DNA of 64,000 nucleotides, taken from assembly GCF_026967475.1 (NCBI RefSeq), contig NZ_CP114058.1, positions 806,001-870,000 of the forward strand. The letters are read 5' to 3'. A program made the position numbers and the translations under genes. The notes under the pieces are model-generated. The model saw only the letters and a list, made by a program, of their open reading frames with translations, was not told the DNA's origin and did no database searches. This DNA comes from Rouxiella chamberiensis (GTDB lineage Bacteria > Pseudomonadota > Gammaproteobacteria > Enterobacterales > Enterobacteriaceae). Shown here piece by piece: positions 1 to 64,000 of the stretch (position 1 is its first letter; every line of letters starts with the position of its first letter).

Positions 1-1
1 G

Positions 2-280
2 TGGTTATTAACCCATAAACCCAAGTCGGGATTATATAATGTGGGCACCGGTGAATCGACGACCTTTCTGACCATTGCCCAGACCGCTTTTGAACTCTCT
101 CGTAAAAGCCAGAAAATTAATTTCGCCCCTACTCCCGATATTTTCAAAAACAGCACTCAAGATTTTACCCAGGCCGATATCACCAAAATACGTGCGGCGG
201 GTTATACCCATAACTTCACCACCTTGCGCGAAGGAATGGCCAAATATCTCCATTATCTACGCCAAAGAGTGCAGGGCTAA
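2..280 (+). CDS. HldD-like ADP-heptose epimerase, C-terminal fragment (cut by window edge)
   Basis: The frame is open from base 2 to a TAA at 278-280 and gives about 92 residues. They match the C-terminal part of extended-SDR sugar-nucleotide epimerases of the ADP-L-glycero-D-manno-heptose 6-epimerase type: a GLYNVGTGES stretch, then a FTQADITKIRAAGY block that corresponds to the FTQADLT..RAAGY signature of HldD. HldD makes the heptose donor for lipopolysaccharide inner core. The catalytic N-terminal half is outside the window. The middle part departs noticeably from E. coli HldD, and the neighbours are not the rfaF/rfaC genes that usually follow it, so this may be a paralogue rather than the housekeeping copy. 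Confidence 0.62.
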   Translation, partial: WLLTHKPKSGLYNVGTGESTTFLTIAQTAFELSRKSQKINFAPTPDIFKNSTQDFTQADITKIRAAGYTHNFTTLREGMAKYLHYLRQRVQG

Positions 281-350
281 CCCCCGTCTGCGGCGTTTCG
301 CGCAGCAGACCCTGCGCGCGTTAAAACCTGCAAAAACGTTTTCCTCGGCG

Positions 351-385
351 AATACCTTATGTATATGATGGAAAGATAAGGTATT
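351..385. repeat. Perfect 10-bp inverted repeat upstream of the YbaK-like gene
   Basis: AATACCTTAT at 351-360 is repeated as its exact reverse complement ATAAGGTATT at 376-385, with a 15-nt spacer. It ends 25 bp before the start of the YbaK-like gene and about 70 bp after the HldD-like stop. It could be an operator dyad or a weak terminator hairpin; the stem is AT-rich and has only a short T run after it. Confidence 0.5.
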
Positions 386-410
386 TATCAAATCTATCTG
401 AGGAGAATGT

Positions 411-871
411 ATGAGCGTTGAACGCGTCCAGCAATTTCTGGCCGAGCATGCGCCTGAAACGACCGTGACGGTACTTGAGAAAAGTACCGCAACCGTCGCC
501 GAAGCCGCAGAAGCCTTTGAGGTCGAAAGCGGGCAGATTGCCAAAACGCTGTCGTTTCGAGTGAATGATGATGTGGTTTTGCTGGTCATGGCCGGGACCG
601 CAAGGATCGACAACAAGAAATACAAGCAGCTGGTTTCGGCGTTAAAGCGCGCATGTTGCCTTTCGAAGAGGTCGAAGCCTTGACCGGGTATCCGCCGGGC
701 GGCGTGTGTCCCTTCGCGCCTGCCGAAACCGTTAAAATCTTCTGTGACCACAGCCTGACCCGTTACGAAGAGGTGCTTCCCGCCGGAGGCAGCGTGAATT
801 CCGGCGTCAGAATCGCGCCCGACAAACTCGCGACCATTACCGGTGCTCGGTGGATTGATGTCACCTGCTGA
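411..871 (+). pseudogene. YbaK/EbsC-family aminoacyl-tRNA deacylase, frameshifted
   Basis: Residues 1-75 read from the ATG at 411 (MSVERVQQFL...IDNKKYKQ) and the C-terminal half reads from about 641 in another frame (GFGVKARMLPFEEVEALTG...). Both are typical of the YbaK/EbsC (Cys-tRNA(Pro)/proline-editing-like) family, including the PPGGVCPF motif. These proteins hydrolyse misacylated tRNAs in the cytoplasm. The frame breaks between the KYKQ codons and the FGVKARM codons, about 628-650. Adding one base gives 462 nt, or 153 residues, close to the family length of 155-160. As written, the first frame ends at 683. An AGGAG ribosome site precedes the start. This may be a true pseudogene or a sequencing error; the exact lesion is less clear than in the other broken genes here. 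Confidence 0.75.
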
Positions 872-885
872 TATTTTTGCGCCTA

Positions 886-1911
886 TCAGGACGCTGGCGA
901 CATATTAAACGGCGTAACGACACTCACGCTGGAAAATACCACAGGGAGATCAGGATTAACGGCGGGAATAAAGGCGTGATATTCAAGAATGCTTTTGAAT
1001 ATATTTCGCGCATCCTGCCGTAAATCGTGCTGGATTATTAAATCCAGTTTTCCCTGCTCAAGTAAAATACGGTTATCGCTATCTAAATCGTGACCAATAA
1101 ACATTTTCACCGGTCGATCCATATCGCTGAAAGCTCTTAAAATAGCGTTGTTGGCACCGCCGACACTGTAAACGGCGTTTAATGCCGAATTATTTTTTAA
1201 CGCATTTTTAACAACGTTATAGGTCATGGCATCAATGCCATAGCCGCCATAAAGACGCACGGTTTCAAGCCGGGGCGCCATATGACTCAACGTTTCACAA
1301 AATCCGACCACGCGTTCCTCTTCACCGTGAAAATTTTCCGCGCCGATGACGGCCGCAATCGACACGTTTTCGTCTTTCAGCCAGCGCGCCATCATGTAGG
1401 CCGCCGTGCTGCCCGCCGAGCGATTTTCAATGCCGATATAGCGAAAACGTTCGCTTTGATACTGGTCGCTGACGAGCGTAATGACCGGGACACGCTGTTG
1501 ATGAAGAAGGTCGATAACCTGCTTTAATTCGGGGCTATCCAACGCCTTGAGCACAATGCCGTAACTGTCGCTGGCGCAGCGCAACAGCAGTTTTTTTATC
1601 TCTTTGACGTCGATTTCCTCGAAAATATGCAGCCGCAGGGCAATCCTGAACGGCGCGAAATTGCCCATCTCGGCGAGCAGGGCGTCGGTAACCATCTGAC
1701 TAAATCGGGCAGGGGTGTGCATGATGACATCCACCGTAATCGTTCGGCCGCTGGCAAGGGCATTGCGTTGCTGCGTTTCCAAATCTTTTATCGCCTGTTC
1801 GATACGGCGCTGTGTCTGCGCATGAACCGCGCCACGACTGTGCAGCGCTCTGTCTACCGTCGCCTTGCTGACCCCTGCCTGCTGGGCGATCTGCTTGATG
1901 GAGAATTTCAT
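886..1911 (-). CDS. LacI-family transcriptional regulator
   Basis: A 341-residue protein. The N-terminal LacI helix-turn-helix (residues 4-25, IKQIAQQAGVSKATVDRAL) and hinge are followed by a periplasmic-binding-protein-like sensor domain from about residue 58 to 330 that would bind a sugar or related ligand. Ligand unknown. The gene is divergent from gcd, with 193 bp between the start codons, so control of gcd or of itself is plausible but not shown. The upstream gap contains GTTGTCT-type repeats but I see no convincing LacI-type palindrome. It is convergent with the YbaK-like gene. Confidence 0.85.
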   Translation of the reverse strand: MKFSIKQIAQQAGVSKATVDRALHSRGAVHAQTQRRIEQAIKDLETQQRNALASGRTITVDVIMHTPARFSQMVTDALLAEMGNFAPFRIALRLHIFEEIDVKEIKKLLLRCASDSYGIVLKALDSPELKQVIDLLHQQRVPVITLVSDQYQSERFRYIGIENRSAGSTAAYMMARWLKDENVSIAAVIGAENFHGEEERVVGFCETLSHMAPRLETVRLYGGYGIDAMTYNVVKNALKNNSALNAVYSVGGANNAILRAFSDMDRPVKMFIGHDLDSDNRILLEQGKLDLIIQHDLRQDARNIFKSILEYHAFIPAVNPDLPVVFSSVSVVTPFNMSPAS

Positions 1912-2104
1912 TTGAGGTTTTTTTGAGGTTGTCTGTTTCTATTGTTGTCTAAATGTATCTGCTATTGTGCCGAATTGTTAACTGTTATTTTCTGTTTTCC
2001 TCAATTTTTCTCATAAACGAATGAGGGAAGAGCGCAAATGAGCGTTATTTCCGCAAGGCTATTTCGTTTAATGGCGAAAAATGCGCTAAGGATATTTTTC
2101 AATA

Positions 2105-4495
2105 ATGAAAAGAAGTACAAGTATTGTGGTTAATATAATCGGGGTAGTCTTAATCTTGCTGGGGTTAATATTAGCGGGAGGAGGACTTTATTTAATAACA
2201 TTGGGCGGTTCCTGGTTTTATCTTATTGCCGGTTTGGCAATGGCAGGCTGCGGCGCAGGATTAATCAAGAAGCGTGCCTGGGCATTGCCGCTGGCATGGG
2301 GCTTGCTAATCTTCAGTTTGCTGTGGGCCTTTTATGAAGTGGGCACCGATTTCTGGCAATTAGTGCCGCGCACCGTGGCCTTTTTGGTCGTTGCGCTTGT
2401 CGTGACGCTGTGCGCACCGCTGCTGCGAAAAGCCGCGGGTGGAAAAGCGCTGGGCTGCAAGCCTTCTGCGGCGCTTTCGGTCGTGCTGGTGGCCGCCATC
2501 GTTGCGATTTTCGCCAATATGTTCCGTCCGCATGCTGAGGTCGAGGCGACCGATACCCACGCGGCACCGGTTATCGAAAAATCGGCAGGCGAGGACAGCG
2601 GCAGTGATTGGCCCGCCTGGGGGCGTAATGCCATGGGGCAACGTTTCGCGCAGTTCAGCCAGATCAATACTTCCAACGTGAAGGGATTGAAAGTTGCGTG
2701 GACCTATCGCACCGGCGATCTCGCGACCAACGGCGCGGAATATCAGGTGACGCCGTTGAAAATCGACGACACGATGTATCTCTGTACGCCAATCAACAAG
2801 GTTATCGCGCTCGACCCGACCACCGGTAAAGAGAAGTGGAAATACGATCCCAACGTTAAACAGACACCGGCCAATAAAAACTGGAAGCGCTGTCGCGGCG
2901 TGAGTTATGCGAATCTGGACACGCTTCCTGTCGAGCAGAATACCGCTGCGGTTGACACGGCCGCGGCTTCCTGCCGCAAACGCATCATCAGCACCACCAT
3001 CGATGCCCGTCTGTTTGCGCTGGATGCCGAGACCGGCAAAGTCTGTAGCGATTTTGGCGACAACGGCTATGTCGATTTGCTCAAGGGCCTGGGTCCAACG
3101 GCTCCGGACTCCTACTATCTGACTTCGGCACCGCTGGTGGCCGATGGCGTCATCATGGTCGGCGGCAAACTCAATGACAACCTGACTACCGGTGAAGCGT
3201 CCGGCGTGGTGCGCGGTTTTGATGTCCGTACAGGCAAACTGCTGTGGGCATGGGATCCTTCACGTGGCCCACGCGACAGCTCGCCGCTGCCGGACGGTGA
3301 AACCTATGCCATCGAGTCGCCAAACTTCTGGGGAACGGCGGCCTATGACAGCAAACTCGGTCTGGCCTATTTCCCTACCGGCAACCAGACGCCTGACTTC
3401 TGGACCGGCAACCGCCATGCGTATTCCGATGAATACAATGATTCCGTTGTCGCTATCGAATTGAAAACCGGTAAAGAGCGGTGGCATTTCCGTACCGCCA
3501 ATCAGGATCAGTTCGACTATGACGTCTCTTCCCAGCCTATCCTCTACGATTTGCCGGGCAAAGACGGAACCATCACGCCGGTGCTTATTCAGTTGACCAA
3601 ACGCGGGCAGATTTTCGTGCTGGATCGCCGCACGGGTCAACCTGTGTTCCCGGTCGAAAATCGCAAGGTCTCCACCGATGCGATGCCGGGCATGAAGGTT
3701 TCTCCGACACAGCCGTATTCTTCACTTTCCGTGGGAACCACGGCGTTGAAAGAGTCGGATATGTGGGGCGCATCGATTTTCGATCAGCTTTACTGCCGCA
3801 TCCAGTTCAAGGAAATGCGCTGGGAAGGCGAATTCACGCCGCTTTCAGACAAGAAACGCACCCTGATTTATCCGGGGTATTACGGTGGCTTTAACTGGGG
3901 CGGCGGCGCAATCGATGCCTCTACCGGCACGCTTATCGTCAACGATATTCGTATGGCGCAGTGGGGCCGCTTCATCAAACGTGAAGAAGCGGTGCGTGTA
4001 GGACTGAAGCCGAGCACCGAAGGCGAATACTCGACCCAGAACGGCACGCCGTGGGGCGTTGAGCGCTCGATGTTTGTCTCGCCGATGGGCGTCCCTTGCT
4101 TCAAGCCTCCGTTTGGATCACTGACCGCCATTGACCTGACGACCGGGAAAACCCGCTGGCAGGTGCCGATGGGCAGCATTCAGGATGCACCGGTAGCCGG
4201 CATTGTCCCGGGCATGCGCATTCCTCTCGGCATGCCGACAATGGGCGGTCCGCTGGTCACCAAGGGCAATCTGACCTTCTTCCACGGCACGCTGGACTAC
4301 TATGTCCGCGCATTGGACAACACCACTGGTGAAGAGCTGTGGCGTGGTCGCCTGCCGGTCGGCGGGCAGGGCGCACCGATGTCGTACCTCGACAAAGATG
4401 GCAAGCAGTACATCGTTGTCGTTGCAGGCGGCGCAACGCGCACCGGCACCAATGACAATCGCGGCGACTATGTCATCGCCTACGCACTGCCGTAA
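2105..4495 (+). CDS. gcd: PQQ-dependent membrane glucose dehydrogenase
   Basis: A 796-residue protein, the same length as E. coli Gcd. It oxidises glucose to gluconolactone on the periplasmic face and passes electrons to ubiquinone. Residues about 8-135 form five hydrophobic membrane segments. From about residue 160 the PQQ beta-propeller begins (GSDWPAWGRN, LKVAWTYRTG), with repeated W-motif blades such as TGKEKW, TGKLLWAWD and TGKERWHFRT. The DQFDYDV segment near residue 468 aligns with the catalytic-Asp region of E. coli Gcd, and the TKRGQIFVLDRRTG segment near residue 500 carries the PQQ-contacting lysine. No pqq biosynthesis genes are in the window, so cofactor supply must come from elsewhere. 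A strong terminator follows at once. Confidence 0.95.
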   Translation: MKRSTSIVVNIIGVVLILLGLILAGGGLYLITLGGSWFYLIAGLAMAGCGAGLIKKRAWALPLAWGLLIFSLLWAFYEVGTDFWQLVPRTVAFLVVALVVTLCAPLLRKAAGGKALGCKPSAALSVVLVAAIVAIFANMFRPHAEVEATDTHAAPVIEKSAGEDSGSDWPAWGRNAMGQRFAQFSQINTSNVKGLKVAWTYRTGDLATNGAEYQVTPLKIDDTMYLCTPINKVIALDPTTGKEKWKYDPNVKQTPANKNWKRCRGVSYANLDTLPVEQNTAAVDTAAASCRKRIISTTIDARLFALDAETGKVCSDFGDNGYVDLLKGLGPTAPDSYYLTSAPLVADGVIMVGGKLNDNLTTGEASGVVRGFDVRTGKLLWAWDPSRGPRDSSPLPDGETYAIESPNFWGTAAYDSKLGLAYFPTGNQTPDFWTGNRHAYSDEYNDSVVAIELKTGKERWHFRTANQDQFDYDVSSQPILYDLPGKDGTITPVLIQLTKRGQIFVLDRRTGQPVFPVENRKVSTDAMPGMKVSPTQPYSSLSVGTTALKESDMWGASIFDQLYCRIQFKEMRWEGEFTPLSDKKRTLIYPGYYGGFNWGGGAIDASTGTLIVNDIRMAQWGRFIKREEAVRVGLKPSTEGEYSTQNGTPWGVERSMFVSPMGVPCFKPPFGSLTAIDLTTGKTRWQVPMGSIQDAPVAGIVPGMRIPLGMPTMGGPLVTKGNLTFFHGTLDYYVRALDNTTGEELWRGRLPVGGQGAPMSYLDKDGKQYIVVVAGGATRTGTNDNRGDYVIAYALP

Positions 4496-4516
4496 ACTTA
4501 GGGGTTAACCCACACC

Positions 4517-4543
4517 AAAACCCCGCGTTTGCGGGGTTTTTTT
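4517..4543 (+). terminator. Rho-independent terminator after gcd
   Basis: The CCCCGC (4521-4526) and GCGGGG (4531-4536) stem with a GTTT loop is flanked by AAAA and followed by seven T residues. It lies 22 bp after the gcd stop and runs up to the stop codon of the convergent DUF4385 gene. Confidence 0.9.
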
Positions 4544-4992
4544 CAACCATAGGCTTTCTGGTGCGCTTTTTTGCGTTTCAGATAATCATCATCGGCGCGC
4601 AGGCGGTCCCAGTATTCTTTGAAGATAGCGGCGGAGGCGGCTTTCTCTTCATTGATATTGCGCGGGTGCAGGCTGCGGTCTTCGGCGTATTTTCGTCCGC
4701 CGGGATAATTGGCATAGCGACGTGCACGGGTATAGCCCATCTGAATGAACTTTCTTGCCATATCCATGCCGACAAAATCGTCTTTTTTGCGGTACTCTTC
4801 AAAAAGCGCCATGATAGCCTTGGCCGACACCTCCGCGATGGCGGGCGTTTTGAAACGCCAATGCGGCAAAATTTCGGACTTGTAGGGCTCTACCATCAGC
4901 ACCCCCTGTTCCCCGCGTCCCACCTGATACAACTCTGGATGCTTGCGAAAATCGATGGTGTCGAAATCCTGCTCGTAATCAAATTCCTTCAT
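4543..4992 (-). CDS. DUF4385-family protein
   Basis: A 149-residue soluble protein with no signal peptide or membrane segment. The N-terminal block (IDFRKHPELYQVGRGEQGVL, then VEPYKSEILPHWRFKTP) and the GYTRARRYANYPGGRKY block identify the DUF4385 family found in many Proteobacteria. Function is unknown. The C-terminal third is rich in Lys, Arg, Asp and Glu. A GAGGGAGC ribosome site lies 4 bases before the ATG. The gene is convergent with gcd and shares its terminator region. Confidence 0.85.
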   Translation of the reverse strand: MKEFDYEQDFDTIDFRKHPELYQVGRGEQGVLMVEPYKSEILPHWRFKTPAIAEVSAKAIMALFEEYRKKDDFVGMDMARKFIQMGYTRARRYANYPGGRKYAEDRSLHPRNINEEKAASAAIFKEYWDRLRADDDYLKRKKAHQKAYG

Positions 4993-5085
4993 AGTGCTCC
5001 CTCTCTCATGCTTTCCCTCGGCCTGTACACCTTATGCATTCAGTGTAGTTGAGTGAGCGTGAGGCGTTTGCCATCAGGAAAAGCC

Positions 5086-5968
5086 TTAGGTCCGCGTTGA
5101 CCACCAGCACAGTAGCGAACCGGCGCTGACCATGGCGGCCCCTTGCCAGAAAAACAGCGTTAGAGACGAATCAAGAATGAAGGCGGCAAGCATGGCCGAG
5201 ATGACCGGAATAAAATAGGACGCCGTGGCAAGCAAGGTCACATTGCCGTGCAGAATGCCGACGTTCCAGGCGGCATAGCCAAAGCCCATCGCGGCGGCGG
5301 CCAGCGCAAGGTAGAGAATAACGTGCAGGTCAACATGAAAGGCAGGCTGTGGACCGGCAAGATATTTAATCCAGAGCGTTAGGGCCGTCAGCATAAAGAA
5401 CCAGCGTAATGCCGTTGCTGCCCCGCGCCATTTTTTTAGTGATGACACAGTAAACCGACCAGATGATCGCCCCGCCGAAAGCAAGCCCGTAACTGAGCGG
5501 GTTGGAGAGCAGATTGTTGCCTATCTGCGTCAATGAAAAGCCCTGACTGCCGCCCAGCACCCGGCTGATTCCGGCGAGGGCAAGAATGATGCCCGGCACA
5601 ATCAGCCAGCGGGCTTTCTGCCGATAAACCAGCACGGTAAGGACAATGGTCATGCTCGGCCAGAGATAATTGACCATGCCCACCTCTATGGCCTGCGAAC
5701 GGGTCGTGGCAAATCCGAGCGAAAGAGACAGGCAGAGTTCGTAGCAGACAAACAGCAGGCTTGCGCACAGCAGATAGGCTTTTGGGAAGGTTTTTATCTT
5801 TGGAAAACCGACGGTGAACAACAACAGCAGTGAACTTAGGGAGTAGATTGCCGCCGCGCCGCCAACCGGCCCCAATCCTTCGCTCACGACTCTTATCAGG
5901 CCGACAATGGCGCTCCACAAAACAATCGCCACAAGACCAATCAGTGTGGCTTTCCTAGACGTCATCAT
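5086..5968 (-). CDS. yddG: YddG-type aromatic amino acid exporter (EamA/DMT), frameshifted
   Basis: The N-terminal part (start 5968, MMTSRKATLIGLVAIVLWS) and the C-terminal part (ending 5086) together form a ten-helix EamA transporter like E. coli YddG, which exports Phe, Tyr and Trp from the cytoplasm. The frame breaks at the two C residues at 5401-5402 (plus strand). Removing one base restores GITLFFMLTALTLWIKY and gives 882 nt, or 293 residues, exactly the E. coli length. Conserved blocks are VGLIRVVSEGLGPVGGAAAIYS near residue 18 and MVNYLWP in mid-protein. As written, the first frame terminates at 5366. Probably a sequencing error, though a real pseudogene is possible. Confidence 0.82.
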
Positions 5969-6144
5969 TCCCTTGCCTCGCCGTAAACGCTGGTTCGCTG
6001 TCTCCGATGAAACAACGAAATGTGTAAGAATCTGAGGGTGTTGCGAGAGTGTATTCCTGAAAGGCAGGGATTAAAAGCAGGATGTCACCGTGCGTTAATG
6101 GATGACAACCGGAAATGACGGTAGCGGGCGCGTTATCGGCAGAG

Positions 6145-6621
6145 CTACTTTCGTGCGGTGCCTGACTGGGCTTTTATTGCCTCGGCCAGTTCCGCGATAT
6201 AGCGGTCGGCGAGCAGTTCAACGGCGTCGCTGCGTGTGGTATTGGCAAGCTGGGCGAGTTGATCGATTTTTCTCAAAACAGAGGTTCTAAGGGAAAGGGA
6301 AACGGCTTTCTTTCTGACTTTGCTCAGGGAAACGCCTTTCTCGGCGGGCGAGATGGGCGAGACGCTGGCGTTGAGCGCTTCGGTCATCCAGCGCAGCGCC
6401 TTTTTATCCAGTTGACCATTCTCCACCAGTTGATAGGTATGCGCCGCCTTGCTGTATTTTATTTCGGCGCTATAACTGTCTCGAAGTTCTTTCAAGGCGC
6501 GCGTCAACGTCGGCTCGGAGCAGGCAAGCTGCGAGATGATCTTTTCCGAAGAAACCGGCTGTCCGGAAGACAGCAAAAGCGCCAGGCGAAATATTCGGGC
6601 TTGTCTTGTACTGATTTGCAT
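6145..6621 (-). CDS. terW: TerW, DNA-binding regulator of the ter genes
   Basis: A 158-residue protein closely like plasmid and O157 TerW. Residues 1-75 form a winged-helix type module (STRQARIFRLALLLSSGQPV...CSEPTLTRALKELRDSY). Residues about 105-150 (KAVSLSLRTSVLRKIDQLA...RSDAVELLADRY) look like a ribbon-helix-helix DNA-binding or dimerisation module, so the protein appears to join two DNA-binding folds. TerW is reported to bind upstream of terZABCDE. Here it is the last gene of the minus-strand arm, 160 bp after the CitE-like gene, so it may have its own promoter. Confidence 0.88.
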   Translation of the reverse strand: MQISTRQARIFRLALLLSSGQPVSSEKIISQLACSEPTLTRALKELRDSYSAEIKYSKAAHTYQLVENGQLDKKALRWMTEALNASVSPISPAEKGVSLSKVRKKAVSLSLRTSVLRKIDQLAQLANTTRSDAVELLADRYIAELAEAIKAQSGTARK

Positions 6622-6781
6622 AGTTAATCATGGCCCGAAAAAAGGTGAATGGCGCTTTTGCACGGAAACAGAGGTTGGAAAAGATAAAGCTCACCGCTTT
6701 CATGATGATTTCTGCATTTGAGACTTAACTTTTCCAATAACGCGCAAAATTCTAACAAAGTTAACTTCAACCTTATCTAAA

Positions 6782-7741
6782 TCAACTTTGACCTGTCAGC
6801 GTGACAAGCCGGACGCCATCTTGCCCACCGTCAGGCGAAATTCCGTAAATCTGTGCCTGTTCAAGAATTCTCAATGCCCAGCGACGATGGGTCGCGGGTT
6901 CGCACATCGCGCCCTGCGATTTAAACACCGCCTGACGTGAATTGAGAATGCGCAGGGCATCTTCATGGTCTGCCGACGAGACGCGGAGTGCCTGCTCGAT
7001 TTTGGCTATCTGACTGGGGTGGATGGCCGTTTTGCCGACCAGCCCATGCGCCATGTCCAGCGCCAGTTCCTTCTCCAGCACACCCTGCTCGTCGATGTGT
7101 TCACACACGGGGGATGTCAGCGCAAAATCACGGGATCCAAATACCGCCACCAGCATCTTGATAACGTAACCCATGGGGCTGTCATACAGCGTCAGATTAC
7201 GCGGGCGTCTTAGCGAAATAACGTTCATCAGGTCATTGCCGCCGATGCGCAGCGCCACGACGCGCTCATGGCAGGGATGCTCCGCCAGTGCCACGGCCAG
7301 CTCGCGCATTTTCGCGACGTCGAACACCTCTTCGGTTTCGAGCGTCGGCATGATGCCAAGATGGGTATTTTCGAGGATAGCCCACCATTCCGGCAGCGAG
7401 GCGAGCGTAAACTTGGGCAGTACGAGGCCGTCAATCGACGCCAGATCTTCGCGCTCGACCAGTTTTTTGCACATCGCCAGATGACGGGGGCGGATAAAAA
7501 CCAGCGGTCGTTCGTTGCCGGTTTCCAGCAGTCTCGCGGCAGAAAGATTTTGCAGCACTCTTCGCAGATGGGTCAGGGCGATGGGTACCTCGGCATCGGC
7601 AATGGCGTCTTCGAGATCGATAACGATAGAGCGCAGGCCTTCGATGCGGTTTTTCAGCACGATGTCGGCGATGTCATGACGCGTGGCCGGCATATAGAGG
7701 GTAGCGCCCAGCCGGTATGGCGAAAGTCTCTTTGTCATCAA
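6782..7741 (-). CDS. HpcH/HpaI aldolase / CitE-like lyase of the ter cluster
   Basis: A 319-residue TIM-barrel protein of the citrate-lyase-beta/HpcH family. The acidic metal-binding signature IVIDLEDA lies near residue 40, a FIRPRH substrate-binding segment near residue 83 and a GKTAIHPSQI segment near residue 238. Family members cleave or form C-C bonds of CoA thioesters or keto acids; the substrate of the ter-linked version is not known. It overlaps the preceding StiP gene by four bases (ATGA), which implies translational coupling. CitE-like genes are a standard member of ter-associated biosynthetic cassettes. Confidence 0.88.
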   Translation of the reverse strand: MMTKRLSPYRLGATLYMPATRHDIADIVLKNRIEGLRSIVIDLEDAIADAEVPIALTHLRRVLQNLSAARLLETGNERPLVFIRPRHLAMCKKLVEREDLASIDGLVLPKFTLASLPEWWAILENTHLGIMPTLETEEVFDVAKMRELAVALAEHPCHERVVALRIGGNDLMNVISLRRPRNLTLYDSPMGYVIKMLVAVFGSRDFALTSPVCEHIDEQGVLEKELALDMAHGLVGKTAIHPSQIAKIEQALRVSSADHEDALRILNSRQAVFKSQGAMCEPATHRRWALRILEQAQIYGISPDGGQDGVRLVTLTGQS

Positions 7742-8817
7742 TGCACCTTTTTAATAATGGTGACGGCGCGATATTGCCCCAGCCTATCGCCGACTTCGGC
7801 AATGGCGATGCCCTTTTCCTGCGCCAGATAAACCAGCAGCGCCACATCGGGGTCCTGTCTTGATCGCACCAGAATATGTTCCGGCACACGGCGCAAAACG
7901 GCGCGGGTCGCTTCGGCAATGCCCGGTTTGATTCGATTAATGCTGGAAACGTCGTAATGTTCGGCCAGAGACGTGATGACCTTTTCGCTCAGCGCCTTGA
8001 GAGAGGCGTGCTGCGCAGGCTGCCATGCACTGGCTTCGATGGCGTCGAGGTCAAGTTGTTGACGGCATTCTCCGACCGTATCGACCAGCAGGCGGCTGCA
8101 TTCGAATTCACGCAGATGATCGCACTGCACACAGCCGTGCAAGCCGTCGGCGGACCAGATCGAGCGCGAAATCAGCCCGGATACCGGTGCGCCCATGATG
8201 CCGAAGGGGATAAGCCAGTCGTCGTCACTGGCGGCAAGCCAGGAACATCCGCAGGGGTCGGCAAGCACTACCAGCCGTGGCTGGGCGGGATAACCCGCAC
8301 GTCCGGCGAGCGAGCGCTGCAGCTGGCCGGTGATGGCGCCTTTTCCGGTCCAGCCATCGACAAACACGATGCCCGCCGTGCCGTGGCGCGCTTCAATCCA
8401 TGCCAGTGCCGTTTCGTCGATGCCGCGATCGCGAATAATACTGATGCCGTAATGTGAAGAGGCCACGCCCATTTCGCGCAGCGTTTGCTGGAGCATGACC
8501 CCGAGCGGCACGCCAGCGCGCACCAGACTCACCAGCACGATAGGCGTGTCGCCAAACCGCGCCGCCAGCGCTTTCGCGAGCATGACGCCTTCTCGTGCCA
8601 GACGGGTTGCGCCACTTTCGAGCGCGCGGGCAAAAAGATCAAGATGCCACGCCGTCGGTTCCGGCTCCTGACTCAGCATCTCGGAATAATGTCGCGCGCC
8701 GGATTGAATCAACTGCTCTTTCACCGCCACGGGCGTCATCTCGAGTTCGACGGGTTGCAGCAGGAAATGCACGTCATCTGGCAGATAGGAACCGGAAAAA
8801 GGCACAAACGCGGTCAT
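7738..8817 (-). CDS. StiP-family protein (PRTase-like with C-terminal PELOTA domain)
   Basis: I place the start at the ATG at 8817 (MTAFVPFSGSYLPDDVHFLL), giving 359 residues; an upstream in-frame start would overlap the HAD gene by about 65 bp and add non-conserved sequence. The N-terminal two-thirds is the StiP domain, annotated in databases as a cysteine protease or PRTase-like domain (LVRAGVPLGV, FVDGWTGKGAIT). Residues about 300-359 (PEHILVRSRQDPDVALLVYLAQ...) fit a PELOTA-type RNA-binding fold. Comparative-genomic work groups StiP with ATP-grasp, PRTase and HAD proteins in ter loci and predicts synthesis of a nucleoside-like metabolite. The catalytic activity is unproven. Confidence 0.85.
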   Translation of the reverse strand: MTAFVPFSGSYLPDDVHFLLQPVELEMTPVAVKEQLIQSGARHYSEMLSQEPEPTAWHLDLFARALESGATRLAREGVMLAKALAARFGDTPIVLVSLVRAGVPLGVMLQQTLREMGVASSHYGISIIRDRGIDETALAWIEARHGTAGIVFVDGWTGKGAITGQLQRSLAGRAGYPAQPRLVVLADPCGCSWLAASDDDWLIPFGIMGAPVSGLISRSIWSADGLHGCVQCDHLREFECSRLLVDTVGECRQQLDLDAIEASAWQPAQHASLKALSEKVITSLAEHYDVSSINRIKPGIAEATRAVLRRVPEHILVRSRQDPDVALLVYLAQEKGIAIAEVGDRLGQYRAVTIIKKVH

Positions 8818-8818
8818 A

Positions 8819-9591
8819 TTATTTTTCTCCGAACAGGCGTGCGCCGATGTGCTGCGCAAACTGGCTTTGCTGCGGGATGCCATACCAGGTGCATAACTTC
8901 ATGAACCGGTAATCGCTCAGGCTGTCGCCGAGGCCGATGACCGGAAAGACGCCGCGTTCGGCCCGCAGTTTATCCAGCAGATAGCGCGTAGCGAGGCCTT
9001 TTTCCACGGGGTCGGGCAACCAGGCAATATTGTTGCTGTTACGGTGGATATAGAATCCGTCCGTTGAAAACCGGGCTTCGATTTCGTCGCCAATGGCGTT
9101 GAGTTCGTCGAGCCGCGTGCTGTCGGTGTGCTTCATCACCAGATAAATCGGCGTATCGCCGTATTCATAATTGATGCGCGCCCAGGCGTTGATGTCGCGT
9201 TCGCGCATTAATTCAGTGATGTCTTGCTGCAACTGAAGCAAACGTTCGCGATAAGGCGCGAGCCGGTCGAGCATCTGCGCCTGCCACACGGCATCGGGCT
9301 GCCCCTGCGGCGTAAGGATGACCGCGCCGTGCGTCGTCACCGCCCAGGAAGTGAAAGGAATGACCACGCGCGATATCTCTTCCGTACCGCGCGCCGTGAC
9401 CGGAATTAAATCAGCGTGTTGCAGCAGCCAGTCGACCAGCATTGACTGTTCTTCCGTCATGAAACTGCGCGGCGACAGCGAGCGGTCAAACGCGCCGGTG
9501 CGAAAAGGCTCAAGCGCCAGTTCGTCGACCATTTTGCGACGGGTCTGAAATAGCGTGTCGTCGAGATCGGAAAAACCACGGGATTATTCAT
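8819..9591 (-). CDS. HAD-superfamily hydrolase of the ter cluster, frameshifted near the N terminus
   Basis: The body (MVDELALEPFRTG... to stop 8819) is a Cof/SPP-like HAD hydrolase, with a GLGDSLSDYRFMKLC motif IV near the C terminus. As written it lacks the nucleophile loop. The ATG at 9591 starts MNNPVVF in another frame; adding one base to the A run at 9571-9575 (T run on the coding strand) restores FSDLDDTLFQTRRKMVDEL, including the DxD catalytic motif. The corrected gene is 774 nt, 257 residues, and overlaps the PRTase gene by 8 bp. Predicted role: a phosphatase step in the ter-linked metabolite pathway. Confidence 0.82.
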
Positions 9592-10723
9592 AGCAAATGA
9601 CCTCGACAACCGGCGCCACGCACTCAAGCGCCTCGATGAATAAAGGATCGACGCTGCTGGCTTCCGTTTCGATGCAAAGAAGAATGCGGTCGAACTTCTG
9701 ATGCGCGACGTTATAGACGAAATTCGGAATGCCCAGCCCGTAGTTGTCCTTGAAGGCCAGCGCCGATTCGATGGCAAAGCCGGTGGCGATAGGAGAGCGG
9801 GTGGTGCAGCTGAATTTGACCTCGGCCCCCAGCAATTCGAGCCGTTCGGCGAGCAGCAGGGGTTCCCAGACAAACTCGCCGGAACCCAGCACCAGAATCT
9901 TTTCGTCGGGTGAGGCGGTGACCAGTTTGCCCAAATCGGCGGCCGAATTTGCCATGCCGAGGCGGCCCCAGCTCTGTTTGCCGATGATTTTCACATTGCC
10001 GCTGCCGGTGACATTGACATGGGGCATCACGGGCACGGGGGCGCGCGGGTTTTTCTCCCAGTGCCAATTGCCCTGAATCAGTGAAACGGCGGTAACGGGA
10101 AGCGGGCAGTGAGTTGCAATTGCCTTGCCGCTCCAGTCGGTCAGCGTCACGGCCACCACGCGCTCGAGATGCCCGAGATTGCCCTCGACCCGCAGCGCCT
10201 CCAGCAGATTGACAAAGGTATTGCCGGTGGTGGCTTCATCATCGACCATCACGATGCTTCGCGCATTGAGCACCCGCGCCCGTAACGTGGCGTCGTTTGG
10301 CAGATACAGCAGGTGATCGGTGGCGTGGCTGTGGTTTTCCTTGAACTCGCACAGCAACTGCCCTTCAACCGGATGGCGGGTCGAGGTCAGATAAACGGCG
10401 TCCTGAAAAAGTGACTTTGCCTCGTCATACACGCCCGCTCCCAGCCCGACGGCAGTTTCGGCCATGCCGACAAACACCACCGGTTGCGGTAAATCGGCGG
10501 GGATTTGTTGAGCCAGCTGTCGATAGGCGGCGCGCATAATCGCGGGTGACACGGGAATATGGCGGCCCAGCACTTTGCTGACAAACAGGAAGGCGCGCTT
10601 GGGGTTTTGCCGCTCGGCGATATCAAACAGCGCATCGAGCGCCAGCGTGCCGCCGGTGGGCGTGACCGTCAGGGTGCCGCCCGCGAGTTCGCGACGATAA
10701 ATGGCGGCAGTGGGCGTAATCAT
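9584..10723 (-). CDS. Phosphoribosyltransferase with TRSP domain (ter cluster)
   Basis: A 379-residue protein. A type I PRTase domain covers about residues 15-230, with a PRPP-binding loop MVDDEATTGNT at residues 159-169. The C-terminal part (residues about 240-379, with LVLGSGEFVWEPLLLAERLE and a DPLFIEALE tail) corresponds to the TRSP domain found C-terminal to such PRTases. Predicted chemistry is transfer or removal of phosphoribosyl on an unknown base. It overlaps the ATP-grasp gene by four bases (ATGA) and the HAD gene by eight, so the genes form one tightly coupled operon. Confidence 0.87.
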   Translation of the reverse strand: MITPTAAIYRRELAGGTLTVTPTGGTLALDALFDIAERQNPKRAFLFVSKVLGRHIPVSPAIMRAAYRQLAQQIPADLPQPVVFVGMAETAVGLGAGVYDEAKSLFQDAVYLTSTRHPVEGQLLCEFKENHSHATDHLLYLPNDATLRARVLNARSIVMVDDEATTGNTFVNLLEALRVEGNLGHLERVVAVTLTDWSGKAIATHCPLPVTAVSLIQGNWHWEKNPRAPVPVMPHVNVTGSGNVKIIGKQSWGRLGMANSAADLGKLVTASPDEKILVLGSGEFVWEPLLLAERLELLGAEVKFSCTTRSPIATGFAIESALAFKDNYGLGIPNFVYNVAHQKFDRILLCIETEASSVDPLFIEALECVAPVVEVICYE

Positions 10724-11799
10724 GCTTTCACCTCGGCGGAAGGCATAGTTTGCAGCGTCAGGTCATAGAGCACGGCTTCGGTAAGCGGGCGCACGATGGC
10801 AGGCGTAAAGGCACTGCGCGCCAACGTTGTGACCTCGGATGCAGTCATGACGCCCAGCGCAAACATCGCAAACAGCCCGGGCAGATTGACGCCGCTGTGA
10901 CGGGTATACCCTATGCCGCCGGAAGGACGCATATTGATCTCGAGCAGCACGGGCCGACCTTCGTCGTTATGGCGAGTCTGGACGTTGACCAGACCATCGG
11001 CCTGCATCAGTTCGGCGCAGCGCAGGGCAAGCTCGTAGGCTTCGCCGGACTGCTCCAGATACTGCAATGACCCCTCCTTGCGACGCGCCACGGCAGCCAG
11101 CACCTTGCCTTGACTGACCAGCATGTCCACGGAGTATTCCGGCCCCGGCAAATAGGGCATCAAGACCAGCGGCTCGAACTCCGCCTGCTGCGCAAGCGCG
11201 TGCAGGTAAAGTTCGGGGTGAACCTTGCGATTGTCAGGATGAGTAAAAGCCGCCATCGGCGGTGCGTTGTCATCAAAACGCCAAAAACCCATGCCATAAA
11301 TACCGACAACCGGTTTGACGCACAGCGTCTTCGGATGTGCGGAAAGGCGATTTTGCGCCACAAGTTCCCGCAGGGCCTCGGCGTTATTCACCCGGACAGA
11401 AGGCACCACCGGCAAACCCAGCTGCTGCATGGCGGTTGCGAATGCGACCTTGTCGTCGGCCAGAGAGAAAGGGTTCGCGGACAGTGCGCCCGTCACCAGT
11501 TTCACCCCCAGCGCCTCTATTTCTGTGCGGTGGGCTTCATACCACAACGGGTGACGTCCGGCGTGAATCACCTTGACGGCATATTCTTCAATTGTCTCGG
11601 CAATAAATTGAAAACGCTGTTCATTTTCTTTTGGTTCGATCAGGGAAATATCGGCCAGAGAAAGAATTTCATTTCTTTTATTACGGTGAGAGGCAATTAA
11701 AGTTAAAGGTTTGTTTATTTTTTCAGAAAAAGTTTTAATGCTCAAAATAATGTCACGTTGCGATGACAAACCTTCCATTAGCCAAATGGTTAGACTCAT
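10720..11799 (-). CDS. ATP-grasp ligase (ter cluster, first gene of the minus arm)
   Basis: A 359-residue protein of the carbamoyl-phosphate-synthase-like ATP-grasp family. The central region (SLADDKVAFATAMQQLGLPVVP, residues about 110-135) starts the ATP-grasp fold; CVKPVVGIYGMGF is the nucleotide-binding loop, and LVNVQTRHN...PVLLEINMRPSGG (residues about 285-310) carries the Mg-binding Glu/Asn pair. Such enzymes ligate a carboxylate to an amine or thiol with ATP; the substrate is unknown. It is the promoter-proximal gene of a five-gene overlapping operon, 45 bp downstream of a good sigma70-type promoter. Confidence 0.87.
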   Translation of the reverse strand: MSLTIWLMEGLSSQRDIILSIKTFSEKINKPLTLIASHRNKRNEILSLADISLIEPKENEQRFQFIAETIEEYAVKVIHAGRHPLWYEAHRTEIEALGVKLVTGALSANPFSLADDKVAFATAMQQLGLPVVPSVRVNNAEALRELVAQNRLSAHPKTLCVKPVVGIYGMGFWRFDDNAPPMAAFTHPDNRKVHPELYLHALAQQAEFEPLVLMPYLPGPEYSVDMLVSQGKVLAAVARRKEGSLQYLEQSGEAYELALRCAELMQADGLVNVQTRHNDEGRPVLLEINMRPSGGIGYTRHSGVNLPGLFAMFALGVMTASEVTTLARSAFTPAIVRPLTEAVLYDLTLQTMPSAEVKA

Positions 11800-11844
11800 T
11801 GTTTTAATTTTCCAATAATGACAAGCGAAGGAGGGATTAAATCG

Positions 11845-11873
11845 AGTCTAGGTGGGCGCTTTGTGCATGTCAA
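11845..11873 (-). promoter_or_regulatory. Predicted sigma70 promoter for the ter minus-strand arm
   Basis: On the minus strand there is a perfect -35 TTGACA (11868-11873), a 17-bp spacer and a -10 TAGACT (11845-11850, 4 of 6 consensus). This puts transcription start near 11838, about 40 bp upstream of the ATP-grasp start codon. The -35 overlaps the edge of the 15-bp palindrome at 11872-11886. Confidence 0.6.
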
Positions 11874-11886
11874 TCATATTATGATT
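11872..11886. promoter_or_regulatory. Perfect 15-bp palindrome in the ter control region (putative operator)
   Basis: AATCATA-T-TATGATT is a perfect 7+1+7 inverted repeat directly upstream of, and touching, the -35 of the minus-arm promoter. The TATGATT half-site recurs at 12049-12055 over the -10 of the terZ promoter, there with a partly matching left arm. A site present at both divergent promoters is what a shared regulator such as TerW would need. Binding is inferred only. Confidence 0.45.
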
Positions 11887-12026
11887 TAAAAAAATGCAAG
11901 TTTCGAGGAAAGGTAAAGCTGGCTTTTTAAATGTATAGTATTGTCAGCTGATGTAAAGTATTTGCATAACAGTTCTTTTAAAACAGCAAGTTAAGTATAT
12001 TTCCGACTATTACGAAAAAATTCAGG

Positions 12027-12054
12027 TTGTGAGAATACTACCTCATGATATGAT
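12027..12054 (+). promoter_or_regulatory. Predicted promoter of the terZABCDE operon
   Basis: -35-like TTGTGA (12027-12032), a 16-bp spacer and -10 TATGAT (12049-12054, 5 of 6 consensus). Start of transcription would be near 12061, giving a leader of about 56 nt with a GAGGGA ribosome site before terZ. The -10 coincides with the TATGATT half-site shared with the palindrome at 11872. Confidence 0.42.
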
Positions 12055-12116
12055 TTTTTAAACATGGATTATATTTCATAAAAATAACCCGACATCATCT
12101 CTGAGGGAATTTAAAA

Positions 12117-12704
12117 ATGGTTTCTTTAACCAAAAACCAAACCGTTTCACTTAGCAAGCAAACTTCTTCTTTAAACCATCTTCAATTTGGATTGGGATGG
12201 GACCCGTTAAAAAAGAAAGGATTATTTGGTGGCCTGTTCGGCGGCGGTAAAGATTCCATTGATCTGGATGCGGGTTGTGTTTTGCTGGATAAAAACGGTA
12301 AAACAATCGACACCATCTGGTTTCGCAAATTAAAGTCAAATTGCGGCTCCGTTGTGCATCTGGGTGATAATTTAACCGGTGAAGGCGAGGGCGATGACGA
12401 GGTCATTACCGTCGATCTGGCGCGTCTGCCTACGCAGGTCGAATACCTGGCTTTCACGGTAAACAGCTTCCGTGGCCAGACGTTTAACGAAGTCGACAAC
12501 GCCTTTTGCCGCGTGGTCGATCAAGCTAGTCATTCCGAGCTTGCCCGCTACAAGCTGACCGAGCAGGGTTCGCATACCGGCATCATCATCGCCTCTCTGG
12601 CCCGCAACGGCGGCAGCTGGGATTTCACGGCGCACGGCAAGGCTTCAAGCGGCCGAACCATTGATGACATGAATAGCGACATTGTCGCTACGGTGGTGCG
12701 CTAA
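12117..12704 (+). CDS. terZ: TerZ, TerD-family tellurite resistance protein
   Basis: A 195-residue TerD-family (calcium-binding beta-sandwich) protein. It opens with VSLTKNQTVSLSKQT, then LQFGLGWDP, and has the family Ca-binding patterns SIDLDAGCVL and GEGEGDDEVI. The LTEQGSHTGI segment near the C terminus and the 12-residue GLFGGLFGGG-type insert near residue 38 are typical of TerZ rather than TerD or TerE. It acts in the cytoplasm and at the membrane with the other Ter proteins in resistance to tellurite, phage and colicins. First gene of the plus arm; its TAA overlaps the terA ATG by one base. Confidence 0.92.
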   Translation: MVSLTKNQTVSLSKQTSSLNHLQFGLGWDPLKKKGLFGGLFGGGKDSIDLDAGCVLLDKNGKTIDTIWFRKLKSNCGSVVHLGDNLTGEGEGDDEVITVDLARLPTQVEYLAFTVNSFRGQTFNEVDNAFCRVVDQASHSELARYKLTEQGSHTGIIIASLARNGGSWDFTAHGKASSGRTIDDMNSDIVATVVR

Positions 12705-13879
12705 TGACCATGACGCCGGGCAGCAATGCTGCCATTCCTGCTCAGACCCTGACGGTGCGCGTGCTGTCGGGCGTTCCGGTCGATGCTTCCGCCTTTCGTC
12801 TTTATGCCTCCGGCAAAGTGCAGGGCGATGCCGATATGGTGTTTTACGGCCAGCCGGTTAACGACGATGCATCCATCAAGCTGGTTGGTGCGGGCACCGA
12901 TACGGCGTTTACGGTCGACGTCGCTCGCCTGGGTGCCGACGTGCAAAAGCTGGCATTTACCGCAACCTGCGACGGCAGCGGAACCCTTGCCGGGTTGCAG
13001 CGGCTGGCGATTCAGGTGGAGCAAAACGGCAGCGTGCTGCTGACCGGCAACGTGGACATCACGGGCCGTCAGGAAGCCGCGCTTATCCTCGGAGAAATCT
13101 ATCGCCGCAACGCCGAGTGGAAATTCCGCTTTATTGCGCAGGGTTTCAACGGCGGACTTAAACCGCTGGCGGAACATTTCGGGGTGGATATTTCCGACTC
13201 TCCAGCGCCGACGCCGACGACTTCTCCAGCGCCGCCACCCGCCGCGCCGCCGACACCGCCGCCTGCCAAAATCAATCTGAGCAAAGTGACGCTGACCAAG
13301 GATAAACCGGCCATCAGCCTGACCAAGCGAGACAACTTCGGCGAAATCCGCATCAATCTCAACTGGAATCAGAACAGCAGCGGGTCGACGGGCATGCTCG
13401 GTATGTTCGGAAAATCCAGGGGCATCGACCTCGATTTAGGCGCGTTTGTCGAGCAGCAGGACGGCGTCAAGGACGTAATTCAGGCGCTGGGCAATCGCTT
13501 TGGCAACTATAACCGTGAACCCTTCGTCGAACTGAAAGGCGATGACCGCACGGGGCAGGTCAGCGGCGGCGAATGGATGCACATCAACGGTCGCGAATGG
13601 AAAAACCTTCGTCAGGTACTGATCTTCGCCTTTATTTATGAAGGGGCTGCAAGCTGGGATAAAACCGACGGCGTCGTCACGCTGCACGTGCCCGACCAGC
13701 CGCCAATTGAAACGCGTTTAACGGAAGGCTCCAACCGCCACAACATGTGCGCCATTGCCCGTCTGGTCAATGAAAACGGTGCCATCAAGGTTGAGCGCAT
13801 CAACCAGTTCTTCACCGGCCATAAGGAGATGGACAACGCGCTGGGATGGGGCTTTCGATGGACAGCTGGATCTAAATAA
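12704..13879 (+). CDS. terA: TerA, two-domain tellurite resistance protein
   Basis: A 391-residue protein with three parts: an N-terminal TerD-like domain (residues about 12-165, with GEIYRRNAEWKFRFIAQGFNGG, the usual TerD-family end motif), a hinge of about 25 residues made almost only of Pro, Ala, Thr and Ser (about 166-190), and a C-terminal TerA domain (INLSKVTLTKDKPAISLTK, then GIDLDLGAFVEQQDG). It starts one base inside the terZ stop codon. Predicted cytosolic partner of TerZ, TerD and TerE. Confidence 0.92.
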   Translation: MTMTPGSNAAIPAQTLTVRVLSGVPVDASAFRLYASGKVQGDADMVFYGQPVNDDASIKLVGAGTDTAFTVDVARLGADVQKLAFTATCDGSGTLAGLQRLAIQVEQNGSVLLTGNVDITGRQEAALILGEIYRRNAEWKFRFIAQGFNGGLKPLAEHFGVDISDSPAPTPTTSPAPPPAAPPTPPPAKINLSKVTLTKDKPAISLTKRDNFGEIRINLNWNQNSSGSTGMLGMFGKSRGIDLDLGAFVEQQDGVKDVIQALGNRFGNYNREPFVELKGDDRTGQVSGGEWMHINGREWKNLRQVLIFAFIYEGAASWDKTDGVVTLHVPDQPPIETRLTEGSNRHNMCAIARLVNENGAIKVERINQFFTGHKEMDNALGWGFRWTAGSK

Positions 13880-13901
13880 TACTAAAAATCAGGGGCATAA
13901 C

Positions 13902-14357
13902 ATGAGTATTTTCGACAGAGTCAAAGACGCCATTACCTCGGGCCGAAGCGAACTGACTAAACAGGTCGGGCGCTTCAAGAACAAGAAGTTCATGCACGGC
14001 ACCGTCGCGGTCTGCGCGCGGATTGCGGTTTCCAGCAACGGCGTGAGCAGCGAAGAAAAGCAGAAGATGATTGGTTTTCTTCAGTCTTCGCCCGAGCTGA
14101 AAGTATTCGATACACAAGAAGTTATCGATTTCTTCAATCAGCTGGTGGGCAATTTCGCTTTCGATTACGAAATCGGTAAAGGCGAAACCATGAAATACAT
14201 TCTGGCACTGAAAGACCAGCCAGAGGCGGCGCAGCTTGCTGTACGCGTCGGGATTGCCGTGGCGAAAAGCGACGGAGATTTCGATCAGGACGAGCAAAAC
14301 GCCGTGCGTGAAATCGCGCTAGCGCTGGGCTTCACGCCTGCCGAATTTGGTCTTTAG
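13902..14357 (+). CDS. terB: TerB tellurite resistance protein
   Basis: A 151-residue all-helical TerB protein. I use the ATG at 13902 (MSIFDRVKDAITSGR), which has an AGGGGC ribosome site; upstream in-frame sequence overlaps the terA end and is not conserved. Acidic metal-binding motifs are present, such as VAVCARIAVSSNGVSSEEKQ near residue 33 and AVAKSDGDFDQDEQNAV near residue 118. TerB is a metal-binding peripheral protein reported to contact the inner membrane and TerC. Confidence 0.92.
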   Translation: MSIFDRVKDAITSGRSELTKQVGRFKNKKFMHGTVAVCARIAVSSNGVSSEEKQKMIGFLQSSPELKVFDTQEVIDFFNQLVGNFAFDYEIGKGETMKYILALKDQPEAAQLAVRVGIAVAKSDGDFDQDEQNAVREIALALGFTPAEFGL

Positions 14358-14400
14358 GATTCGTCACATTAACAGCATCACTCTGGCTTAAGGGTCAACT

Positions 14401-15444
14401 ATGGAATCTACTCATATCGGCTTTCCTATCGAAACCGTTATCGTGTTTGTGGTACTGGCCGTCGGGGCCATTCTGATTGACCTGTTCATGCACCGTCACG
14501 ACGAAGCTATCTCGCTGAAAAGTGCCTCGCTCTGGACCGTGTTCTGGATAGTCGTCGCGATGGCCTTTGCGGGCTTCCTTTATATTCATCACGGTGCCGA
14601 AGTGGCCAGCCTGTTTATTACCGGTTATGCGCTTGAGAAGGTGCTGTCGGTCGATAACCTGTTTGTCATGATGGCCATTTTCTCGTGGTTCGCCGTGCCC
14701 GACAACTATCGCCACCGCGTGCTGTATTGGGGCGTTATCGGCGCCATCGTGTTCCGCGGCATCTTCGTGGCTATCGGTGCCAGCCTGCTGATGCTCGGGC
14801 CGTGGGTGGAGATTGTCTTTGCGCTGATTGTCGGCTGGACCGCCGTGATGATGCTCAAAAGCGGCGATGACGACGATGAAATCGAAGACTATTCGCAACA
14901 TATCGCCTATCGCATGGTGAAACGTTTCTTCCCTATCTGGCCGAAACTGCGCGGACATTCGTTCCTGCTGAGCCAGAAAGAGGTCGACGTGGAACTGGCC
15001 AAGCCCGAAAACAAAGATGTCACTATCGGCCGTGTCGGCAAGGCAGCACGCTACGCCACGCCGCTGATGCTGTGCCTGGCGGTGGTCGAACTGTCTGACG
15101 TCATGTTCGCATTTGACTCCGTACCGGCGGTCATCGCGGTTAGCCGTGAACCGCTTATCGTCTACAGCGCCATGATGTTTGCGATTCTTGGCCTGCGTAC
15201 CATGTATTTTGTGCTCGAAGCCTTGAAGCAATATCTGGTTCATCTCGAGAAAGCGGTCATCGTGCTGCTGTTCTTCATCGCGGTAAAACTGGGTCTGAAC
15301 GCGACCGATCACCTGTGGCACCACGGATACAATATTTCGGCCAACGCCAGCCTGCTGGTCGTACTGGGTGTGCTGGCTGTGGGAACCATCATCAGCGTGA
15401 TGTTCCCGGGTAAAGGCGATGCCGAACAAGGTAAACAGGGCTAA
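14401..15444 (+). CDS. terC: TerC integral membrane protein
   Basis: A 347-residue polytopic inner-membrane protein with about nine hydrophobic segments. TerC-family signatures are the LEKVLSVDNLFVMMAIF segment near residue 80 and VELSDVMFAFDSVPAV near residue 230, which carry conserved Asp/Asn residues inside the membrane. A charged cytosolic loop (DDDDEIEDY, then HIAYRMVKRFFP) lies between. It is the membrane anchor of the Ter complex. It starts 43 bp after terB with a TAAGGGTC ribosome site. Confidence 0.94.
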   Translation: MESTHIGFPIETVIVFVVLAVGAILIDLFMHRHDEAISLKSASLWTVFWIVVAMAFAGFLYIHHGAEVASLFITGYALEKVLSVDNLFVMMAIFSWFAVPDNYRHRVLYWGVIGAIVFRGIFVAIGASLLMLGPWVEIVFALIVGWTAVMMLKSGDDDDEIEDYSQHIAYRMVKRFFPIWPKLRGHSFLLSQKEVDVELAKPENKDVTIGRVGKAARYATPLMLCLAVVELSDVMFAFDSVPAVIAVSREPLIVYSAMMFAILGLRTMYFVLEALKQYLVHLEKAVIVLLFFIAVKLGLNATDHLWHHGYNISANASLLVVLGVLAVGTIISVMFPGKGDAEQGKQG

Positions 15445-15493
15445 GGCCCTTGCCTGAGATTTTCAATTCAACGACACAATTAAGGATATCACT

Positions 15494-16072
15494 ATGGGCG
15501 TTTCTCTTTCTAAAGGCGGCAATGTTTCTTTAAGCAAAGAAGCACCGACCATGAAAAATGTGCTGGTTGGTCTGGGGTGGGATGCCCGCTCTACCGATGG
15601 GCAGGACTTTGACCTTGATGCCTCCGCATTCCTGCTGGCCAGCAATGGCAAGGTGCGCAGCGATGCCGACTTCATTTTCTACAACAACCTGAAATCGGCG
15701 GAAGGCTCCGTACAACATACCGGCGACAACCGCACCGGCGCGGGCGATGGCGATGACGAAGCATTGAAAATCAAGCTCGACGCCATTCCTGCCGACGTCG
15801 ATAAAATCGTTTTTGTGGTCACTATCCACGATGGCGCAACCCGTCGTCAGAGTTTTGGGCAGGTTTCCGGCGCGTTTATCCGTCTGGTCAATGATGAGAA
15901 CCAGCAGGAAGTGGCGCGTTACGACCTAACTGAAGATGCCTCGACGGAAACGGCGATGCTGTTCGGCGAGCTTTACCGCCACAATGCGGAATGGAAATTC
16001 CGTGCGGTAGGTCAGGGTTATGCAGGCGGTCTGAATTCGGTATGCGCGCAGTACGGCATCAACGCGTCTTGA
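15494..16072 (+). CDS. terD: TerD tellurite resistance protein
   Basis: A 192-residue TerD. It begins [19 protein letters not shown], continues with LVGLGWDAR and the Ca-site motifs [11 protein letters not shown] and [10 protein letters not shown], and ends with [22 protein letters not shown]. It is very similar to the adjacent terE product, as expected for a tandem duplication within the family. It follows terC by 49 bp with an AAGGATATC ribosome site. Confidence 0.93.
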
Positions 16073-16144
16073 GTCCTACCTTGGCTAATCGGCAGGCGGG
16101 TTGTCCGTCTGCCCCATAAATTGCGAATACGACAGGAGTAATAA

Positions 16145-16720
16145 ATGGCAGTTTCTCTGACTAAAGGCGGCAACGTCTCGTTAACGAAAGAAGCACCTAC
16201 GATGAATATCGCGATGGTCGGTCTGGGCTGGGATTCGCGCGTCACCGACGGCGCAGAGTTCGACCTCGATGCTTCCGTCTTCATGGTAGGCGAAAACGGC
16301 AAAGTGCTTTCCGATGCCGGTTTTATTTTCTTTAACAACAAAACCAGCGCCTGCGGTTCGGTGAATCACATGGGTGACAACCGCACCGGCGAAGGCGACG
16401 GCGATGATGAGCAGGTCAAGATTGATCTGGCAAAAGTCCCTGCCGACGTCAAAAAACTGGTGTTTGCCGTTACCATCTATGATGCCGAAACGCGCAAGCA
16501 GAACTTCGGTATGGTGAGCAACAGCTTCATGCGCGTGTTCAACAATGACAACGGCACTGAAATCGCCCGTTTTGATCTGTCCGAAGATGCCTCTACCGAA
16601 ACGGCGATGGTATTCGGCGAGCTGTATCGTCACATCACCGAATGGAAATTCAAGGCCGTAGGTCAGGGCTTTGCAGGCGGCCTGTCTGCGCTGGCTTCCC
16701 AGCACGGCGTTAATATCTAA
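16145..16720 (+). CDS. terE: TerE tellurite resistance protein
   Basis: A 191-residue TerD-family protein, colinear with TerD throughout ([69 protein letters not shown]). It is the last gene of the operon; a strong terminator follows 15 bp after the stop, so no terF is present here. An AGGAGTAATAA ribosome site precedes it. Confidence 0.93.
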
Positions 16721-16735
16721 TCCGACAAATGTCGC

Positions 16736-16768
16736 AAAGCCCCGAGTATAAATCTCGGGGCTTTTTTT
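16736..16768 (+). terminator. Rho-independent terminator ending the terZABCDE operon
   Basis: AAAGCCCCGAG (16736-16746) pairs with CTCGGGGCTTT (16754-16764) around a 7-nt loop, with a T run after it. It is located 15 bp after terE. Confidence 0.92.
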
Positions 16769-16875
16769 ATGCAAAGAGAAAGTTATCCCGCTTTCAGCCG
16801 TATTGCATAGTGTAGATATCGGCCATTCCCGCCTTGCGTCGAGTGCCCGACACGGGGGCATCCCTTCTCAATGCG

Positions 16876-18003
16876 TTAGGCGGATTCGTAAGGAGGATAG
16901 TCAATATAACCCTCGGCAGAACCGCCGTAATAGGTATCGCGGTCGGGCTTGTTCAGCGGCAACGCATTCTCCAGCCGATAAACCAGGTCAGGATTGGCAA
17001 TAAACGGCTGACCAAAGGCGGCCAGGTCAATCAGACCGGAGTCGAGGTAATCCTGCGCCCGCTCGCGGGTCAAGTCGCCTGCCAGAATCAGCGCCGTCTC
17101 TTTCAGCCCGTCACGACAGATTTTCAACAGATTCTTGATGGCCTCGTCTTTTGATTGCGCATCATCTGCGCTAAAGAAGAAGTTGGTCTGGTCCATGACA
17201 TGCACATAGGCAATGCCGCGTTCACCCAAACCTTTGCATAGTGCGGAGTAGGTTTCGTCAATGTCGTCATAGAGCGGCATATCAAACAGTTGGCCGTAAG
17301 GCGAGATGCGGATGCCGACACGCCCCTTGCCGATTCGAGCACAGACGGCATCGACGACCTCAAACACAAAACGCAGACGATCTTCAATGTTTTGCGCGCC
17401 GTATTTGTCACTGCGATCGTTGACCTTCGGATTAATAAACTGCTCGAAGAGGTAGCCGTTGGCACCGTGGATTTCCACGCCGTCGAAGCCCGCAGTGATG
17501 GCGTTTTCCGCCGCCTGGGCAAAATCATTGACCACGCGTCCGACTTCTTCGGTAGAGAGCGGACGAGGTTTGGATGTTTCAACGAAGCCCGGTTCGCCAT
17601 CTTCTTTATAGGCAAATGCGGTGGCTTTGGCGGCCGGTTTATCGGAAGAACTCACAGGCGCCGCGCCGTCGATTTGCAGCGACGTATGAGAAACGCGGCC
17701 CACGTGCCACAGCTGGGCAAAAATCTTGCCGCCGACGCTGTGTACGGAATCGGTAGTGAGTTTCCAGCCAGCTATCTGCTTCTTGCCGAAAATACCTGGG
17801 TTGAATAAATAACCCTGACCTTCGCGGGACACCGGTGTACCTTCTGAAACAATAAGGCCTGCGGTGGCACGCTGCGTGTAATACAGCGCAATCTGTTCGT
17901 TGGCGATATCGTCCGGCGCGCGGGAGCGGGTCATCGGAGCCATCACAATACGGTTGGCCAGTTCAATGTCGCCCAGCGTAAATTTGCCAAATAAGTCAGT
18001 CAT
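16876..18003 (-). CDS. nemA: Old-yellow-enzyme family NAD(P)H:alkene reductase (NemA-like)
   Basis: A 375-residue FMN-binding TIM-barrel enzyme of the OYE family. MAPMTRSRAPDD near residue 21 and the HAENG-like HGANGYLFEQFINP block near residue 190 (Asn-194-type active site) are visible, with VNDFAQAAENAITAGFDGVEIHG just before it. NemA reduces N-ethylmaleimide, electrophilic alkenes and nitro compounds. It is divergent from a LysR regulator with 124 bp between the starts, the usual arrangement for LysR control of an adjacent gene. The end is at GYIDYPPYESA. Confidence 0.9.
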   Translation of the reverse strand: MTDLFGKFTLGDIELANRIVMAPMTRSRAPDDIANEQIALYYTQRATAGLIVSEGTPVSREGQGYLFNPGIFGKKQIAGWKLTTDSVHSVGGKIFAQLWHVGRVSHTSLQIDGAAPVSSSDKPAAKATAFAYKEDGEPGFVETSKPRPLSTEEVGRVVNDFAQAAENAITAGFDGVEIHGANGYLFEQFINPKVNDRSDKYGAQNIEDRLRFVFEVVDAVCARIGKGRVGIRISPYGQLFDMPLYDDIDETYSALCKGLGERGIAYVHVMDQTNFFFSADDAQSKDEAIKNLLKICRDGLKETALILAGDLTRERAQDYLDSGLIDLAAFGQPFIANPDLVYRLENALPLNKPDRDTYYGGSAEGYIDYPPYESA

Positions 18004-18127
18004 AACTGTCGTCCTTTTATGTTGGGATGAATCGTTTTTGCTTCCATTAAGTGTATTAGAGAATTTTGCGCATATAATTTCTATTCAGTACCGAATGGCT
18101 GGAAATTAATTCACAAATGGAGAGGCA

Positions 18128-19057
18128 ATGTTTTCTGCGGACAGTCTTAAGGGCATCAGCGTTTTTGTCAGCGTAGCGGATGCAGGCAGTTTCTCGGCGG
18201 CGGCCGACAAGCTCAAACTGACCAATTCGGCAGTCAGTAAAAACGTCGCCCGGCTTGAGGCGCGACTGGGCAAAAAACTGTTCACCCGCACCACGCGCAC
18301 ACTGGCACTGACCGAAGCAGGCGAGCGCTATTATCGTACCTGCGCCGCCGTGCTCGCCGAGCTGGAAGAAACCGAGCTGGCGCTGCTGACCGAAGACAAG
18401 GAGCCGCACGGCAGAGTGCGTATCGATCTACCGGCCTCTTATGGTCGACTGCATGTCTTGCCGCTGATTCTGGAATTCGCCAAACGCTATCCGCTGCTCG
18501 AACCGCACATCTCCTTTTCGGATCGCTTTGTTGACCCGATTCAGGAGGGCATCGATATCGTGGTGCGTATCGGAGGATCCGATGCATGGTCGGCAATGCT
18601 GGGCCACCGCTTCTTTGGCGCGCAGCGGCTTATCTTCTGCGCCTCGCCAAACTACCTTGCCAAACACGGTGCGCCGCAGCGGGCGGAGGATCTTCTGCAA
18701 CATCATTGCGTCAGTTATGGCGACACCGACGGGCGTATCAGTCCGTGGTATTTTACCGGTCGGCAGAAGGCGGACATCGAGCGGAGAACGATGCGCTCGC
18801 GCATTTCGGTCGGCGATGGCGAAGGGGAGATGCAGGCGGTGTTGCAGGATTACGGCATCGCGCAGTTGCCGTTGTGGCTGGTAAAGGAAAAACTGGATAG
18901 CGGCGAACTGGTGGAAGTGCTGCCCGAACTGGCAATGGATGGCCTGCCCATGAACGTGGTGTGGCTCAAAAGTCGTGAAGCCCAGCCTAAGGTTCGTGCG
19001 CTGCTGGACCTGCTTAATGAAAAACTTACGGCCTCCGGCACGGCTTTTTCCGGGTGA
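18128..19057 (+). CDS. LysR-family transcriptional regulator
   Basis: A 309-residue LTTR with the N-terminal winged HTH (residues 6-65, FVSVADAGSFSAAADKLKLTNSAVSKNVARLEARLG) and an effector-binding domain from about residue 92. A GGAGAGGC ribosome site precedes the ATG. It is divergent from the nemA-like gene and is most likely its regulator. The inducer is unknown; AaeR/DsdC-type annotations would be guesswork. Confidence 0.88.
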   Translation: MFSADSLKGISVFVSVADAGSFSAAADKLKLTNSAVSKNVARLEARLGKKLFTRTTRTLALTEAGERYYRTCAAVLAELEETELALLTEDKEPHGRVRIDLPASYGRLHVLPLILEFAKRYPLLEPHISFSDRFVDPIQEGIDIVVRIGGSDAWSAMLGHRFFGAQRLIFCASPNYLAKHGAPQRAEDLLQHHCVSYGDTDGRISPWYFTGRQKADIERRTMRSRISVGDGEGEMQAVLQDYGIAQLPLWLVKEKLDSGELVEVLPELAMDGLPMNVVWLKSREAQPKVRALLDLLNEKLTASGTAFSG

Positions 19058-19136
19058 TGCCTTTTAAAAAGGAGAATTTCTATTAAGCTTTGTCCACAGA
19101 GAGAATTTCCCACGGGTAAACGATAAGCGAATAATT

Positions 19137-19703
19137 ATGCTGCTGTTAATCAATGCTTTTATTATCCTGTTGACGGTTATCGCGATGGAAGTGATCGCAG
19201 CGTTGGCGCACAAATATATTATGCACAGTTGGGGCTGGGGCTGGCACCACTCGCACCACGAACCGCACGAGGGCGGGCTGGAGTTGAATGATCTCTATGC
19301 CGTGGTGTTTGCCGGCTTGGCAATCTTGCTGATTTATCTTGGAAGCGTGGGTTACTGGCCCTTACAGTGGATAGGCGCGGGTATGACGACCTACGGCGCA
19401 CTGTATTTTATCGTTCACGATGGGCTGGTGCATCAGCGCTGGCCGTTTCGTTATATTCCGCGCAAAGGTTATCTAAAACGGCTGTATATGGCCCATAAGC
19501 TGCACCACGCGGTGCGGGGCAAGGAAGACTGCGTGTCCTTTGGTTTCCTGTATGCGCCACCGCTGTCGAAGCTGCAAAAGACGCTGCGTCAGCGGCATAA
19601 AAATCCTTTAACGAGGACGCTGCCACAGATCGGGCGGACGTGGCGTCGAACTCGCCATCCGAGAAGTAAGCGCCACGCCTGCACCTGCCGCCAGCAGGGC
19701 TAA
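19137..19703 (+). CDS. crtZ: Beta-carotene 3-hydroxylase
   Basis: A 188-residue membrane di-iron hydroxylase converting beta-carotene to zeaxanthin. All His clusters of the CrtZ family are present: HKYIMH (residues 26-31), HHSHH, HDGLVH and HKLHH. Several hydrophobic segments flank them. The last 30 residues are Arg-rich and unconserved, and their codons overlap the end of crtB on the opposite strand by 96 bp. The convergent crtB/crtZ arrangement is the same as in Pantoea crt clusters. It lacks the operon promoter of crtE and must be transcribed from its own promoter upstream of 19137. Confidence 0.93.
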   Translation: MLLLINAFIILLTVIAMEVIAALAHKYIMHSWGWGWHHSHHEPHEGGLELNDLYAVVFAGLAILLIYLGSVGYWPLQWIGAGMTTYGALYFIVHDGLVHQRWPFRYIPRKGYLKRLYMAHKLHHAVRGKEDCVSFGFLYAPPLSKLQKTLRQRHKNPLTRTLPQIGRTWRRTRHPRSKRHACTCRQQG

Positions 19704-20531
19704 TTTTTCAGCCTTGCTGGTGCCCTGACGATTATCCCACGCTGACATGCCGGCCTTTTGCACCTTCACGCCAATTTCCCGATAAACGCCGCGCGCGGTG
19801 GCAATCGCCCAGGCCGAGCGCAGCGGTAAATCCTGCAATCCCGCTCTGGCAGACTGATAATACGGCTCGGCTTCTTCTATCAGGCGACCGGCGATGCGCG
19901 CCAACTGCCGCCGATGGGAAGGCAGGGCATAATTGCTTCTGTCCAGCCCCTCGTCGGCCAGCCATTGCAGCGGCACGTAGCAGCGATGAACCTGCGCATC
20001 TTCGACGATATCGCGGGCAATATTGGTCAGCTGGAACGCCAGACCCAAATCGCAGGCGCGGTCCAGCACCGCCTCGTCGCGCACGCCCATGACCTGCGCC
20101 ATCATCAATCCCACAACCCCGGCCACGTGGTAACAGTAACGCAACGTGTCGTTGAGCGTCTGGTAAGTCTCTTCGCGCACGTCCATCGCGTAGCCTTCGA
20201 GATGATCAAACGCCAGCCGTTCGCTGATTCCCTGCGTCAGCGCGACCTCCTGAAAAGCGGCAAAGGCGGGATCTTCCATTTTCTCCCCGGCAAAGGCGCG
20301 GCGCGTCGATTCACGCAGTTGCGCCAGCCGTTGCTCGGGGGTGTCGACAGGCGCGGGCGCGCTAAAGCCGAGCGTTTGTCCGTCGATGACATCGTCACAA
20401 TGACGACACCAGGCATAAAGCATCAACGCGCTGCGTCGCGTGTGGGTATCAAACAATTTTGATGCGGTAGCAAAACTCTTCGAGCCGACCGCCATCGTTT
20501 CCGTGGCGTGATTCAACAAGGGTTGATTCAT
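19608..20531 (-). CDS. crtB: Phytoene synthase
   Basis: A 307-residue squalene/phytoene-synthase fold enzyme that condenses two GGPP to phytoene. The first Asp-rich motif, YAWCRHCDDVIDG, lies near residue 40, and the second Asp-rich helix, LTNIARDIVEDA, near residue 168. The length fits Pantoea CrtB (309). Its ATG overlaps the crtI stop (ATGA), so it is translationally coupled. Last gene of the minus-strand crt operon. Confidence 0.95.
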   Translation of the reverse strand: MNQPLLNHATETMAVGSKSFATASKLFDTHTRRSALMLYAWCRHCDDVIDGQTLGFSAPAPVDTPEQRLAQLRESTRRAFAGEKMEDPAFAAFQEVALTQGISERLAFDHLEGYAMDVREETYQTLNDTLRYCYHVAGVVGLMMAQVMGVRDEAVLDRACDLGLAFQLTNIARDIVEDAQVHRCYVPLQWLADEGLDRSNYALPSHRRQLARIAGRLIEEAEPYYQSARAGLQDLPLRSAWAIATARGVYREIGVKVQKAGMSAWDNRQGTSKAEKLALLAAGAGVALTSRMASSTPRPPDLWQRPR

Positions 20532-22009
20532 GGGGTCAAATCCTCAAGCATCAGGCCCGCTGTGGCTTTCGCCGAGCCTATCACGCCCGGCACGCCTGCT
20601 CCGGGATGGGTGCCAGCGCCGACCAGATAGAGATTGTCAATCTGGTCGTCGCGGTTGTGCGGCCTGAACCAGGCGCTTTGGGTCAAAATGGGTTCGACGG
20701 AAAACGCAGAGCCGAGATGCGCGTCCAGCTCGTCGCGAAAATCAAACGGCGTAAACATGCGGTGCGTCACGAGCTGCTCGCGAAGCCCCGGCATGTAGCG
20801 CTCTTCGAGATAGGCAAAAATGCGGTCGCGCAGTCGCGGTCCTTCGACGTTCCAGTCGATATCGGCCGTGCCGAGATGCGGGACGGGGGCCAGCACGTAA
20901 TAGCTGCCGCCGCCTTCCGGCGCGAGCGAAGGGTCGGTGACACAGGGCGCATGCAGATACAGGGAGAAGTCGTCGGCCAGTTTGTCGCTGTTGAAAATTT
21001 CATTGATCAGCGCCTGATAGCGTGGTCCGAAGCAGACGGTATGGTGCGCCAGCTGACTGTGATGATGGTTAAGCCCGAAATACAGCACAAACAGCGAGTT
21101 ACTCATCCGTTTACGTTTGAGCGAAGTCGAGCGCGCCTTGCCGACGGGGTGATCGGCCAGCAATTTTTGATAGGTATTGACCACGTCGCCATTGGACGCC
21201 ACGGCGGGCGTCGGCAACCGGCGTCCGTCTTCAAGCTGCACGGCGATGATTTTATCACCCGCCGTTTCGAGTTTGCCGACTTTGGCATTCAGCTCAATCT
21301 TGCCGCCCAGATCTTCAAACAGTTTTACCATGCCCTGCACCAGCGCACCGGTGCCGCCGCGTGGGAACCACACGCCCCATTCGCGCTCAAGGGCATGAAT
21401 CAACGTATAAATCGACGAGGTGGCAAACGGATTGCCGCCGACCAGCAGCGAGTGGAAGGAGAATGCCTGACGCAGATGATCTTCTTCTATAAAGGAAGCC
21501 ACCATGCTGTAAACGCTGCGCCAAGCCTGCAAACGGGCCAGTTGCGGACCGGCTTTGAGCATGTCGCGAAAGGAGAGAAACGGCACGGTGCCGAGTTTGA
21601 GATAACCCTCTTTGAACACCGCCTGCGAATAGCGCAGGAATTTGCGATACCCTTCGACGTCACGCGGATTAAAGCGGGTAATCTGCGCCTCGAGTCTGGC
21701 CTGATCGTTGTCGTAATCCAGCACTTTTCCGTCTTCCCAGCACAACCGATAAAACGGCGTGACGGGCATCAGCTCGACATAGTCCTCAAGGCGTTTACCA
21801 CTCAAGGCGAACAGCTCCTCGATAGCCGAAGGATCGGTGATAACCGTGGGACCCGCATCGAAAGTAAATCCTTGTTCCTGGTACACATAAGCGCGACCGC
21901 CGGGCTTGTCGCGGCCTTCGAGCAACAGCGTCGGGATCCCTGCCGACTGCAGGCGAATCGCCAACGCCAGACCGCCAAAACCGGCACCAATTACAATCGT
22001 TCTGTCCAT
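20528..22009 (-). CDS. crtI: Phytoene desaturase (lycopene-forming)
   Basis: A 493-residue FAD enzyme. The dinucleotide-binding motif VIGAGFGGLALAIRLQ is at residues 5-20, and the bacterial CrtI signature near the C terminus (LYLVGAGTHPGAGVPGVIGS) is at about residues 465-484. It carries out four desaturations from phytoene to lycopene at the membrane. The start ATG overlaps the restored crtY stop by one base (TAATG) and the stop overlaps crtB by four. Confidence 0.95.
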   Translation of the reverse strand: MDRTIVIGAGFGGLALAIRLQSAGIPTLLLEGRDKPGGRAYVYQEQGFTFDAGPTVITDPSAIEELFALSGKRLEDYVELMPVTPFYRLCWEDGKVLDYDNDQARLEAQITRFNPRDVEGYRKFLRYSQAVFKEGYLKLGTVPFLSFRDMLKAGPQLARLQAWRSVYSMVASFIEEDHLRQAFSFHSLLVGGNPFATSSIYTLIHALEREWGVWFPRGGTGALVQGMVKLFEDLGGKIELNAKVGKLETAGDKIIAVQLEDGRRLPTPAVASNGDVVNTYQKLLADHPVGKARSTSLKRKRMSNSLFVLYFGLNHHHSQLAHHTVCFGPRYQALINEIFNSDKLADDFSLYLHAPCVTDPSLAPEGGGSYYVLAPVPHLGTADIDWNVEGPRLRDRIFAYLEERYMPGLREQLVTHRMFTPFDFRDELDAHLGSAFSVEPILTQSAWFRPHNRDDQIDNLYLVGAGTHPGAGVPGVIGSAKATAGLMLEDLTP

Positions 22010-23171
22010 TAAAAGTCTCGCAGTCTGGGAGTTTTTTCAGCACGGCCTGCACGGCTTCACCGACCGGAACCGGCGGTTTTCCCGTGAGGATCCGCGCCAT
22101 ATCAATCACGGTAGGTTGTCCGGCATAGAAACGCGCTATCAGCCCGTCACTCAGCCGGTAAAAACGTTGCATCACCCGCCAGCGCCTGTCCGGTGGTCCG
22201 GCCAGAAACAGCATGCGGTTGAGCATTCTGAAAAATCGCTGTTGCCGCCAGGCTTTCCGGGCGAAGCGGCGAATCACCCCGGAAAGCTCGGCGCTGTCGA
22301 GCGAGGGCTGGCGTGCAAGCCGATCGGCCAGTCGAACCGCCAGCGGCAGGGAATAGCCCGTGGTCGGATGAAACAGCCCGGCGCGTAACCCGCTGCACGG
22401 CTGGTCGCCCCTCTGCCGCCAGAAGGCCGCGTTGTCGCCCGCAAGGGTGATGGGTAGATTACCCTGTTCCTCGCGCTGCAGGACGTCGAGCTGCCAGCCT
22501 TTCGCCTGCGCATACTCGGCGATACGCGCCCGTGCTGCTTCGGCGTCCAGCGCGTCGCCATCAATATAATGGGTATCCTCAATCAGCAAGACATCGGGCG
22601 TGAGCGGCAGGGTATAGACGAAGCGGTAGCCAGCCAGCTGATCGACCGTGGCATCCATCAGAATCGGACGCGTCAAGCCATGCGGTGATTTTAGTTGCCA
22701 CTGCTGGCCGACAAAAGCCTGACTGCCGATTTTCAGATTATCGCCAGACTGATAGCCACGGCCGTCAATCACCGCCGGGGCGTCAAAGCTTCGCCCATCG
22801 GCGAGTTGCACGCTGTGCTCCGTGAAACGGGTAACGGGGCAGTGGGTGAGAAGATTGTCACCGAGCGTCTGGTACATCACTTCGGCGAAACGTTCGGAAG
22901 TTACGGTCAGGTAACCGCCTGGCAAGGTGCGCGACAGGTCGGGGAACTGCACATCGTAGCCGTCCCAGCGGTGGGCAACGAAAGGGGCTATCCAGTCGTG
23001 TTGTTCGGCGGTGAGATCACCCTGATGAAAAGACCAGGTGTGATTGCCGCCGGGCTGTGCCTCGCTTTCAAGCATCAGAATCTGCAGGTCAGGACGCAGC
23101 AACTTGAGCCGTCGGGCGATAAGCCCGTTGGCCAGTCCGCCGCCGAGAAGAATCAGGTCGAACGACTTCAC
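22009..23171 (-). CDS. crtY: Lycopene beta-cyclase, frameshifted at its 3' end
   Basis: A CrtY-type flavoprotein cyclase: FDLILLGGGLANGLIARRL at residues 4-22 (dinucleotide fold), then PGGNHTWSFH and VIDGRGYQ, as in lycopene cyclases. The start is a GTG at 23171 that overlaps the crtX stop (GTGA). As written, the frame runs 214 bp into crtI (to 21795, 458 residues), with no conservation in the extension. Adding one base to the T run at 22032-22037 gives a stop at 22009 in a TAATG overlap with crtI and 1164 nt, or 387 residues, the normal CrtY size. It turns lycopene into beta-carotene. I take the break as a homopolymer error. Confidence 0.85.
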
Positions 23172-24445
23172 GACGCGGCTCGAACAGGGTCGGATTTCTC
23201 GTGGCCCAGCGTCTGCTCGACAATGCTGGCAGCACGCGTGACGCCGCCCGCCTGAAGCAGAGTCTGTTGCATGCCGACAAGGCGCTGTCGATAGCTGGGT
23301 TCATTAAGCAGAAGATCCAGGTTTTGCGCCAGCGTGTCGCTGCTGCAAAAGCGCGAGACTTTGCGACCGATTCCGCTCCACACTACGCGCGAGGCGACGC
23401 CGGGCTGGTCGAAGGCGAGTGGCATCGCGAGAATCGGCGTGGCGTGAGTGATGGCGTCGGCAACGGTATTGAGTCCGCCGTGGGTAATGACCGCCTGCGC
23501 CTGTTGCAGCACGGCATTCTGGTCGGCGAAGTCGGTGACCCACTGCGCCCCTGCGCCACGCAGTTGCTCGGCTTGCGTCTCATCCAGCCCGCCGCAGTGG
23601 GCAATCAGCAGTTGCAGGTCGAGACTCTGGCAGGCGCGCGCGATGGTTTTAAAGTTCTTGAATCTGTGGCCTTGCAGCGTGCCCAGCGAGGCGAAAATAA
23701 ACGGCTTGTCGGGGTTCACGGACCAGCGCTCGGCAGAGGATTGCACAGGATTGCGCAGCGGCCCGACGGAATAAAAGCGGTCCTGAACGTCATGACGCGG
23801 GAAATCCAGTGACGGAATAGTCTGGCTAATCTGGGCCAGAGGTGAAAGACATTCGTGCAAGCCGTGACGCGGCGAGAGGCCAAACGCTTGCGCGTGGCGG
23901 GCAATCACGCGGTTATGGCGGCGCATCATCCAGTCGTAAACCTGCTGGCTCGAGCTATAAAGTTTGTGGGCGCGCTCGTCGTCGGCATACTCGAAGGGCA
24001 TAACGGGCAACGGCAGGCCCGGCTCGCGATTGACCGGCAGCGCGCAGGCCACCGAGACAAACGGAATGCCGAGCGCCTCGGCAACCAGTCCACCGGCCGG
24101 TTCCATCTGGTCGACAATCAGCCCGTCAACCGCGAGGTGTTCGAGCGCGGCGGGCAGTTCGTTGCACAGCATATCCGTGGTGCGCGCCATGTCGTCAATC
24201 AGGCCGAGAATCGATAACCCGCCCGGTCTGGACGCCAGTTTGAGAGTGTGGGCGAGCGACCCCGCAGGATGCGTGGTTTCGCCGACCGCGAATCTGGCAA
24301 TGTCAGGCTCGCGCAGCAGATCTAGCGCCTCGGCCTGCTGGATAAAGGTTATCGTGTGACCTCGGGCAATCAGTTCGCGCGACAGGGCTTCGAGCGCCCG
24401 CAGGTGGCTGAAAAGAGGCGGGGCAATCACGGCGAAATGGCTCAT
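23168..24445 (-). CDS. crtX: Zeaxanthin glucosyltransferase
   Basis: A 425-residue GT1-family glycosyltransferase, started at the ATG at 24445 ([21 protein letters not shown]), which overlaps the idi stop by four bases. The C-terminal nucleotide-sugar motif is [19 protein letters not shown] near residue 330. CrtX adds glucose from UDP-glucose to zeaxanthin hydroxyls, giving polar membrane carotenoids. Its length is close to Pantoea CrtX (about 431). Confidence 0.93.
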
Positions 24446-25485
24446 GATGTGCCTCCGACCGGATAAAGCGGAGCGCGGCGAAGCGCGTGCAGGTCGGCGC
24501 TGCCGGTGCAGAAGCACGCGACTTTCAACTGCATGATTAGGGTCTGGAAATAGTCGATGGCTGCGTCGTCCGAGGCATTCGCGCTCGGAAGAATGGCGGC
24601 GGCAAGGCCCACCAGATCTGCGCCGAGCGCAATGGCCTTGGCGATATCGATGCCGTCGCGAATGCCGCCGGAGGCAATCAGCGGCATCGTCGGCAGTGCT
24701 TCGTGAATGCCGCTCAGGGCTTCGGCCGTGGGAATGCCCCAGTCGGCAAAGGCCATCGCCACGGCGCGCTGTTGTGGATTGCGTGCGCGCTCTCCCTCTA
24801 CAGCGGCCCAGCTGGTGCCACCTGCGCCTGCGACGTCAATCATCGCCACGCCCGCGTCGGCAAGATGTCGCGCTACGCTCGGCGAAATCCCTGCGCCCAC
24901 TTCCTTGATAACGATAGGCACCGCGAGCGTTGTCGCCAACTGACCCAGCGCCGCGAGAATGCCGCGCCAATCGCGATCACCGCCTATCTGCACCACTTCC
25001 TGAAGAGGGTTGAGATGAACGATCAGGGCATCCGCGTCAATCATCTCGACTGCCCGGCGGGCGTAGTCCAGCCCATTGCGGCCCACAATCTGCGCCGCGC
25101 CAAGATTGGCAAGCAGCGGAATATCGGGGGCAATCTCGCGCAGCGAGCCGTTAAGGCCGTAATTGACGTCGCTTTCCAGCGCCACGCGCTGTGATCCTAC
25201 GCCCATCGCCAGCCCCAATGTCTGGGCGGCAGTCGCGAGATGCCGGTTGATGGCCTGGGCCCGACGTGCACCGCCCGTCATCGAGCTGATGAGGATCGGG
25301 GCATTCAGAGGGCGACCAAAGAGGGAAGTACGTAAATCGATGCTGTCGAAGTCCAGCTCGGGCAGGGCGCAGTGTTCGAAACGCCAGCGTTCAAATCCCG
25401 TGGCAACCTTGCTTCTGGCGCGATCGGGATTGAGTACGATATCCAGATGATCATTCTTGCGTTGAACCAGTTCCGCGTCCTTCAT
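24442..25485 (-). CDS. idi: Type 2 isopentenyl-diphosphate delta-isomerase (FMN)
   Basis: A 347-residue enzyme read from the ATG at 25485 ([18 protein letters not shown]), which has a GGAGA ribosome site; a longer in-frame start would overlap crtE. Type 2 IDI motifs are the RKNDH substrate loop, ISSMTGGA near residue 70, MGVGSQR near residue 97, LNPLQE and IASGGIRDG near residue 282. It interconverts IPP and DMAPP, feeding crtE. An idi gene between crtE and crtX is characteristic of the Pantoea agglomerans type of crt cluster. Confidence 0.94.
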
Positions 25486-25525
25486 TGACTCTCCGTTGAA
25501 AAAATCCTGTCGGTTTAAGCAGCAG

Positions 25526-26431
25526 TTAACCGAACGCGGCGAGTTGCTGATTGAACCAGGTGTGCATAAAGCGGCGGGTGGCCAGACCCTGCTTGCAGAC
25601 AAAAGCGAAATGCTGGTCGGCGCTGTGCAAATGCTGGCGCAGACGTTGATGAACTTCTTCGCTGCCGAGCAAGGCAACCAGCGTTGATTTACCGTCGTCC
25701 TGATTCATGTCTTTGCCGGTGCCGCTGTGGCAGTCGGCAAGATCATCCAGTAGCTGAAAGGCCTGACCTAAATCTTGCGCAAAACAGCGCAATTTTTCAC
25801 GCACGGCGGGCGAGGCGTCGGCTGCCAGCGCGGCCATTTGCAGTGTGGCATCGAACAGCATGCTGGTTTTGAGATCATTGGTTCTGGCAATGGCTTCGGT
25901 GCTGCGACAGGCCGGGCCTTCACTCAAATCCTGATACTGGCCTTTCACCAGTCCCTGCAAGCCCACGGCGGTGGAAAGTTCAACCACGGCCTGTGCCCGA
26001 TTGGCACCGGAAAGCCCTTCCGCCGAGGCGACAATCCCGAATGCACTGCTCAATAGCGCAACGGAGGACAAGATAGCCACGTCTTCGCCAAACTGACGGT
26101 GAATGGTCGGCCTGCCGCGGCGGAGCAAGGCGTCATCCATGCAGGGCATATCGTCGAGCATCAACGAGGCGGCATGGATCATCTCGACCGCGCAGGCGAG
26201 GTCGAGCAGCCCGGCGTGATTTTTGTCACAGCCGAGATCCTGGGCAGCCAACAACAGCAGAAGCGGACGAATGCGTTTACCGGGGGTCAGCGTACCTTCA
26301 CGCATCGCCGCGCTCACTCGATCCCGCTCACTTCCGGCCGGCAGCAGCTGGTCAAGGCGAGTATTCACTGCCTCGCGCAGTGCCAGCAGCTCGGTTTCCT
26401 GATTAAGGGATTTTTCTGCAAAGACTGTCAT
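25526..26431 (-). CDS. crtE: Geranylgeranyl diphosphate synthase
   Basis: A 302-residue prenyltransferase, read from the ATG at 26431 (MTVFAEKSL). The first aspartate-rich motif [18 protein letters not shown] is near residue 88 and the second ([15 protein letters not shown]) near residue 225. It extends FPP or DMAPP with IPP to GGPP, the carotenoid precursor. First gene of the crtE-idi-crtX-crtY-crtI-crtB operon; the 40-bp gap to idi and the overlaps beyond suggest one transcript. Confidence 0.94.
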
Positions 26432-26623
26432 GGTCACTCTTAATGGCAATATTAAGGGGATTTCAGCCTGCAATCCGCAGGTCATCAGGCCGAAAAGCGT
26501 TTGTTCCTTATTGATAAGGCTAGATTAATATGGAAAATTTGCCTGTTACCCCGCCAAAAAATAGGTATTTATCACTAAAACGTTAACTGGCAGAACAAAA
26601 TTTCTCCTGAAGGCTTGCCGCAC

Positions 26624-27177
26624 TCACTGAAGAAGCCTATGCAGCAGGTCTGTGACGTGGCGAATCTCCGCGGGCGTCAATGCGCCGTCTTTGGCGAACT
26701 GCACGTGACCCTGCCGGTCGAGCACCACTACTGCCGAGCCTTCCTTGCGCAGGTGCCAGGCTTTGGCGGCCGCGCCGTCATCGTCGACGATAAACTGCGA
26801 CCACGGGGATTCCGCCTTGCTGGACTGCAGGCTGGCACGCACAAACATCGCGCTGCCCGGAATGGCGTCGTCGGTGTTGACAATCAGGGTGGTTTGATAA
26901 CCCTCGCGGGGCAGGTGGGCGGCTTGCAGCGCGTCGGTCAGCGGCGCATTCTCCTTTTTGGCAGCCATGCGTCCGGCCAGATGCAGCAGCACGCGCACCT
27001 TGCCGCCGAGTCGGACGCTGCTCCACGGCTGATACACCGCGTTGCCCTGTTCAATCAGCAGTTCGCCCCTGTTCATCACGCTGACCACCGGCACCGGTTG
27101 GCCGACCACAAAGTCATGGGCCGAAGCCCCCAGGCGAGCAATAATCCCGTCAACAATACAAGCGGACGCACCGACAT
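26624..27177 (-). CDS. ytfJ: YtfJ-family periplasmic protein, frameshifted in the signal peptide
   Basis: The mature part (VVGQPVPVVSVMNRGELLIEQG... to the stop at 26624) matches E. coli YtfJ along its length: GKVRVLLHLAGR, TTLIVNTDDAIPGSAMFVR, PWSQFIVDDDG, FAKDGALTPAEI. As written it starts only at a GTG at 27109. The ATG at 27177 begins MSVRPLVLLTGLLLAWG, a signal peptide in another frame. Adding one base in the C run at 27127-27131 joins them as ..AWGASAHDFVVGQ.. and yields 555 nt, 184 residues, exactly the E. coli length. It has a thioredoxin-like fold and unknown function. Transcribed in the same direction as crtE, 192 bp downstream of which the crt operon starts. Confidence 0.85.
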
Positions 27178-27412
27178 GCCTTTCTCCCTCCAGCCATTCA
27201 AGATGTTTTCAGGCTAGCTTATCTGTGGGTATTTACCCAGCCAAGCGACTGATATCGAGAGAGGAAAAGGGTTAACTTGTGTTCGAACGCGCACGCCGTG
27301 AGAAAAAACGGGTTATCCGCTGCTAGACTCACAGACTGAGCGCGTTTTTTTGGTGTTGTTTGCACCCTCATTTTTTACGCGATAACTTTTCTCAAAAATA
27401 CAGGAACACTGA

Positions 27413-27790
27413 ATGGCCCAGGATTCGGAATTTGAAACAGACGGCGTCAAGGCGACGGTACTTAATCAAAGCGGCAGTGCGTGGAACGGAAAAGGCTACG
27501 GGCGTTATCCCGAGGGCAAACCGCTTATCACCACCATGAAACTCAGCTTCGAACCGCACACTACGCTGCCGTGGCACACGCATCCGATGCCGAGCAGCTC
27601 GTATGTGCTTTCCGGCACCTTGACGGTGGAAGACAAAGAGACGGGCAGAACCCATGTGGTCAAGGCGGGGGAAGCATTCAACGAATCGATGGACGAGGTG
27701 CATCGGGGTTATACCACGGACGAACCGGTTGAATTGCTCATTACTTATGCCGGTGTCGAGGGGCAGGATCTTTCCGAGGCGGCGGAGTAG
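27413..27790 (+). CDS. Small cupin-domain protein
   Basis: A 125-residue single-domain cupin. Motif 1 is PWHTHPMPSSSYVLSGTL near residue 53 (two His plus a following Glu-poor loop) and motif 2 is the KAGEAFNESMDEVHRGY segment near residue 84. It is probably a metal-binding sugar or small-molecule cupin; function unknown. No signal peptide by inspection. It lies alone, convergent with the solute-binding protein, with a GC-rich hairpin (27779-27801) across its stop codon. Confidence 0.75.
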   Translation: MAQDSEFETDGVKATVLNQSGSAWNGKGYGRYPEGKPLITTMKLSFEPHTTLPWHTHPMPSSSYVLSGTLTVEDKETGRTHVVKAGEAFNESMDEVHRGYTTDEPVELLITYAGVEGQDLSEAAE

Positions 27791-27813
27791 ATTTCCGCCG
27801 CGCATCGTCAAAG

Positions 27814-29436
27814 TTAGTGTTTGCTTACCCAAATATCGTAGGCATTTTCGGGGATCTGCCTGAATGCGCGGAATCCAATGCCGTGAACGTAGGACGCGGC
27901 GGCGATTTCGTCATCGGGTTGATAAAGCGGAAGAGCCAGCGCCTGTTGCAGGATGGCGTAATCTTGCAGCTCGCCATAAAGCGCCTTGCGTTTGCTCTCG
28001 TCCAGCGTTTCGGAGGCCTGTTTCAACCAGCGGCTCACCTCCGGCGCATCGGTACGGCTGTAGTTGATAGCGCCGCCGTTCGAAATCGGCAGGTAGTGAT
28101 TTTCCAGATCCAATCCGTCGGTGTCGTCGTGAGAGTTGGCAATCGAGCCGTAGTTTCCGTTCTTGATAAACTGGAAATAGGTGCCCGGATCGACATAGCG
28201 AATCTTGAGTTCAATGCCCAGCCGTTGACGTGCCTGCGCCTGTAGCGCTTCAAGCAGCACATCGCGCTGATCGCGGACTGTGACCTGCGACTGGATAACC
28301 AGAATACTCAGGCGGTTGCCGTCTTTGGTGCGGATCCCGTCTGCTCCTCTGGCGGTCCAGCCTGCTTCATCGAGCAGTTTATTGGCCAGATCGGGATTGT
28401 TGCCATATTTGCCTTCGAGACGGTTGTCGTACAGCGGATCGATAGGCGAGGTAATCCCCCAGCTGCGAATGCGATGACCCCGATAGATTGATTTCAGGAT
28501 CCCCGAGACATCCAGTCCCTGCAGCAGCGCCAGACGGACATTGCGCTCCTGCGTGGGTCCCTGCTTGACGTTTAAAAACAGCGAGTAGGGCGTACCGGTG
28601 TTGGGTGCGCTCTTGTAGGTAAAGTCTTCGTTGTCGATAAACTCACCGGCGTCGTTACCCGAAATCCCTTCGATGGCATCGACCTGACCAGACAGCAAGG
28701 CCCCGGTGCGCACGGAAGATTCCGGCAGAATGCGGTAAGTAATACTGTTCAGATAGGCCGGACCCTGATGTGACGCATTGGCCGACGCCCAGTGGTAATC
28801 GGGATTGCGCACAAAAACAATCTGCTGATTTTTATCCCAGCGCTTGAGAATAAAGGGGCCGGTTCCCGCAATATCCGTTCCGCCCGATTTTAAATCTGCG
28901 GCATGGAAGGAAGAGGGCGAAATTAATTTAAGCCAGCTTGCGTAAGACAGAAACGGGCTATACACCTCATTGAGAGTAATGGCGACGGTATATTCATCGG
29001 GCGTTGTGACCGCCGCAATACGCGAACCAATCACGCACAGCGTCGAGCCTGCGCAATAGGTCAGATTCTTCAGGTTGCGAAAGTTTTCGGCGACCGCCTC
29101 GGCATTGAATTTCTCGCCGTTGGAGAATTTGACGTCGTGGCGTAATTTGAAGGTGTAGGTTTTATTATCCTTGCTAATTTCATAGCCGGTCGCGAGCCAC
29201 GGAATATAGCTGCCGTCGGCTTTGCGCGCCAATAGCGACTCGAATGCCGCCCGCTGCACCAGTTCGACCTTGGTTTGCCCGTTGAATTGCGGGTTGAGGG
29301 TGGTCGGATTGGTTTCAATTCCCCAGATAAAATCGCCGCCCTGCTGCGGCGTTTCAGCGGCAAGGAGCGGCTGCACCTGACTCAGCATTAACAGCGAGGT
29401 CGCCGAGAGGGTAATTTGTAATAAACGTGGCTTCAT
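27814..29436 (-). CDS. Periplasmic solute-binding protein of a peptide/nickel-type ABC transporter
   Basis: A 540-residue family 5 extracellular solute-binding protein. A signal peptide covers residues 1-27 (MKPRLLQITLSATSLLML...LAAE). Family features follow: FIWGIETNPTTLNPQFNG, TYTFKLRHDVKFSNGEKFNAEAV and GTGPFILKRW. Such proteins deliver oligopeptides, opines, nickel or glutathione to a Dpp-like permease, but no permease or ATPase gene lies beside it, so it may be an orphan feeding a transporter elsewhere. It is followed on the same strand, 222 bp upstream, by the oxidase gene, which may be functionally linked. Confidence 0.87.
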   Translation of the reverse strand: MKPRLLQITLSATSLLMLSQVQPLLAAETPQQGGDFIWGIETNPTTLNPQFNGQTKVELVQRAAFESLLARKADGSYIPWLATGYEISKDNKTYTFKLRHDVKFSNGEKFNAEAVAENFRNLKNLTYCAGSTLCVIGSRIAAVTTPDEYTVAITLNEVYSPFLSYASWLKLISPSSFHAADLKSGGTDIAGTGPFILKRWDKNQQIVFVRNPDYHWASANASHQGPAYLNSITYRILPESSVRTGALLSGQVDAIEGISGNDAGEFIDNEDFTYKSAPNTGTPYSLFLNVKQGPTQERNVRLALLQGLDVSGILKSIYRGHRIRSWGITSPIDPLYDNRLEGKYGNNPDLANKLLDEAGWTARGADGIRTKDGNRLSILVIQSQVTVRDQRDVLLEALQAQARQRLGIELKIRYVDPGTYFQFIKNGNYGSIANSHDDTDGLDLENHYLPISNGGAINYSRTDAPEVSRWLKQASETLDESKRKALYGELQDYAILQQALALPLYQPDDEIAAASYVHGIGFRAFRQIPENAYDIWVSKH

Positions 29437-29658
29437 AAAATATCCATCAATTAATCATTCTTGAAAGAAAAATAACTGCGAAAGATTTATTTCGGCGCAT
29501 GCGAAATAGTTTTTAAGGCTCACGATTATTGATGGAGGGTTTTAACGATGTAAAATCATAATATTCGCTAAATATTGAGGCTAAATAGCTTTACGCGAAA
29601 TGAAGTGAGTGACTGAATATCTGGCCGATGAAATAGGCTCGGCCAGAAGCGTGAGGCA

Positions 29659-30843
29659 TTACTGCGCGGCAGGGTAATGAAGGGTACTGAGGGTCGGGAA
29701 CTCTTCGACGTTTTTGCCGAGCAGCCTCTGCGGCGCAAAATCTTGCAGCAGGTCGGATCGCGTCCCCTCCACCATCTCTTCGGCAACCAGACGTCCCAAC
29801 AACGGACCCAATGTCATGCCGCTGTGCGTCACCATTAAATAGACCCGTTTGGCCGGGGTGACGTAACCCATAGCGGGCAGGCCGTCTGCCGGACGCGCGC
29901 GCTGGCCGATGGCAATGCGCTCGATTTTGGCGTGATCCACATTCGAGAAGGTTTTGCGCAGACGGCGCAGCATCTCTTTGGCGATGAATCCGTCCGTGGG
30001 CGGAAGGACCGAGGGATTGACATAGTTATCGAGATCAGGAGCCTGCAACAGCAGACGCCCGCCGCCATCGGGGCGGATATTCAAACTCGGGGTAATGAGG
30101 TTGGCTTCGAGCTGAATCGGCAGGGGCGCGGTATAGGCAAGAAAACCGCAGGAGATCCTGTCGGCCTTGTTGGCATCAAGCATTGCCAGATCAAGACCCA
30201 GTTCGGCCATAAGCTCGCGCGACCAGCGGCCGGTGGCGAGCACCACTTCGTCGCCCTGCCAGTTTTCCCCGTCGGCGAGGGTCAGGCTGACGCCGCGTTC
30301 GCTTTCTTCAAGCGCGACAATGTCGCTGTGAGTACGCAGCACGGCGCCGTGCTGTTTCGCCTCGGTCCACAGTTTGCCAAGCAGAATCGCCGGATAAAGA
30401 ATGCATTCGCTCGGGAAAAACCACAGTTTTCCGGCCTGCGGATCCAGACGGATTTCGGGCAGCCGATGCTGAATTTCCTGACGTGAAACCTGCTCGGCAG
30501 GGTATGCCAGCCTGATCAGCCGGTCGGTACGTTCGGCAAGTCGCTGTTCCAGCGTCTCTCCTACCGCCCATTCGTAGGTGCCCGACTGGATAAGCCACGG
30601 CGCGCCGATTTGCGCGTGCCGCTGGAGTTCAACGTGTTCGTCTATCGCGGTGGCATTCAGTTTGTGATAGGTATCCGGCGTTTTTCCGTTGGAGTTGACC
30701 CACGCAAACGTGGTGGTGCTGGTTCCGGCCCCGATATGATCACGCTCGAATACCGTGACCTCTGCGCCTTTGAGGGCGAGTTGACGCGCGACGGATAATC
30801 CCAATATTCCCGCACCGATTACCGCTATCTTTTTCCTGGACAT
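29659..30843 (-). CDS. FAD-dependent amino acid/amine oxidase (DadA-like)
   Basis: A 394-residue DAO-fold oxidoreductase. The N-terminal FAD-binding motif is IAVIGAGILGLSVARQLALKG at residues 6-26, then VTVFERD. A FFPSECILYPAILLGKLW segment contributes to the substrate pocket, and the C-terminal block RARPADGLPAMGYVT...VYLMVTHSGMTLGPLLGRLVAEEM is typical of DadA/sarcosine-oxidase relatives. It probably deaminates a D-amino acid or N-methylated amino acid. Substrate unknown. Same strand as the solute-binding protein. Confidence 0.85.
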   Translation of the reverse strand: MSRKKIAVIGAGILGLSVARQLALKGAEVTVFERDHIGAGTSTTTFAWVNSNGKTPDTYHKLNATAIDEHVELQRHAQIGAPWLIQSGTYEWAVGETLEQRLAERTDRLIRLAYPAEQVSRQEIQHRLPEIRLDPQAGKLWFFPSECILYPAILLGKLWTEAKQHGAVLRTHSDIVALEESERGVSLTLADGENWQGDEVVLATGRWSRELMAELGLDLAMLDANKADRISCGFLAYTAPLPIQLEANLITPSLNIRPDGGGRLLLQAPDLDNYVNPSVLPPTDGFIAKEMLRRLRKTFSNVDHAKIERIAIGQRARPADGLPAMGYVTPAKRVYLMVTHSGMTLGPLLGRLVAEEMVEGTRSDLLQDFAPQRLLGKNVEEFPTLSTLHYPAAQ

Positions 30844-31209
30844 AGTTCCCCAATCAATTCAAAAGAGTGACAAAAACCTCGCAGTCCACAGGGGCGACGA
30901 GGGCGTTTCCCGCGTGGCAATACTGGCCTCTGCATGGCGTATTTTATCTCGAGGCCGACTACATCTATTGCGCAATAACGACTTTGCTTATGCGCAGAAC
31001 GGCAAGTCGTTTAATCAGCAAAACTGAACAGTAGCATTTACCGGAAAACCTAAAAATGTGGTTTTGATCCCAGAGCCATCCAATAAACGCCACGGTCGAT
31101 AAATTTAAGCCAAATTCAATCTAGCATATTAACTTTGCTTACTTTATATTCATTAATGTGTTCATTCGCTGCGCTTTGTAAAAAAATACTTCTTTCACGA
31201 GGGTTTGAT
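30844..31209. other. Intergenic region upstream of the Csu-type pilus operon
   Basis: 366 bp between the divergent oxidase and pilin genes. I see no further gene, RNA or clear terminator. The AT-rich last 90 bp probably hold the pilus promoter; a GAGGG ribosome site lies just before 31210. Confidence 0.4.
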
Positions 31210-31740
31210 ATGAAATTGAAACTGGCTTGCGGTGCTCTTGCGTCTTGTATGGCATTCGCCATCATCCCCTCGGCTAATGCAGTAACGACTACGGCGAACT
31301 TTCAGGTATTGATTACCATCCTGAAATCCTGTGCGGTAACCGCCGGTGCGGCTGCAAATATCAATCTGGGGTCAGTGGATGCCGGTGCGGCAAGCACGGC
31401 GGCAAACAATACGATTACCGTGAACTGTTCAAGGACCACGCCGTATTATATCGGCCTGGCGCCTTCGACCGCCAACGGCGGCAACACCACGGGTGCCGGT
31501 TCGATGTCTTCGGTGGGTAACGCCGCAACCAACACCGATAAAGTGCCGTATCAGTTATATCAGACCTCTGCTACCGGACCCGTCTGGGGCAATACCGCTA
31601 CGGCCACCGCAGTCGGTAACGGGGTTGCGGGAACAGGCACGGGTGCGGCGCAAACCTACAACGTCTATGCCAACGCGACCAATACCAACTTTGCTCCTGA
31701 CAGTTATGCAGATACAGTGACCGTTAACGTCAATTATTGA
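31210..31740 (+). CDS. Csu-type (spore coat U domain) major pilin
   Basis: A 176-residue secreted subunit. I use the ATG at 31210 (MKLKLACGALASCMAFAII, signal peptide ending ..ANA), preceded by GAGG; an upstream in-frame ATG at 31135 would add 25 residues with no signal-peptide logic. The mature part is a SCPU domain with the CAVTAGAAANINLGSV start, an internal VNCSRTTPYYIGL strand and a C-terminal donor-like YADTVTVNVNY. Archaic chaperone-usher pili of the Csu type mediate attachment to abiotic surfaces. First gene of a four-gene operon. Confidence 0.88.
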   Translation: MKLKLACGALASCMAFAIIPSANAVTTTANFQVLITILKSCAVTAGAAANINLGSVDAGAASTAANNTITVNCSRTTPYYIGLAPSTANGGNTTGAGSMSSVGNAATNTDKVPYQLYQTSATGPVWGNTATATAVGNGVAGTGTGAAQTYNVYANATNTNFAPDSYADTVTVNVNY

Positions 31741-31780
31741 TTTAACGCGGTGTAATGTTGAACCCGAAAAGGAGGTCAGG

Positions 31781-32497
31781 TTGAAATTGCTTGTCAGGCA
31801 GTGGGTTTTTGCATGTGTTATAGGAGCAACGGTGTGGGCTTCCCAGGCTGTTGCTTCTGGTTTGCAGGTCTCGCCTGTCACCCTGACGCTACCGGGTAAC
31901 GAGAATGCGGGTGGATTATGGTTGAGCAATCAGGGTGATAATCCGGTCAATGCACAGGTGCGGGTCTATCATTGGGAGCAGAGTAATTTTGCCGACCGGC
32001 TAAACGCGTCACAGGGGCTGGTGGTGAGTCCTCCCATGCTGGCGCTTGCACCGGGCGAAAGGCAGTTGATCCGTATTATTCGTGTCGGACCCGCTTCGAA
32101 AAGTGTGGAAGACGCTTACCGCCTGTCTATCGATGAATTACCGCCCTCCCGTTTACAGTCAAACAAATTGCAGTTCGTGTTGCACTACTCCGTGCCTATC
32201 TTTATTCAACCGGCCAGCATGCCGCCGACTTCCCTGAAACTGCAGTGGTCGCTGAAAAGTATCGGCAGAGATACCTTTGTCGATGTCAGCAATCAGGGAA
32301 ACAGCCATGCCCAAATTTCGGCCATGACCTATATCAGCCCGAAAGGCGCGCGAAAGGTGATTACGCCGGGGTTGTTGGGCTACGTGCTTCCCGGGTCGAC
32401 CATGCGCTGGATATTACCCCTTTCCGATAACAACATTTCTCGTGGCAGCAAACTTGAAGTAACGATAAATGGCCAAAAAACGCTTCAGGATTTGTAA
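31781..32497 (+). CDS. Csu-type periplasmic pilus chaperone
   Basis: A 238-residue FimC-like/CsuC-like chaperone with a signal peptide (residues 1-25, ending AVASG) and the two Ig-like domains of the family (LQVSPVTLTLPGNENAGGLWLSN; LALAPGERQLIRIIRVGP; FVLHYSVPIFIQP). The start codon is TTG at 31781 with a perfect AGGAGGT ribosome site 3 bases upstream; no ATG fits. It stabilises pilin subunits in the periplasm. It overlaps the usher gene by 29 bp. Confidence 0.9.
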   Translation: MKLLVRQWVFACVIGATVWASQAVASGLQVSPVTLTLPGNENAGGLWLSNQGDNPVNAQVRVYHWEQSNFADRLNASQGLVVSPPMLALAPGERQLIRIIRVGPASKSVEDAYRLSIDELPPSRLQSNKLQFVLHYSVPIFIQPASMPPTSLKLQWSLKSIGRDTFVDVSNQGNSHAQISAMTYISPKGARKVITPGLLGYVLPGSTMRWILPLSDNNISRGSKLEVTINGQKTLQDL

Positions 32498-34841
32498 TAC
32501 CCCTCGCTGCCTGGCACAAGTTTTGTTACTCAACGGACTGTTATTATCCGGCCTTGCAAGCGCAGACGTAAATGATTCCAGCCAGGCGATGGACGGGATT
32601 ATCACGGAGGAGGGGCACGTGCCGGGGCTGGACCTCTATCTCGATGTCACGTTGAACGGCAATCACGTGGGGCTTGCCCATTTCGGTTTTGCCGATCAGA
32701 AACTTTATGCCAGCGCCAATACGCTTCGCAAGATAGGGATTCGCCTGCCGCAAGATGCCAGGGACGCCGTCAGTCTGCATGATATCGCGCAGCTGCAACT
32801 CGATTACGATGCGCACCAGCAGACCCTGAAACTGACGGCACCGCTCAGCGTGCTGGATCTGGCGACCAACAACGTCAACCGCTTCACCGAAGAGCGCCCG
32901 CCGGTCAACAGTTCGCCCGGCATGCTGCTCAACTATGATATCTATGCGGCGCAGGACAATGGCACCCTTGCCAATAGCTTCACCGAATTTCGCGCCTTCA
33001 ATTCCGCAGGCGTGTTCAGTTCCACCCAGCTCACTCAATATTCCGAACAGAGTCGCGATAACGAAAGGCGCAATCAGGTGAATCGTCTGGATACCAGCTG
33101 GCGCTCTTCGTTTCCCGACAGCATGCTGGCGGTTACCGTCGGGGATACGCTGACCAGCGCGCTGTCGTGGTCGCGTCCGACCCGCATTGCCGGGTTGCAG
33201 ATTGGCACCGATTTCAGTCTCCAGCCTTATATGCACACGACGCCGCTGCCGACCTTTCTCGGCTCCGCCACGTTGCCCTCCGACGTCGAACTTTTTGTCA
33301 ATGGCATGAAGTATTACAACGGTCGCGTGCCTTCGGGCAATTTCGAAATCAACTCGATGCCGAATGTCAGCGGGGCCGGTAATGCGCAAATCCTGATGAC
33401 CGATGCCCTTGGAAGAACCACCACGCAGAACTTCTCTTTTTACAACGATCAGATGCTGCTGCGTCAGGGATTGACCAGCTGGTCGGCGGAGCTTGGCGTT
33501 GTGCGTAAAAACTACGGGTACGTCTCCAATGATTATGGCAGCTCTCCGGCGCTGAGCGGCACATGGCGCTATGGCGTCAGCAACGGTTTTACGGCGGGCG
33601 TACACTCCGAAGCTACGGAACAGCTGGCAAACGCGGGAGTGAGCAGTGACTGGGTGCCGGGCGGGCGAGGCGGCACTATCTCGACCTCGGTGGCGTTAAG
33701 TAATGATCGCGGCGAGGGCGGTTCGCTTTACAGTCTGGGTTATCGCTGGTCGGACTCCCGATTCAGCTTTGGTGCCAACATGACCGCCACGGTCGGCGAG
33801 TATCACGATGTCGCAACGCATTACGGACCGCCGCCGCCGGCGCTCAACAGTAATGCGGTCATCGGTTATGACACGGGCTATTTCGGCAACGTCAGTCTGA
33901 GTTATCTACAATTTCGCTATCCGCAGGAACGTGCCACCCGCTACGGCAACGCCAACTGGTCGAAATCGCTGAATGACTGGGTCTACCTCAATGCCGGTTA
34001 CAATCAGAATATCGATACCAACAGCGATCGCAGCGTCTATTTTATGGTAACGGTCACGCTGGATAACCGCATTACGGCCAGCACCTCGGTGCAGCGCAAC
34101 AATGACAGCACCGGTTATCTGCTTAACGCCAGTCAGTCGCAACCCTCCGACGGCGGCTGGGGCTGGAACGTGGCAGCCAGTCAGCAGGCATCGCGCCAGA
34201 GCGGACAGGGCGAGGTGGGTTATCTTGGCGACCACGGCCGGGTGTATGGCGGGGTCAACAGTCAGCCGGAGAATCAATACGGCTATGCGGGGGCGAGCGG
34301 ATCGCTTGTGATGATGGGCGGAGGCGTCTTCGCCGCGCGTGAAATCAATAATGGATTTGCCGTGGTGTCGACCGATGGCATAACCGGCGTGCCGATCAAA
34401 CTGCAAAACAATCCGATAGGGGTCAGTGATGACAACGGGCTGCTGCTGGTCACGCAGTTGAACAGTTATCAGAAAAACCTGCTCAGTATCGATCCTATGG
34501 ATTTACCTGCCAATATGCGTATCGATCGCATCGAGGCCAACGCCACGCCGAGTGACCGTTCCGGCACGCTGGTGAACTTTGGTATCAAGGCCGTGCGTGC
34601 GGCGCAGGTCATTCTGAAAGACGCGCAGGGACGATTTATTCCGGAGGGCAGTGCGGTTCAGCTCAACACCCGGGAGGGCGCGAGTAGGCCGATGGGCTTT
34701 GATGGCGTAGTCTATTTCGATGCGCTGGAACAGCATAACCAGATTTGGGTGACCACCGATGCCGGAGTCTGCTCCGCGCAATTTGAGTATCCCGTGCAGG
34801 TGGAAGGGATCCCGCAAATCGGCCCGTTAACCTGTAGATAA
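32469..34841 (+). CDS. Csu-type outer-membrane usher
   Basis: A 790-residue usher of the archaic CsuD type. Beta-barrel and plug features are GLDLYLDVTLNGNHVGLAHFG near residue 44, the YNGRVPSGNFEINSMP plug region and GVPIKLQNNPIGVSDDNGLL near the C terminus. It forms the export pore for chaperone-bound subunits. It starts inside the 3' end of the chaperone gene (29-bp overlap), so the two are coupled. Slightly shorter than Acinetobacter CsuD (about 830), but no frame problem is apparent. Confidence 0.9.
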   Translation: MAKKRFRICNTPRCLAQVLLLNGLLLSGLASADVNDSSQAMDGIITEEGHVPGLDLYLDVTLNGNHVGLAHFGFADQKLYASANTLRKIGIRLPQDARDAVSLHDIAQLQLDYDAHQQTLKLTAPLSVLDLATNNVNRFTEERPPVNSSPGMLLNYDIYAAQDNGTLANSFTEFRAFNSAGVFSSTQLTQYSEQSRDNERRNQVNRLDTSWRSSFPDSMLAVTVGDTLTSALSWSRPTRIAGLQIGTDFSLQPYMHTTPLPTFLGSATLPSDVELFVNGMKYYNGRVPSGNFEINSMPNVSGAGNAQILMTDALGRTTTQNFSFYNDQMLLRQGLTSWSAELGVVRKNYGYVSNDYGSSPALSGTWRYGVSNGFTAGVHSEATEQLANAGVSSDWVPGGRGGTISTSVALSNDRGEGGSLYSLGYRWSDSRFSFGANMTATVGEYHDVATHYGPPPPALNSNAVIGYDTGYFGNVSLSYLQFRYPQERATRYGNANWSKSLNDWVYLNAGYNQNIDTNSDRSVYFMVTVTLDNRITASTSVQRNNDSTGYLLNASQSQPSDGGWGWNVAASQQASRQSGQGEVGYLGDHGRVYGGVNSQPENQYGYAGASGSLVMMGGGVFAAREINNGFAVVSTDGITGVPIKLQNNPIGVSDDNGLLLVTQLNSYQKNLLSIDPMDLPANMRIDRIEANATPSDRSGTLVNFGIKAVRAAQVILKDAQGRFIPEGSAVQLNTREGASRPMGFDGVVYFDALEQHNQIWVTTDAGVCSAQFEYPVQVEGIPQIGPLTCR

Positions 34842-34860
34842 GGCAAGGCGGAAAGGAGTC

Positions 34861-35838
34861 ATGAACATGCGTTTGAGATATTTGACGATAATGGCGGGAC
34901 TGGCATTATGTCCGGGCGTCAGCCTTGCGGCGATTAACTGCACGGTAACCAGTGTGCAACCCGTCAACTTCGGCACCGTTAATCCGCTGGCGAGCGGAAC
35001 AGCCTCGGCCTCGACCACTCTCAGTTACAGCTGCACCAAAACGCTCGGCGAATTGCTCTCTGCGGTGACGCTGTGTTTTAACATCGGGCCGTCGTCGGTG
35101 ACAAGCCAGGTGACGACGCGCAGCATGAGCTTTGCCGGACCGCCGACCAGCACCCTGAGCTACCAGCTCTATCAGGCGCCCAATGGTGTGGTCTGGGGCA
35201 GCCAGTATCAGGCAGGCACGTCGCCCGTCATCGTCAATCTGGGATCGCTCAGCTCGCTGTTCCCATCGACCGGCAGCGTGACCGTTTATGGATCGCTGGT
35301 GACGCCGCAAACCAGCGCTGCGCCGGGCACCTATCAGGATATTTATGCGGGGCTTACCGCGAGCATGACCACCAACACGGCGGCGCTTATTCCGCCCGGC
35401 ACCTGTGGCAGTACGGTGGCGGCGAATTACCCGTTCAACGTGACGGCGACGGTGGTCAAGCAGTGCACCGTGACGGCGAGCGGCAATATCAATCTGGGAT
35501 CGGTGAATTCAACGGCATTGAACACGACCTCGAGCAATAGCCTCAGTGTGACCTGTTCAAACAGAACGCCCTATACCGTGGGGCTTGTGCCTTCGAACGG
35601 CAGCACGACGGGAGCCGGCGTCATGAGCAGCACTGCGCCGAACAATGACAAAGTCGGTTATCAGCTCAGCTCGACGCCGGGTCCGAACGGCACGCCGTGG
35701 GGCAATACCGCGCTTAACTATGTCGCAGGGACCGGAATCGGTACAGCGACCAGCTACAATGTGTATGCCACGGTGCCAAGCGCGAATTATACGCCCGGCA
35801 GTTACGCGGACACCGTCACCGTCAATGTCACTTATTGA
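34861..35838 (+). CDS. Csu-type two-domain tip adhesin
   Basis: A 325-residue protein with a signal peptide (residues 1-24, ending SLAA) and two tandem SCPU domains: residues about 26-190 and 195-325. This is the layout of CsuE tip subunits. The second domain (CTVTASGNINLGSV, VTCSNRTPYTVGLVPS, YADTVTVNVTY) closely follows the pilin encoded at 31210, whereas the first, which should carry the surface-binding loops, is divergent. It follows the usher by 19 bp and ends the operon. Confidence 0.88.
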   Translation: MNMRLRYLTIMAGLALCPGVSLAAINCTVTSVQPVNFGTVNPLASGTASASTTLSYSCTKTLGELLSAVTLCFNIGPSSVTSQVTTRSMSFAGPPTSTLSYQLYQAPNGVVWGSQYQAGTSPVIVNLGSLSSLFPSTGSVTVYGSLVTPQTSAAPGTYQDIYAGLTASMTTNTAALIPPGTCGSTVAANYPFNVTATVVKQCTVTASGNINLGSVNSTALNTTSSNSLSVTCSNRTPYTVGLVPSNGSTTGAGVMSSTAPNNDKVGYQLSSTPGPNGTPWGNTALNYVAGTGIGTATSYNVYATVPSANYTPGSYADTVTVNVTY

Positions 35839-35879
35839 AAGGTTTCAGCGATAAAACCACGGGCCGCGCCGCAGGGCCA

Positions 35880-36236
35880 TCAGCTCGCGTCGAAAATGAC
35901 GTACAGTTTGCGCATCTGCGATTCAATGACCCAGGTCCCTTCGGTATTCGCCTCGAAGAAGAAAGCATCCCCGGCGGTGAAAGTCAGCGTTTCTTCTCCA
36001 TCCGGCGTGAATGACCCGCTGCCATTCAGGAAATGCATGATTTCCGCCTGTTTCACCGAACGACGATAGCTCCCCGCGCTACATTCAAAAATCCCGGTAT
36101 CGATATCTTCCTTGCCGGGGATCACTTTCTGTATTCCGGAAAGGGTGACCGGCGAGGTTTCGGGTAATCCTTCGACACTTCCCCAGGCTTCCAGTGTCTT
36201 GAGCGACGCAGGCTGAGCTATCTTTTGGACTTTCAT
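35880..36236 (-). CDS. Cupin-fold protein of the DUF861 / (S)-ureidoglycine aminohydrolase-like type
   Basis: A 118-residue protein with a single cupin barrel: GIFECSAGSYRRSVKQAEIMHFLNG near residue 48 and LTFTAGDAFFFEANTEGTWVI near residue 83. The EIMHFLNGSGSFTPDGEE stretch is typical of DUF861 cupins linked to EutQ and ureidoglycine enzymes. No partner gene suggests a substrate. It is convergent with the pilus operon, 41 bp after its stop. Confidence 0.78.
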   Translation of the reverse strand: MKVQKIAQPASLKTLEAWGSVEGLPETSPVTLSGIQKVIPGKEDIDTGIFECSAGSYRRSVKQAEIMHFLNGSGSFTPDGEETLTFTAGDAFFFEANTEGTWVIESQMRKLYVIFDAS

Positions 36237-37560
36237 TCAACTTTTCCTCTGCAATAGAAATCGAAATACGCCTCTAGCCTGCTGTTCTTCCAGGCTTTTG
36301 TGCGCGATACCTGGAAAGCTTATGAGATGCACTGAAAACTTTGGCGGATTTTTAGGCCATTAATAAACACATCCGCGTGGGAATGCCTGTGGGTTTGGTA
36401 GAAACTTCTGTAGGGATTGGGGTATGAAAGGGGAAAAGGGGGAGTAAATTAAGAATCGGCCGAGAAAACATTAACGAAAATGAAGTGAATGTGAATTTTT
36501 AGAATTTAATCCTAAAGATAACGGCCTAAATGAAATAAAATTACTGTTTTGGAACATCTAAACTGAATTGCCAAAATAAATTTCATAAATTAAAAAGGTG
36601 TAATAATCTGATTTATATAGTTATTTAGCGATAATTTTACAATAATTTACAACTAATCCGATTTGGTAACAACTTTTAGTATGTGAATAAAAGCAACATT
36701 TCATCTAGTATTAGTTTAACAAAACTTATGTGATAGCTGAGTTAGCTGCCAGTAAAGCGTAGTGAGCAAGCATTGTGCAAATATCGCCGCCGCAGGATTT
36801 GGACGTATTAATGTTTGAATATTAGACGATTAGGGTCAATACCATGAACAACCTGCTACTGGACGCTAAAGTTAACCCAACGCTAAATCCTGACCCTATT
36901 CCTGTTGCTTTGCAGGTCGGGTTTGATCTAGCCGCCGTCATGCATCTAAAACGTCTCGATGCTGGCGGAAATAGGGCCAGTTCGCCTCGCTCGTCCACCT
37001 ATCAAGGCGACGCGCGAAGACTCCTCAAATGGCAAGCGGTACAGCAGCAACCTGGTAAGCAGCAACATGCCTGACCCGTTCAGAAAAATATCAGATTTCC
37101 ATTCTGGAAATTCTACCCCAAACCCAAACGTTAATCCTGAATCCTTTACTCGGAAAAATTTTTCTTTACCACTCTTTTTGTCGAATATGACTAAAAACGT
37201 AAATATTATCCCTGGGAAAGTGCAGGATATTATTTCGGATAATCTATTTCTTATGCCGAAAAGTATCTATCCTTAGCCACAATATCACTTGACGTGAGGA
37301 TGATATATCACGAGGATTAAAATTGAAGGACCCGCAATAATTTTTTCGGGTTTTATTCATTCTGCAACAATGTACAGATAACGTATCTCTATTATCGAGA
37401 AAAAGGGTCGTCATTATTTTTTCCAGCACTGTGGAAACAATTGATACGGATTAGTCACTATCCTGAACTGGCCGGTTATTTACGGGTCAGTGATGCTCGG
37501 ATAAACACTTTAATTAAGACAGTTATTATTACTTAAAGTTACCACAATGAAGGAGTAAGT
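36237..37560. other. 1.3-kb AT-rich intergenic region
   Basis: No gene can be assigned with confidence. Most of the stretch is AT-rich, with a more balanced segment at about 36840-37080. That segment holds a possible small gene (36844-37074) and an inverted repeat TAGGGTCA (36831-36838) / TGACCCTA (36891-36898). The last 100 bp should contain the promoter of the GNAT-PlsC-HAD operon; an AAGGAG ribosome site is at 37551-37556. I see no insertion-sequence ends or tRNA. Confidence 0.5.
36844..37074 (+). CDS. Doubtful small open frame, unknown
   Basis: A 76-residue frame starting MNNLLLDAKVNPTLNPDP. A weak TAGGG ribosome-site-like sequence precedes it, itself part of an inverted repeat whose other arm lies inside the frame. 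I recognise no domain or signal peptide. It could be a leader peptide, a gene remnant or chance. It overlaps a second frame (36959-37276) that is equally unrecognised. Confidence 0.2.
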   Translation: MNNLLLDAKVNPTLNPDPIPVALQVGFDLAAVMHLKRLDAGGNRASSPRSSTYQGDARRLLKWQAVQQQPGKQQHA

Positions 37561-38151
37561 ATGAACATTATCAAAGATTATAATGTCACTTTAAGAATGT
37601 GGGAGCCTGAAGATGTTGCAGGCTATTCTGCAATGGCGGCAAATCAGGAGGTCATGAAGTATATATCTTCCGGTCAGCCCCGCAGTCAGGAGGTTATCGA
37701 CCAGGAGATCGCACGATTCCGCGCCTCTCAGGAGCAGTATGGCTTCTCGCGCTGGTCGGCTACGCTTGGCGACGAAAACCGTTTTCTGGGCTTTGCCGGT
37801 TTCGAGAAGAAAGAGTACGGTATCAATTTCGGCATGCGCTATGACCATCCCTGGTGGGGAACGCCGTGGCCGTTTATTGCCGGACATCTGGCATTGACCC
37901 ACGCATTTGATGTATTGAATTTGGCAGAAGTCTATACCTTGACCAATATCAAGAATGTCAAAGCCATCAATATGAATATGAAATATCTTCAGCTTGATCA
38001 TCTTGAAGATGATATTTTCGACACGAAATTTGGTCCTCACCAACGTATTATCTATACACGAGAGCGCTTTCAGGAAGTTCGTAAAGCAAACGAAGGTAAG
38101 ATCATAAAATTAGTGGACTGTAAACGCTTTGCCGATAACAAGATCATTTAA
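37561..38151 (+). CDS. GNAT-family N-acetyltransferase (RimJ-like)
   Basis: A 196-residue GNAT enzyme. LRMWEPEDVAGYSAMAANQEVMKYI near residue 11 is the RimJ/RimL-type N-terminal helix, FLGFAGFEKK and the GMRYDHPWWGTPW loop follow, and the C-terminal ALTHAFDVLNLAEVYTLTNIKNVKAINMNMKYL block is the acetyl-CoA binding and capping region. It transfers an acyl group from CoA to an amine; substrate unknown. AAGGAG ribosome site. First of three tightly spaced genes (12 bp, then one-base overlap) that also encode a PlsC-type acyltransferase and a phosphatase. Confidence 0.85.
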   Translation: MNIIKDYNVTLRMWEPEDVAGYSAMAANQEVMKYISSGQPRSQEVIDQEIARFRASQEQYGFSRWSATLGDENRFLGFAGFEKKEYGINFGMRYDHPWWGTPWPFIAGHLALTHAFDVLNLAEVYTLTNIKNVKAINMNMKYLQLDHLEDDIFDTKFGPHQRIIYTRERFQEVRKANEGKIIKLVDCKRFADNKII

Positions 38152-38163
38152 AGGCTCTCGAAC

Positions 38164-39015
38164 ATGAAAAATGAGGATGTTATCCTTCTTTGCGACCAAG
38201 CCCTTTTCCCGGATGAAAAACGTAATCCGGTATTATGGGCTCTTTGGTTTCCCTTTGGTATTTTAGTCGCACTCTGCAGGATACTTCTGCTAATTATTTA
38301 TACCGTTTTGGTACAGGCGTGCTCAGTTAATACAAAGAAAAAAACCTATCGTCTATTGCTTCGCTTATTCGGCATCAGGGTTAGCTGTAACCTGGATTAC
38401 GACACAGTCAAAACTCATACCAATGGTTGTATTGTGGCGGCTAACCACGTCAGCATCTTCGACCATTTTCCCGCTCTGGCCATGCCTTTGAGCACACTGA
38501 TGGTTCACCATACCGACAGTTTTGCGGGCAGAATCATCGGATTGCTGCTGTTCAAGGGGTCCGGCTCCTCCTACTGGCAGGTTACCGACATCAAGCAGAT
38601 GGTCAAAAGTTTCCGTGACTGGAAAAAGTCGCCTGACGGCACGGCGCTTTATATTACCCCCGAGGCCACCATCAACAACGGTCGCGGGCTGTTTCGTTTC
38701 CGCCCCGACTTTCTGGTCAGAGGCCGTCCGGTCGTGCCGCTGGCGCTGACTATCGAGTTGCCTTTTGGTCTCTCGCCCAATCCGCTGAACTCTTCCGGCG
38801 TGATTAAATTCATCCGTTTATTGACCTGTCCCAGCATCCATTTCAGACTGGACTATCTGGAGAAGATCCCCGCCTATGTTTCCGAAGCCGAATCGGGCAC
38901 AGGACAGGAATATGCCGATCGGGTCCAGCAAAGCATTGCCCATCGTCTGGCGATTCCCGCCACGCGGGTGACGCGTGAAGACAAATACGAGCTGCGTAGA
39001 GAGAGTAAAAAATAA
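38164..39015 (+). CDS. PlsC-type acyltransferase (1-acyl-glycerol-3-phosphate acyltransferase-like)
   Basis: A 283-residue membrane-bound acyltransferase. A hydrophobic segment lies at residues about 26-55. Motif I is NHVSIFDHF (H-X4-D) near residue 98, motif III is the PEATINNGRG segment near residue 165 (in place of PEGTRS), and motif IV is RPVVPLALTIE. The family moves acyl chains from acyl-ACP or acyl-CoA to lysophosphatidate or other hydroxy or amine acceptors. The altered motif III and the operon partners argue against the housekeeping PlsC. Its stop codon overlaps the start of the HAD gene (TAATG). Confidence 0.85.
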   Translation: MKNEDVILLCDQALFPDEKRNPVLWALWFPFGILVALCRILLLIIYTVLVQACSVNTKKKTYRLLLRLFGIRVSCNLDYDTVKTHTNGCIVAANHVSIFDHFPALAMPLSTLMVHHTDSFAGRIIGLLLFKGSGSSYWQVTDIKQMVKSFRDWKKSPDGTALYITPEATINNGRGLFRFRPDFLVRGRPVVPLALTIELPFGLSPNPLNSSGVIKFIRLLTCPSIHFRLDYLEKIPAYVSEAESGTGQEYADRVQQSIAHRLAIPATRVTREDKYELRRESKK

Positions 39016-39722
39016 TGGATGTCATCTTCGATTTCGACTTCACGCTGCTGCCCGAAGAAAGCACCGTTGAAGTTCTGAAACTCGCGCTGGCGGCCGAGCC
39101 GGATCGCGACATTCTGATGCAGAGACTGGCGGATATCGCGCCGAAAGCGTTGGCAGGCAAGGCAAGTTTTGCAGAAAACCTGTTTATGCTCCAAATGGCA
39201 AGACGCGTCAGAAAAGCCCACGTAGGCGAATATGTCGAACGTAACAAGAGTCGTCTGTTGCCCGTTTTTCATGGATTGTTCGACGATCTCAGAAAAGCCG
39301 ATGTGAATATTCACATCATCTCGGGCGGTTATGAAGAGTGGATTAAACCGCTCGCGGCGGAATGGGGCATCTCGCCCGACAATGTGATTGGCAACCGCTT
39401 TGTCTGGTGGCGCAACAATGTCATCGGTCTGCGTCCTTCGCCTCTGTGGTCTTCCAAAAAGAGCAAAACCTTCATCGTCGATGCGTTGCGCAAAAAGAAG
39501 AAGATCAACAGTCCGGCCCTGATTATCGGCGACGGCACGGCGGACAGAGACGTATGGAGCCGCGGTGCCGTGCGCTGGTGCATTATTGCCGAGTACTTCA
39601 ACAAGGAAAGCCTGGAAGAGGGCGAACTCTGTTCACGCGCGGCCACGCCTGAAGAGATGTGCCAAAGTGTTCTGCGCATCGTTCGCGAGCGCAGCGAGAG
39701 TCCGGTTCCGGTCATGAACTGA
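39015..39722 (+). CDS. HAD-IB family phosphatase (SerB/MtnX-like)
   Basis: A 235-residue HAD hydrolase. The nucleophile motif DFDFTLL is at residues 5-11, motif II is in IHIISGGYEEW near residue 100, and motif IV is IIGDGTADRDVW near residue 175. A helical C1 cap between motifs I and II fits HAD subclass IB (phosphoserine phosphatase, MtnX). Paired with a PlsC-type enzyme it could dephosphorylate an acylated phosphate ester, as in plant GPAT and mycobacterial SerB-PlsC fusions. A strong terminator follows. Confidence 0.85.
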   Translation: MDVIFDFDFTLLPEESTVEVLKLALAAEPDRDILMQRLADIAPKALAGKASFAENLFMLQMARRVRKAHVGEYVERNKSRLLPVFHGLFDDLRKADVNIHIISGGYEEWIKPLAAEWGISPDNVIGNRFVWWRNNVIGLRPSPLWSSKKSKTFIVDALRKKKKINSPALIIGDGTADRDVWSRGAVRWCIIAEYFNKESLEEGELCSRAATPEEMCQSVLRIVRERSESPVPVMN

Positions 39723-39741
39723 GCCTCTAGCAGGACTTTTG

Positions 39742-39768
39742 AAAACCACGCTCCGGCGTGGTTTTTTT
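39742..39768 (+). terminator. Rho-independent terminator of the GNAT-PlsC-HAD operon
   Basis: AACCACGC (39744-39751) pairs with GCGTGGTT (39756-39763) around a TCCG loop; the T run continues to 39768. It lies 20 bp after the HAD stop. Confidence 0.88.
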
Positions 39769-39794
39769 ATGGGCCGAAAAGCGCCTGACAGGGC

Positions 39795-39820
39795 AAAAAA
39801 AGCCTCCGACAGGAGGCTTT
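39795..39820 (-). terminator. Rho-independent terminator of the adhesin/type I secretion operon
   Basis: On the minus strand AGCCTCC pairs with GGAGGCT around a 4-nt loop and is followed by seven T residues (A run 39795-39801 on plus). It lies about 25 bp after the stop of the HlyD-type gene. Confidence 0.85.
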
Positions 39821-39845
39821 GCATCAGGTTGACCCGTAACAGGGA

Positions 39846-41072
39846 CTAGCGTTCGCGCAGTGCCTCTCTGGCCCGGTTGAACGGCTTGATCAAGTAGTCC
39901 ATCACCGTCTTCTCGCCGGTTTTGATATCCACGGTGGAGACCATGCCCGGGCTTATCGAGAAGCGCTTGCCGGCCTTGTTCTGCACGTAATCATTGTCGG
40001 TGCGGATAAACACGCGGTAGTAGAAAATCTCGGGTTTGACCTCGTCCTGAATGGTGTCCGGTGAAATACCTTCCACCACGCCATTTAGACCGCCGTAAAT
40101 CGCATAATCATAGGCCGAAATTTTCACCACGGCGTGCTGCCCTGGATGAATAAAGGCGATGTCACGCGGTGACAGGCGGGCTTCAATCAGCAGCCGATCG
40201 TTCATGGGCACGATGTTCATTAGCTCGCCATTGGGAGGAATCACCCCGCCGACGGTCGAAACCTTGATATTTTTCACAATGCCGCGCATCGGCGAGCGGA
40301 TGGTCGAACGGGTTACCGTGTCTTCGCGGCCCTTGACCACCTGCGACATGCTGTCGGCCTCGGCGTTGGCTTTCGCCAGTTCTTCCCGCGCCTGCACATA
40401 ATACTGCGAGCGCATATCGGTCAGCTTCAGTTCCAGATCCGACTTGTCGCGCTGCAATCTCAGGACCTCAACGCTGCTCGCCGCGCCGGTTTTTGCCAGC
40501 CGCTGGGTGATGGCCAGCTCGCGGTTTGCCAGTTCCAGCGACTGTTTGAACTGCGCCGTGGCGTCGTTGAGCTGCGCGCGGCGGGTCTTGTACAGCCGGG
40601 TTTCTGACGCGACCAGAGCCGGAAACTTGTCCAGCTCCGCCGGGAAGCTCAGTGGTTGGTCATTGACCTCGGCATTGAGGCGCGACGCTGCCGCCAGCGC
40701 CGCACGGTAACGCGCCGCACTTTCACCGACATTGGACTCCGATCGCGTGGCATCGAGCCTTGCGACGATTTGTCCGGCCTGAACCTGATCGCCCTCATGC
40801 ACTTTCAGTTCGGTCAGAATGCCGCCTTCAAGAGATTGCAGTACTTGATCGCGCGAGCTTGGGATAACTTTGCCGGTGCCGGTCGAGACTTCATCCAGCA
40901 TGCCGAACCAGGCCCAGACAAGGGCCACGAAAATCAGCAAACTGCTTATCACTATCAGGCGCACCGCACCGGAATAGTGGGTTTCGGAACGCAGTTCGCC
41001 GAGTAGATCGTCGGAGGAGTCCACTTCTGCGGCCGTCACCAGCCGCAGTTTGGCAGGGAGTTGCTTCATCAT
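39846..41072 (-). CDS. Type I secretion membrane-fusion (HlyD/LapC-type) protein
   Basis: A 408-residue adaptor, started at the ATG at 41072 (MMKQLPAKLRLV) that overlaps the ABC gene stop (ATGA); the frame continues further upstream but only as shadow of the ABC gene. A membrane anchor lies at residues about 38-58 (LIVISSLLIFVALVWAW), followed by a biotinyl-lipoyl half motif (VIPSSRDQVLQSLEGGILTEL), a long coiled coil (about 100-290) and the C-terminal HlyD beta-barrel. It bridges the ABC exporter to the TolC-like channel. Last gene of the adhesin operon, in the bapD/lapC position. Confidence 0.92.
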   Translation of the reverse strand: MMKQLPAKLRLVTAAEVDSSDDLLGELRSETHYSGAVRLIVISSLLIFVALVWAWFGMLDEVSTGTGKVIPSSRDQVLQSLEGGILTELKVHEGDQVQAGQIVARLDATRSESNVGESAARYRAALAAASRLNAEVNDQPLSFPAELDKFPALVASETRLYKTRRAQLNDATAQFKQSLELANRELAITQRLAKTGAASSVEVLRLQRDKSDLELKLTDMRSQYYVQAREELAKANAEADSMSQVVKGREDTVTRSTIRSPMRGIVKNIKVSTVGGVIPPNGELMNIVPMNDRLLIEARLSPRDIAFIHPGQHAVVKISAYDYAIYGGLNGVVEGISPDTIQDEVKPEIFYYRVFIRTDNDYVQNKAGKRFSISPGMVSTVDIKTGEKTVMDYLIKPFNRAREALRER

Positions 41073-43252
41073 GATTTTGCCTCCGGCTGAATTCCGTTTG
41101 CCCGCGCAGGCGGCAACGCGTTCTCTTTCGGGCTGTCCATCACCAACTGACCCTCCTTGAGCACCAATACCCTGTCGACCAGCGCGAGGATGGCCGCGCG
41201 GTGAGTGGCGACAATCAGCGTGCGGCCATTCAGCCATTGGCCAAGGCGCTCGATAAACTCTTTCTCGGTGTGATCGTCGAGCGACGCCGTGGGTTCATCC
41301 AGCAGCACGATATTGGGATCACGCAACAGCATGCGCGCCAGCAGCAGCGACTGGCGCTGTCCGCCGGACAATCCGACGCCGCCTTCCATTACCGGATGGT
41401 CGAGGCCGAGCGGCAATCGGCGGATAAACTCGGCACCGCCGCTGACAGTCAGTGCGGCAAAAATCGCATCATCGGTCGCGTGTGCCGCGCCCATGGTCAG
41501 ATTTTCACGCAGTGTGCCGTGAAACAGTCGGGCGTTTTGCGTCAACAGGCCGACATTGCGCCGTACATCGGCGAGGTCAATATGCGGCAGCGAGAGATTG
41601 TCCAGACGCAGTTCGCCGCCCATTAAATCCACGCCGCCAATCATCGCCTGAAGCAGCGTCGATTTCCCGGACCCGTTACGACCCAGCACCGCCACACGTT
41701 CGCCCGGTTTGATGGTCAGGCTTTTGATGCGCAGCGCGACGGTCAGCGAGTCGGTGTTGTAGCGGAACATCGCGTCGGTAAACTGGTAGTGTCCGAACAG
41801 GACCGGACTGTGAATACGGGTTTCGTCCCTGCTGTTTTCCACCGGCAGATTCATCAGCGCATCGAGGCTGGTTTTGGCCGCCTTGACCTGCTGCCAGCGC
41901 GCCAGCACGCCGCACAGGGTTGCCATCGGGGCAATCATGCGCGAAGAGAGCAGGGAGGCCGCAACGATGGCCCCCGTAGTGATATCGCCGTTGATAACCA
42001 TCGGCGCACCGACCACGATCACGCTGGCATACACCAGTCCCTGAATCGTGACGCCCCAGCTGATAAGAGAATGCATCACCTTGCGCATCTCGACGCCGGA
42101 CTGCGCGGTGATGCGAATATAGCTGTTCCACTGCTGGAGGAAACGGTCTTCCGCCTGCATCAGCTTGATGTCTTCAAGCCCCTGCACACTCTCGACCAAC
42201 ACTGCGTTGCGCAGCGTGGACTCCTTGAGCGCCTGCTGCGCCAGTTTTGCCAGCTTCTTCTGGCTAAACAGGCCGGGCAGCACCATCAGCAGCACGGCGA
42301 CCGGCGCAATCCACGCCAGCTGCGGCGCGATAATCGCCATCACCAGCAGGAACAGCAGGAAGAACGGCATATCGACAATCGCCGTCACCGTCGTCGAGGT
42401 CACCATCTCGCGAATGGCTTCCAGCTCGCGCAACTGCGAGATGAATGTCCCGGTCGAGCGCGGCACGGCGCTGTTTCGCAGCCGCAGCGCGTGACCAAAG
42501 ACCCGGTCGGAGACCCGCATGTCGGCGCGTTTGCCGAGCAGGTCGGTCACGTGGTCGCGCCCGACGCGCAGGATATAGGTAAAGACCACCGAAATAATGA
42601 CCCCGATATAGAGGACATATAATGTCGGATAGGATTGCGCGGGGATAACCCTGTCATAGACCTGCATCGAGAAAATAATACCGACCAGCGCGAGCAGGTT
42701 GATGAGGAAGGATCCGAGCATCACATAGCTGTAAGGGCGCAAGTCATGCAGGACCAGACGACGCAGCCAGTTGGGTTTGACGGCGGTCAGATACTTGTCG
42801 ACACGGCTGTCTTTGGCGGCGGTCAGCGGACGCAGCGCGGCGGCAAAGCTGATTTCCGGCAACAGGGTGGCCAGCGCAATCGGCGCGGGCTGTTCTTCAC
42901 CGGTAAAATGCACCCGCACGTCGTCCTGACCATCAAAGCTTGTTATCACGCCGACCTGTCCATCGGCCAGTTCAATCGCCAGCGGCAGACGCCAGCTGGT
43001 AATCTCCCACTGGTCATCTTCGAACAGTTGCAAGGATAACCCGGCCTGCCGCGCCAGATGTCGCAGTGCCTTGTCGCGCGGCTGGTTGCCTTGCCATTCG
43101 CTGGTGGCCATGATCATGCCCGGTGAACAGGGCAGGCGATAATGGGTGGCAATCAGGATTATCGCCGTGGCCCATCCGTGTAACGGGACATGTTCCCCTT
43201 CGGCCGCATCGGGCTGACCGTTGGGTTCGTCGGGAATCTGCAATTGAGTCAT
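41069..43252 (-). CDS. Type I secretion ABC transporter (LapB/BapC-type) with degenerate C39-like domain
   Basis: A 727-residue exporter. The N-terminal 130 residues form a C39 peptidase-like domain (HGWATAIILIATHYRLPCSPG) that lacks the catalytic Cys-His arrangement, as in RTX-adhesin exporters. A six-helix membrane domain lies at about 160-445. The nucleotide-binding domain has Walker A VLGRNGSGKST, signature LSGGQRQSLLLARM and Walker B NIVLLDEPTASLD. It overlaps both neighbours by four bases. It energises secretion of the giant adhesin. Confidence 0.93.
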   Translation of the reverse strand: MTQLQIPDEPNGQPDAAEGEHVPLHGWATAIILIATHYRLPCSPGMIMATSEWQGNQPRDKALRHLARQAGLSLQLFEDDQWEITSWRLPLAIELADGQVGVITSFDGQDDVRVHFTGEEQPAPIALATLLPEISFAAALRPLTAAKDSRVDKYLTAVKPNWLRRLVLHDLRPYSYVMLGSFLINLLALVGIIFSMQVYDRVIPAQSYPTLYVLYIGVIISVVFTYILRVGRDHVTDLLGKRADMRVSDRVFGHALRLRNSAVPRSTGTFISQLRELEAIREMVTSTTVTAIVDMPFFLLFLLVMAIIAPQLAWIAPVAVLLMVLPGLFSQKKLAKLAQQALKESTLRNAVLVESVQGLEDIKLMQAEDRFLQQWNSYIRITAQSGVEMRKVMHSLISWGVTIQGLVYASVIVVGAPMVINGDITTGAIVAASLLSSRMIAPMATLCGVLARWQQVKAAKTSLDALMNLPVENSRDETRIHSPVLFGHYQFTDAMFRYNTDSLTVALRIKSLTIKPGERVAVLGRNGSGKSTLLQAMIGGVDLMGGELRLDNLSLPHIDLADVRRNVGLLTQNARLFHGTLRENLTMGAAHATDDAIFAALTVSGGAEFIRRLPLGLDHPVMEGGVGLSGGQRQSLLLARMLLRDPNIVLLDEPTASLDDHTEKEFIERLGQWLNGRTLIVATHRAAILALVDRVLVLKEGQLVMDSPKENALPPARANGIQPEAKS

Positions 43253-44699
43253 GGCTGGATCTCCACGGATTGAATCCGCTGATTGTTCAGAGCAAACGCA
43301 GACCTGATTTGCCCGGAGCTATACAGGCAATCGAGCTGAAGTGAGCGTAACTGGCTGATGGTTTGCTGGAGAGTAAATCGGGTCTGGAACACTTCCTGCT
43401 CGGCGTTCAGCACGTCCAGTAGAGGACGGGTGCCGAGTTGCAGGTATTGATCCTGATACAGCTGCTGGGTCTTCTCGCCCAACTGCTGTTGCCGCGACTG
43501 AATGGCGAGGCTGCGTGAGAGACTCTGCGCCTCGGTCTGCGATTCGCTCAGCTGCTGTCTGGCCTTGAGACGCGCCGAATTCACTGCCGCATTGGCGGCG
43601 TTCAGGGCATTGGCTGCGGCATCGCGGGTGGCGGTGGTCGCGCCCCCTGATACAGCGGCATTTCGACTTTTACAAAGGCGGAATACTGGGTGCGGTCAAG
43701 CTGCTGACTGCCGGAATAGTTGTCGTTGAGATAGTGCGTGACCTGCGGTTCGAGCGAGACGGTCGGCAGCATCTGCGCATTGGCGTTATCCAGCTTGGCC
43801 CGCGCCTGATTTGCCTGTGCCCAGGCTGCCAGCACCGACGGGTTGAGGGTGTCATCGGCTTTGCCGACCTGACAGGAGCGCGTCAGATTGACGGGGAAAT
43901 TCTCGCTGACATTGTTCACATTCGGCCAGCCGAGGTAGGTGGCGAGCGTTGCGCGCCAGCGGTCCAGACTGGCCTGATACTGTATTAACGTGCTGCGCGC
44001 GCCTTCGATACGCGCATCGGTTTGCGTCGCGTCGGAAAGGGAGGCCGCGCCTTCGTCGTTACGCTGCCGCGCCAGATCGCCAATCTTGCTCAACGCGGTC
44101 AACTGCTGCTGGGCTATTTTCACCAACTCCTGATAACCCTGAACTTCAACCAGCGCTGCCGCCGTGTCGTGCGCGACGGTGTCTATGCTGACCAGAATGT
44201 TGGCCTGTCCCTCTGCCACCCCGGCTTCGGCGGAACGCACGGAACTGCTGACCTTGCCGAAGTCATAGAGCATCTGGGAAACAGAGAGGACAAAAGAGGG
44301 GCTGAAGCCTTTTTCGACATAGGCGTTGCTGTAGCCGTTGTTCATACCGGCGCTGACCTGGGGATAATATTTGGCTTTGGCCACGTCAACCTGGTTGTTC
44401 TGTTCGAGCATGTTGCCGATGGCTTCGGCAATATCGGGATGCCACTGAATGGCCCGCTGCACCGCCTGATTAATGGTGAGAGTATCAGGAACGTGGGCGA
44501 GGGCGGGTTCGGTGACTTCACCGGTTAATGACGGAAGATCCTGCTGTTGCGCCAGACCGGAAGAAGAGATGTGACTGGCCGTAACAAGAGAATCACTGGC
44601 GGCCAAAAGTTGAGAACTATGTAACAAAGCGATGCCCGCACAAAAGACGCTGAGCTTGGAAAAACGGCGATATATTGCGCCTGATTGCATCAAATCCAT
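43249..44699 (-). CDS. TolC-like outer-membrane channel (LapE/BapB-type), frameshifted
   Basis: A TolC/OEP-fold protein in two frames: residues about 1-345 from 44699 (MDLMQSGAIYRRFS, signal-like N terminus) and a C-terminal 110 residues (NSARLKARQQL... ) to 43249. Adding one base in the C run at 43643-43647 restores MPLYQGGATTATRDAAANALN and gives 1452 nt, or 483 residues. An in-frame ATG at 44735 lies inside the upstream hairpin, so I prefer 44699 with a GGTGG ribosome site. The channel completes the type I secretion system. As written, the first frame ends at 43602. Confidence 0.85.
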
Positions 44700-44727
44700 C
44701 GATAATCCACCAGTCAATAAGAGAAAG

Positions 44728-44745
44728 GGGCACATCCCTGTGCCC
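44728..44745 (-). terminator. Weak terminator-like hairpin between adhesin and channel gene
   Basis: GGGCACA (44728-44734) pairs with TGTGCCC (44739-44745) around a 4-nt loop; on the minus strand it is followed by CTTTCTCTT. It lies between the adhesin stop and the channel start. It could be an attenuator that keeps the amount of secretion machinery below that of the adhesin. Confidence 0.4.
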
Positions 44746-44775
44746 GTAATGCATCCCTGCGCCCTATTACTACCT

Positions 44776-47700
44776 TTACGCCGTGGTGTTTTGATGCGGC
44801 TGTTGCAGCAACTCCTCCAGTGAAACGTTCACGCCTTCAAGCGTAACCAGTTGAGCACTGCTGAACGCCGTACCCGTCCCATCACGGTCTATCGAAAGCA
44901 CGGTATTGCCATCTGAAGTATGGTCCACTTTTACAAAATCATTAACATTACTTGTGGAATCATTCCATCCGATTAACAAATCGCTTACATCGATTTTATC
45001 ACCCTGGGCGACATTGAAGTCCGTCCAGGTATCGTGACCGTTGCCGCCGGTTGCATCTGCGGTGGCCAGCAGATGATAAACCAGGGTATCGGCACCGGCA
45101 CCGGCGGTAATGGTGTCGTCGTAGGCACCTCCCGTCAGTGTGTCAGCCCCCGCAGTACCTGTGATGGTTGGGTGCAGATCGATGGTGAAGGTGTTCTGGG
45201 TAATGGTGCCGTCCGTTGCCGCCAGACTGTAGCTAAACACCTCTTTATGCAGCAGGCTTTGTGCACTGACCTCTGCATTCAGGGTATAGGTATAGTGACC
45301 GCTGGCATCGACATTCAGCACCCCGTAATCACCCGCAATTGACGTGGTACCCGCTGTATTTACGGTAGTGACATCTCCTGCTTCATTAATAATGCTCAAG
45401 GTTCCAGTATGACTGTCGGTGGAATCCCCATAGATACTGCCGCTGGCATCGCTCTCCGTACCGGTTGACTCGGCCACCAGACTGTTGGTCGAAAGCAGCG
45501 TGGCCGCGGCACCCTCGTTCAGCGTGACGGTCAATGTTGCCGACGTCACCGCGCCCGCCGCATCTCTCACCGAGTAGGTGAAGCTGTCGGTCGCCGGAAG
45601 CGTGTCGATATCCAGTCCGCCTTTCAGCGTGTAGGTATATTGACCGTGCGAGTCGATATTCAGCGTGCCGTATGCAGAACTTATCGACGTGCTGCCTGTT
45701 TCGTTCACGGCCACCGCGCCGACCGAGGTTACGGCGGTACCGACAGGCACCACGCCATCTACGGAACTGGTATCGTTGGTGAGCAGATTGCCGGTCACGG
45801 TGGCAGCCACCGTCACGGCCAGCGTGGTAACGTCATTGGTAGTTCTGATAGTCGTGGTCGGCAACACGCTGACGTTCAGGTTTGAGGCCAGCACAACCGC
45901 ATAGGTCCCCGTGGTCAAGGTATTCAGGGCCACGGTGCCACCGGTGTAAGGGCCAATTCCGATAAGCCCGGCAATATAGTTGGGGATACTCTGGACGAGC
46001 GACCAGCTGCCATTCGGCTGTTCCTGATACACGTTCAGAGAGTAGTTGACGAGCAGGTTGATGCCGTTCAGCGTCGCGTTTACCGATACCTGACGTGAAT
46101 CATCCGCGCCGACTGTCAACAGGAGAGGATTACTGCCGCCAATGACCGTTGCCGACAGAATAGTACCCACACCGACGGAAAGCAGAGCCGTACCGGAGAT
46201 GCTGCTCAGCGCATTGGATTGCTGGACGACCTGGCTTGTGTAATCCACCTCGTTGGTGTCGTTGACCGCCGCGATACGAATCGCACTGCCTACCGACGCC
46301 GTTGGCGAGACATTGCCTGCACGGTCGGTCTGGGTAACCGAGAGCAGGGCACCCGTGGTTTGCGCTGTGGTCAGCGCTACCGTGAAGGCCCCTGCGCTGT
46401 CGGTGGTTGCCGTACCAATGATGGCCCCACCGGCATCTCTCACCGTCACGGTGGAGTTGGCTTCACCCGTACCGGTCAACGTATTGCCTGTGTTGTCGAC
46501 AGCAAGCGCCGTAACGGCCGCCGGTGCCACGGTATCAACGGTGATAGCGACAGGCGTGGTTGCCGGACTCACGTTGCCTGCGGCATCGGTTGCCGTCACA
46601 CTCAACTGGTGTGCGCCATCGGTCAGTGCAGTGGTCGTATAGGTCCATGCACCAGCCGCATCTGCCGCGACGGTCCCGAGAATGGTCGCACCGTCATAAA
46701 TGGTGACCAGCGCGTTGGCTTCCGCCGTCCCGGCAAGCGTCGGGGTGTTGTCATCGGTGAAGGCACCCGACGTCAGGGTACCGGTAGTGGTTCCCACGTT
46801 ATCGGATACGGTAAGGCCGGTCACAGCCAGCGGTGCCACCGAATCTACCGTAAAGGTGATGGCGGTCGCAGGGCCGACGTTACCCGCCGTATCGGTCGCC
46901 GTCACGTTGAGGGTGTGAACCCCGTCCGCCAGTGTGGTCGAGGTAAAGCTCCATGCCCCCGTCGCGCCCGCCGTAACCGTGCCGAGAGGCGTGGTGCCGT
47001 CCAGAATGGTGACACGGCTGCCCGCCTCTGCCGTACCTGTGAGCAACGGTGTGTTGTCATTGGTCGTACCGTTGTTGAGGATTGGCGTCGCGACAGTGCC
47101 ATTGTTGTTGCTGGTAGTGAAGGTCACTGCGCCCGGCGCGGTGGTATCGATATTGACCGTCGCTGCCGTGCTGCCGCTCACGTTACCGGCCGCATCGGTC
47201 ACTGATACGGTCAGCGTATGGGCACCGGTCCCGAGAACGCCAGTGGTGAAGTTCCAGGCCCCGTTGGCATCGGCCAGTACCGTACCGAGCAGCGCCGCGC
47301 CTTCAAAGATATTGACGGTGCTGTTTGCTTCGGCAACACCGCTGAGGGTTGGCGTTGTATCGTTGGTGACGCCGCCGTTTGGTATCACCGTATTGGCGAC
47401 ATCATTGGTGATAACCAGCGTAGACGCCGTCGGGGCTATGGTATCGACCGTGATTGGGAATGCGGTCGCCGTACTGGTGTTGCCTGCCGGGTCGGTTACC
47501 GTCACGCTCAATGCATGCGGGCCGTTGGAGAGCGCCGCCGTGGTGAATTCCCACGCGCCGCCTGCACCGGCAGTTACGGTGCCCAAAATGGCCGTGCCGT
47601 CATAAACGGTGACGATATTACCGAGTGCACCCGCCGTACCGCTCAGGGTTGGTGTCGTGTCATCGGTTGTCGCACCACTTGCCAGCGCGCCGGTAAGGGT

Positions 47701-50700
47701 TCCCACGTTGTCGGTCACCACGAGATCGGTCACAGGCACCGGTCCTGTAGTGACGACGTTCAAGGTCAAGGTGGCAGCAGGACTGACGTTACCTGCGGCA
47801 TCCGTTGCCGTCACCGTGAAGGTATGCGCGCCATCCGCCAACGCTGCCGGACTGTAGTTCCAGGTTCCGGCGGCAGAGGCCGTAACAGTGGCGAGCGGTG
47901 CGCCATCCTGCAGGATGGTGACGGTACTGCCCGCTTCTGCGGTACCGCTCAGCGCCGGTGTGCTGTCATTGGTGCTGCCGTTGTCGGCAATTGGAATGGC
48001 TACCGCTCCGTTGTCGTTGCTGGCCGTAATCGTGGCCGCAATCGGTGCTTCGATGTCGATGATAACGGTAGCCGTGGCGGAGGCCACACTCACGTTACCC
48101 GCAGCATCGGTCGCACTGGCAGAGAAGTTGTGGGTGCCCGGCTCGAGATCGGCGGCCGGGGTAAATTCCCAGACACCTCCAACGGCGGTCACCGTTCCGA
48201 TGGCATCCGTACCGTCGAAGATGGTCACCAGCGCACCGTCTTCTGCCGTACCGCTCAGCGTTGGTGTCGCGTCATTGGTCGAGCCGCCGTTTGCAACCGG
48301 AACGCCCGTTTCGTCATTGGTTACCACCAGTGTGACGGCCGCTGGTGCTGCGGTATCCACGGTGAAGGTCAATGTTGGCGATGGGTCGCTCACATTGCCT
48401 GCCGCATCGGTTACCGTTACGCTCAGCGCATGGTCGCCGTTGGACAGTTGCGGGGTATTCAGGCTCCATGCGCCGGTCACCGCATCGGCAGTCACAGTAC
48501 CGATGACGGTGGTGCCATCATAAAGCGTAACCAGTGAACCCGCTTCTGCGGTACCACTTACCAGCGGCGTGTTGTCATTGGTGGACGTGCCATCCGCGAT
48601 AGGAACAGGTGTCGCTACGTCATCATTGCTGACCAGAAGGTCGATGGCCGCATCCGGTACCGTAACATCAATGGTGATAGTGATGGTATCGGAGGTGGTA
48701 ACGTTGCCCACGCCATCGGTAGTCGTGATAAAGAACCCATAGGTGCCTTCGGCAATCGCAGCGGCCGGAGTGAAACTCCATTGACCGTCGGCGCCTACGG
48801 CAACCGTTGCGAGCGGTGCGGCATTCACGCCATCATAGATGGCAATGGTGCTGCCCGCCGTCGACAGACCGCTGAAGACCGGCGTGCTGTCATTGGTAGA
48901 AGCGCCGTCCAGCAGGGCAACCAGCGTAGTGCCCGCGTCGTCGGTGATTTCCAGCGTCGAGGTGGCCGGCGGAATTCCGGCTTCGACATCCAGAACAAAC
49001 GGCGTGGCCGTACTGACGTTTCCGGCGATATCCGTAACGATAATGCTGAAGTTATGAGTGCCGTTACCCAGCGCAATCGGGGTAATGGTCCAAGTGGTAT
49101 CCTCGCCGACCACTGCGGTGCCCAGCAGCGTCGCCCCTTCATAGACACTGACCGTCGTACCGGCTTCCGCCGTACCCGAGAAGGTTGGCGTGTTGTCGTC
49201 GGTTACAGCGCCTGTCAGCAGCGGGCCTTGCGCGTCGCCCACATTGTCGGTGACCACCAGGCTGCCTACCGCATCAGGGACAACGGCATCGACAGTAATG
49301 GTGTAACCGGCCGACTGATCGCTGAGATTACCGGCGGCATCCACGGCGGCCACGGTGAAGACATGCGGCGTATTGTCAGTCAGTGCTGCAACATCGAAAC
49401 GCCACTCGCCAGCATCCGAGACGGCGGCCGTACCTACCAGCACGGCATCCTGATAAATATTGACCGTCGTTCCCGGCGTGCCCGTGCCGAGCAGTTCCGG
49501 CGTGGCATCATTGGTCAGACCGCCATTGGCAATCAGCACCAGCGAGGTGCCGTCGTTGTTGTAAATGGCGAAATCAGCCACATCGATAGGTTCAGGCGGC
49601 GTCAGATCGACCGTGAAGCTCACATTGGTCGCTGCACTGCTGTTGCCCGCCTCATCGGTCACCGTTATCGCCAGGTTATAGGTCGTGCCGTCTGCCAGGG
49701 CATCCGGCGTAAAGGTCCACACACCGGTTGTGGCATCGGCGGTGACTGTACCGAAGGTCGAGCCATCGGCGGTATTTACCAGTGTAATGGTGCTGCCAGG
49801 TTCGGCCGTGCCGCTGATAACCGGCGTTGCATCGTTGGTAATGCCGCCATTGGCGATATCCACCGGCGCGTCGCCTTCGTCATTTTGCAGCAGCAGATCG
49901 GTGACAGGTTCCGGCGCGGTGGCATCGACAGTCAGCGTGAAGGTCGGCGAATTCTCGCTGACGTTGCCCACTTCGTCGGTGACCGTGGCGTAAAACGTAT
50001 GAGTGCCGTCCGTCAAGGCCGGTGAGACCAGACTCCAGGTGCCATCCTCCAGCGCGACCGTCGTGCCGACCACCTGCTGATTTTCGTCATAGACGGTGAC
50101 TACGCTTCCGGCTTCCGCCGCACCGCTCAGCAGCGGCGTGTTGTCATTGGTGGTGGTGTTTTCTTCAACGGGTACACCCGGTGCCACGTTGTCATTGGTC
50201 AGAGTCAACGTCGTGGCATCCGGCGCCACGGTATCGACGGTAAAGGTGAGGGTTTGCGGTGCGCTGACGTTACCGGCGGCATCGACAACCTCCACAGTCA
50301 GCGTATAGGCCACATCGTCGAGAGGCTCTGTCAGCGTTACCGTCCAGGTTCCATCGGTGCCTACGGTGGCTGTGCCGAGCAAGGTATCGCCATTGGATAC
50401 ATTGACCACGCTACCCGCCGCAGCCGTACCGGAAATCAGTGGCGTGCTGTCATTGGTGTAGGTCACGCCGTCGATGACGACGACCGCCGAGCCATTGTCG
50501 TTGGCGAGCGTCAGGTCCGCCGCGGCATCAGGCTGTACGGTGTCTATTTCCACATTGATGACCGCAGGCGCACTGACATTGCCGGCAGGATCTGTAGCCG
50601 TTACATTCAGCGCATGCAGACCGTCGGTCAGTGGCGTGCCGTCCGGAACGGTGAAACTCCAGATTCCGGTATCATCAACGGTGATGGTCCCGAGAGGCGC

Positions 50701-53700
50701 GGCGGTGAGATCGTCACCGTCATAAATATTGATGATGCTGCCCGCCTCGGCCGTACCGGTGAGGACTGGCGTGTTGTCGTTGGTCAGACCGCCATCGACA
50801 ATGGCAACCGGATCGGCGGCCTGATTATTGCTAAGGGCAAGGTCTGCGACGGTAGGCGCTACGGTATCAATGGTGAGCGTAACCGGATCGCTTGCGGCAC
50901 TGACGTTACCGACCGGGTCCGTTACGGTAACGGTGAACGCGTAGGTACCATCGCTCAGCGTTGGCGTGTAGCTCCAGTTACCGTCTGCATCCGCCGTTGT
51001 CGTTGCCAGCACGACATTGTCTTCCAGAATGGTAATGGTGCTGTTGGCCTCGGCCGTACCGCTCAGAACCGGCGTGTTGTCGTTGGTGACGCCGCCTTCG
51101 GCAATCGCAACCGGCGTTGCGCCGCTGTCGTTGCTGAAGACCAGATCCTGCGCGACATCAGGCGCGATAGTATCGATTTGGAAACCAATGGCCGGTGAGG
51201 CAGGACTTTCATTGCCCGCAGGGTCAACCACAACGGCGGTCAGGCTGTGAGGGCCGTCATCCAGTTGCGGCAGGGTAAAGCTCCAGCTGCCGTCGGCGGC
51301 AACCGTGGCGGTACCTATCACCACGCCGTTGTCCAGCACATTGACGGTACTGCCCGTTTCTGCGCTGTTGGCCCCTCCGCTATAAACCGGGGTACTGTCA
51401 TTGGTGAAATCACCGTCGAGAATCGGCACCAGCGTGTTGCCTTCATTGTTGCTGAGCAAGACGGCGGTCGCTTCGGTTGGCGCGACGGTATCGATGATCA
51501 GATCAAGAGGCGCGGATACCGGACTGACGTTGCCAGCCGGATCGGTCACCGTGGTAGTAAAGGTGTGCACACCGTCGTCAAGCGGGTCGGTAACGGTAAA
51601 GGTCCAGTTGCCGTCCGCATCGACGAGGGCAGTCCCAATCACGTTGCCATTTTCGGACACGGTAACCGTGCTGCCGACTTCCGCAGTGCCGCTCAATACC
51701 GGTGTCGTGTCGTTGGTGGCTCCCGTTGTGACCGGTGTCGGGGTCGCGCCTTCATCGTTGCTGATAACGATATTGGTCGCCGTCTCCGGAGAGGTGATAT
51801 CGACGGTGAAGGTGATGGGGTCGGTGGCAGGGCTGCTGTTACCGGCAGGATCCGTTACCGTGGCGGTAATGCTGTGCGCACCTTCGCCAAGCTCTGGCGT
51901 GTTGAAAGTCCAGGTGCCGTCATCGCCGACGATAGCGGTACCGAGCGGGGTATCGCCATCAGAAACGGTGACGGTGCTGCCTGGCTCTGCGGTACCGCTC
52001 AGCACAGGTGCGACATCGTTGATGACCGCATCTGCGCTAATCACCACCCCGTCATCGTTGGTCAGCACAACGTCTGTTGCGGCCTCCGGCGGAAGTCAGG
52101 TCAATGGTGATGGTCAGTGGGTCGGCCGCCGGACTGGTATTGCCCGCCGCATCCGTTACAGTCGTGGTCAGGGTGTGATCGCCTTCGGCCAGTTCTGGCA
52201 GGGTGTAGCTCCAGTTACCCTCGGCATCTACCGGAACTGTGACCGGTGTACCGCCATCGAGAACCAGCGTTACGGTACTGCCCGTTTCTGCCCAGCCGGT
52301 CAGCACCGGCGTCGTATCGTTGGTCGCGCCCGTGGTGATAGGCACCAGCGTGCCGGTGGTATCATTGTTGAAGACAAGACTGACTGCCGCCGCCGGCGGC
52401 TGGGTGTCCACGGAGAAACTGATGGCGTCGGATGCCGGACTGGTATTCCCGGCGGCATCGCTAACCGTGGTGGTCAGACTGTGGTCGCCTTCGGTCAGCA
52501 CCGGCGTGGTGAAACTCCAGTTGCCGTCTGCATCCACCGGCACCGTACCGAGTGTTGTGGTGCCATCCAGAATGGTGACCGTCGAACCTGGCTCTGCGGT
52601 ACCGCTCAATACCGGCGTAGTATCATTGGTTGCGCCGCCGGTAACAGGCACAGGCGTGCCGCTTTGGTCATTGCTCAGCACCACATCCGCCGCCGCATCC
52701 GGCACCAGCGAGTCGATGGTGATGGTGATATTGCCGGAGTCGGCAACGTTACCCGCGGCGTCCGTGGCGGTGGCATGGAAGACATAAACGCCGTCGGCGA
52801 GCGTGGTGGTATCGAACTGCCATTGTCCGCTGGCATCGGCGGTGACTGTGCCCAGCTCGACATCGCCGTTAAAGATAACCACTGTGCTGTTCGGCGTAGC
52901 CAGCCCGCTCAACGTTGGCGTGGTGTCCTTGGTAAAGGCGCCGTCGGCCAGCAGGACCAGCGTACTGCCGGAGTCATCGGTGATTTGCAGGGAACTGGTC
53001 GCCGGAGGTAAATCGGCATCCACGGTCAGGTCGAACGCCGGGGTGGCCGTACTGACATTGCCCGCCGGATCGGTCACGGTCAGTGTCAGACTGTGGTCGC
53101 CATTGCTCAGCGCAGGCGGGGTATAGCTCCAGTTGCCGTCCGCGTCGACGGTAACGGTGCCAAGCAGCGTGGTGCCATCATAGACATTCACTGTCGAGTT
53201 GGCTTCGGCCTGACCACTTAGCGTTGGCGTATTGTCATCAGTGATGGCGCCGGAAGCCAGTGGACCTGTGCTATCGCCGACATCATCAGTGACGATAAGA
53301 CCGGTAACGGCCGCAGGTGGCTGGGTATCAACGGTGAAGGTAATCGGGTCTGAAGGCGTACTGACATTGCCTGCCGGGTCGGTCACGGTCGTGGTAATGC
53401 TGTGATCGCCCTCGGTGAGGGTAGGGGAGGTAAAGCTCCAGTTGCCATCGTCGCCGACGGTGACGGTACCCAGCTGGGTATCGCCGTCACTGATGGTAAC
53501 GACTGTGCCAGGCTCGGCGGTGCCGCTCAGTACCGGCGTGGTGTCATTGGTTGCCCCGCCCGGGGTAACAGGGACGGCTGTGCTGCCTTCGTCATTGCTC
53601 AGTTGCAGATCGGCGGCAGGTTCCGGCACCAGCGTATCGATGATGATGGTGATATTGCCGGAGTCGACAATATTTCCATCGGTATCCGTAGCGGTAGCAT

Positions 53701-55504
53701 GGAAGACGTAGGTGCCATCGGGGAGGTCGGTTGTATCAAACTGCCACTGTCCATCGGCATCCGCCGTCACAGTGCCCAATTCGACATCGCCGTTATAGAT
53801 AACGACCGTTGCGTTGGCGGCTGCCAGACCGCTCAGTGTCGGGGTGTTGTCGCGTGTGTAGTCGCCATCGTTCAGCTGTACCAGTGTGCTGCCGGTGTCA
53901 TCGGTGATTTCCAGTGACGTTGTGGCAGGAGGCAGGGCGGCATCAATGTTGACCGTAAAGGCATCGGATTCCACGCTGACATTGCCTGCGGCATCGGTCA
54001 CGGTAGTGGTAATGCTGTGAGGACCGTTGGTCAGTTCCGGCGTCGTGAAGGTCCAGTTGCCCTCGGCATCGACTACCGCACTGCCGAGTAGGGTGTCGCC
54101 ATCGTAAACGCTGACGGTGGTCCCCGCTTCCGCCTGACCGCTGAAGGTCAGCGTGCTGTCATTGGTTTCGGCACCTGGTTGAATCTCGCCGGCATCATCG
54201 CTGACCAGCAAACCGGTGACTGCGTCAGGTGCGAGGGTATCGACCGTGAAGGTCAGCGTGGTGGCAGGGCTGACGTTGCCTGCAATATCGGTTGCCGTAA
54301 TGCTGAGAGTATGGCTGCCTTCGCCCAGTGCAGGGCTGGTGAAATTCCAGGTTCCGTCAGCGCCGACGAGAACGGTGCCGAGAACGGTTGTGCCGTCGGA
54401 AATGGTTACCGTACTTCCGGCTTCGGCTGTACCTGACAGAATAGGTGTACTGTCATTGGTCACACCGTTTTGAGTAATGGGCAGGGCCACCGCACCGTCA
54501 TTATTGATAACGGAAAGGTCACCAATGGCATCGGGTGCCAGCGTATCGACGGTGAACTCGACAGGATCGGTCGCGGTGCTGGTATTGCCCGCAGGGTCGG
54601 TCACGGTCACTGTGAGGCTGTGCTGTCCGTCGGTCAAGGCCGCGGTCGTAAAGCTCCAGGTTCCGTCAGCGCCCACGGTTACCGTACCGAGCAATGTCGT
54701 ACCATCGTAGATGCTGACTGTACTGCCTGCTTCAGCGGTACCGCTCAAGGTTGGTGTATTATCGTCAGTAGTCGTGCCATTGGTGATAGCCCCTTGCACG
54801 GCACCGACATCATCGGTAATCAGCAGGTCTGCAACCGGACTTGGCGGGGTAGTGTCATCGCCACCGCCATTGTCACCACCGCCGTTATCACCGCCGCCGT
54901 TGTCACCACCGCCGTTATCGCCACCGCCGTTGTCGCCACCGCCGTTGTCACCACCGCCGTTGTTACCGCCGCCGTTGTCGCCACCGCCGTTGTCACCGCC
55001 GCCGTTGTTACCGCCGCCGTTATTACCGCCGCCGTTGTTGCCACCGCCGTTGTCACCGTCCCCGTTGTTATTGTCGTTATTGGAATCATGACCACCATTT
55101 GAACTGCCAATCAGTGCAGCCAGTCCTGCCAGCCCGACGCCCGCCGCAGCTAGACCGATAATGGCGTTGTCACTCAGGCCATCTTCCGCCAGCAGGGCAT
55201 CGGTACTGTCAATGGAAACGTAGTGGAAACCTTCAGTGCCGGGATCCTGGACCCACCATAATGCACCGTGTTCGTCTTGCAAGACCAGGGAGCTTTCGCC
55301 ATTCGGACCATAAAAACCATGAATTACAAGGGTTTCACCAGATTTTGTGGTGACGACCAAATCATTGCCATTGCGTGTGAAAGACTTAATATCAGATTGG
55401 TTAAGATTAAGCTTTACCAAACTGGGAGCGGTCAAATTAACCTGATTGCCACTCAGTTCAGAAGCAATTGAACCACCTTTAGGCGTTACAGAGATATTAT
55501 TCAT
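44776..55504 (-). CDS. Giant BapA-type RTX biofilm adhesin, frameshifted in this sequence
   Basis: Read in two frames (55504 to 52052, and 52068 to 44776). Deleting one A from the pair at 52093-52094 joins them as IDLTPPEAATDVVLTNDDG and gives 10,728 nt, or 3575 residues. Domain order from the N terminus: BapA prefix-like domain (residues 1-115; SGNQVNLTAPSLVKLNL), a hydrophobic helix (NAIIGLAAAGVGLAGLAALIG) that may serve outer-membrane retention, an (N/D)NGGG linker (about residues 151-215), about 28 Ig-like domains of about 95-100 residues (TNDxTPxLSGTAE...DAAGNVS), VCBS-type domains, then an RTX-type segment GTAGADTLTGGAYDD and a type I secretion C-terminal signal. The start is chosen at MNNISVTPKGG. 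It is secreted through the co-transcribed type I system and should mediate surface and cell-cell adhesion. Confidence 0.9.
54860..55054 (-). repeat. Coding minisatellite: 13 units of 15 bp in the adhesin linker
   Basis: Thirteen head-to-tail copies encode DNGGG or NNGGG. Unit length is a multiple of three, so gain or loss of units would change linker length but not the frame. Two unit types differ at the first codon (GAC or AAC/AAT). Confidence 0.9.
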
Positions 55505-55560
55505 GTTATCGAGATCCCGCGCAGTTATTAAAATCCATAAAACGCTTAGCATCCGTAGAC

Positions 55561-55592
55561 ACTGTTTTGACAGTAAATAGTCGTCACGACTA
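55561..55592. promoter_or_regulatory. Two adjacent inverted repeats upstream of the adhesin (putative operator sites)
   Basis: ACTGT-TTTG-ACAGT at 55561-55574 and TAGTCG-TCA-CGACTA at 55578-55592 are both perfect dyads, 57-88 bp before the adhesin start codon. They may be regulator sites or part of the leader RNA structure. The regulator is unknown. Confidence 0.35.
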
Positions 55593-56806
55593 TCCACTTC
55601 CTCTCTTGCTCGACCCCATAGAATTGACCTATGAAATCGCTACGAGCCTTTTTAAACCGCCACGCAGATACCCGATGGGCGCTATCGCCAGCGCGCAAAG
55701 GGTATCAAGTCAGTAAAGGGAAGCGCTCGACATGCAGCGCCTTGAAAATCCTCGGAGAGAGGCGGTAAACACACGCCGGACAATGGTGGAATCTTCGAGC
55801 CTGCGTTCAAATGAGCCGTCTTTATTGTTGACGGTCTCCTGGAAAGCGGGCCTGAACTCCTGCAAACATTGTTATTCATGCTCCGATAAAACCCTTTCTG
55901 GTCTAGCTGAATAATTTTGGTCTGGTGAGGAATGACTGCCATTTCGTCGACATTACACCGACAGAAAAACTAACATGTTGTTAGGAAAGCATTTTTATAG
56001 ATAACTGCGTCGTTCGAAATCCGCTATTCATTGTTGAAATCTACCGGCGGATATCTGTTTCCGCTCATGAATAATCAGAAGACAGATTGACCCGCTCATC
56101 GCGTAATTCCTTATGTCTTTGATAGAGATAAGAGACGTCTTTTCTCGTACAAAAGTGGGAATACATCGATTGCGCTTAATACATTAACGTTAGCTGGTTA
56201 GAAAGCTTACACATTGAAAAAGAGATTAACGTATAACTTACAATTTGAAAAATAGGCTACAGCAATTGGTTGTCTGTGGATTGATTGCTAAAAGCAATCA
56301 TTGGATTAATCACTTGTCCTTATATTTCGAAGGAGAATTATCACCTAGAAATAATAAGAACTTGCGATTTCACCGACTTGACAAAATTTAAAAATTAGAA
56401 GTATTTGATTTTTATATATAAATCTTCATTAGTTCAATGGGAGCAATGAAAGTGATGGATTAATCACTCACTCATTTCCGCCCAATAAAAAATATATTTC
56501 CCGCCGCTGGATTAATTTTCATTACGTCACTATTCAATTCTTAATGTTTAAATTTCGCTTATACATCACAAAAATACATAATAGGTTGGCAAATAAACAT
56601 TAGCTGAATCGTTACATATTCTGCGAATAGTCAAGAATGACTAAAGAGTGAAATAACGCAAGGGAAGGGAAAGACAGGGAGACGCAATCAAAGAATATTG
56701 TCTGGGAAAAATTTATATAAAAAGTGAGCGCGATCGCAATATTTCTTGCAGAGTGAGAGGTTTGTCGAGGTGTGCAGAGTCGAGATAAACGTGGGGTTTG
56801 GTCAAT

Positions 56807-56834
56807 ATAAAAATCCACGCCGAAACGTGGATTT
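56807..56834 (-). terminator. Rho-independent terminator after ychF
   Basis: AAATCCACG (56811-56819) pairs with CGTGGATTT (56826-56834) around a CCGAAA loop; on the minus strand the stem is followed by T residues. It lies about 58 bp after the ychF stop. Confidence 0.8.
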
Positions 56835-56891
56835 ACGAGAGGTTCTAGATGGGGCATTGACGAATACATGCCTCAACACGCAACCTGCAAG

Positions 56892-57983
56892 TTAGACGTT
56901 GAACAGGAAGTTCATTACGTCGCCGTCTTTCACGATATAGTCTTTACCTTCTGAACGCATCTTGCCGGCTTCTTTCGCGCCTTGCTCGCCCTTGAAGGCA
57001 ACAAAGTCGTCGAAACCGATGGTTTGCGCACGGATAAAGCCTTTCTCGAAGTCGGTGTGGATCTTGCCGGCAGCTTGTGGCGCGGTCGCGCCAACAGGGA
57101 TGGTCCAGGCGCGAACTTCTTTCACGCCAGCGGTGAAGTAGGTTTGCAGGTTCAGCAACTCGTAACCCGCGCGGATCACGCGGTTAAGGCCCGGCTCTTC
57201 CAGACCCAGTTCGGCCATGAACTCGGCGCGGTCTTCATCTTCAAGCTCGGCGATGTCGGACTCGACGGCGGCACACACGGCAACCACCACAGAACCTTCG
57301 GCATCGGCAATTGCACGAACTTTATCGAGATACGGGTTGTTTTCGAAACCGTCTTCGTTGACGTTGGCGATATACATGGTTGGCTTCAGCGTCAGGAAGC
57401 TCAGGTAGCGGATGGCCGCCTTGTCTTCATCGCTCAGGTTCAACGCGCGCAGCATACCGGCCTGCTCGAGATGCGGCAGGCATTTTTCCAGCGCAGCCAG
57501 TTCGGCTTTTGCGTCTTTGTCGCCGCCTTTGGCTTTCTTCTGCACACGGTGAATGGCGCGCTCGCAGGTATCGAGGTCGGACAACGCCAGTTCGGTGTTG
57601 ATGACGTCGATGTCGTCGGCAGGGTCAACCTTGTTGTTCACGTGAATGATATTGTCGTTTTCGAAACAACGCACAACGTGGCCGATAGCTTCGGTTTCAC
57701 GGATGTTGGTCAGGAACTGGTTACCCAGACCTTCGCCTTTTGACGCGCCTTTGACCAGACCGGCGATATCAACGAATTCCATCGTGGTTGGTACAACGCG
57801 TTGAGGCTTGACTATCTCGGACAGTTTGTCGAGACGTGGGTCAGGCATAGGTACGACACCGGTATTTGGCTCGATGGTACAGAACGGGAAATTGGCCGCC
57901 TCGATACCCGCTTTGGTCAGCGCATTGAACAGAGTTGATTTACCGACGTTCGGCAGGCCGACGATACCGCATTTGAATCCCAT
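56892..57983 (-). CDS. ychF: Redox-regulated ATPase YchF (OLA1 family)
   Basis: A 363-residue P-loop protein of the Obg-related family that prefers ATP. P-loop [14 protein letters not shown] lies at residues 8-21, switch II region [22 protein letters not shown] near residue 70 and the TGS-like C-terminal domain ends MNFLLFN-type. E. coli YchF is also 363 residues. It binds ribosomes and affects oxidative stress responses. Located next to pth as in other Enterobacterales. Confidence 0.97.
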
Positions 57984-58130
57984 GTTTTATATCACCTTAA
58001 TTTCTTGATAATCAGGCAGTTAACATATTCTGCCTAATGTAATGACCATAATTCCGCTCATTATACACAGTTTGGCTGATGAACTCGATCCGCATCGCTT
58101 TTCAGGCCGCACCTCGCCTTGCCAGAGGCG

Positions 58131-58724
58131 CTATCTAGCCTCGGCACGGAAGCTGTGCAATCGGTTCATCGCCTTCAGTATTCCGTCTTTCATCAGGATA
58201 TCGGTACAGCGCAGCGATTCGTCGATGGCATCGTCAATTAGACGCTGCTCGCTGGCTGGCGGTTTGCCCAGCACGAAACCGACCACTTTGTTGCGATCGC
58301 CGGGATGACCGATGCCGATGCGCAGACGGTAGAAGTTCGGATTGTTGCCGAGTTTGCTTTGGATATCTTTCAGCCCGTTATGACCGCCGTTTCCGCCGCC
58401 AAGCTTAATTTTCGCGGTGCCCGGAAGAAAGTCCAGTTCGTCATGGGCAACCAGTATTTCTTCAGGTTCGATACGATAAAAGTTGGCCATCGCACTGACC
58501 GCCTTGCCGCTGAGATTCATAAAGGTTGTCGGCACCAGCAGGCGAACGTCGTTGCCATTCAACGACAAACGTGCGGTGTAGCCGAAGAATTTAGGCTCTT
58601 CCTTTAACTGTTGGTTATGCTGACGCGCCAGTAAATCAACATACCAGGCACCGGCGTTGTGGCGGGTCTGGGCATATTCAGCGCCTGGATTCGCCAGGCC
58701 AACGATTAATTTTATGCTGCTCAC
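58131..58724 (-). CDS. pth: Peptidyl-tRNA hydrolase
   Basis: A 197-residue enzyme; the start is a GTG at 58724 ([21 protein letters not shown]), which aligns with E. coli Pth residue 1. A longer in-frame ATG start (58802) would add 26 unconserved residues. Catalytic and binding signatures: His in [11 protein letters not shown] near residue 22, FMNLSGKAV near residue 69, VAHDELD near residue 94 and [12 protein letters not shown] near residue 111. It releases peptides from peptidyl-tRNA. Directly upstream of ychF on the same strand. Confidence 0.96.
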
Positions 58725-59021
58725 GGTTCTCTTCGCTTCTCGAGGAAATAATCTGGCCGCTAGTTTACCCGCGCTTTGCCGCTGTGCCAAACCACAAGCC
58801 AAATAAACCGGGTTTCGTTCAGTATTGAATAGTTACAAATATTAACTATTCAAAATTCAACCAGATATACAAATTTTAAGTAAAGATTTGTCATTATCTC
58901 TCTCCACTCTGTGATCCTCCCCGCAACCCACGCGTGACCCGCAGACTATAATTTAATCAGGATGCAGAAGGGCAATCGGCTTTTCGCAGGGATTTCATTA
59001 AAGGATTACCGGAGGTGACGT

Positions 59022-59294
59022 ATGAGACGTAAAAATGCAGCGGTTTGCGGTAACGTGTTGATGGGCGTCGGATTAGTGACGATGGTAGGCGGTATCGCAT
59101 TCTCGATACTCAGTCAGTTACCCGAGCTGGGTCTGCCGGCCAACATGACGCAGGGCGCCATCATGGCTATCTTCATCGGCGCGCTGTTGTGGCTGGTAGG
59201 CGCACGCGTCGGCGGACGTGAAGCCGTCGCCGACCGCTATTACTGGGTGCGTCATTACGACGCGCGCTGTCGCAAAAACCATCGTCATCCCTAA
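59022..59294 (+). CDS. ychH: Stress-induced inner-membrane protein YchH
   Basis: A 90-residue protein with two membrane segments (about residues 11-30 and 44-62) and a basic C-terminal tail, as in YchH (DUF2583). GGAGGTGA is a strong ribosome site 5 bases before the ATG. E. coli ychH is induced by cadmium, acid and peroxide stress. It lies between pth and prs; the dauA gene found there in E. coli is absent. Confidence 0.93.
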   Translation: MRRKNAAVCGNVLMGVGLVTMVGGIAFSILSQLPELGLPANMTQGAIMAIFIGALLWLVGARVGGREAVADRYYWVRHYDARCRKNHRHP

Positions 59295-59341
59295 TCAATG
59301 ATTTCTGTCATAACGCTACAAGATTTCTGTCTTGACACAAC

Positions 59342-59378
59342 AAAAAGCCCCGACCGATTTCCCGGCCGGGGCTTTTTT
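59342..59378. terminator. Bidirectional terminator between ychH and prs
   Basis: A GC-rich stem (GCCCCGACCG with CGGCCGGGGC, one mismatch) is flanked by A5 and T6 runs, so it works on both strands. It serves ychH from the left and prs from the right. Confidence 0.88.
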
Positions 59379-59406
59379 CGTTAATCAACACGACAGGCGC
59401 CGTGGA

Positions 59407-60501
<1,095 letters not shown>

Positions 60502-60563
60502 TTAAAACAAAAATTCCGAGAGGCTGGCAAAGAACAGACACAATAACGGGAAACTGTGACGCT

Positions 60564-61439
60564 CTATACTTTGGCTGCGGCTCTCATCAGCTCGGCACGG
60601 GTTTTATGCAGCGGCGAGACATTTACGCCTCGGGCGACAAAACCGTTAATCCATGCCGGAGCCTTACTCAACACCTCGCGAGCGGCTTCCTCTGTGTCGA
60701 ATTCGGCAAACACACAGGCACCTGTTCCAGTGAGGCGCGACGGCGCGTATTCTAGCAGCCATGAAACAAGCTGTTCAACCTCGCAAAAACGTTTTCTTGC
60801 AATAGGCTCGCAATCATTGCTGAAACGGGCCTGTAATAGCTCATCAATCCGCCGTTTTGGCGTGTCGCGAATCAGTTCGGGGTCACCGAAGATGGCGGGC
60901 GTCGGAATGCTCACCCCCGGATGCGCCACAAGATACCACTTTTCCAGCGGTGAAACCGGATGTAAAACCTCGCCGATCCCTTCGGCAAACGCCGCATGGC
61001 CCATCACGAACACCGGCACATCCGCGCCGAGACGCACACCCAGTTCGGCGAGTTCTTCATCGCGAAGGCCGCCGTTCCACAGATAATTCAGCGCCACCAG
61101 CGTCGTGGCGGCATTGGAGGAACCGCCGCCAAGCCCGCCGCCCATCGGCAGCACTTTTTCGAGCTGGATATCGACACCGCACGGCGCAACATGGCCTTGC
61201 TGTGCCAGACGCGTCTGCAAAAGACGCGCCGCGCGCACGACAAGATTCTGCTCGTCCGGGACACCTTCAATGGACGGCGAAAGAGTAATGGCGTCATCTT
61301 CGCGCAGCGAAAAGGCCAGACGATCGCCGTAATCGACGAACTGAAACAGCGTTTGCAGATCGTGATAACCGTTGGCGCGCTGACCGGTGATGTACAGGAA
61401 CAGATTGAGTTTAGCCGGAGATGGCCAGAATTGCGTCAT
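60564..61439 (-). CDS. ispE: 4-diphosphocytidyl-2-C-methyl-D-erythritol kinase
   Basis: A 291-residue GHMP kinase of the MEP isoprenoid pathway. [31 protein letters not shown] opens it, and the ATP-binding glycine-rich loop [21 protein letters not shown] lies near residue 95. It supplies IPP and DMAPP, which idi and crtE use. It is followed on the same strand by prs (about 210 bp gap) and is preceded by lolB with one base between the genes. Confidence 0.97.
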
Positions 61440-61440
61440 C

Positions 61441-62067
61441 TCAGTTTAGTGTCCAGCTGTCCATTTTCAGTTTGATGCGCTGATCGCCCTGGGTCATTTC
61501 CAGACGATTAGGCAGCGGCGGGGTCACGGTCGTGTCGTAGCTCTGATAGCTCACGCTGCCGTTCAACCCTTTCTGCTTGTAATTGACCTGACGGAGACGA
61601 TATTGGCTGTCGAGGCTGAAATCGGTGCTGTCGCCCGGCAGGCCCAGCATCCACTGACGCAGATTGGCCAGCGGAATCGACATGCCGGTCAGTTTTTGAA
61701 TCATTTCATCAGGATTGTCGCTGGTAAACTGTTTACCCTCGTTGTTGGTCAACTGTGCATTGCCGTCCTGAACCTTGAGTTCCATCTCCGTGCTGCCCAA
61801 TGGATTGGTCAGCAGCAGGCGGTAGCTTTGCGGCGAATACTGCTGCCAGAAGAAGCGGGCGTAGACTTTCTGTTTGTCGGAAATATAGGCAAAGGCCCCA
61901 CGGGTCTGATAATGCTGCAACTGCCTGACCTGTTGTTCGTGCTGACGCCACTGCGGCGCAGTCGGGCTGGTTGACGGGCCTGTGGTCGGCGAAAACGTCG
62001 TACAGGCGGTCAGCACCAGGCTGGCAAGGGGAAGCAGGCGGAGCAGATGGGCTTTATGCATAGACAT
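61441..62067 (-). CDS. lolB: Outer-membrane lipoprotein LolB
   Basis: A 208-residue lipoprotein. Signal peptide with lipobox LTAC (Cys at about residue 22). The mature part has [20 protein letters not shown] and [20 protein letters not shown], as in LolB, the outer-membrane receptor that inserts lipoproteins handed over by LolA. One base separates it from ispE. Divergent from hemA with 291 bp between the starts. Confidence 0.96.
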
Positions 62068-62358
62068 AACGAGTCGGGTCCTTTCGTTGGAATTCGTTTT
62101 AAAACGCAGTTTAGCATAGCGCTTCTGTACGCTTTAAAGCGAATACTAGCATAACCCCGTTGAACTTTACGCCCTGCGGCAATTCGGAAATATCGGTAAA
62201 TGATAATCACTCAAATCGCGCCAAGTGTGCCAAATCACAGCTTTTTATAAAAACCGGACAGATAGTGCGGTGTGGCTTTTATTGATCTCGCGCATCTTGT
62301 AGAATGCGCTCCAGACGTAAACCCATACAAAGAAAAGTCTCATTCGACTATCGCTCCC

Positions 62359-63635
62359 ATGACCCTACTTGCATTAGGCATTAATCACAAAACCGCCCCG
62401 GTATCTCTGCGTGAAAAGGTCACGTTCTCGCCAGACACTATCGAACAGGCGCTCTCGAGTCTGCTTCAGCAACCGCTGGTGCAGGGAGGCGTCGTGCTGT
62501 CTACCTGTAATCGTACCGAGCTCTATCTGAGCGTCGAGCAGCAGGAGCAGTTGAAAGGCAAGGGTGATGTGCAGGATCAACTGGTGGCATGGCTGTGTGA
62601 TTACCACAAGTTAAGCGCCGAAGATGTAAAAAAGAGTCTCTACTGGCATCAGGACAACGACGCAGTCAGCCATTTGATGCGCGTCGCCAGCGGTCTTGAC
62701 TCTCTGGTGCTGGGCGAGCCGCAGATTCTGGGTCAGGTGAAGAAAGCCTTTGCCGAATCCCAGCATGGTCAGGCGGTGTCGGGTGAGCTTGAACGTTTGT
62801 TTCAAAAGTCCTTTTCGGTTGCCAAACGCGTGCGTACCGAAACGGATATCGGTGCCAGCGCCGTGTCGGTGGCCTTTGCCGCCTGTACGCTGGCCCGCCA
62901 GATCTTCGAATCCCTCTCTGAAGTCAACGTGCTGCTGGTCGGCGCGGGCGAGACTATCGAGCTTGTGGCGCGTCATCTTCGCGAGCACAACGTCCGTCAT
63001 ATGATGATTGCCAACCGAACCCGTGAACGTGCGCAGGTTCTGGCCGACGAAGTCGGTGCCGAAGTCGTTTCCCTTCAGGATATCGACGCCCGCCTGGCCG
63101 ATGCCGACATCATTATCAGCTCCACCGCCAGTCCGCTGCCTATCATCGGCAAGGGGATGGTCGAACGTGCGCTCAAGGCGCGACGCAATCAGCCGATGCT
63201 GATGGTCGATATCGCCGTTCCGCGTGATATCGAGCCGGAAGTCGGTAAACTCGCCAACGCCTACCTGTACAGCGTTGACGACCTGCACAGCATCATTCAA
63301 AAAATCTTGCCCAACGCAAGGCGGCGGCCATTCAGGCCGAAACCATCGTCGAGCAGGAAAGCTCCAACTTTATGGCCTGGCTGCGTTCGCAGGGCGCCGT
63401 GGAAATTATTCGCGACTACCGTACGCGCGCCGACACCGTTCGCGCCGACATGGAAGCCAAAGCCATGGCGGCGATAGCACAGGGTGCCGATGTACAAAGC
63501 GTTATCCACGACCTGGCCCATAAACTCACCAACCGCCTTATTCATGCCCCTACCCGTTCACTTCAACAGGCTGCCAGCGATGGCGACGTTGAACGTTTGC
63601 AGATTTTACGCGATAGTCTCGGGCTAGATCAGTAA
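62359..63635 (+). CDS. hemA: Glutamyl-tRNA reductase, frameshifted in this sequence
   Basis: Start ATG at 62359 ([21 protein letters not shown]). Catalytic Cys in [15 protein letters not shown] near residue 50. The NADPH domain lies in mid-protein ([17 protein letters not shown]) and the dimerisation domain is C-terminal. As written, the frame breaks after [11 protein letters not shown] and would end at 63477. Adding one A to the A run at 63299-63304 restores [21 protein letters not shown] and the frame to a stop at 63635: 1278 nt, 425 residues (E. coli 418). HemA makes glutamate-1-semialdehyde, the first committed step of heme synthesis. It is normally needed for growth, so the break is most likely a sequencing error. 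Confidence 0.93.
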
Positions 63636-63730
63636 GATATCCCAAAGGTCGTTACCTGAAGGCGGCCAACACACCTGCGTCCATCGGATGTCGGGTATAG
63701 TTTTTATTATCACAGGGTTAAACACTACGC

Positions 63731-64000
63731 ATGAAGCCTTCTATTGTTGCCAAACTGGAAGTGTTACAAGAGCGCCATGAAGAAGTTCAGGCGATGCTCG
63801 GCGACGCCGCCGTGATTGCCGATCAGGAAAAATTCCGCAATCTTTCCCGCGAATATGCTCAGTTGAGCGATGTTTCCGCCTGCTTTTTGACCTGGCGACA
63901 GGCGCAGGAAGACCTGGCTGCCGCCGAAGAGATGCTTGAAGACCCTGAAATGCGCGAGATGGCTCAGGATGAAATCAAGCAGTGTCAGACCACGCTCGAA
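63731..64000 (+). CDS. prfA: Peptide chain release factor 1, N-terminal part (cut by window edge)
   Basis: The first 90 codons from the ATG at 63731 ([23 protein letters not shown]) match RF1. The frame is open to the window end. It lies 96 bp after hemA in the conserved hemA-prfA pair. The GGQ and PxT motifs are outside the window. Confidence 0.95.

Follow-up and report, generated by a model that had tools for sequence, protein, structure and literature searches.

The window (the whole 64-kb stretch of DNA that was analysed) holds a compact two-armed Ter stress-response locus, a further member of a widespread and already known kind, in which two gene sets point apart from what its sequence indicates to be one common switch. 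The metabolic (minus) arm runs from 11799 to 6145 and encodes an ATP-grasp ligase, a phosphoribosyltransferase (PRTase) with a TRSP domain, a HAD phosphatase, StiP-PELOTA, a CitE-like lyase and TerW, and the plus arm runs from 12117 to 16720 and consists of terZABCDE (both by Pfam and homology). The features are as follows:

6145..6621, minus strand: TerW, winged-helix-type regulator (weak HTH/ScpB matches; homology by position)
6782..7741, minus strand: CitE-like C-C bond lyase (C-C_Bond_Lyase; PF15617, E 4.9e-108)
7738..8817, minus strand: StiP, PRTase fold predicted, with C-terminal PELOTA/L7Ae-like domain (PF11202, PF15608; start placed by homology within an ORF reaching 8883)
8819..9591, minus strand: HAD phosphatase gene, its frame broken close to the start as read (open over 8819-9532)
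9584..10723, minus strand: PRTase with C-terminal TRSP domain (PF15609, PRTase_2, E 1.9e-63; PF12500, TRSP, E 1.4e-22)
10720..11799, minus strand: ATP-grasp ligase (ATPgrasp_Ter), with which the metabolic arm begins (PF15632, E 2.7e-41)
11800..12116, no strand: control region of 317 bp between the divergent arms, with conservation across 56 genome loci
12117..12704, plus strand: terZ, TerD family (PF02342)
12704..13879, plus strand: terA, TerD domain (PF02342)
13902..14357, plus strand: terB (PF05099; start set by homology, ORF from 13755)
14401..15444, plus strand: terC, membrane protein (PF03741, TIGR03718)
15494..16072, plus strand: terD (PF02342)
16145..16720, plus strand: terE (PF02342)

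Gene content and layout

The terZABCDE operon is present, with TerD-family Pfam matches for the proteins starting at 12117, 12704, 15494 and 16145, and the divergent metabolic arm carries all five enzymes in order, the HAD frame being broken as read. Family matches (Pfam) and homology to relatives thus bear out the genes that the initial annotation had named in both arms, as well as the lack of terF, for which a Klebsiella-plasmid query, run at E 1e-4, hit nothing in the window. Its description of the minus arm as an overlapping operon holds for ATP-grasp/PRTase (4 bp), for the PRTase and the HAD start, and for StiP/CitE, but not for terW, which lies 160 bp away.

The same annotation had called the locus complete, with both arms intact, and a clean model, which has to be corrected, since standard genes are missing and, as read, a break interrupts the HAD frame. 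Compared with the IncHI2 plasmid locus (L001), the window lacks DUF4236, terX, two terY genes, a TerY-C protein, PP2C, an InaA-like kinase and terF; a homology search against relatives' proteins likewise gave no match to terX, terY or terF in the window. A second HAD gene (hadIB), found in 35 of the 61 long genome loci, is also missing. Since only 13 of these 61 carry terX and 24 carry terF, the extended set is unnecessary for membership in the divergent enterobacterial type.

Control region and TerW

The 158-aa protein at 6145-6621 has weak Pfam matches under the curated cut-offs, is 42–70% identical to proteins at the equivalent place in relatives, and is called TerW in the L001 record. Four candidate elements were located between the arms:

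11845..11873, minus strand: likely metabolic-arm promoter, TTGACA-17-TAGACT (scan and conservation)
11872..11886, no strand: palindrome 1, AATCATANTATGATT with no mismatch, a probable TerW operator beside the metabolic-arm promoter (sole site with ≤ 2 mismatches in 64 kb)
12027..12054, plus strand: likely terZ promoter, TTGTGA-16-TATGAT (scan and conservation)
12041..12055, no strand: palindrome 2, with 3 mismatches, the other probable TerW operator (motif scan)

Palindrome 1 adjoins the metabolic-arm promoter. The weaker palindrome 2 lies across the likely ter promoter; for sites this weak, ~0.09 are expected in such a stretch. The earlier claim of one control region for both arms is supported by two predicted TerW-type palindromes, one per likely promoter. 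The promoter scan returned five candidates against 1.8 expected, so that the promoter calls rest on conservation: an exact TTGACA stands at the metabolic-arm position in 48 of 54 TerW-positive regions, and TATGAT at the terZ position in 43 of the 53 regions having the second site, 30 of which match the consensus at three or fewer of six bases in the −35 half. The TerW motif search took the region of the window itself as its seed and drew on 14 selected regions, and the 51 TerW-positive loci include close relatives and are not independent.

No TerW gene was detected anywhere in three Enterobacterales genomes in which operator 1 is degraded or gone (positive controls 4/4); judged by these sequences, the palindrome decays where TerW has been lost. 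TerW likely acts at both palindromes as a shared switch for the two arms.

Enzymes of the metabolic arm

In the PRTase-TRSP protein the PRPP loop D161-D162-E163..T166-G167 is invariant in 15 sequences, and its model is APRT-like, a type I fold being supported by both the model and fold searches. For StiP, the ORF 7738-8883 gave Pfam matches to StiP (8.7e-89) and PELOTA_1 (2.3e-27), and the structure model, together with fold searches, points to a type I phosphoribosyltransferase fold, with equally good HPRT-type and PyrR-like matches at modest Foldseek E-values. Its loop FVDGW.GKG.I is invariant in 18 sequences, with one acidic residue before GK in place of the usual acidic pair. StiP is, as modelled, a PRTase-fold protein, and the metabolic arm would therefore hold two of them. 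The CitE-like lyase keeps E135 and D170 invariant in 18 sequences, and its relatives with solved structures are citrate-lyase-like; ATP-grasp residues are conserved across 12 homologues. We know of no metabolic-arm enzyme with an established physiological substrate.

In the HAD gene, the catalytic motif I, SDLDDTLFQ, lies upstream of 9532 in a frame other than that of the conserved start at ~9591. Among 83 records with a HAD match and a recognisable motif I, an in-frame start codon ahead of the motif is missing only in the window (a looser count of 86 records had the same outcome; L005, with no motif I and many split genes, was excluded). Against Pfam, the frame 8819-9532 matched nothing at E 0.001; a weak match to HAD-IIB was obtained. 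Intact copies are present in relatives, and the window's HAD is 100% identical over 237 aa to an intact 257-aa Rouxiella chamberiensis protein. No same-species genome for a check of the frame was found among 392 genomes of one family (41 matched at E 1e-100, best identity 76%). In the same window, yddG and an adhesin gene are likewise split, which suggests sequence errors, and the break in HAD is either a mutation or such an error. There is some chance, though a minor one, that the break is real and that the metabolic arm is under loss in this strain, so that the final product is not made; the out-of-frame start and motif I and the absence of terX, terY and terF would fit, but the five other minus-arm genes are open, the split yddG and adhesin genes point to sequence errors, and the identical 237-aa stretch is intact in the R. 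chamberiensis protein.

Comparison with related loci

Genome loci were fetched with the PRTase, and the 80 considered are the best 80 of 491 relatives, a set biased to the window's kin in which 19 loci are shorter than 20.9 kb. Within this set, 56 have the divergent arrangement, which is therefore not special to the window; HAD and StiP were each found in 79, CitE in 78 and ATP-grasp in 64 loci (where CitE or StiP is missing, in L063 and L064, contig ends are possibly the cause). ATP-grasp is thus missing from 16 of the 80, and ten Xenorhabdus loci are without it, which makes PRTase-HAD-StiP, usually with CitE, the usual core. Of 13 genomes whose locus lacks ATP-grasp, 8 passed the Pfam cut-off of the family (29–34 bits), as did 12 of 14 control genomes; the absence is read from the distance between such scores and the 135.4 bits of the sole searched genome having the gene.

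Publications on Pectobacterium and Klebsiella have already described the divergent layout, which is not new. According to the available part of the description of the Pectobacterium versatile locus (PMC7843439), terZABCDE and a divergent five-gene operon, with terW beyond and two palindromes between, are arranged as in the window; that locus has 18 genes including terY1, whereas the window's ends after terW and has the HAD frame broken as read. TerW protection and PhoP control are also described there. The IncHI2 and Klebsiella plasmid loci (L001; PMC8115787, available text) share the order terW, CitE, StiP, HAD, PRTase, ATP-grasp and divergent terZABCDE, with 57–89% protein identity to the window, and additionally carry DUF4236, terX, terY genes, PP2C, a kinase and terF. 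Pseudomonas-type loci (L002, L067, L088) have the enzymes and terZABCDE as well (44–72% identity for most proteins), but these are co-directional, with no TerW match and usually accompanied by a second HAD and a gene for a trypsin-like peptidase. The Acinetobacter phage vB_AbaM_ME3 (L003; PMC7824862, available text) has the PRTase-HAD-StiP row with a TerD-type gene nearby, a PRTase ~30% identical to the window's, and no match to ATP-grasp or CitE.

Proposed function

The initial annotation had read the locus as a divergent Ter system whose metabolic arm is of nucleoside type. Families and folds fit this reading, with two PRTase-fold proteins alongside a phosphatase, a lyase and a ligase, and so does the prediction of a nucleoside-type product cited in the available parts of PMC8115787 and PMC7824862. 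The former also reports that terZ-F alone confers tellurite resistance, so the tellurite phenotype does not require the metabolic arm.

We consider it rather probable that the locus is a short Ter stress-response system of a Rouxiella or closely related bacterium, with TerW as its switch, a ribosylated small compound as its product and the Ter proteins downstream. TerW would occupy the two operators at the divergent promoters and hold both arms off until a stress signal lifts it, a restraint suggested by the placement of the operators and by the TerW protection and PhoP control published, as far as the available text goes, for relatives. The metabolic arm would then make a ribosylated small molecule. 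PRPP may be used both by PRTase-TRSP, whose fold is APRT-like, and by StiP, which joins an HPRT/PyrR-like fold to a domain of RNA-binding type; HAD may strip phosphate from a sugar-phosphate intermediate, and the CitE-like lyase may form or cleave a C-C bond. A ligation by ATP-grasp would be optional, because whole lineages are without this enzyme. At the TerC membrane complex, TerZ/A/B/D/E could bind a metal or the arm's product and alter envelope or transport behaviour. We infer the substrates, the product, the signal lifting TerW and the product's route to the Ter proteins; the StiP loop without the usual acidic pair, the HAD frame broken here, a HAD family whose one activity known to us is on trehalose-6-phosphate and not on a nucleotide, the lack of an established physiological substrate for any arm enzyme, tellurite resistance from terZ-F alone and the poorly matching −35 half of the ter promoter were counted against the scheme.

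StiP, with its PyrR-like fold and PELOTA domain, might instead be mainly an RNA-binding regulator or RNA-modifying enzyme in an arm that targets RNA and not a free metabolite. This is unlikely, as HPRT-type enzymes fit StiP equally well, the window contains no Rfam RNA element at gathering cut-offs, and the remaining arm enzymes appear metabolic.

It is also quite unlikely that the arm handles sugar phosphates instead of making a nucleoside, with HAD a true trehalose-6-phosphate phosphatase and the arm as a whole tuning the pool of a trehalose-like sugar or of another disaccharide during stress. The HAD family does include a solved P. aeruginosa "Trehalose phosphatase" (6D3V, 6D3W, 6CJ0), studied as a T6P phosphatase: the family profile matches 6D3V/6CJ0, at a score inflated by a close Pseudomonas homologue within the profile, and the window's intact Rouxiella homologue, a distant relative, matches 6D3V over residues 2-249 (E 1.3e-43), motif I being out of frame with the start in the window itself. 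The solved chain is near-identical (~93%) to the HAD of the ter locus on P. aeruginosa plasmid pPUV-7, and its cysteines agree with those named for "extrachromosomal TPP" in the available part of PMC6838324. No link between this phosphatase and the ter-locus HAD was found in the available parts of the literature; one paper that names both trehalose-6-phosphate phosphatase and a tellurium term is, by its title, on arabinose metabolism. Against this reading, no trehalose-6-phosphate synthase is annotated in L001–L005 and L088 (annotation only), two PRTase-fold proteins and the PELOTA domain are left unaccounted for, and HAD-IIB phosphatases are frequently promiscuous. A 2018 study in FASEB J reportedly deals with P. 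aeruginosa phosphatases.

More speculatively, and with a slim chance of being right, the arm could build a disaccharide-type nucleoside, perhaps on RNA. StiP would add ribosyl phosphate to a sugar hydroxyl by PRPP-dependent O-ribosylation, an outcome comparable to that of eukaryotic Rit1, HAD would remove the added phosphate, and TerD-family proteins would read the modification or product as a stress signal. This idea draws on the PRTase fold of StiP joined to an L7Ae-like RNA-binding domain, and the role of HAD on its relative known to act as a phosphatase on T6P, a disaccharide phosphate. The current Pfam and NCBI names make StiP a cysteine protease, which is barely credible, given that no cysteine is invariant across 18 aligned homologues (Cys189 is kept in 15, and L052, L003 and L004 lack it with the other motifs kept) and that its fold matches are PRTases.

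Significance

A 2012 paper reportedly defined these systems and predicted the product of the metabolic arm. In the available text of later papers, that product is still called unknown. The comparison with relatives ties two arm enzymes to known protein folds, which should make the product easier to seek. For HAD, crystal structures and a purified relative appear to exist under a different name, which gives a substrate panel a known enzyme to begin from, and StiP is better approached as a phosphoribosyltransferase and RNA binder than as a protease. The commonest core, PRTase-HAD-StiP and usually CitE, would be the first set for reconstitution, and the window contributes a copy of small size whose predicted two-operator switch is clear and whose use as a model hinges on the HAD frame.

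Gene content of the ter locus

The genes that the initial annotation had named around a divergent ter locus were identified in the window by Pfam scans, with a minus-strand metabolic arm divergent from terZABCDE.

Features of the ter locus in the window
10720-11799, minus strand: ATP-grasp protein (Pfam), first in transcription order
9584-10723, minus strand: PRTase_2 + TRSP (Pfam), second
8819-9532, minus strand: HAD, open frame, third
7738-8817 (start corrected), minus strand: StiP + PELOTA (Pfam), fourth
6782-7741, minus strand: CitE-like lyase (Pfam), fifth
6145-6621, minus strand: TerW-like protein, 158 aa, 160 bp beyond the CitE-like lyase gene
12117-16720, plus strand: terZ, A, B, C, D and E (Pfam)
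16876-18003, minus strand: FMN oxidoreductase, next gene after terE

The top match of the PRTase reached 99%, and the best named relatives (78%) were from Rahnella and other Yersiniaceae; the organism is a Rouxiella or a very close relative. Close to the locus, at 19137-26485, hydroxylase-like, amine-oxidase/desaturase-like, lycopene cyclase, glycosyltransferase, type 2 IPP isomerase and prenyl diphosphate synthase genes likely form a carotenoid gene cluster.

The initial annotation was mostly right, but erred in calling the locus complete and both of its arms intact. Besides the common core, an IncHI2 plasmid locus (L001) carries DUF4236, terY, terX, a second terY, a TerY-C protein, PP2C and a kinase, with a vWA protein in the place of terF; none of these had a match in the window (plasmid protein queries, E 1e-4). 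A second HAD (hadIB), present in 35 of 61 long genome loci, was also not found there. The window's minimal content recurs in 6/61 long loci (L017, L028, L048, L056, L059, and L060); its locus is thus one example of a short form found in other genomes as well.

As for intactness, intact copies of the HAD gene exist in relatives, where it begins just inside the PRTase end and motif I (SDLDDTLFQ) follows in the first ten or so codons; in the window, motif I and the conserved start sit in different frames. Read in the frame of motif I, the stretch from the preceding stop codon to the motif contains no ATG, GTG or TTG, and among 83 records with a HAD match and a recognisable motif I, only the window lacks an in-frame start. 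Over 237 residues, the open HAD frame matches a 257-aa Rouxiella chamberiensis protein at 100% identity. Overlapping frames are seen at two further places in the window. Next to the ter locus, yddG (5086-5968, minus strand) is split into two, covering profile positions 2-192 and 178-292 of one transporter, and a BapA-type adhesin of bacterial Ig (Big) repeats (44776-55597, minus strand; adjoined by type I secretion genes at 39846-44735) lies in two slightly overlapping ORFs that may be a single gene interrupted by a frameshift. This pattern favours indel errors in the sequence, the explanation towards which we lean for the HAD break; a real mutation is the alternative.

Likely TerW operators and promoters

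The motif AATCATAnTATGATT emerged from a symmetric-motif search that started from the control region of the window and covered 14 chosen control regions. The perfect copy at 11872-11886 is the sole site with ≤ 2 mismatches in the 64 kb, and none of 2000 simulated 317-base sequences contained a perfect motif. Of 56 divergent genome loci, 51 had TerW, and their best sites carried no mismatch in 39 cases, one in 11 and two in a single case; in the five loci without TerW, the best sites had 2, 2, 2, 4, and 4 mismatches. TerW was not found anywhere in the genomes of these five (again negative for L011, L038, and L046 in a repeat search), while the same search recovered it in 4/4 control genomes with TerW at the locus. 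In Rahnella bruchi (L011), the ter locus appears to be decaying: TerW is missing, TerE has no match and the operator is degraded.

In 48 of 54 TerW-positive regions (including the window, the IncHI2 plasmid and L005), an exact TTGACA of the metabolic arm adjoins the first palindrome (11872-11886 in the window), followed after 17-18 bases by TAGACT, TAAACT or TACACT in 42 of the 48. A second, weaker site holds TATGAT, likely the -10 of terZ, in 43 of the 53 regions having such a site; in the window, 169 bp separate the two palindromes, which is the most frequent spacing. A 25-bp palindrome in this region, matched to a TerW-protected region in E. coli, and two palindrome copies between the arms in Pectobacterium were previously reported (PMC7843439). 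To that report, our results add the placement of sites at both likely promoters and the decay of the site together with the loss of TerW.

Conservation of the metabolic arm

Among the loci of the best 80 of 491 relatives, HAD and StiP were each present in 79 and CitE in 78; ATP-grasp, seen in 64, was missing from all ten Xenorhabdus loci, among others. No ORF of 80 aa was found in the 425-557 bp gap between terZ and the PRTase in L039 and L042 (Xenorhabdus), L054, L057, and L062. An ATP-grasp family search of 13 genomes without the gene at the locus gave at best 33.7 bits, vs. 135.4 in the one searched genome that bears it, with weaker ATP-grasp matches still passing the Pfam cut-off in 8/13 of these genomes and 12/14 controls. 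In some lineages, then, the ATP-grasp step can be dispensed with or is replaced.

Pseudomonas-type loci differ in being co-directional, usually with a trypsin-like peptidase gene, seen beside the PRTase in most of them (L002, L067-L069, L071-L082, L085, L086, and L088) and in none of the divergent enterobacterial loci. Acinetobacter phage vB_AbaM_ME3 retains PRTase, HAD and StiP, and Lactococcus plasmid pFI430 retains CitE, PRTase, StiP and a HAD-like gene. A few kb away from the Ter enzymes of the phage are genes for an NAD synthetase and a macro-domain (Appr-1-p) protein (L003, 2786-5117), neighbours that could hint at NAD or ADP-ribose chemistry.

A solved homologue of the HAD and the product of the arm

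A profile of 19 HAD sequences matched the P. aeruginosa 'Trehalose phosphatase' structures 6D3V/6D3W and 6CJ0 at 2.6e-83. In P. aeruginosa plasmid pPUV-7 (L088), the ter-locus HAD could be aligned with 6D3V along 251 residues, of which 18 differ by visual count (~ 93% identity). By this alignment, the two cysteines fall at residues 85 and 231 of the plasmid protein, the two named for the P. aeruginosa 'extrachromosomal TPP', which is inhibited with an apparent Ki of 2.1 μM (PMC6838324). From these positions we infer that 6D3V is that enzyme. Given this identity and the matching cysteines, a ter-locus HAD appears to have been purified already, and its structure determined, as that of a trehalose-6-phosphate phosphatase; literature searched for the phosphatase name together with 'tellur' gave a single co-mention, unrelated by title. 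The intact homologue of the window's HAD is more distant from 6D3V (E 1.3e-43), so a common substrate is not assured.

The system is of a known kind and its layout was already described: the two-operon arrangement, together with the predicted nucleoside-like product that the initial annotation had mentioned, is stated in PMC8115787, the Ter network in PMC7824862, while PMC7843439 describes the divergent operon of five genes; all three cite Anantharaman 2012. Furthermore, terZ-F is reported to suffice for tellurite resistance (PMC8115787), and terW protects against terZA lethality (as cited in PMC4633105; for context, see PMC9933665, PMC11003894, PMC8193136, and PMC10318531). The HAD and StiP results provide two concrete handles on the product of the metabolic arm.
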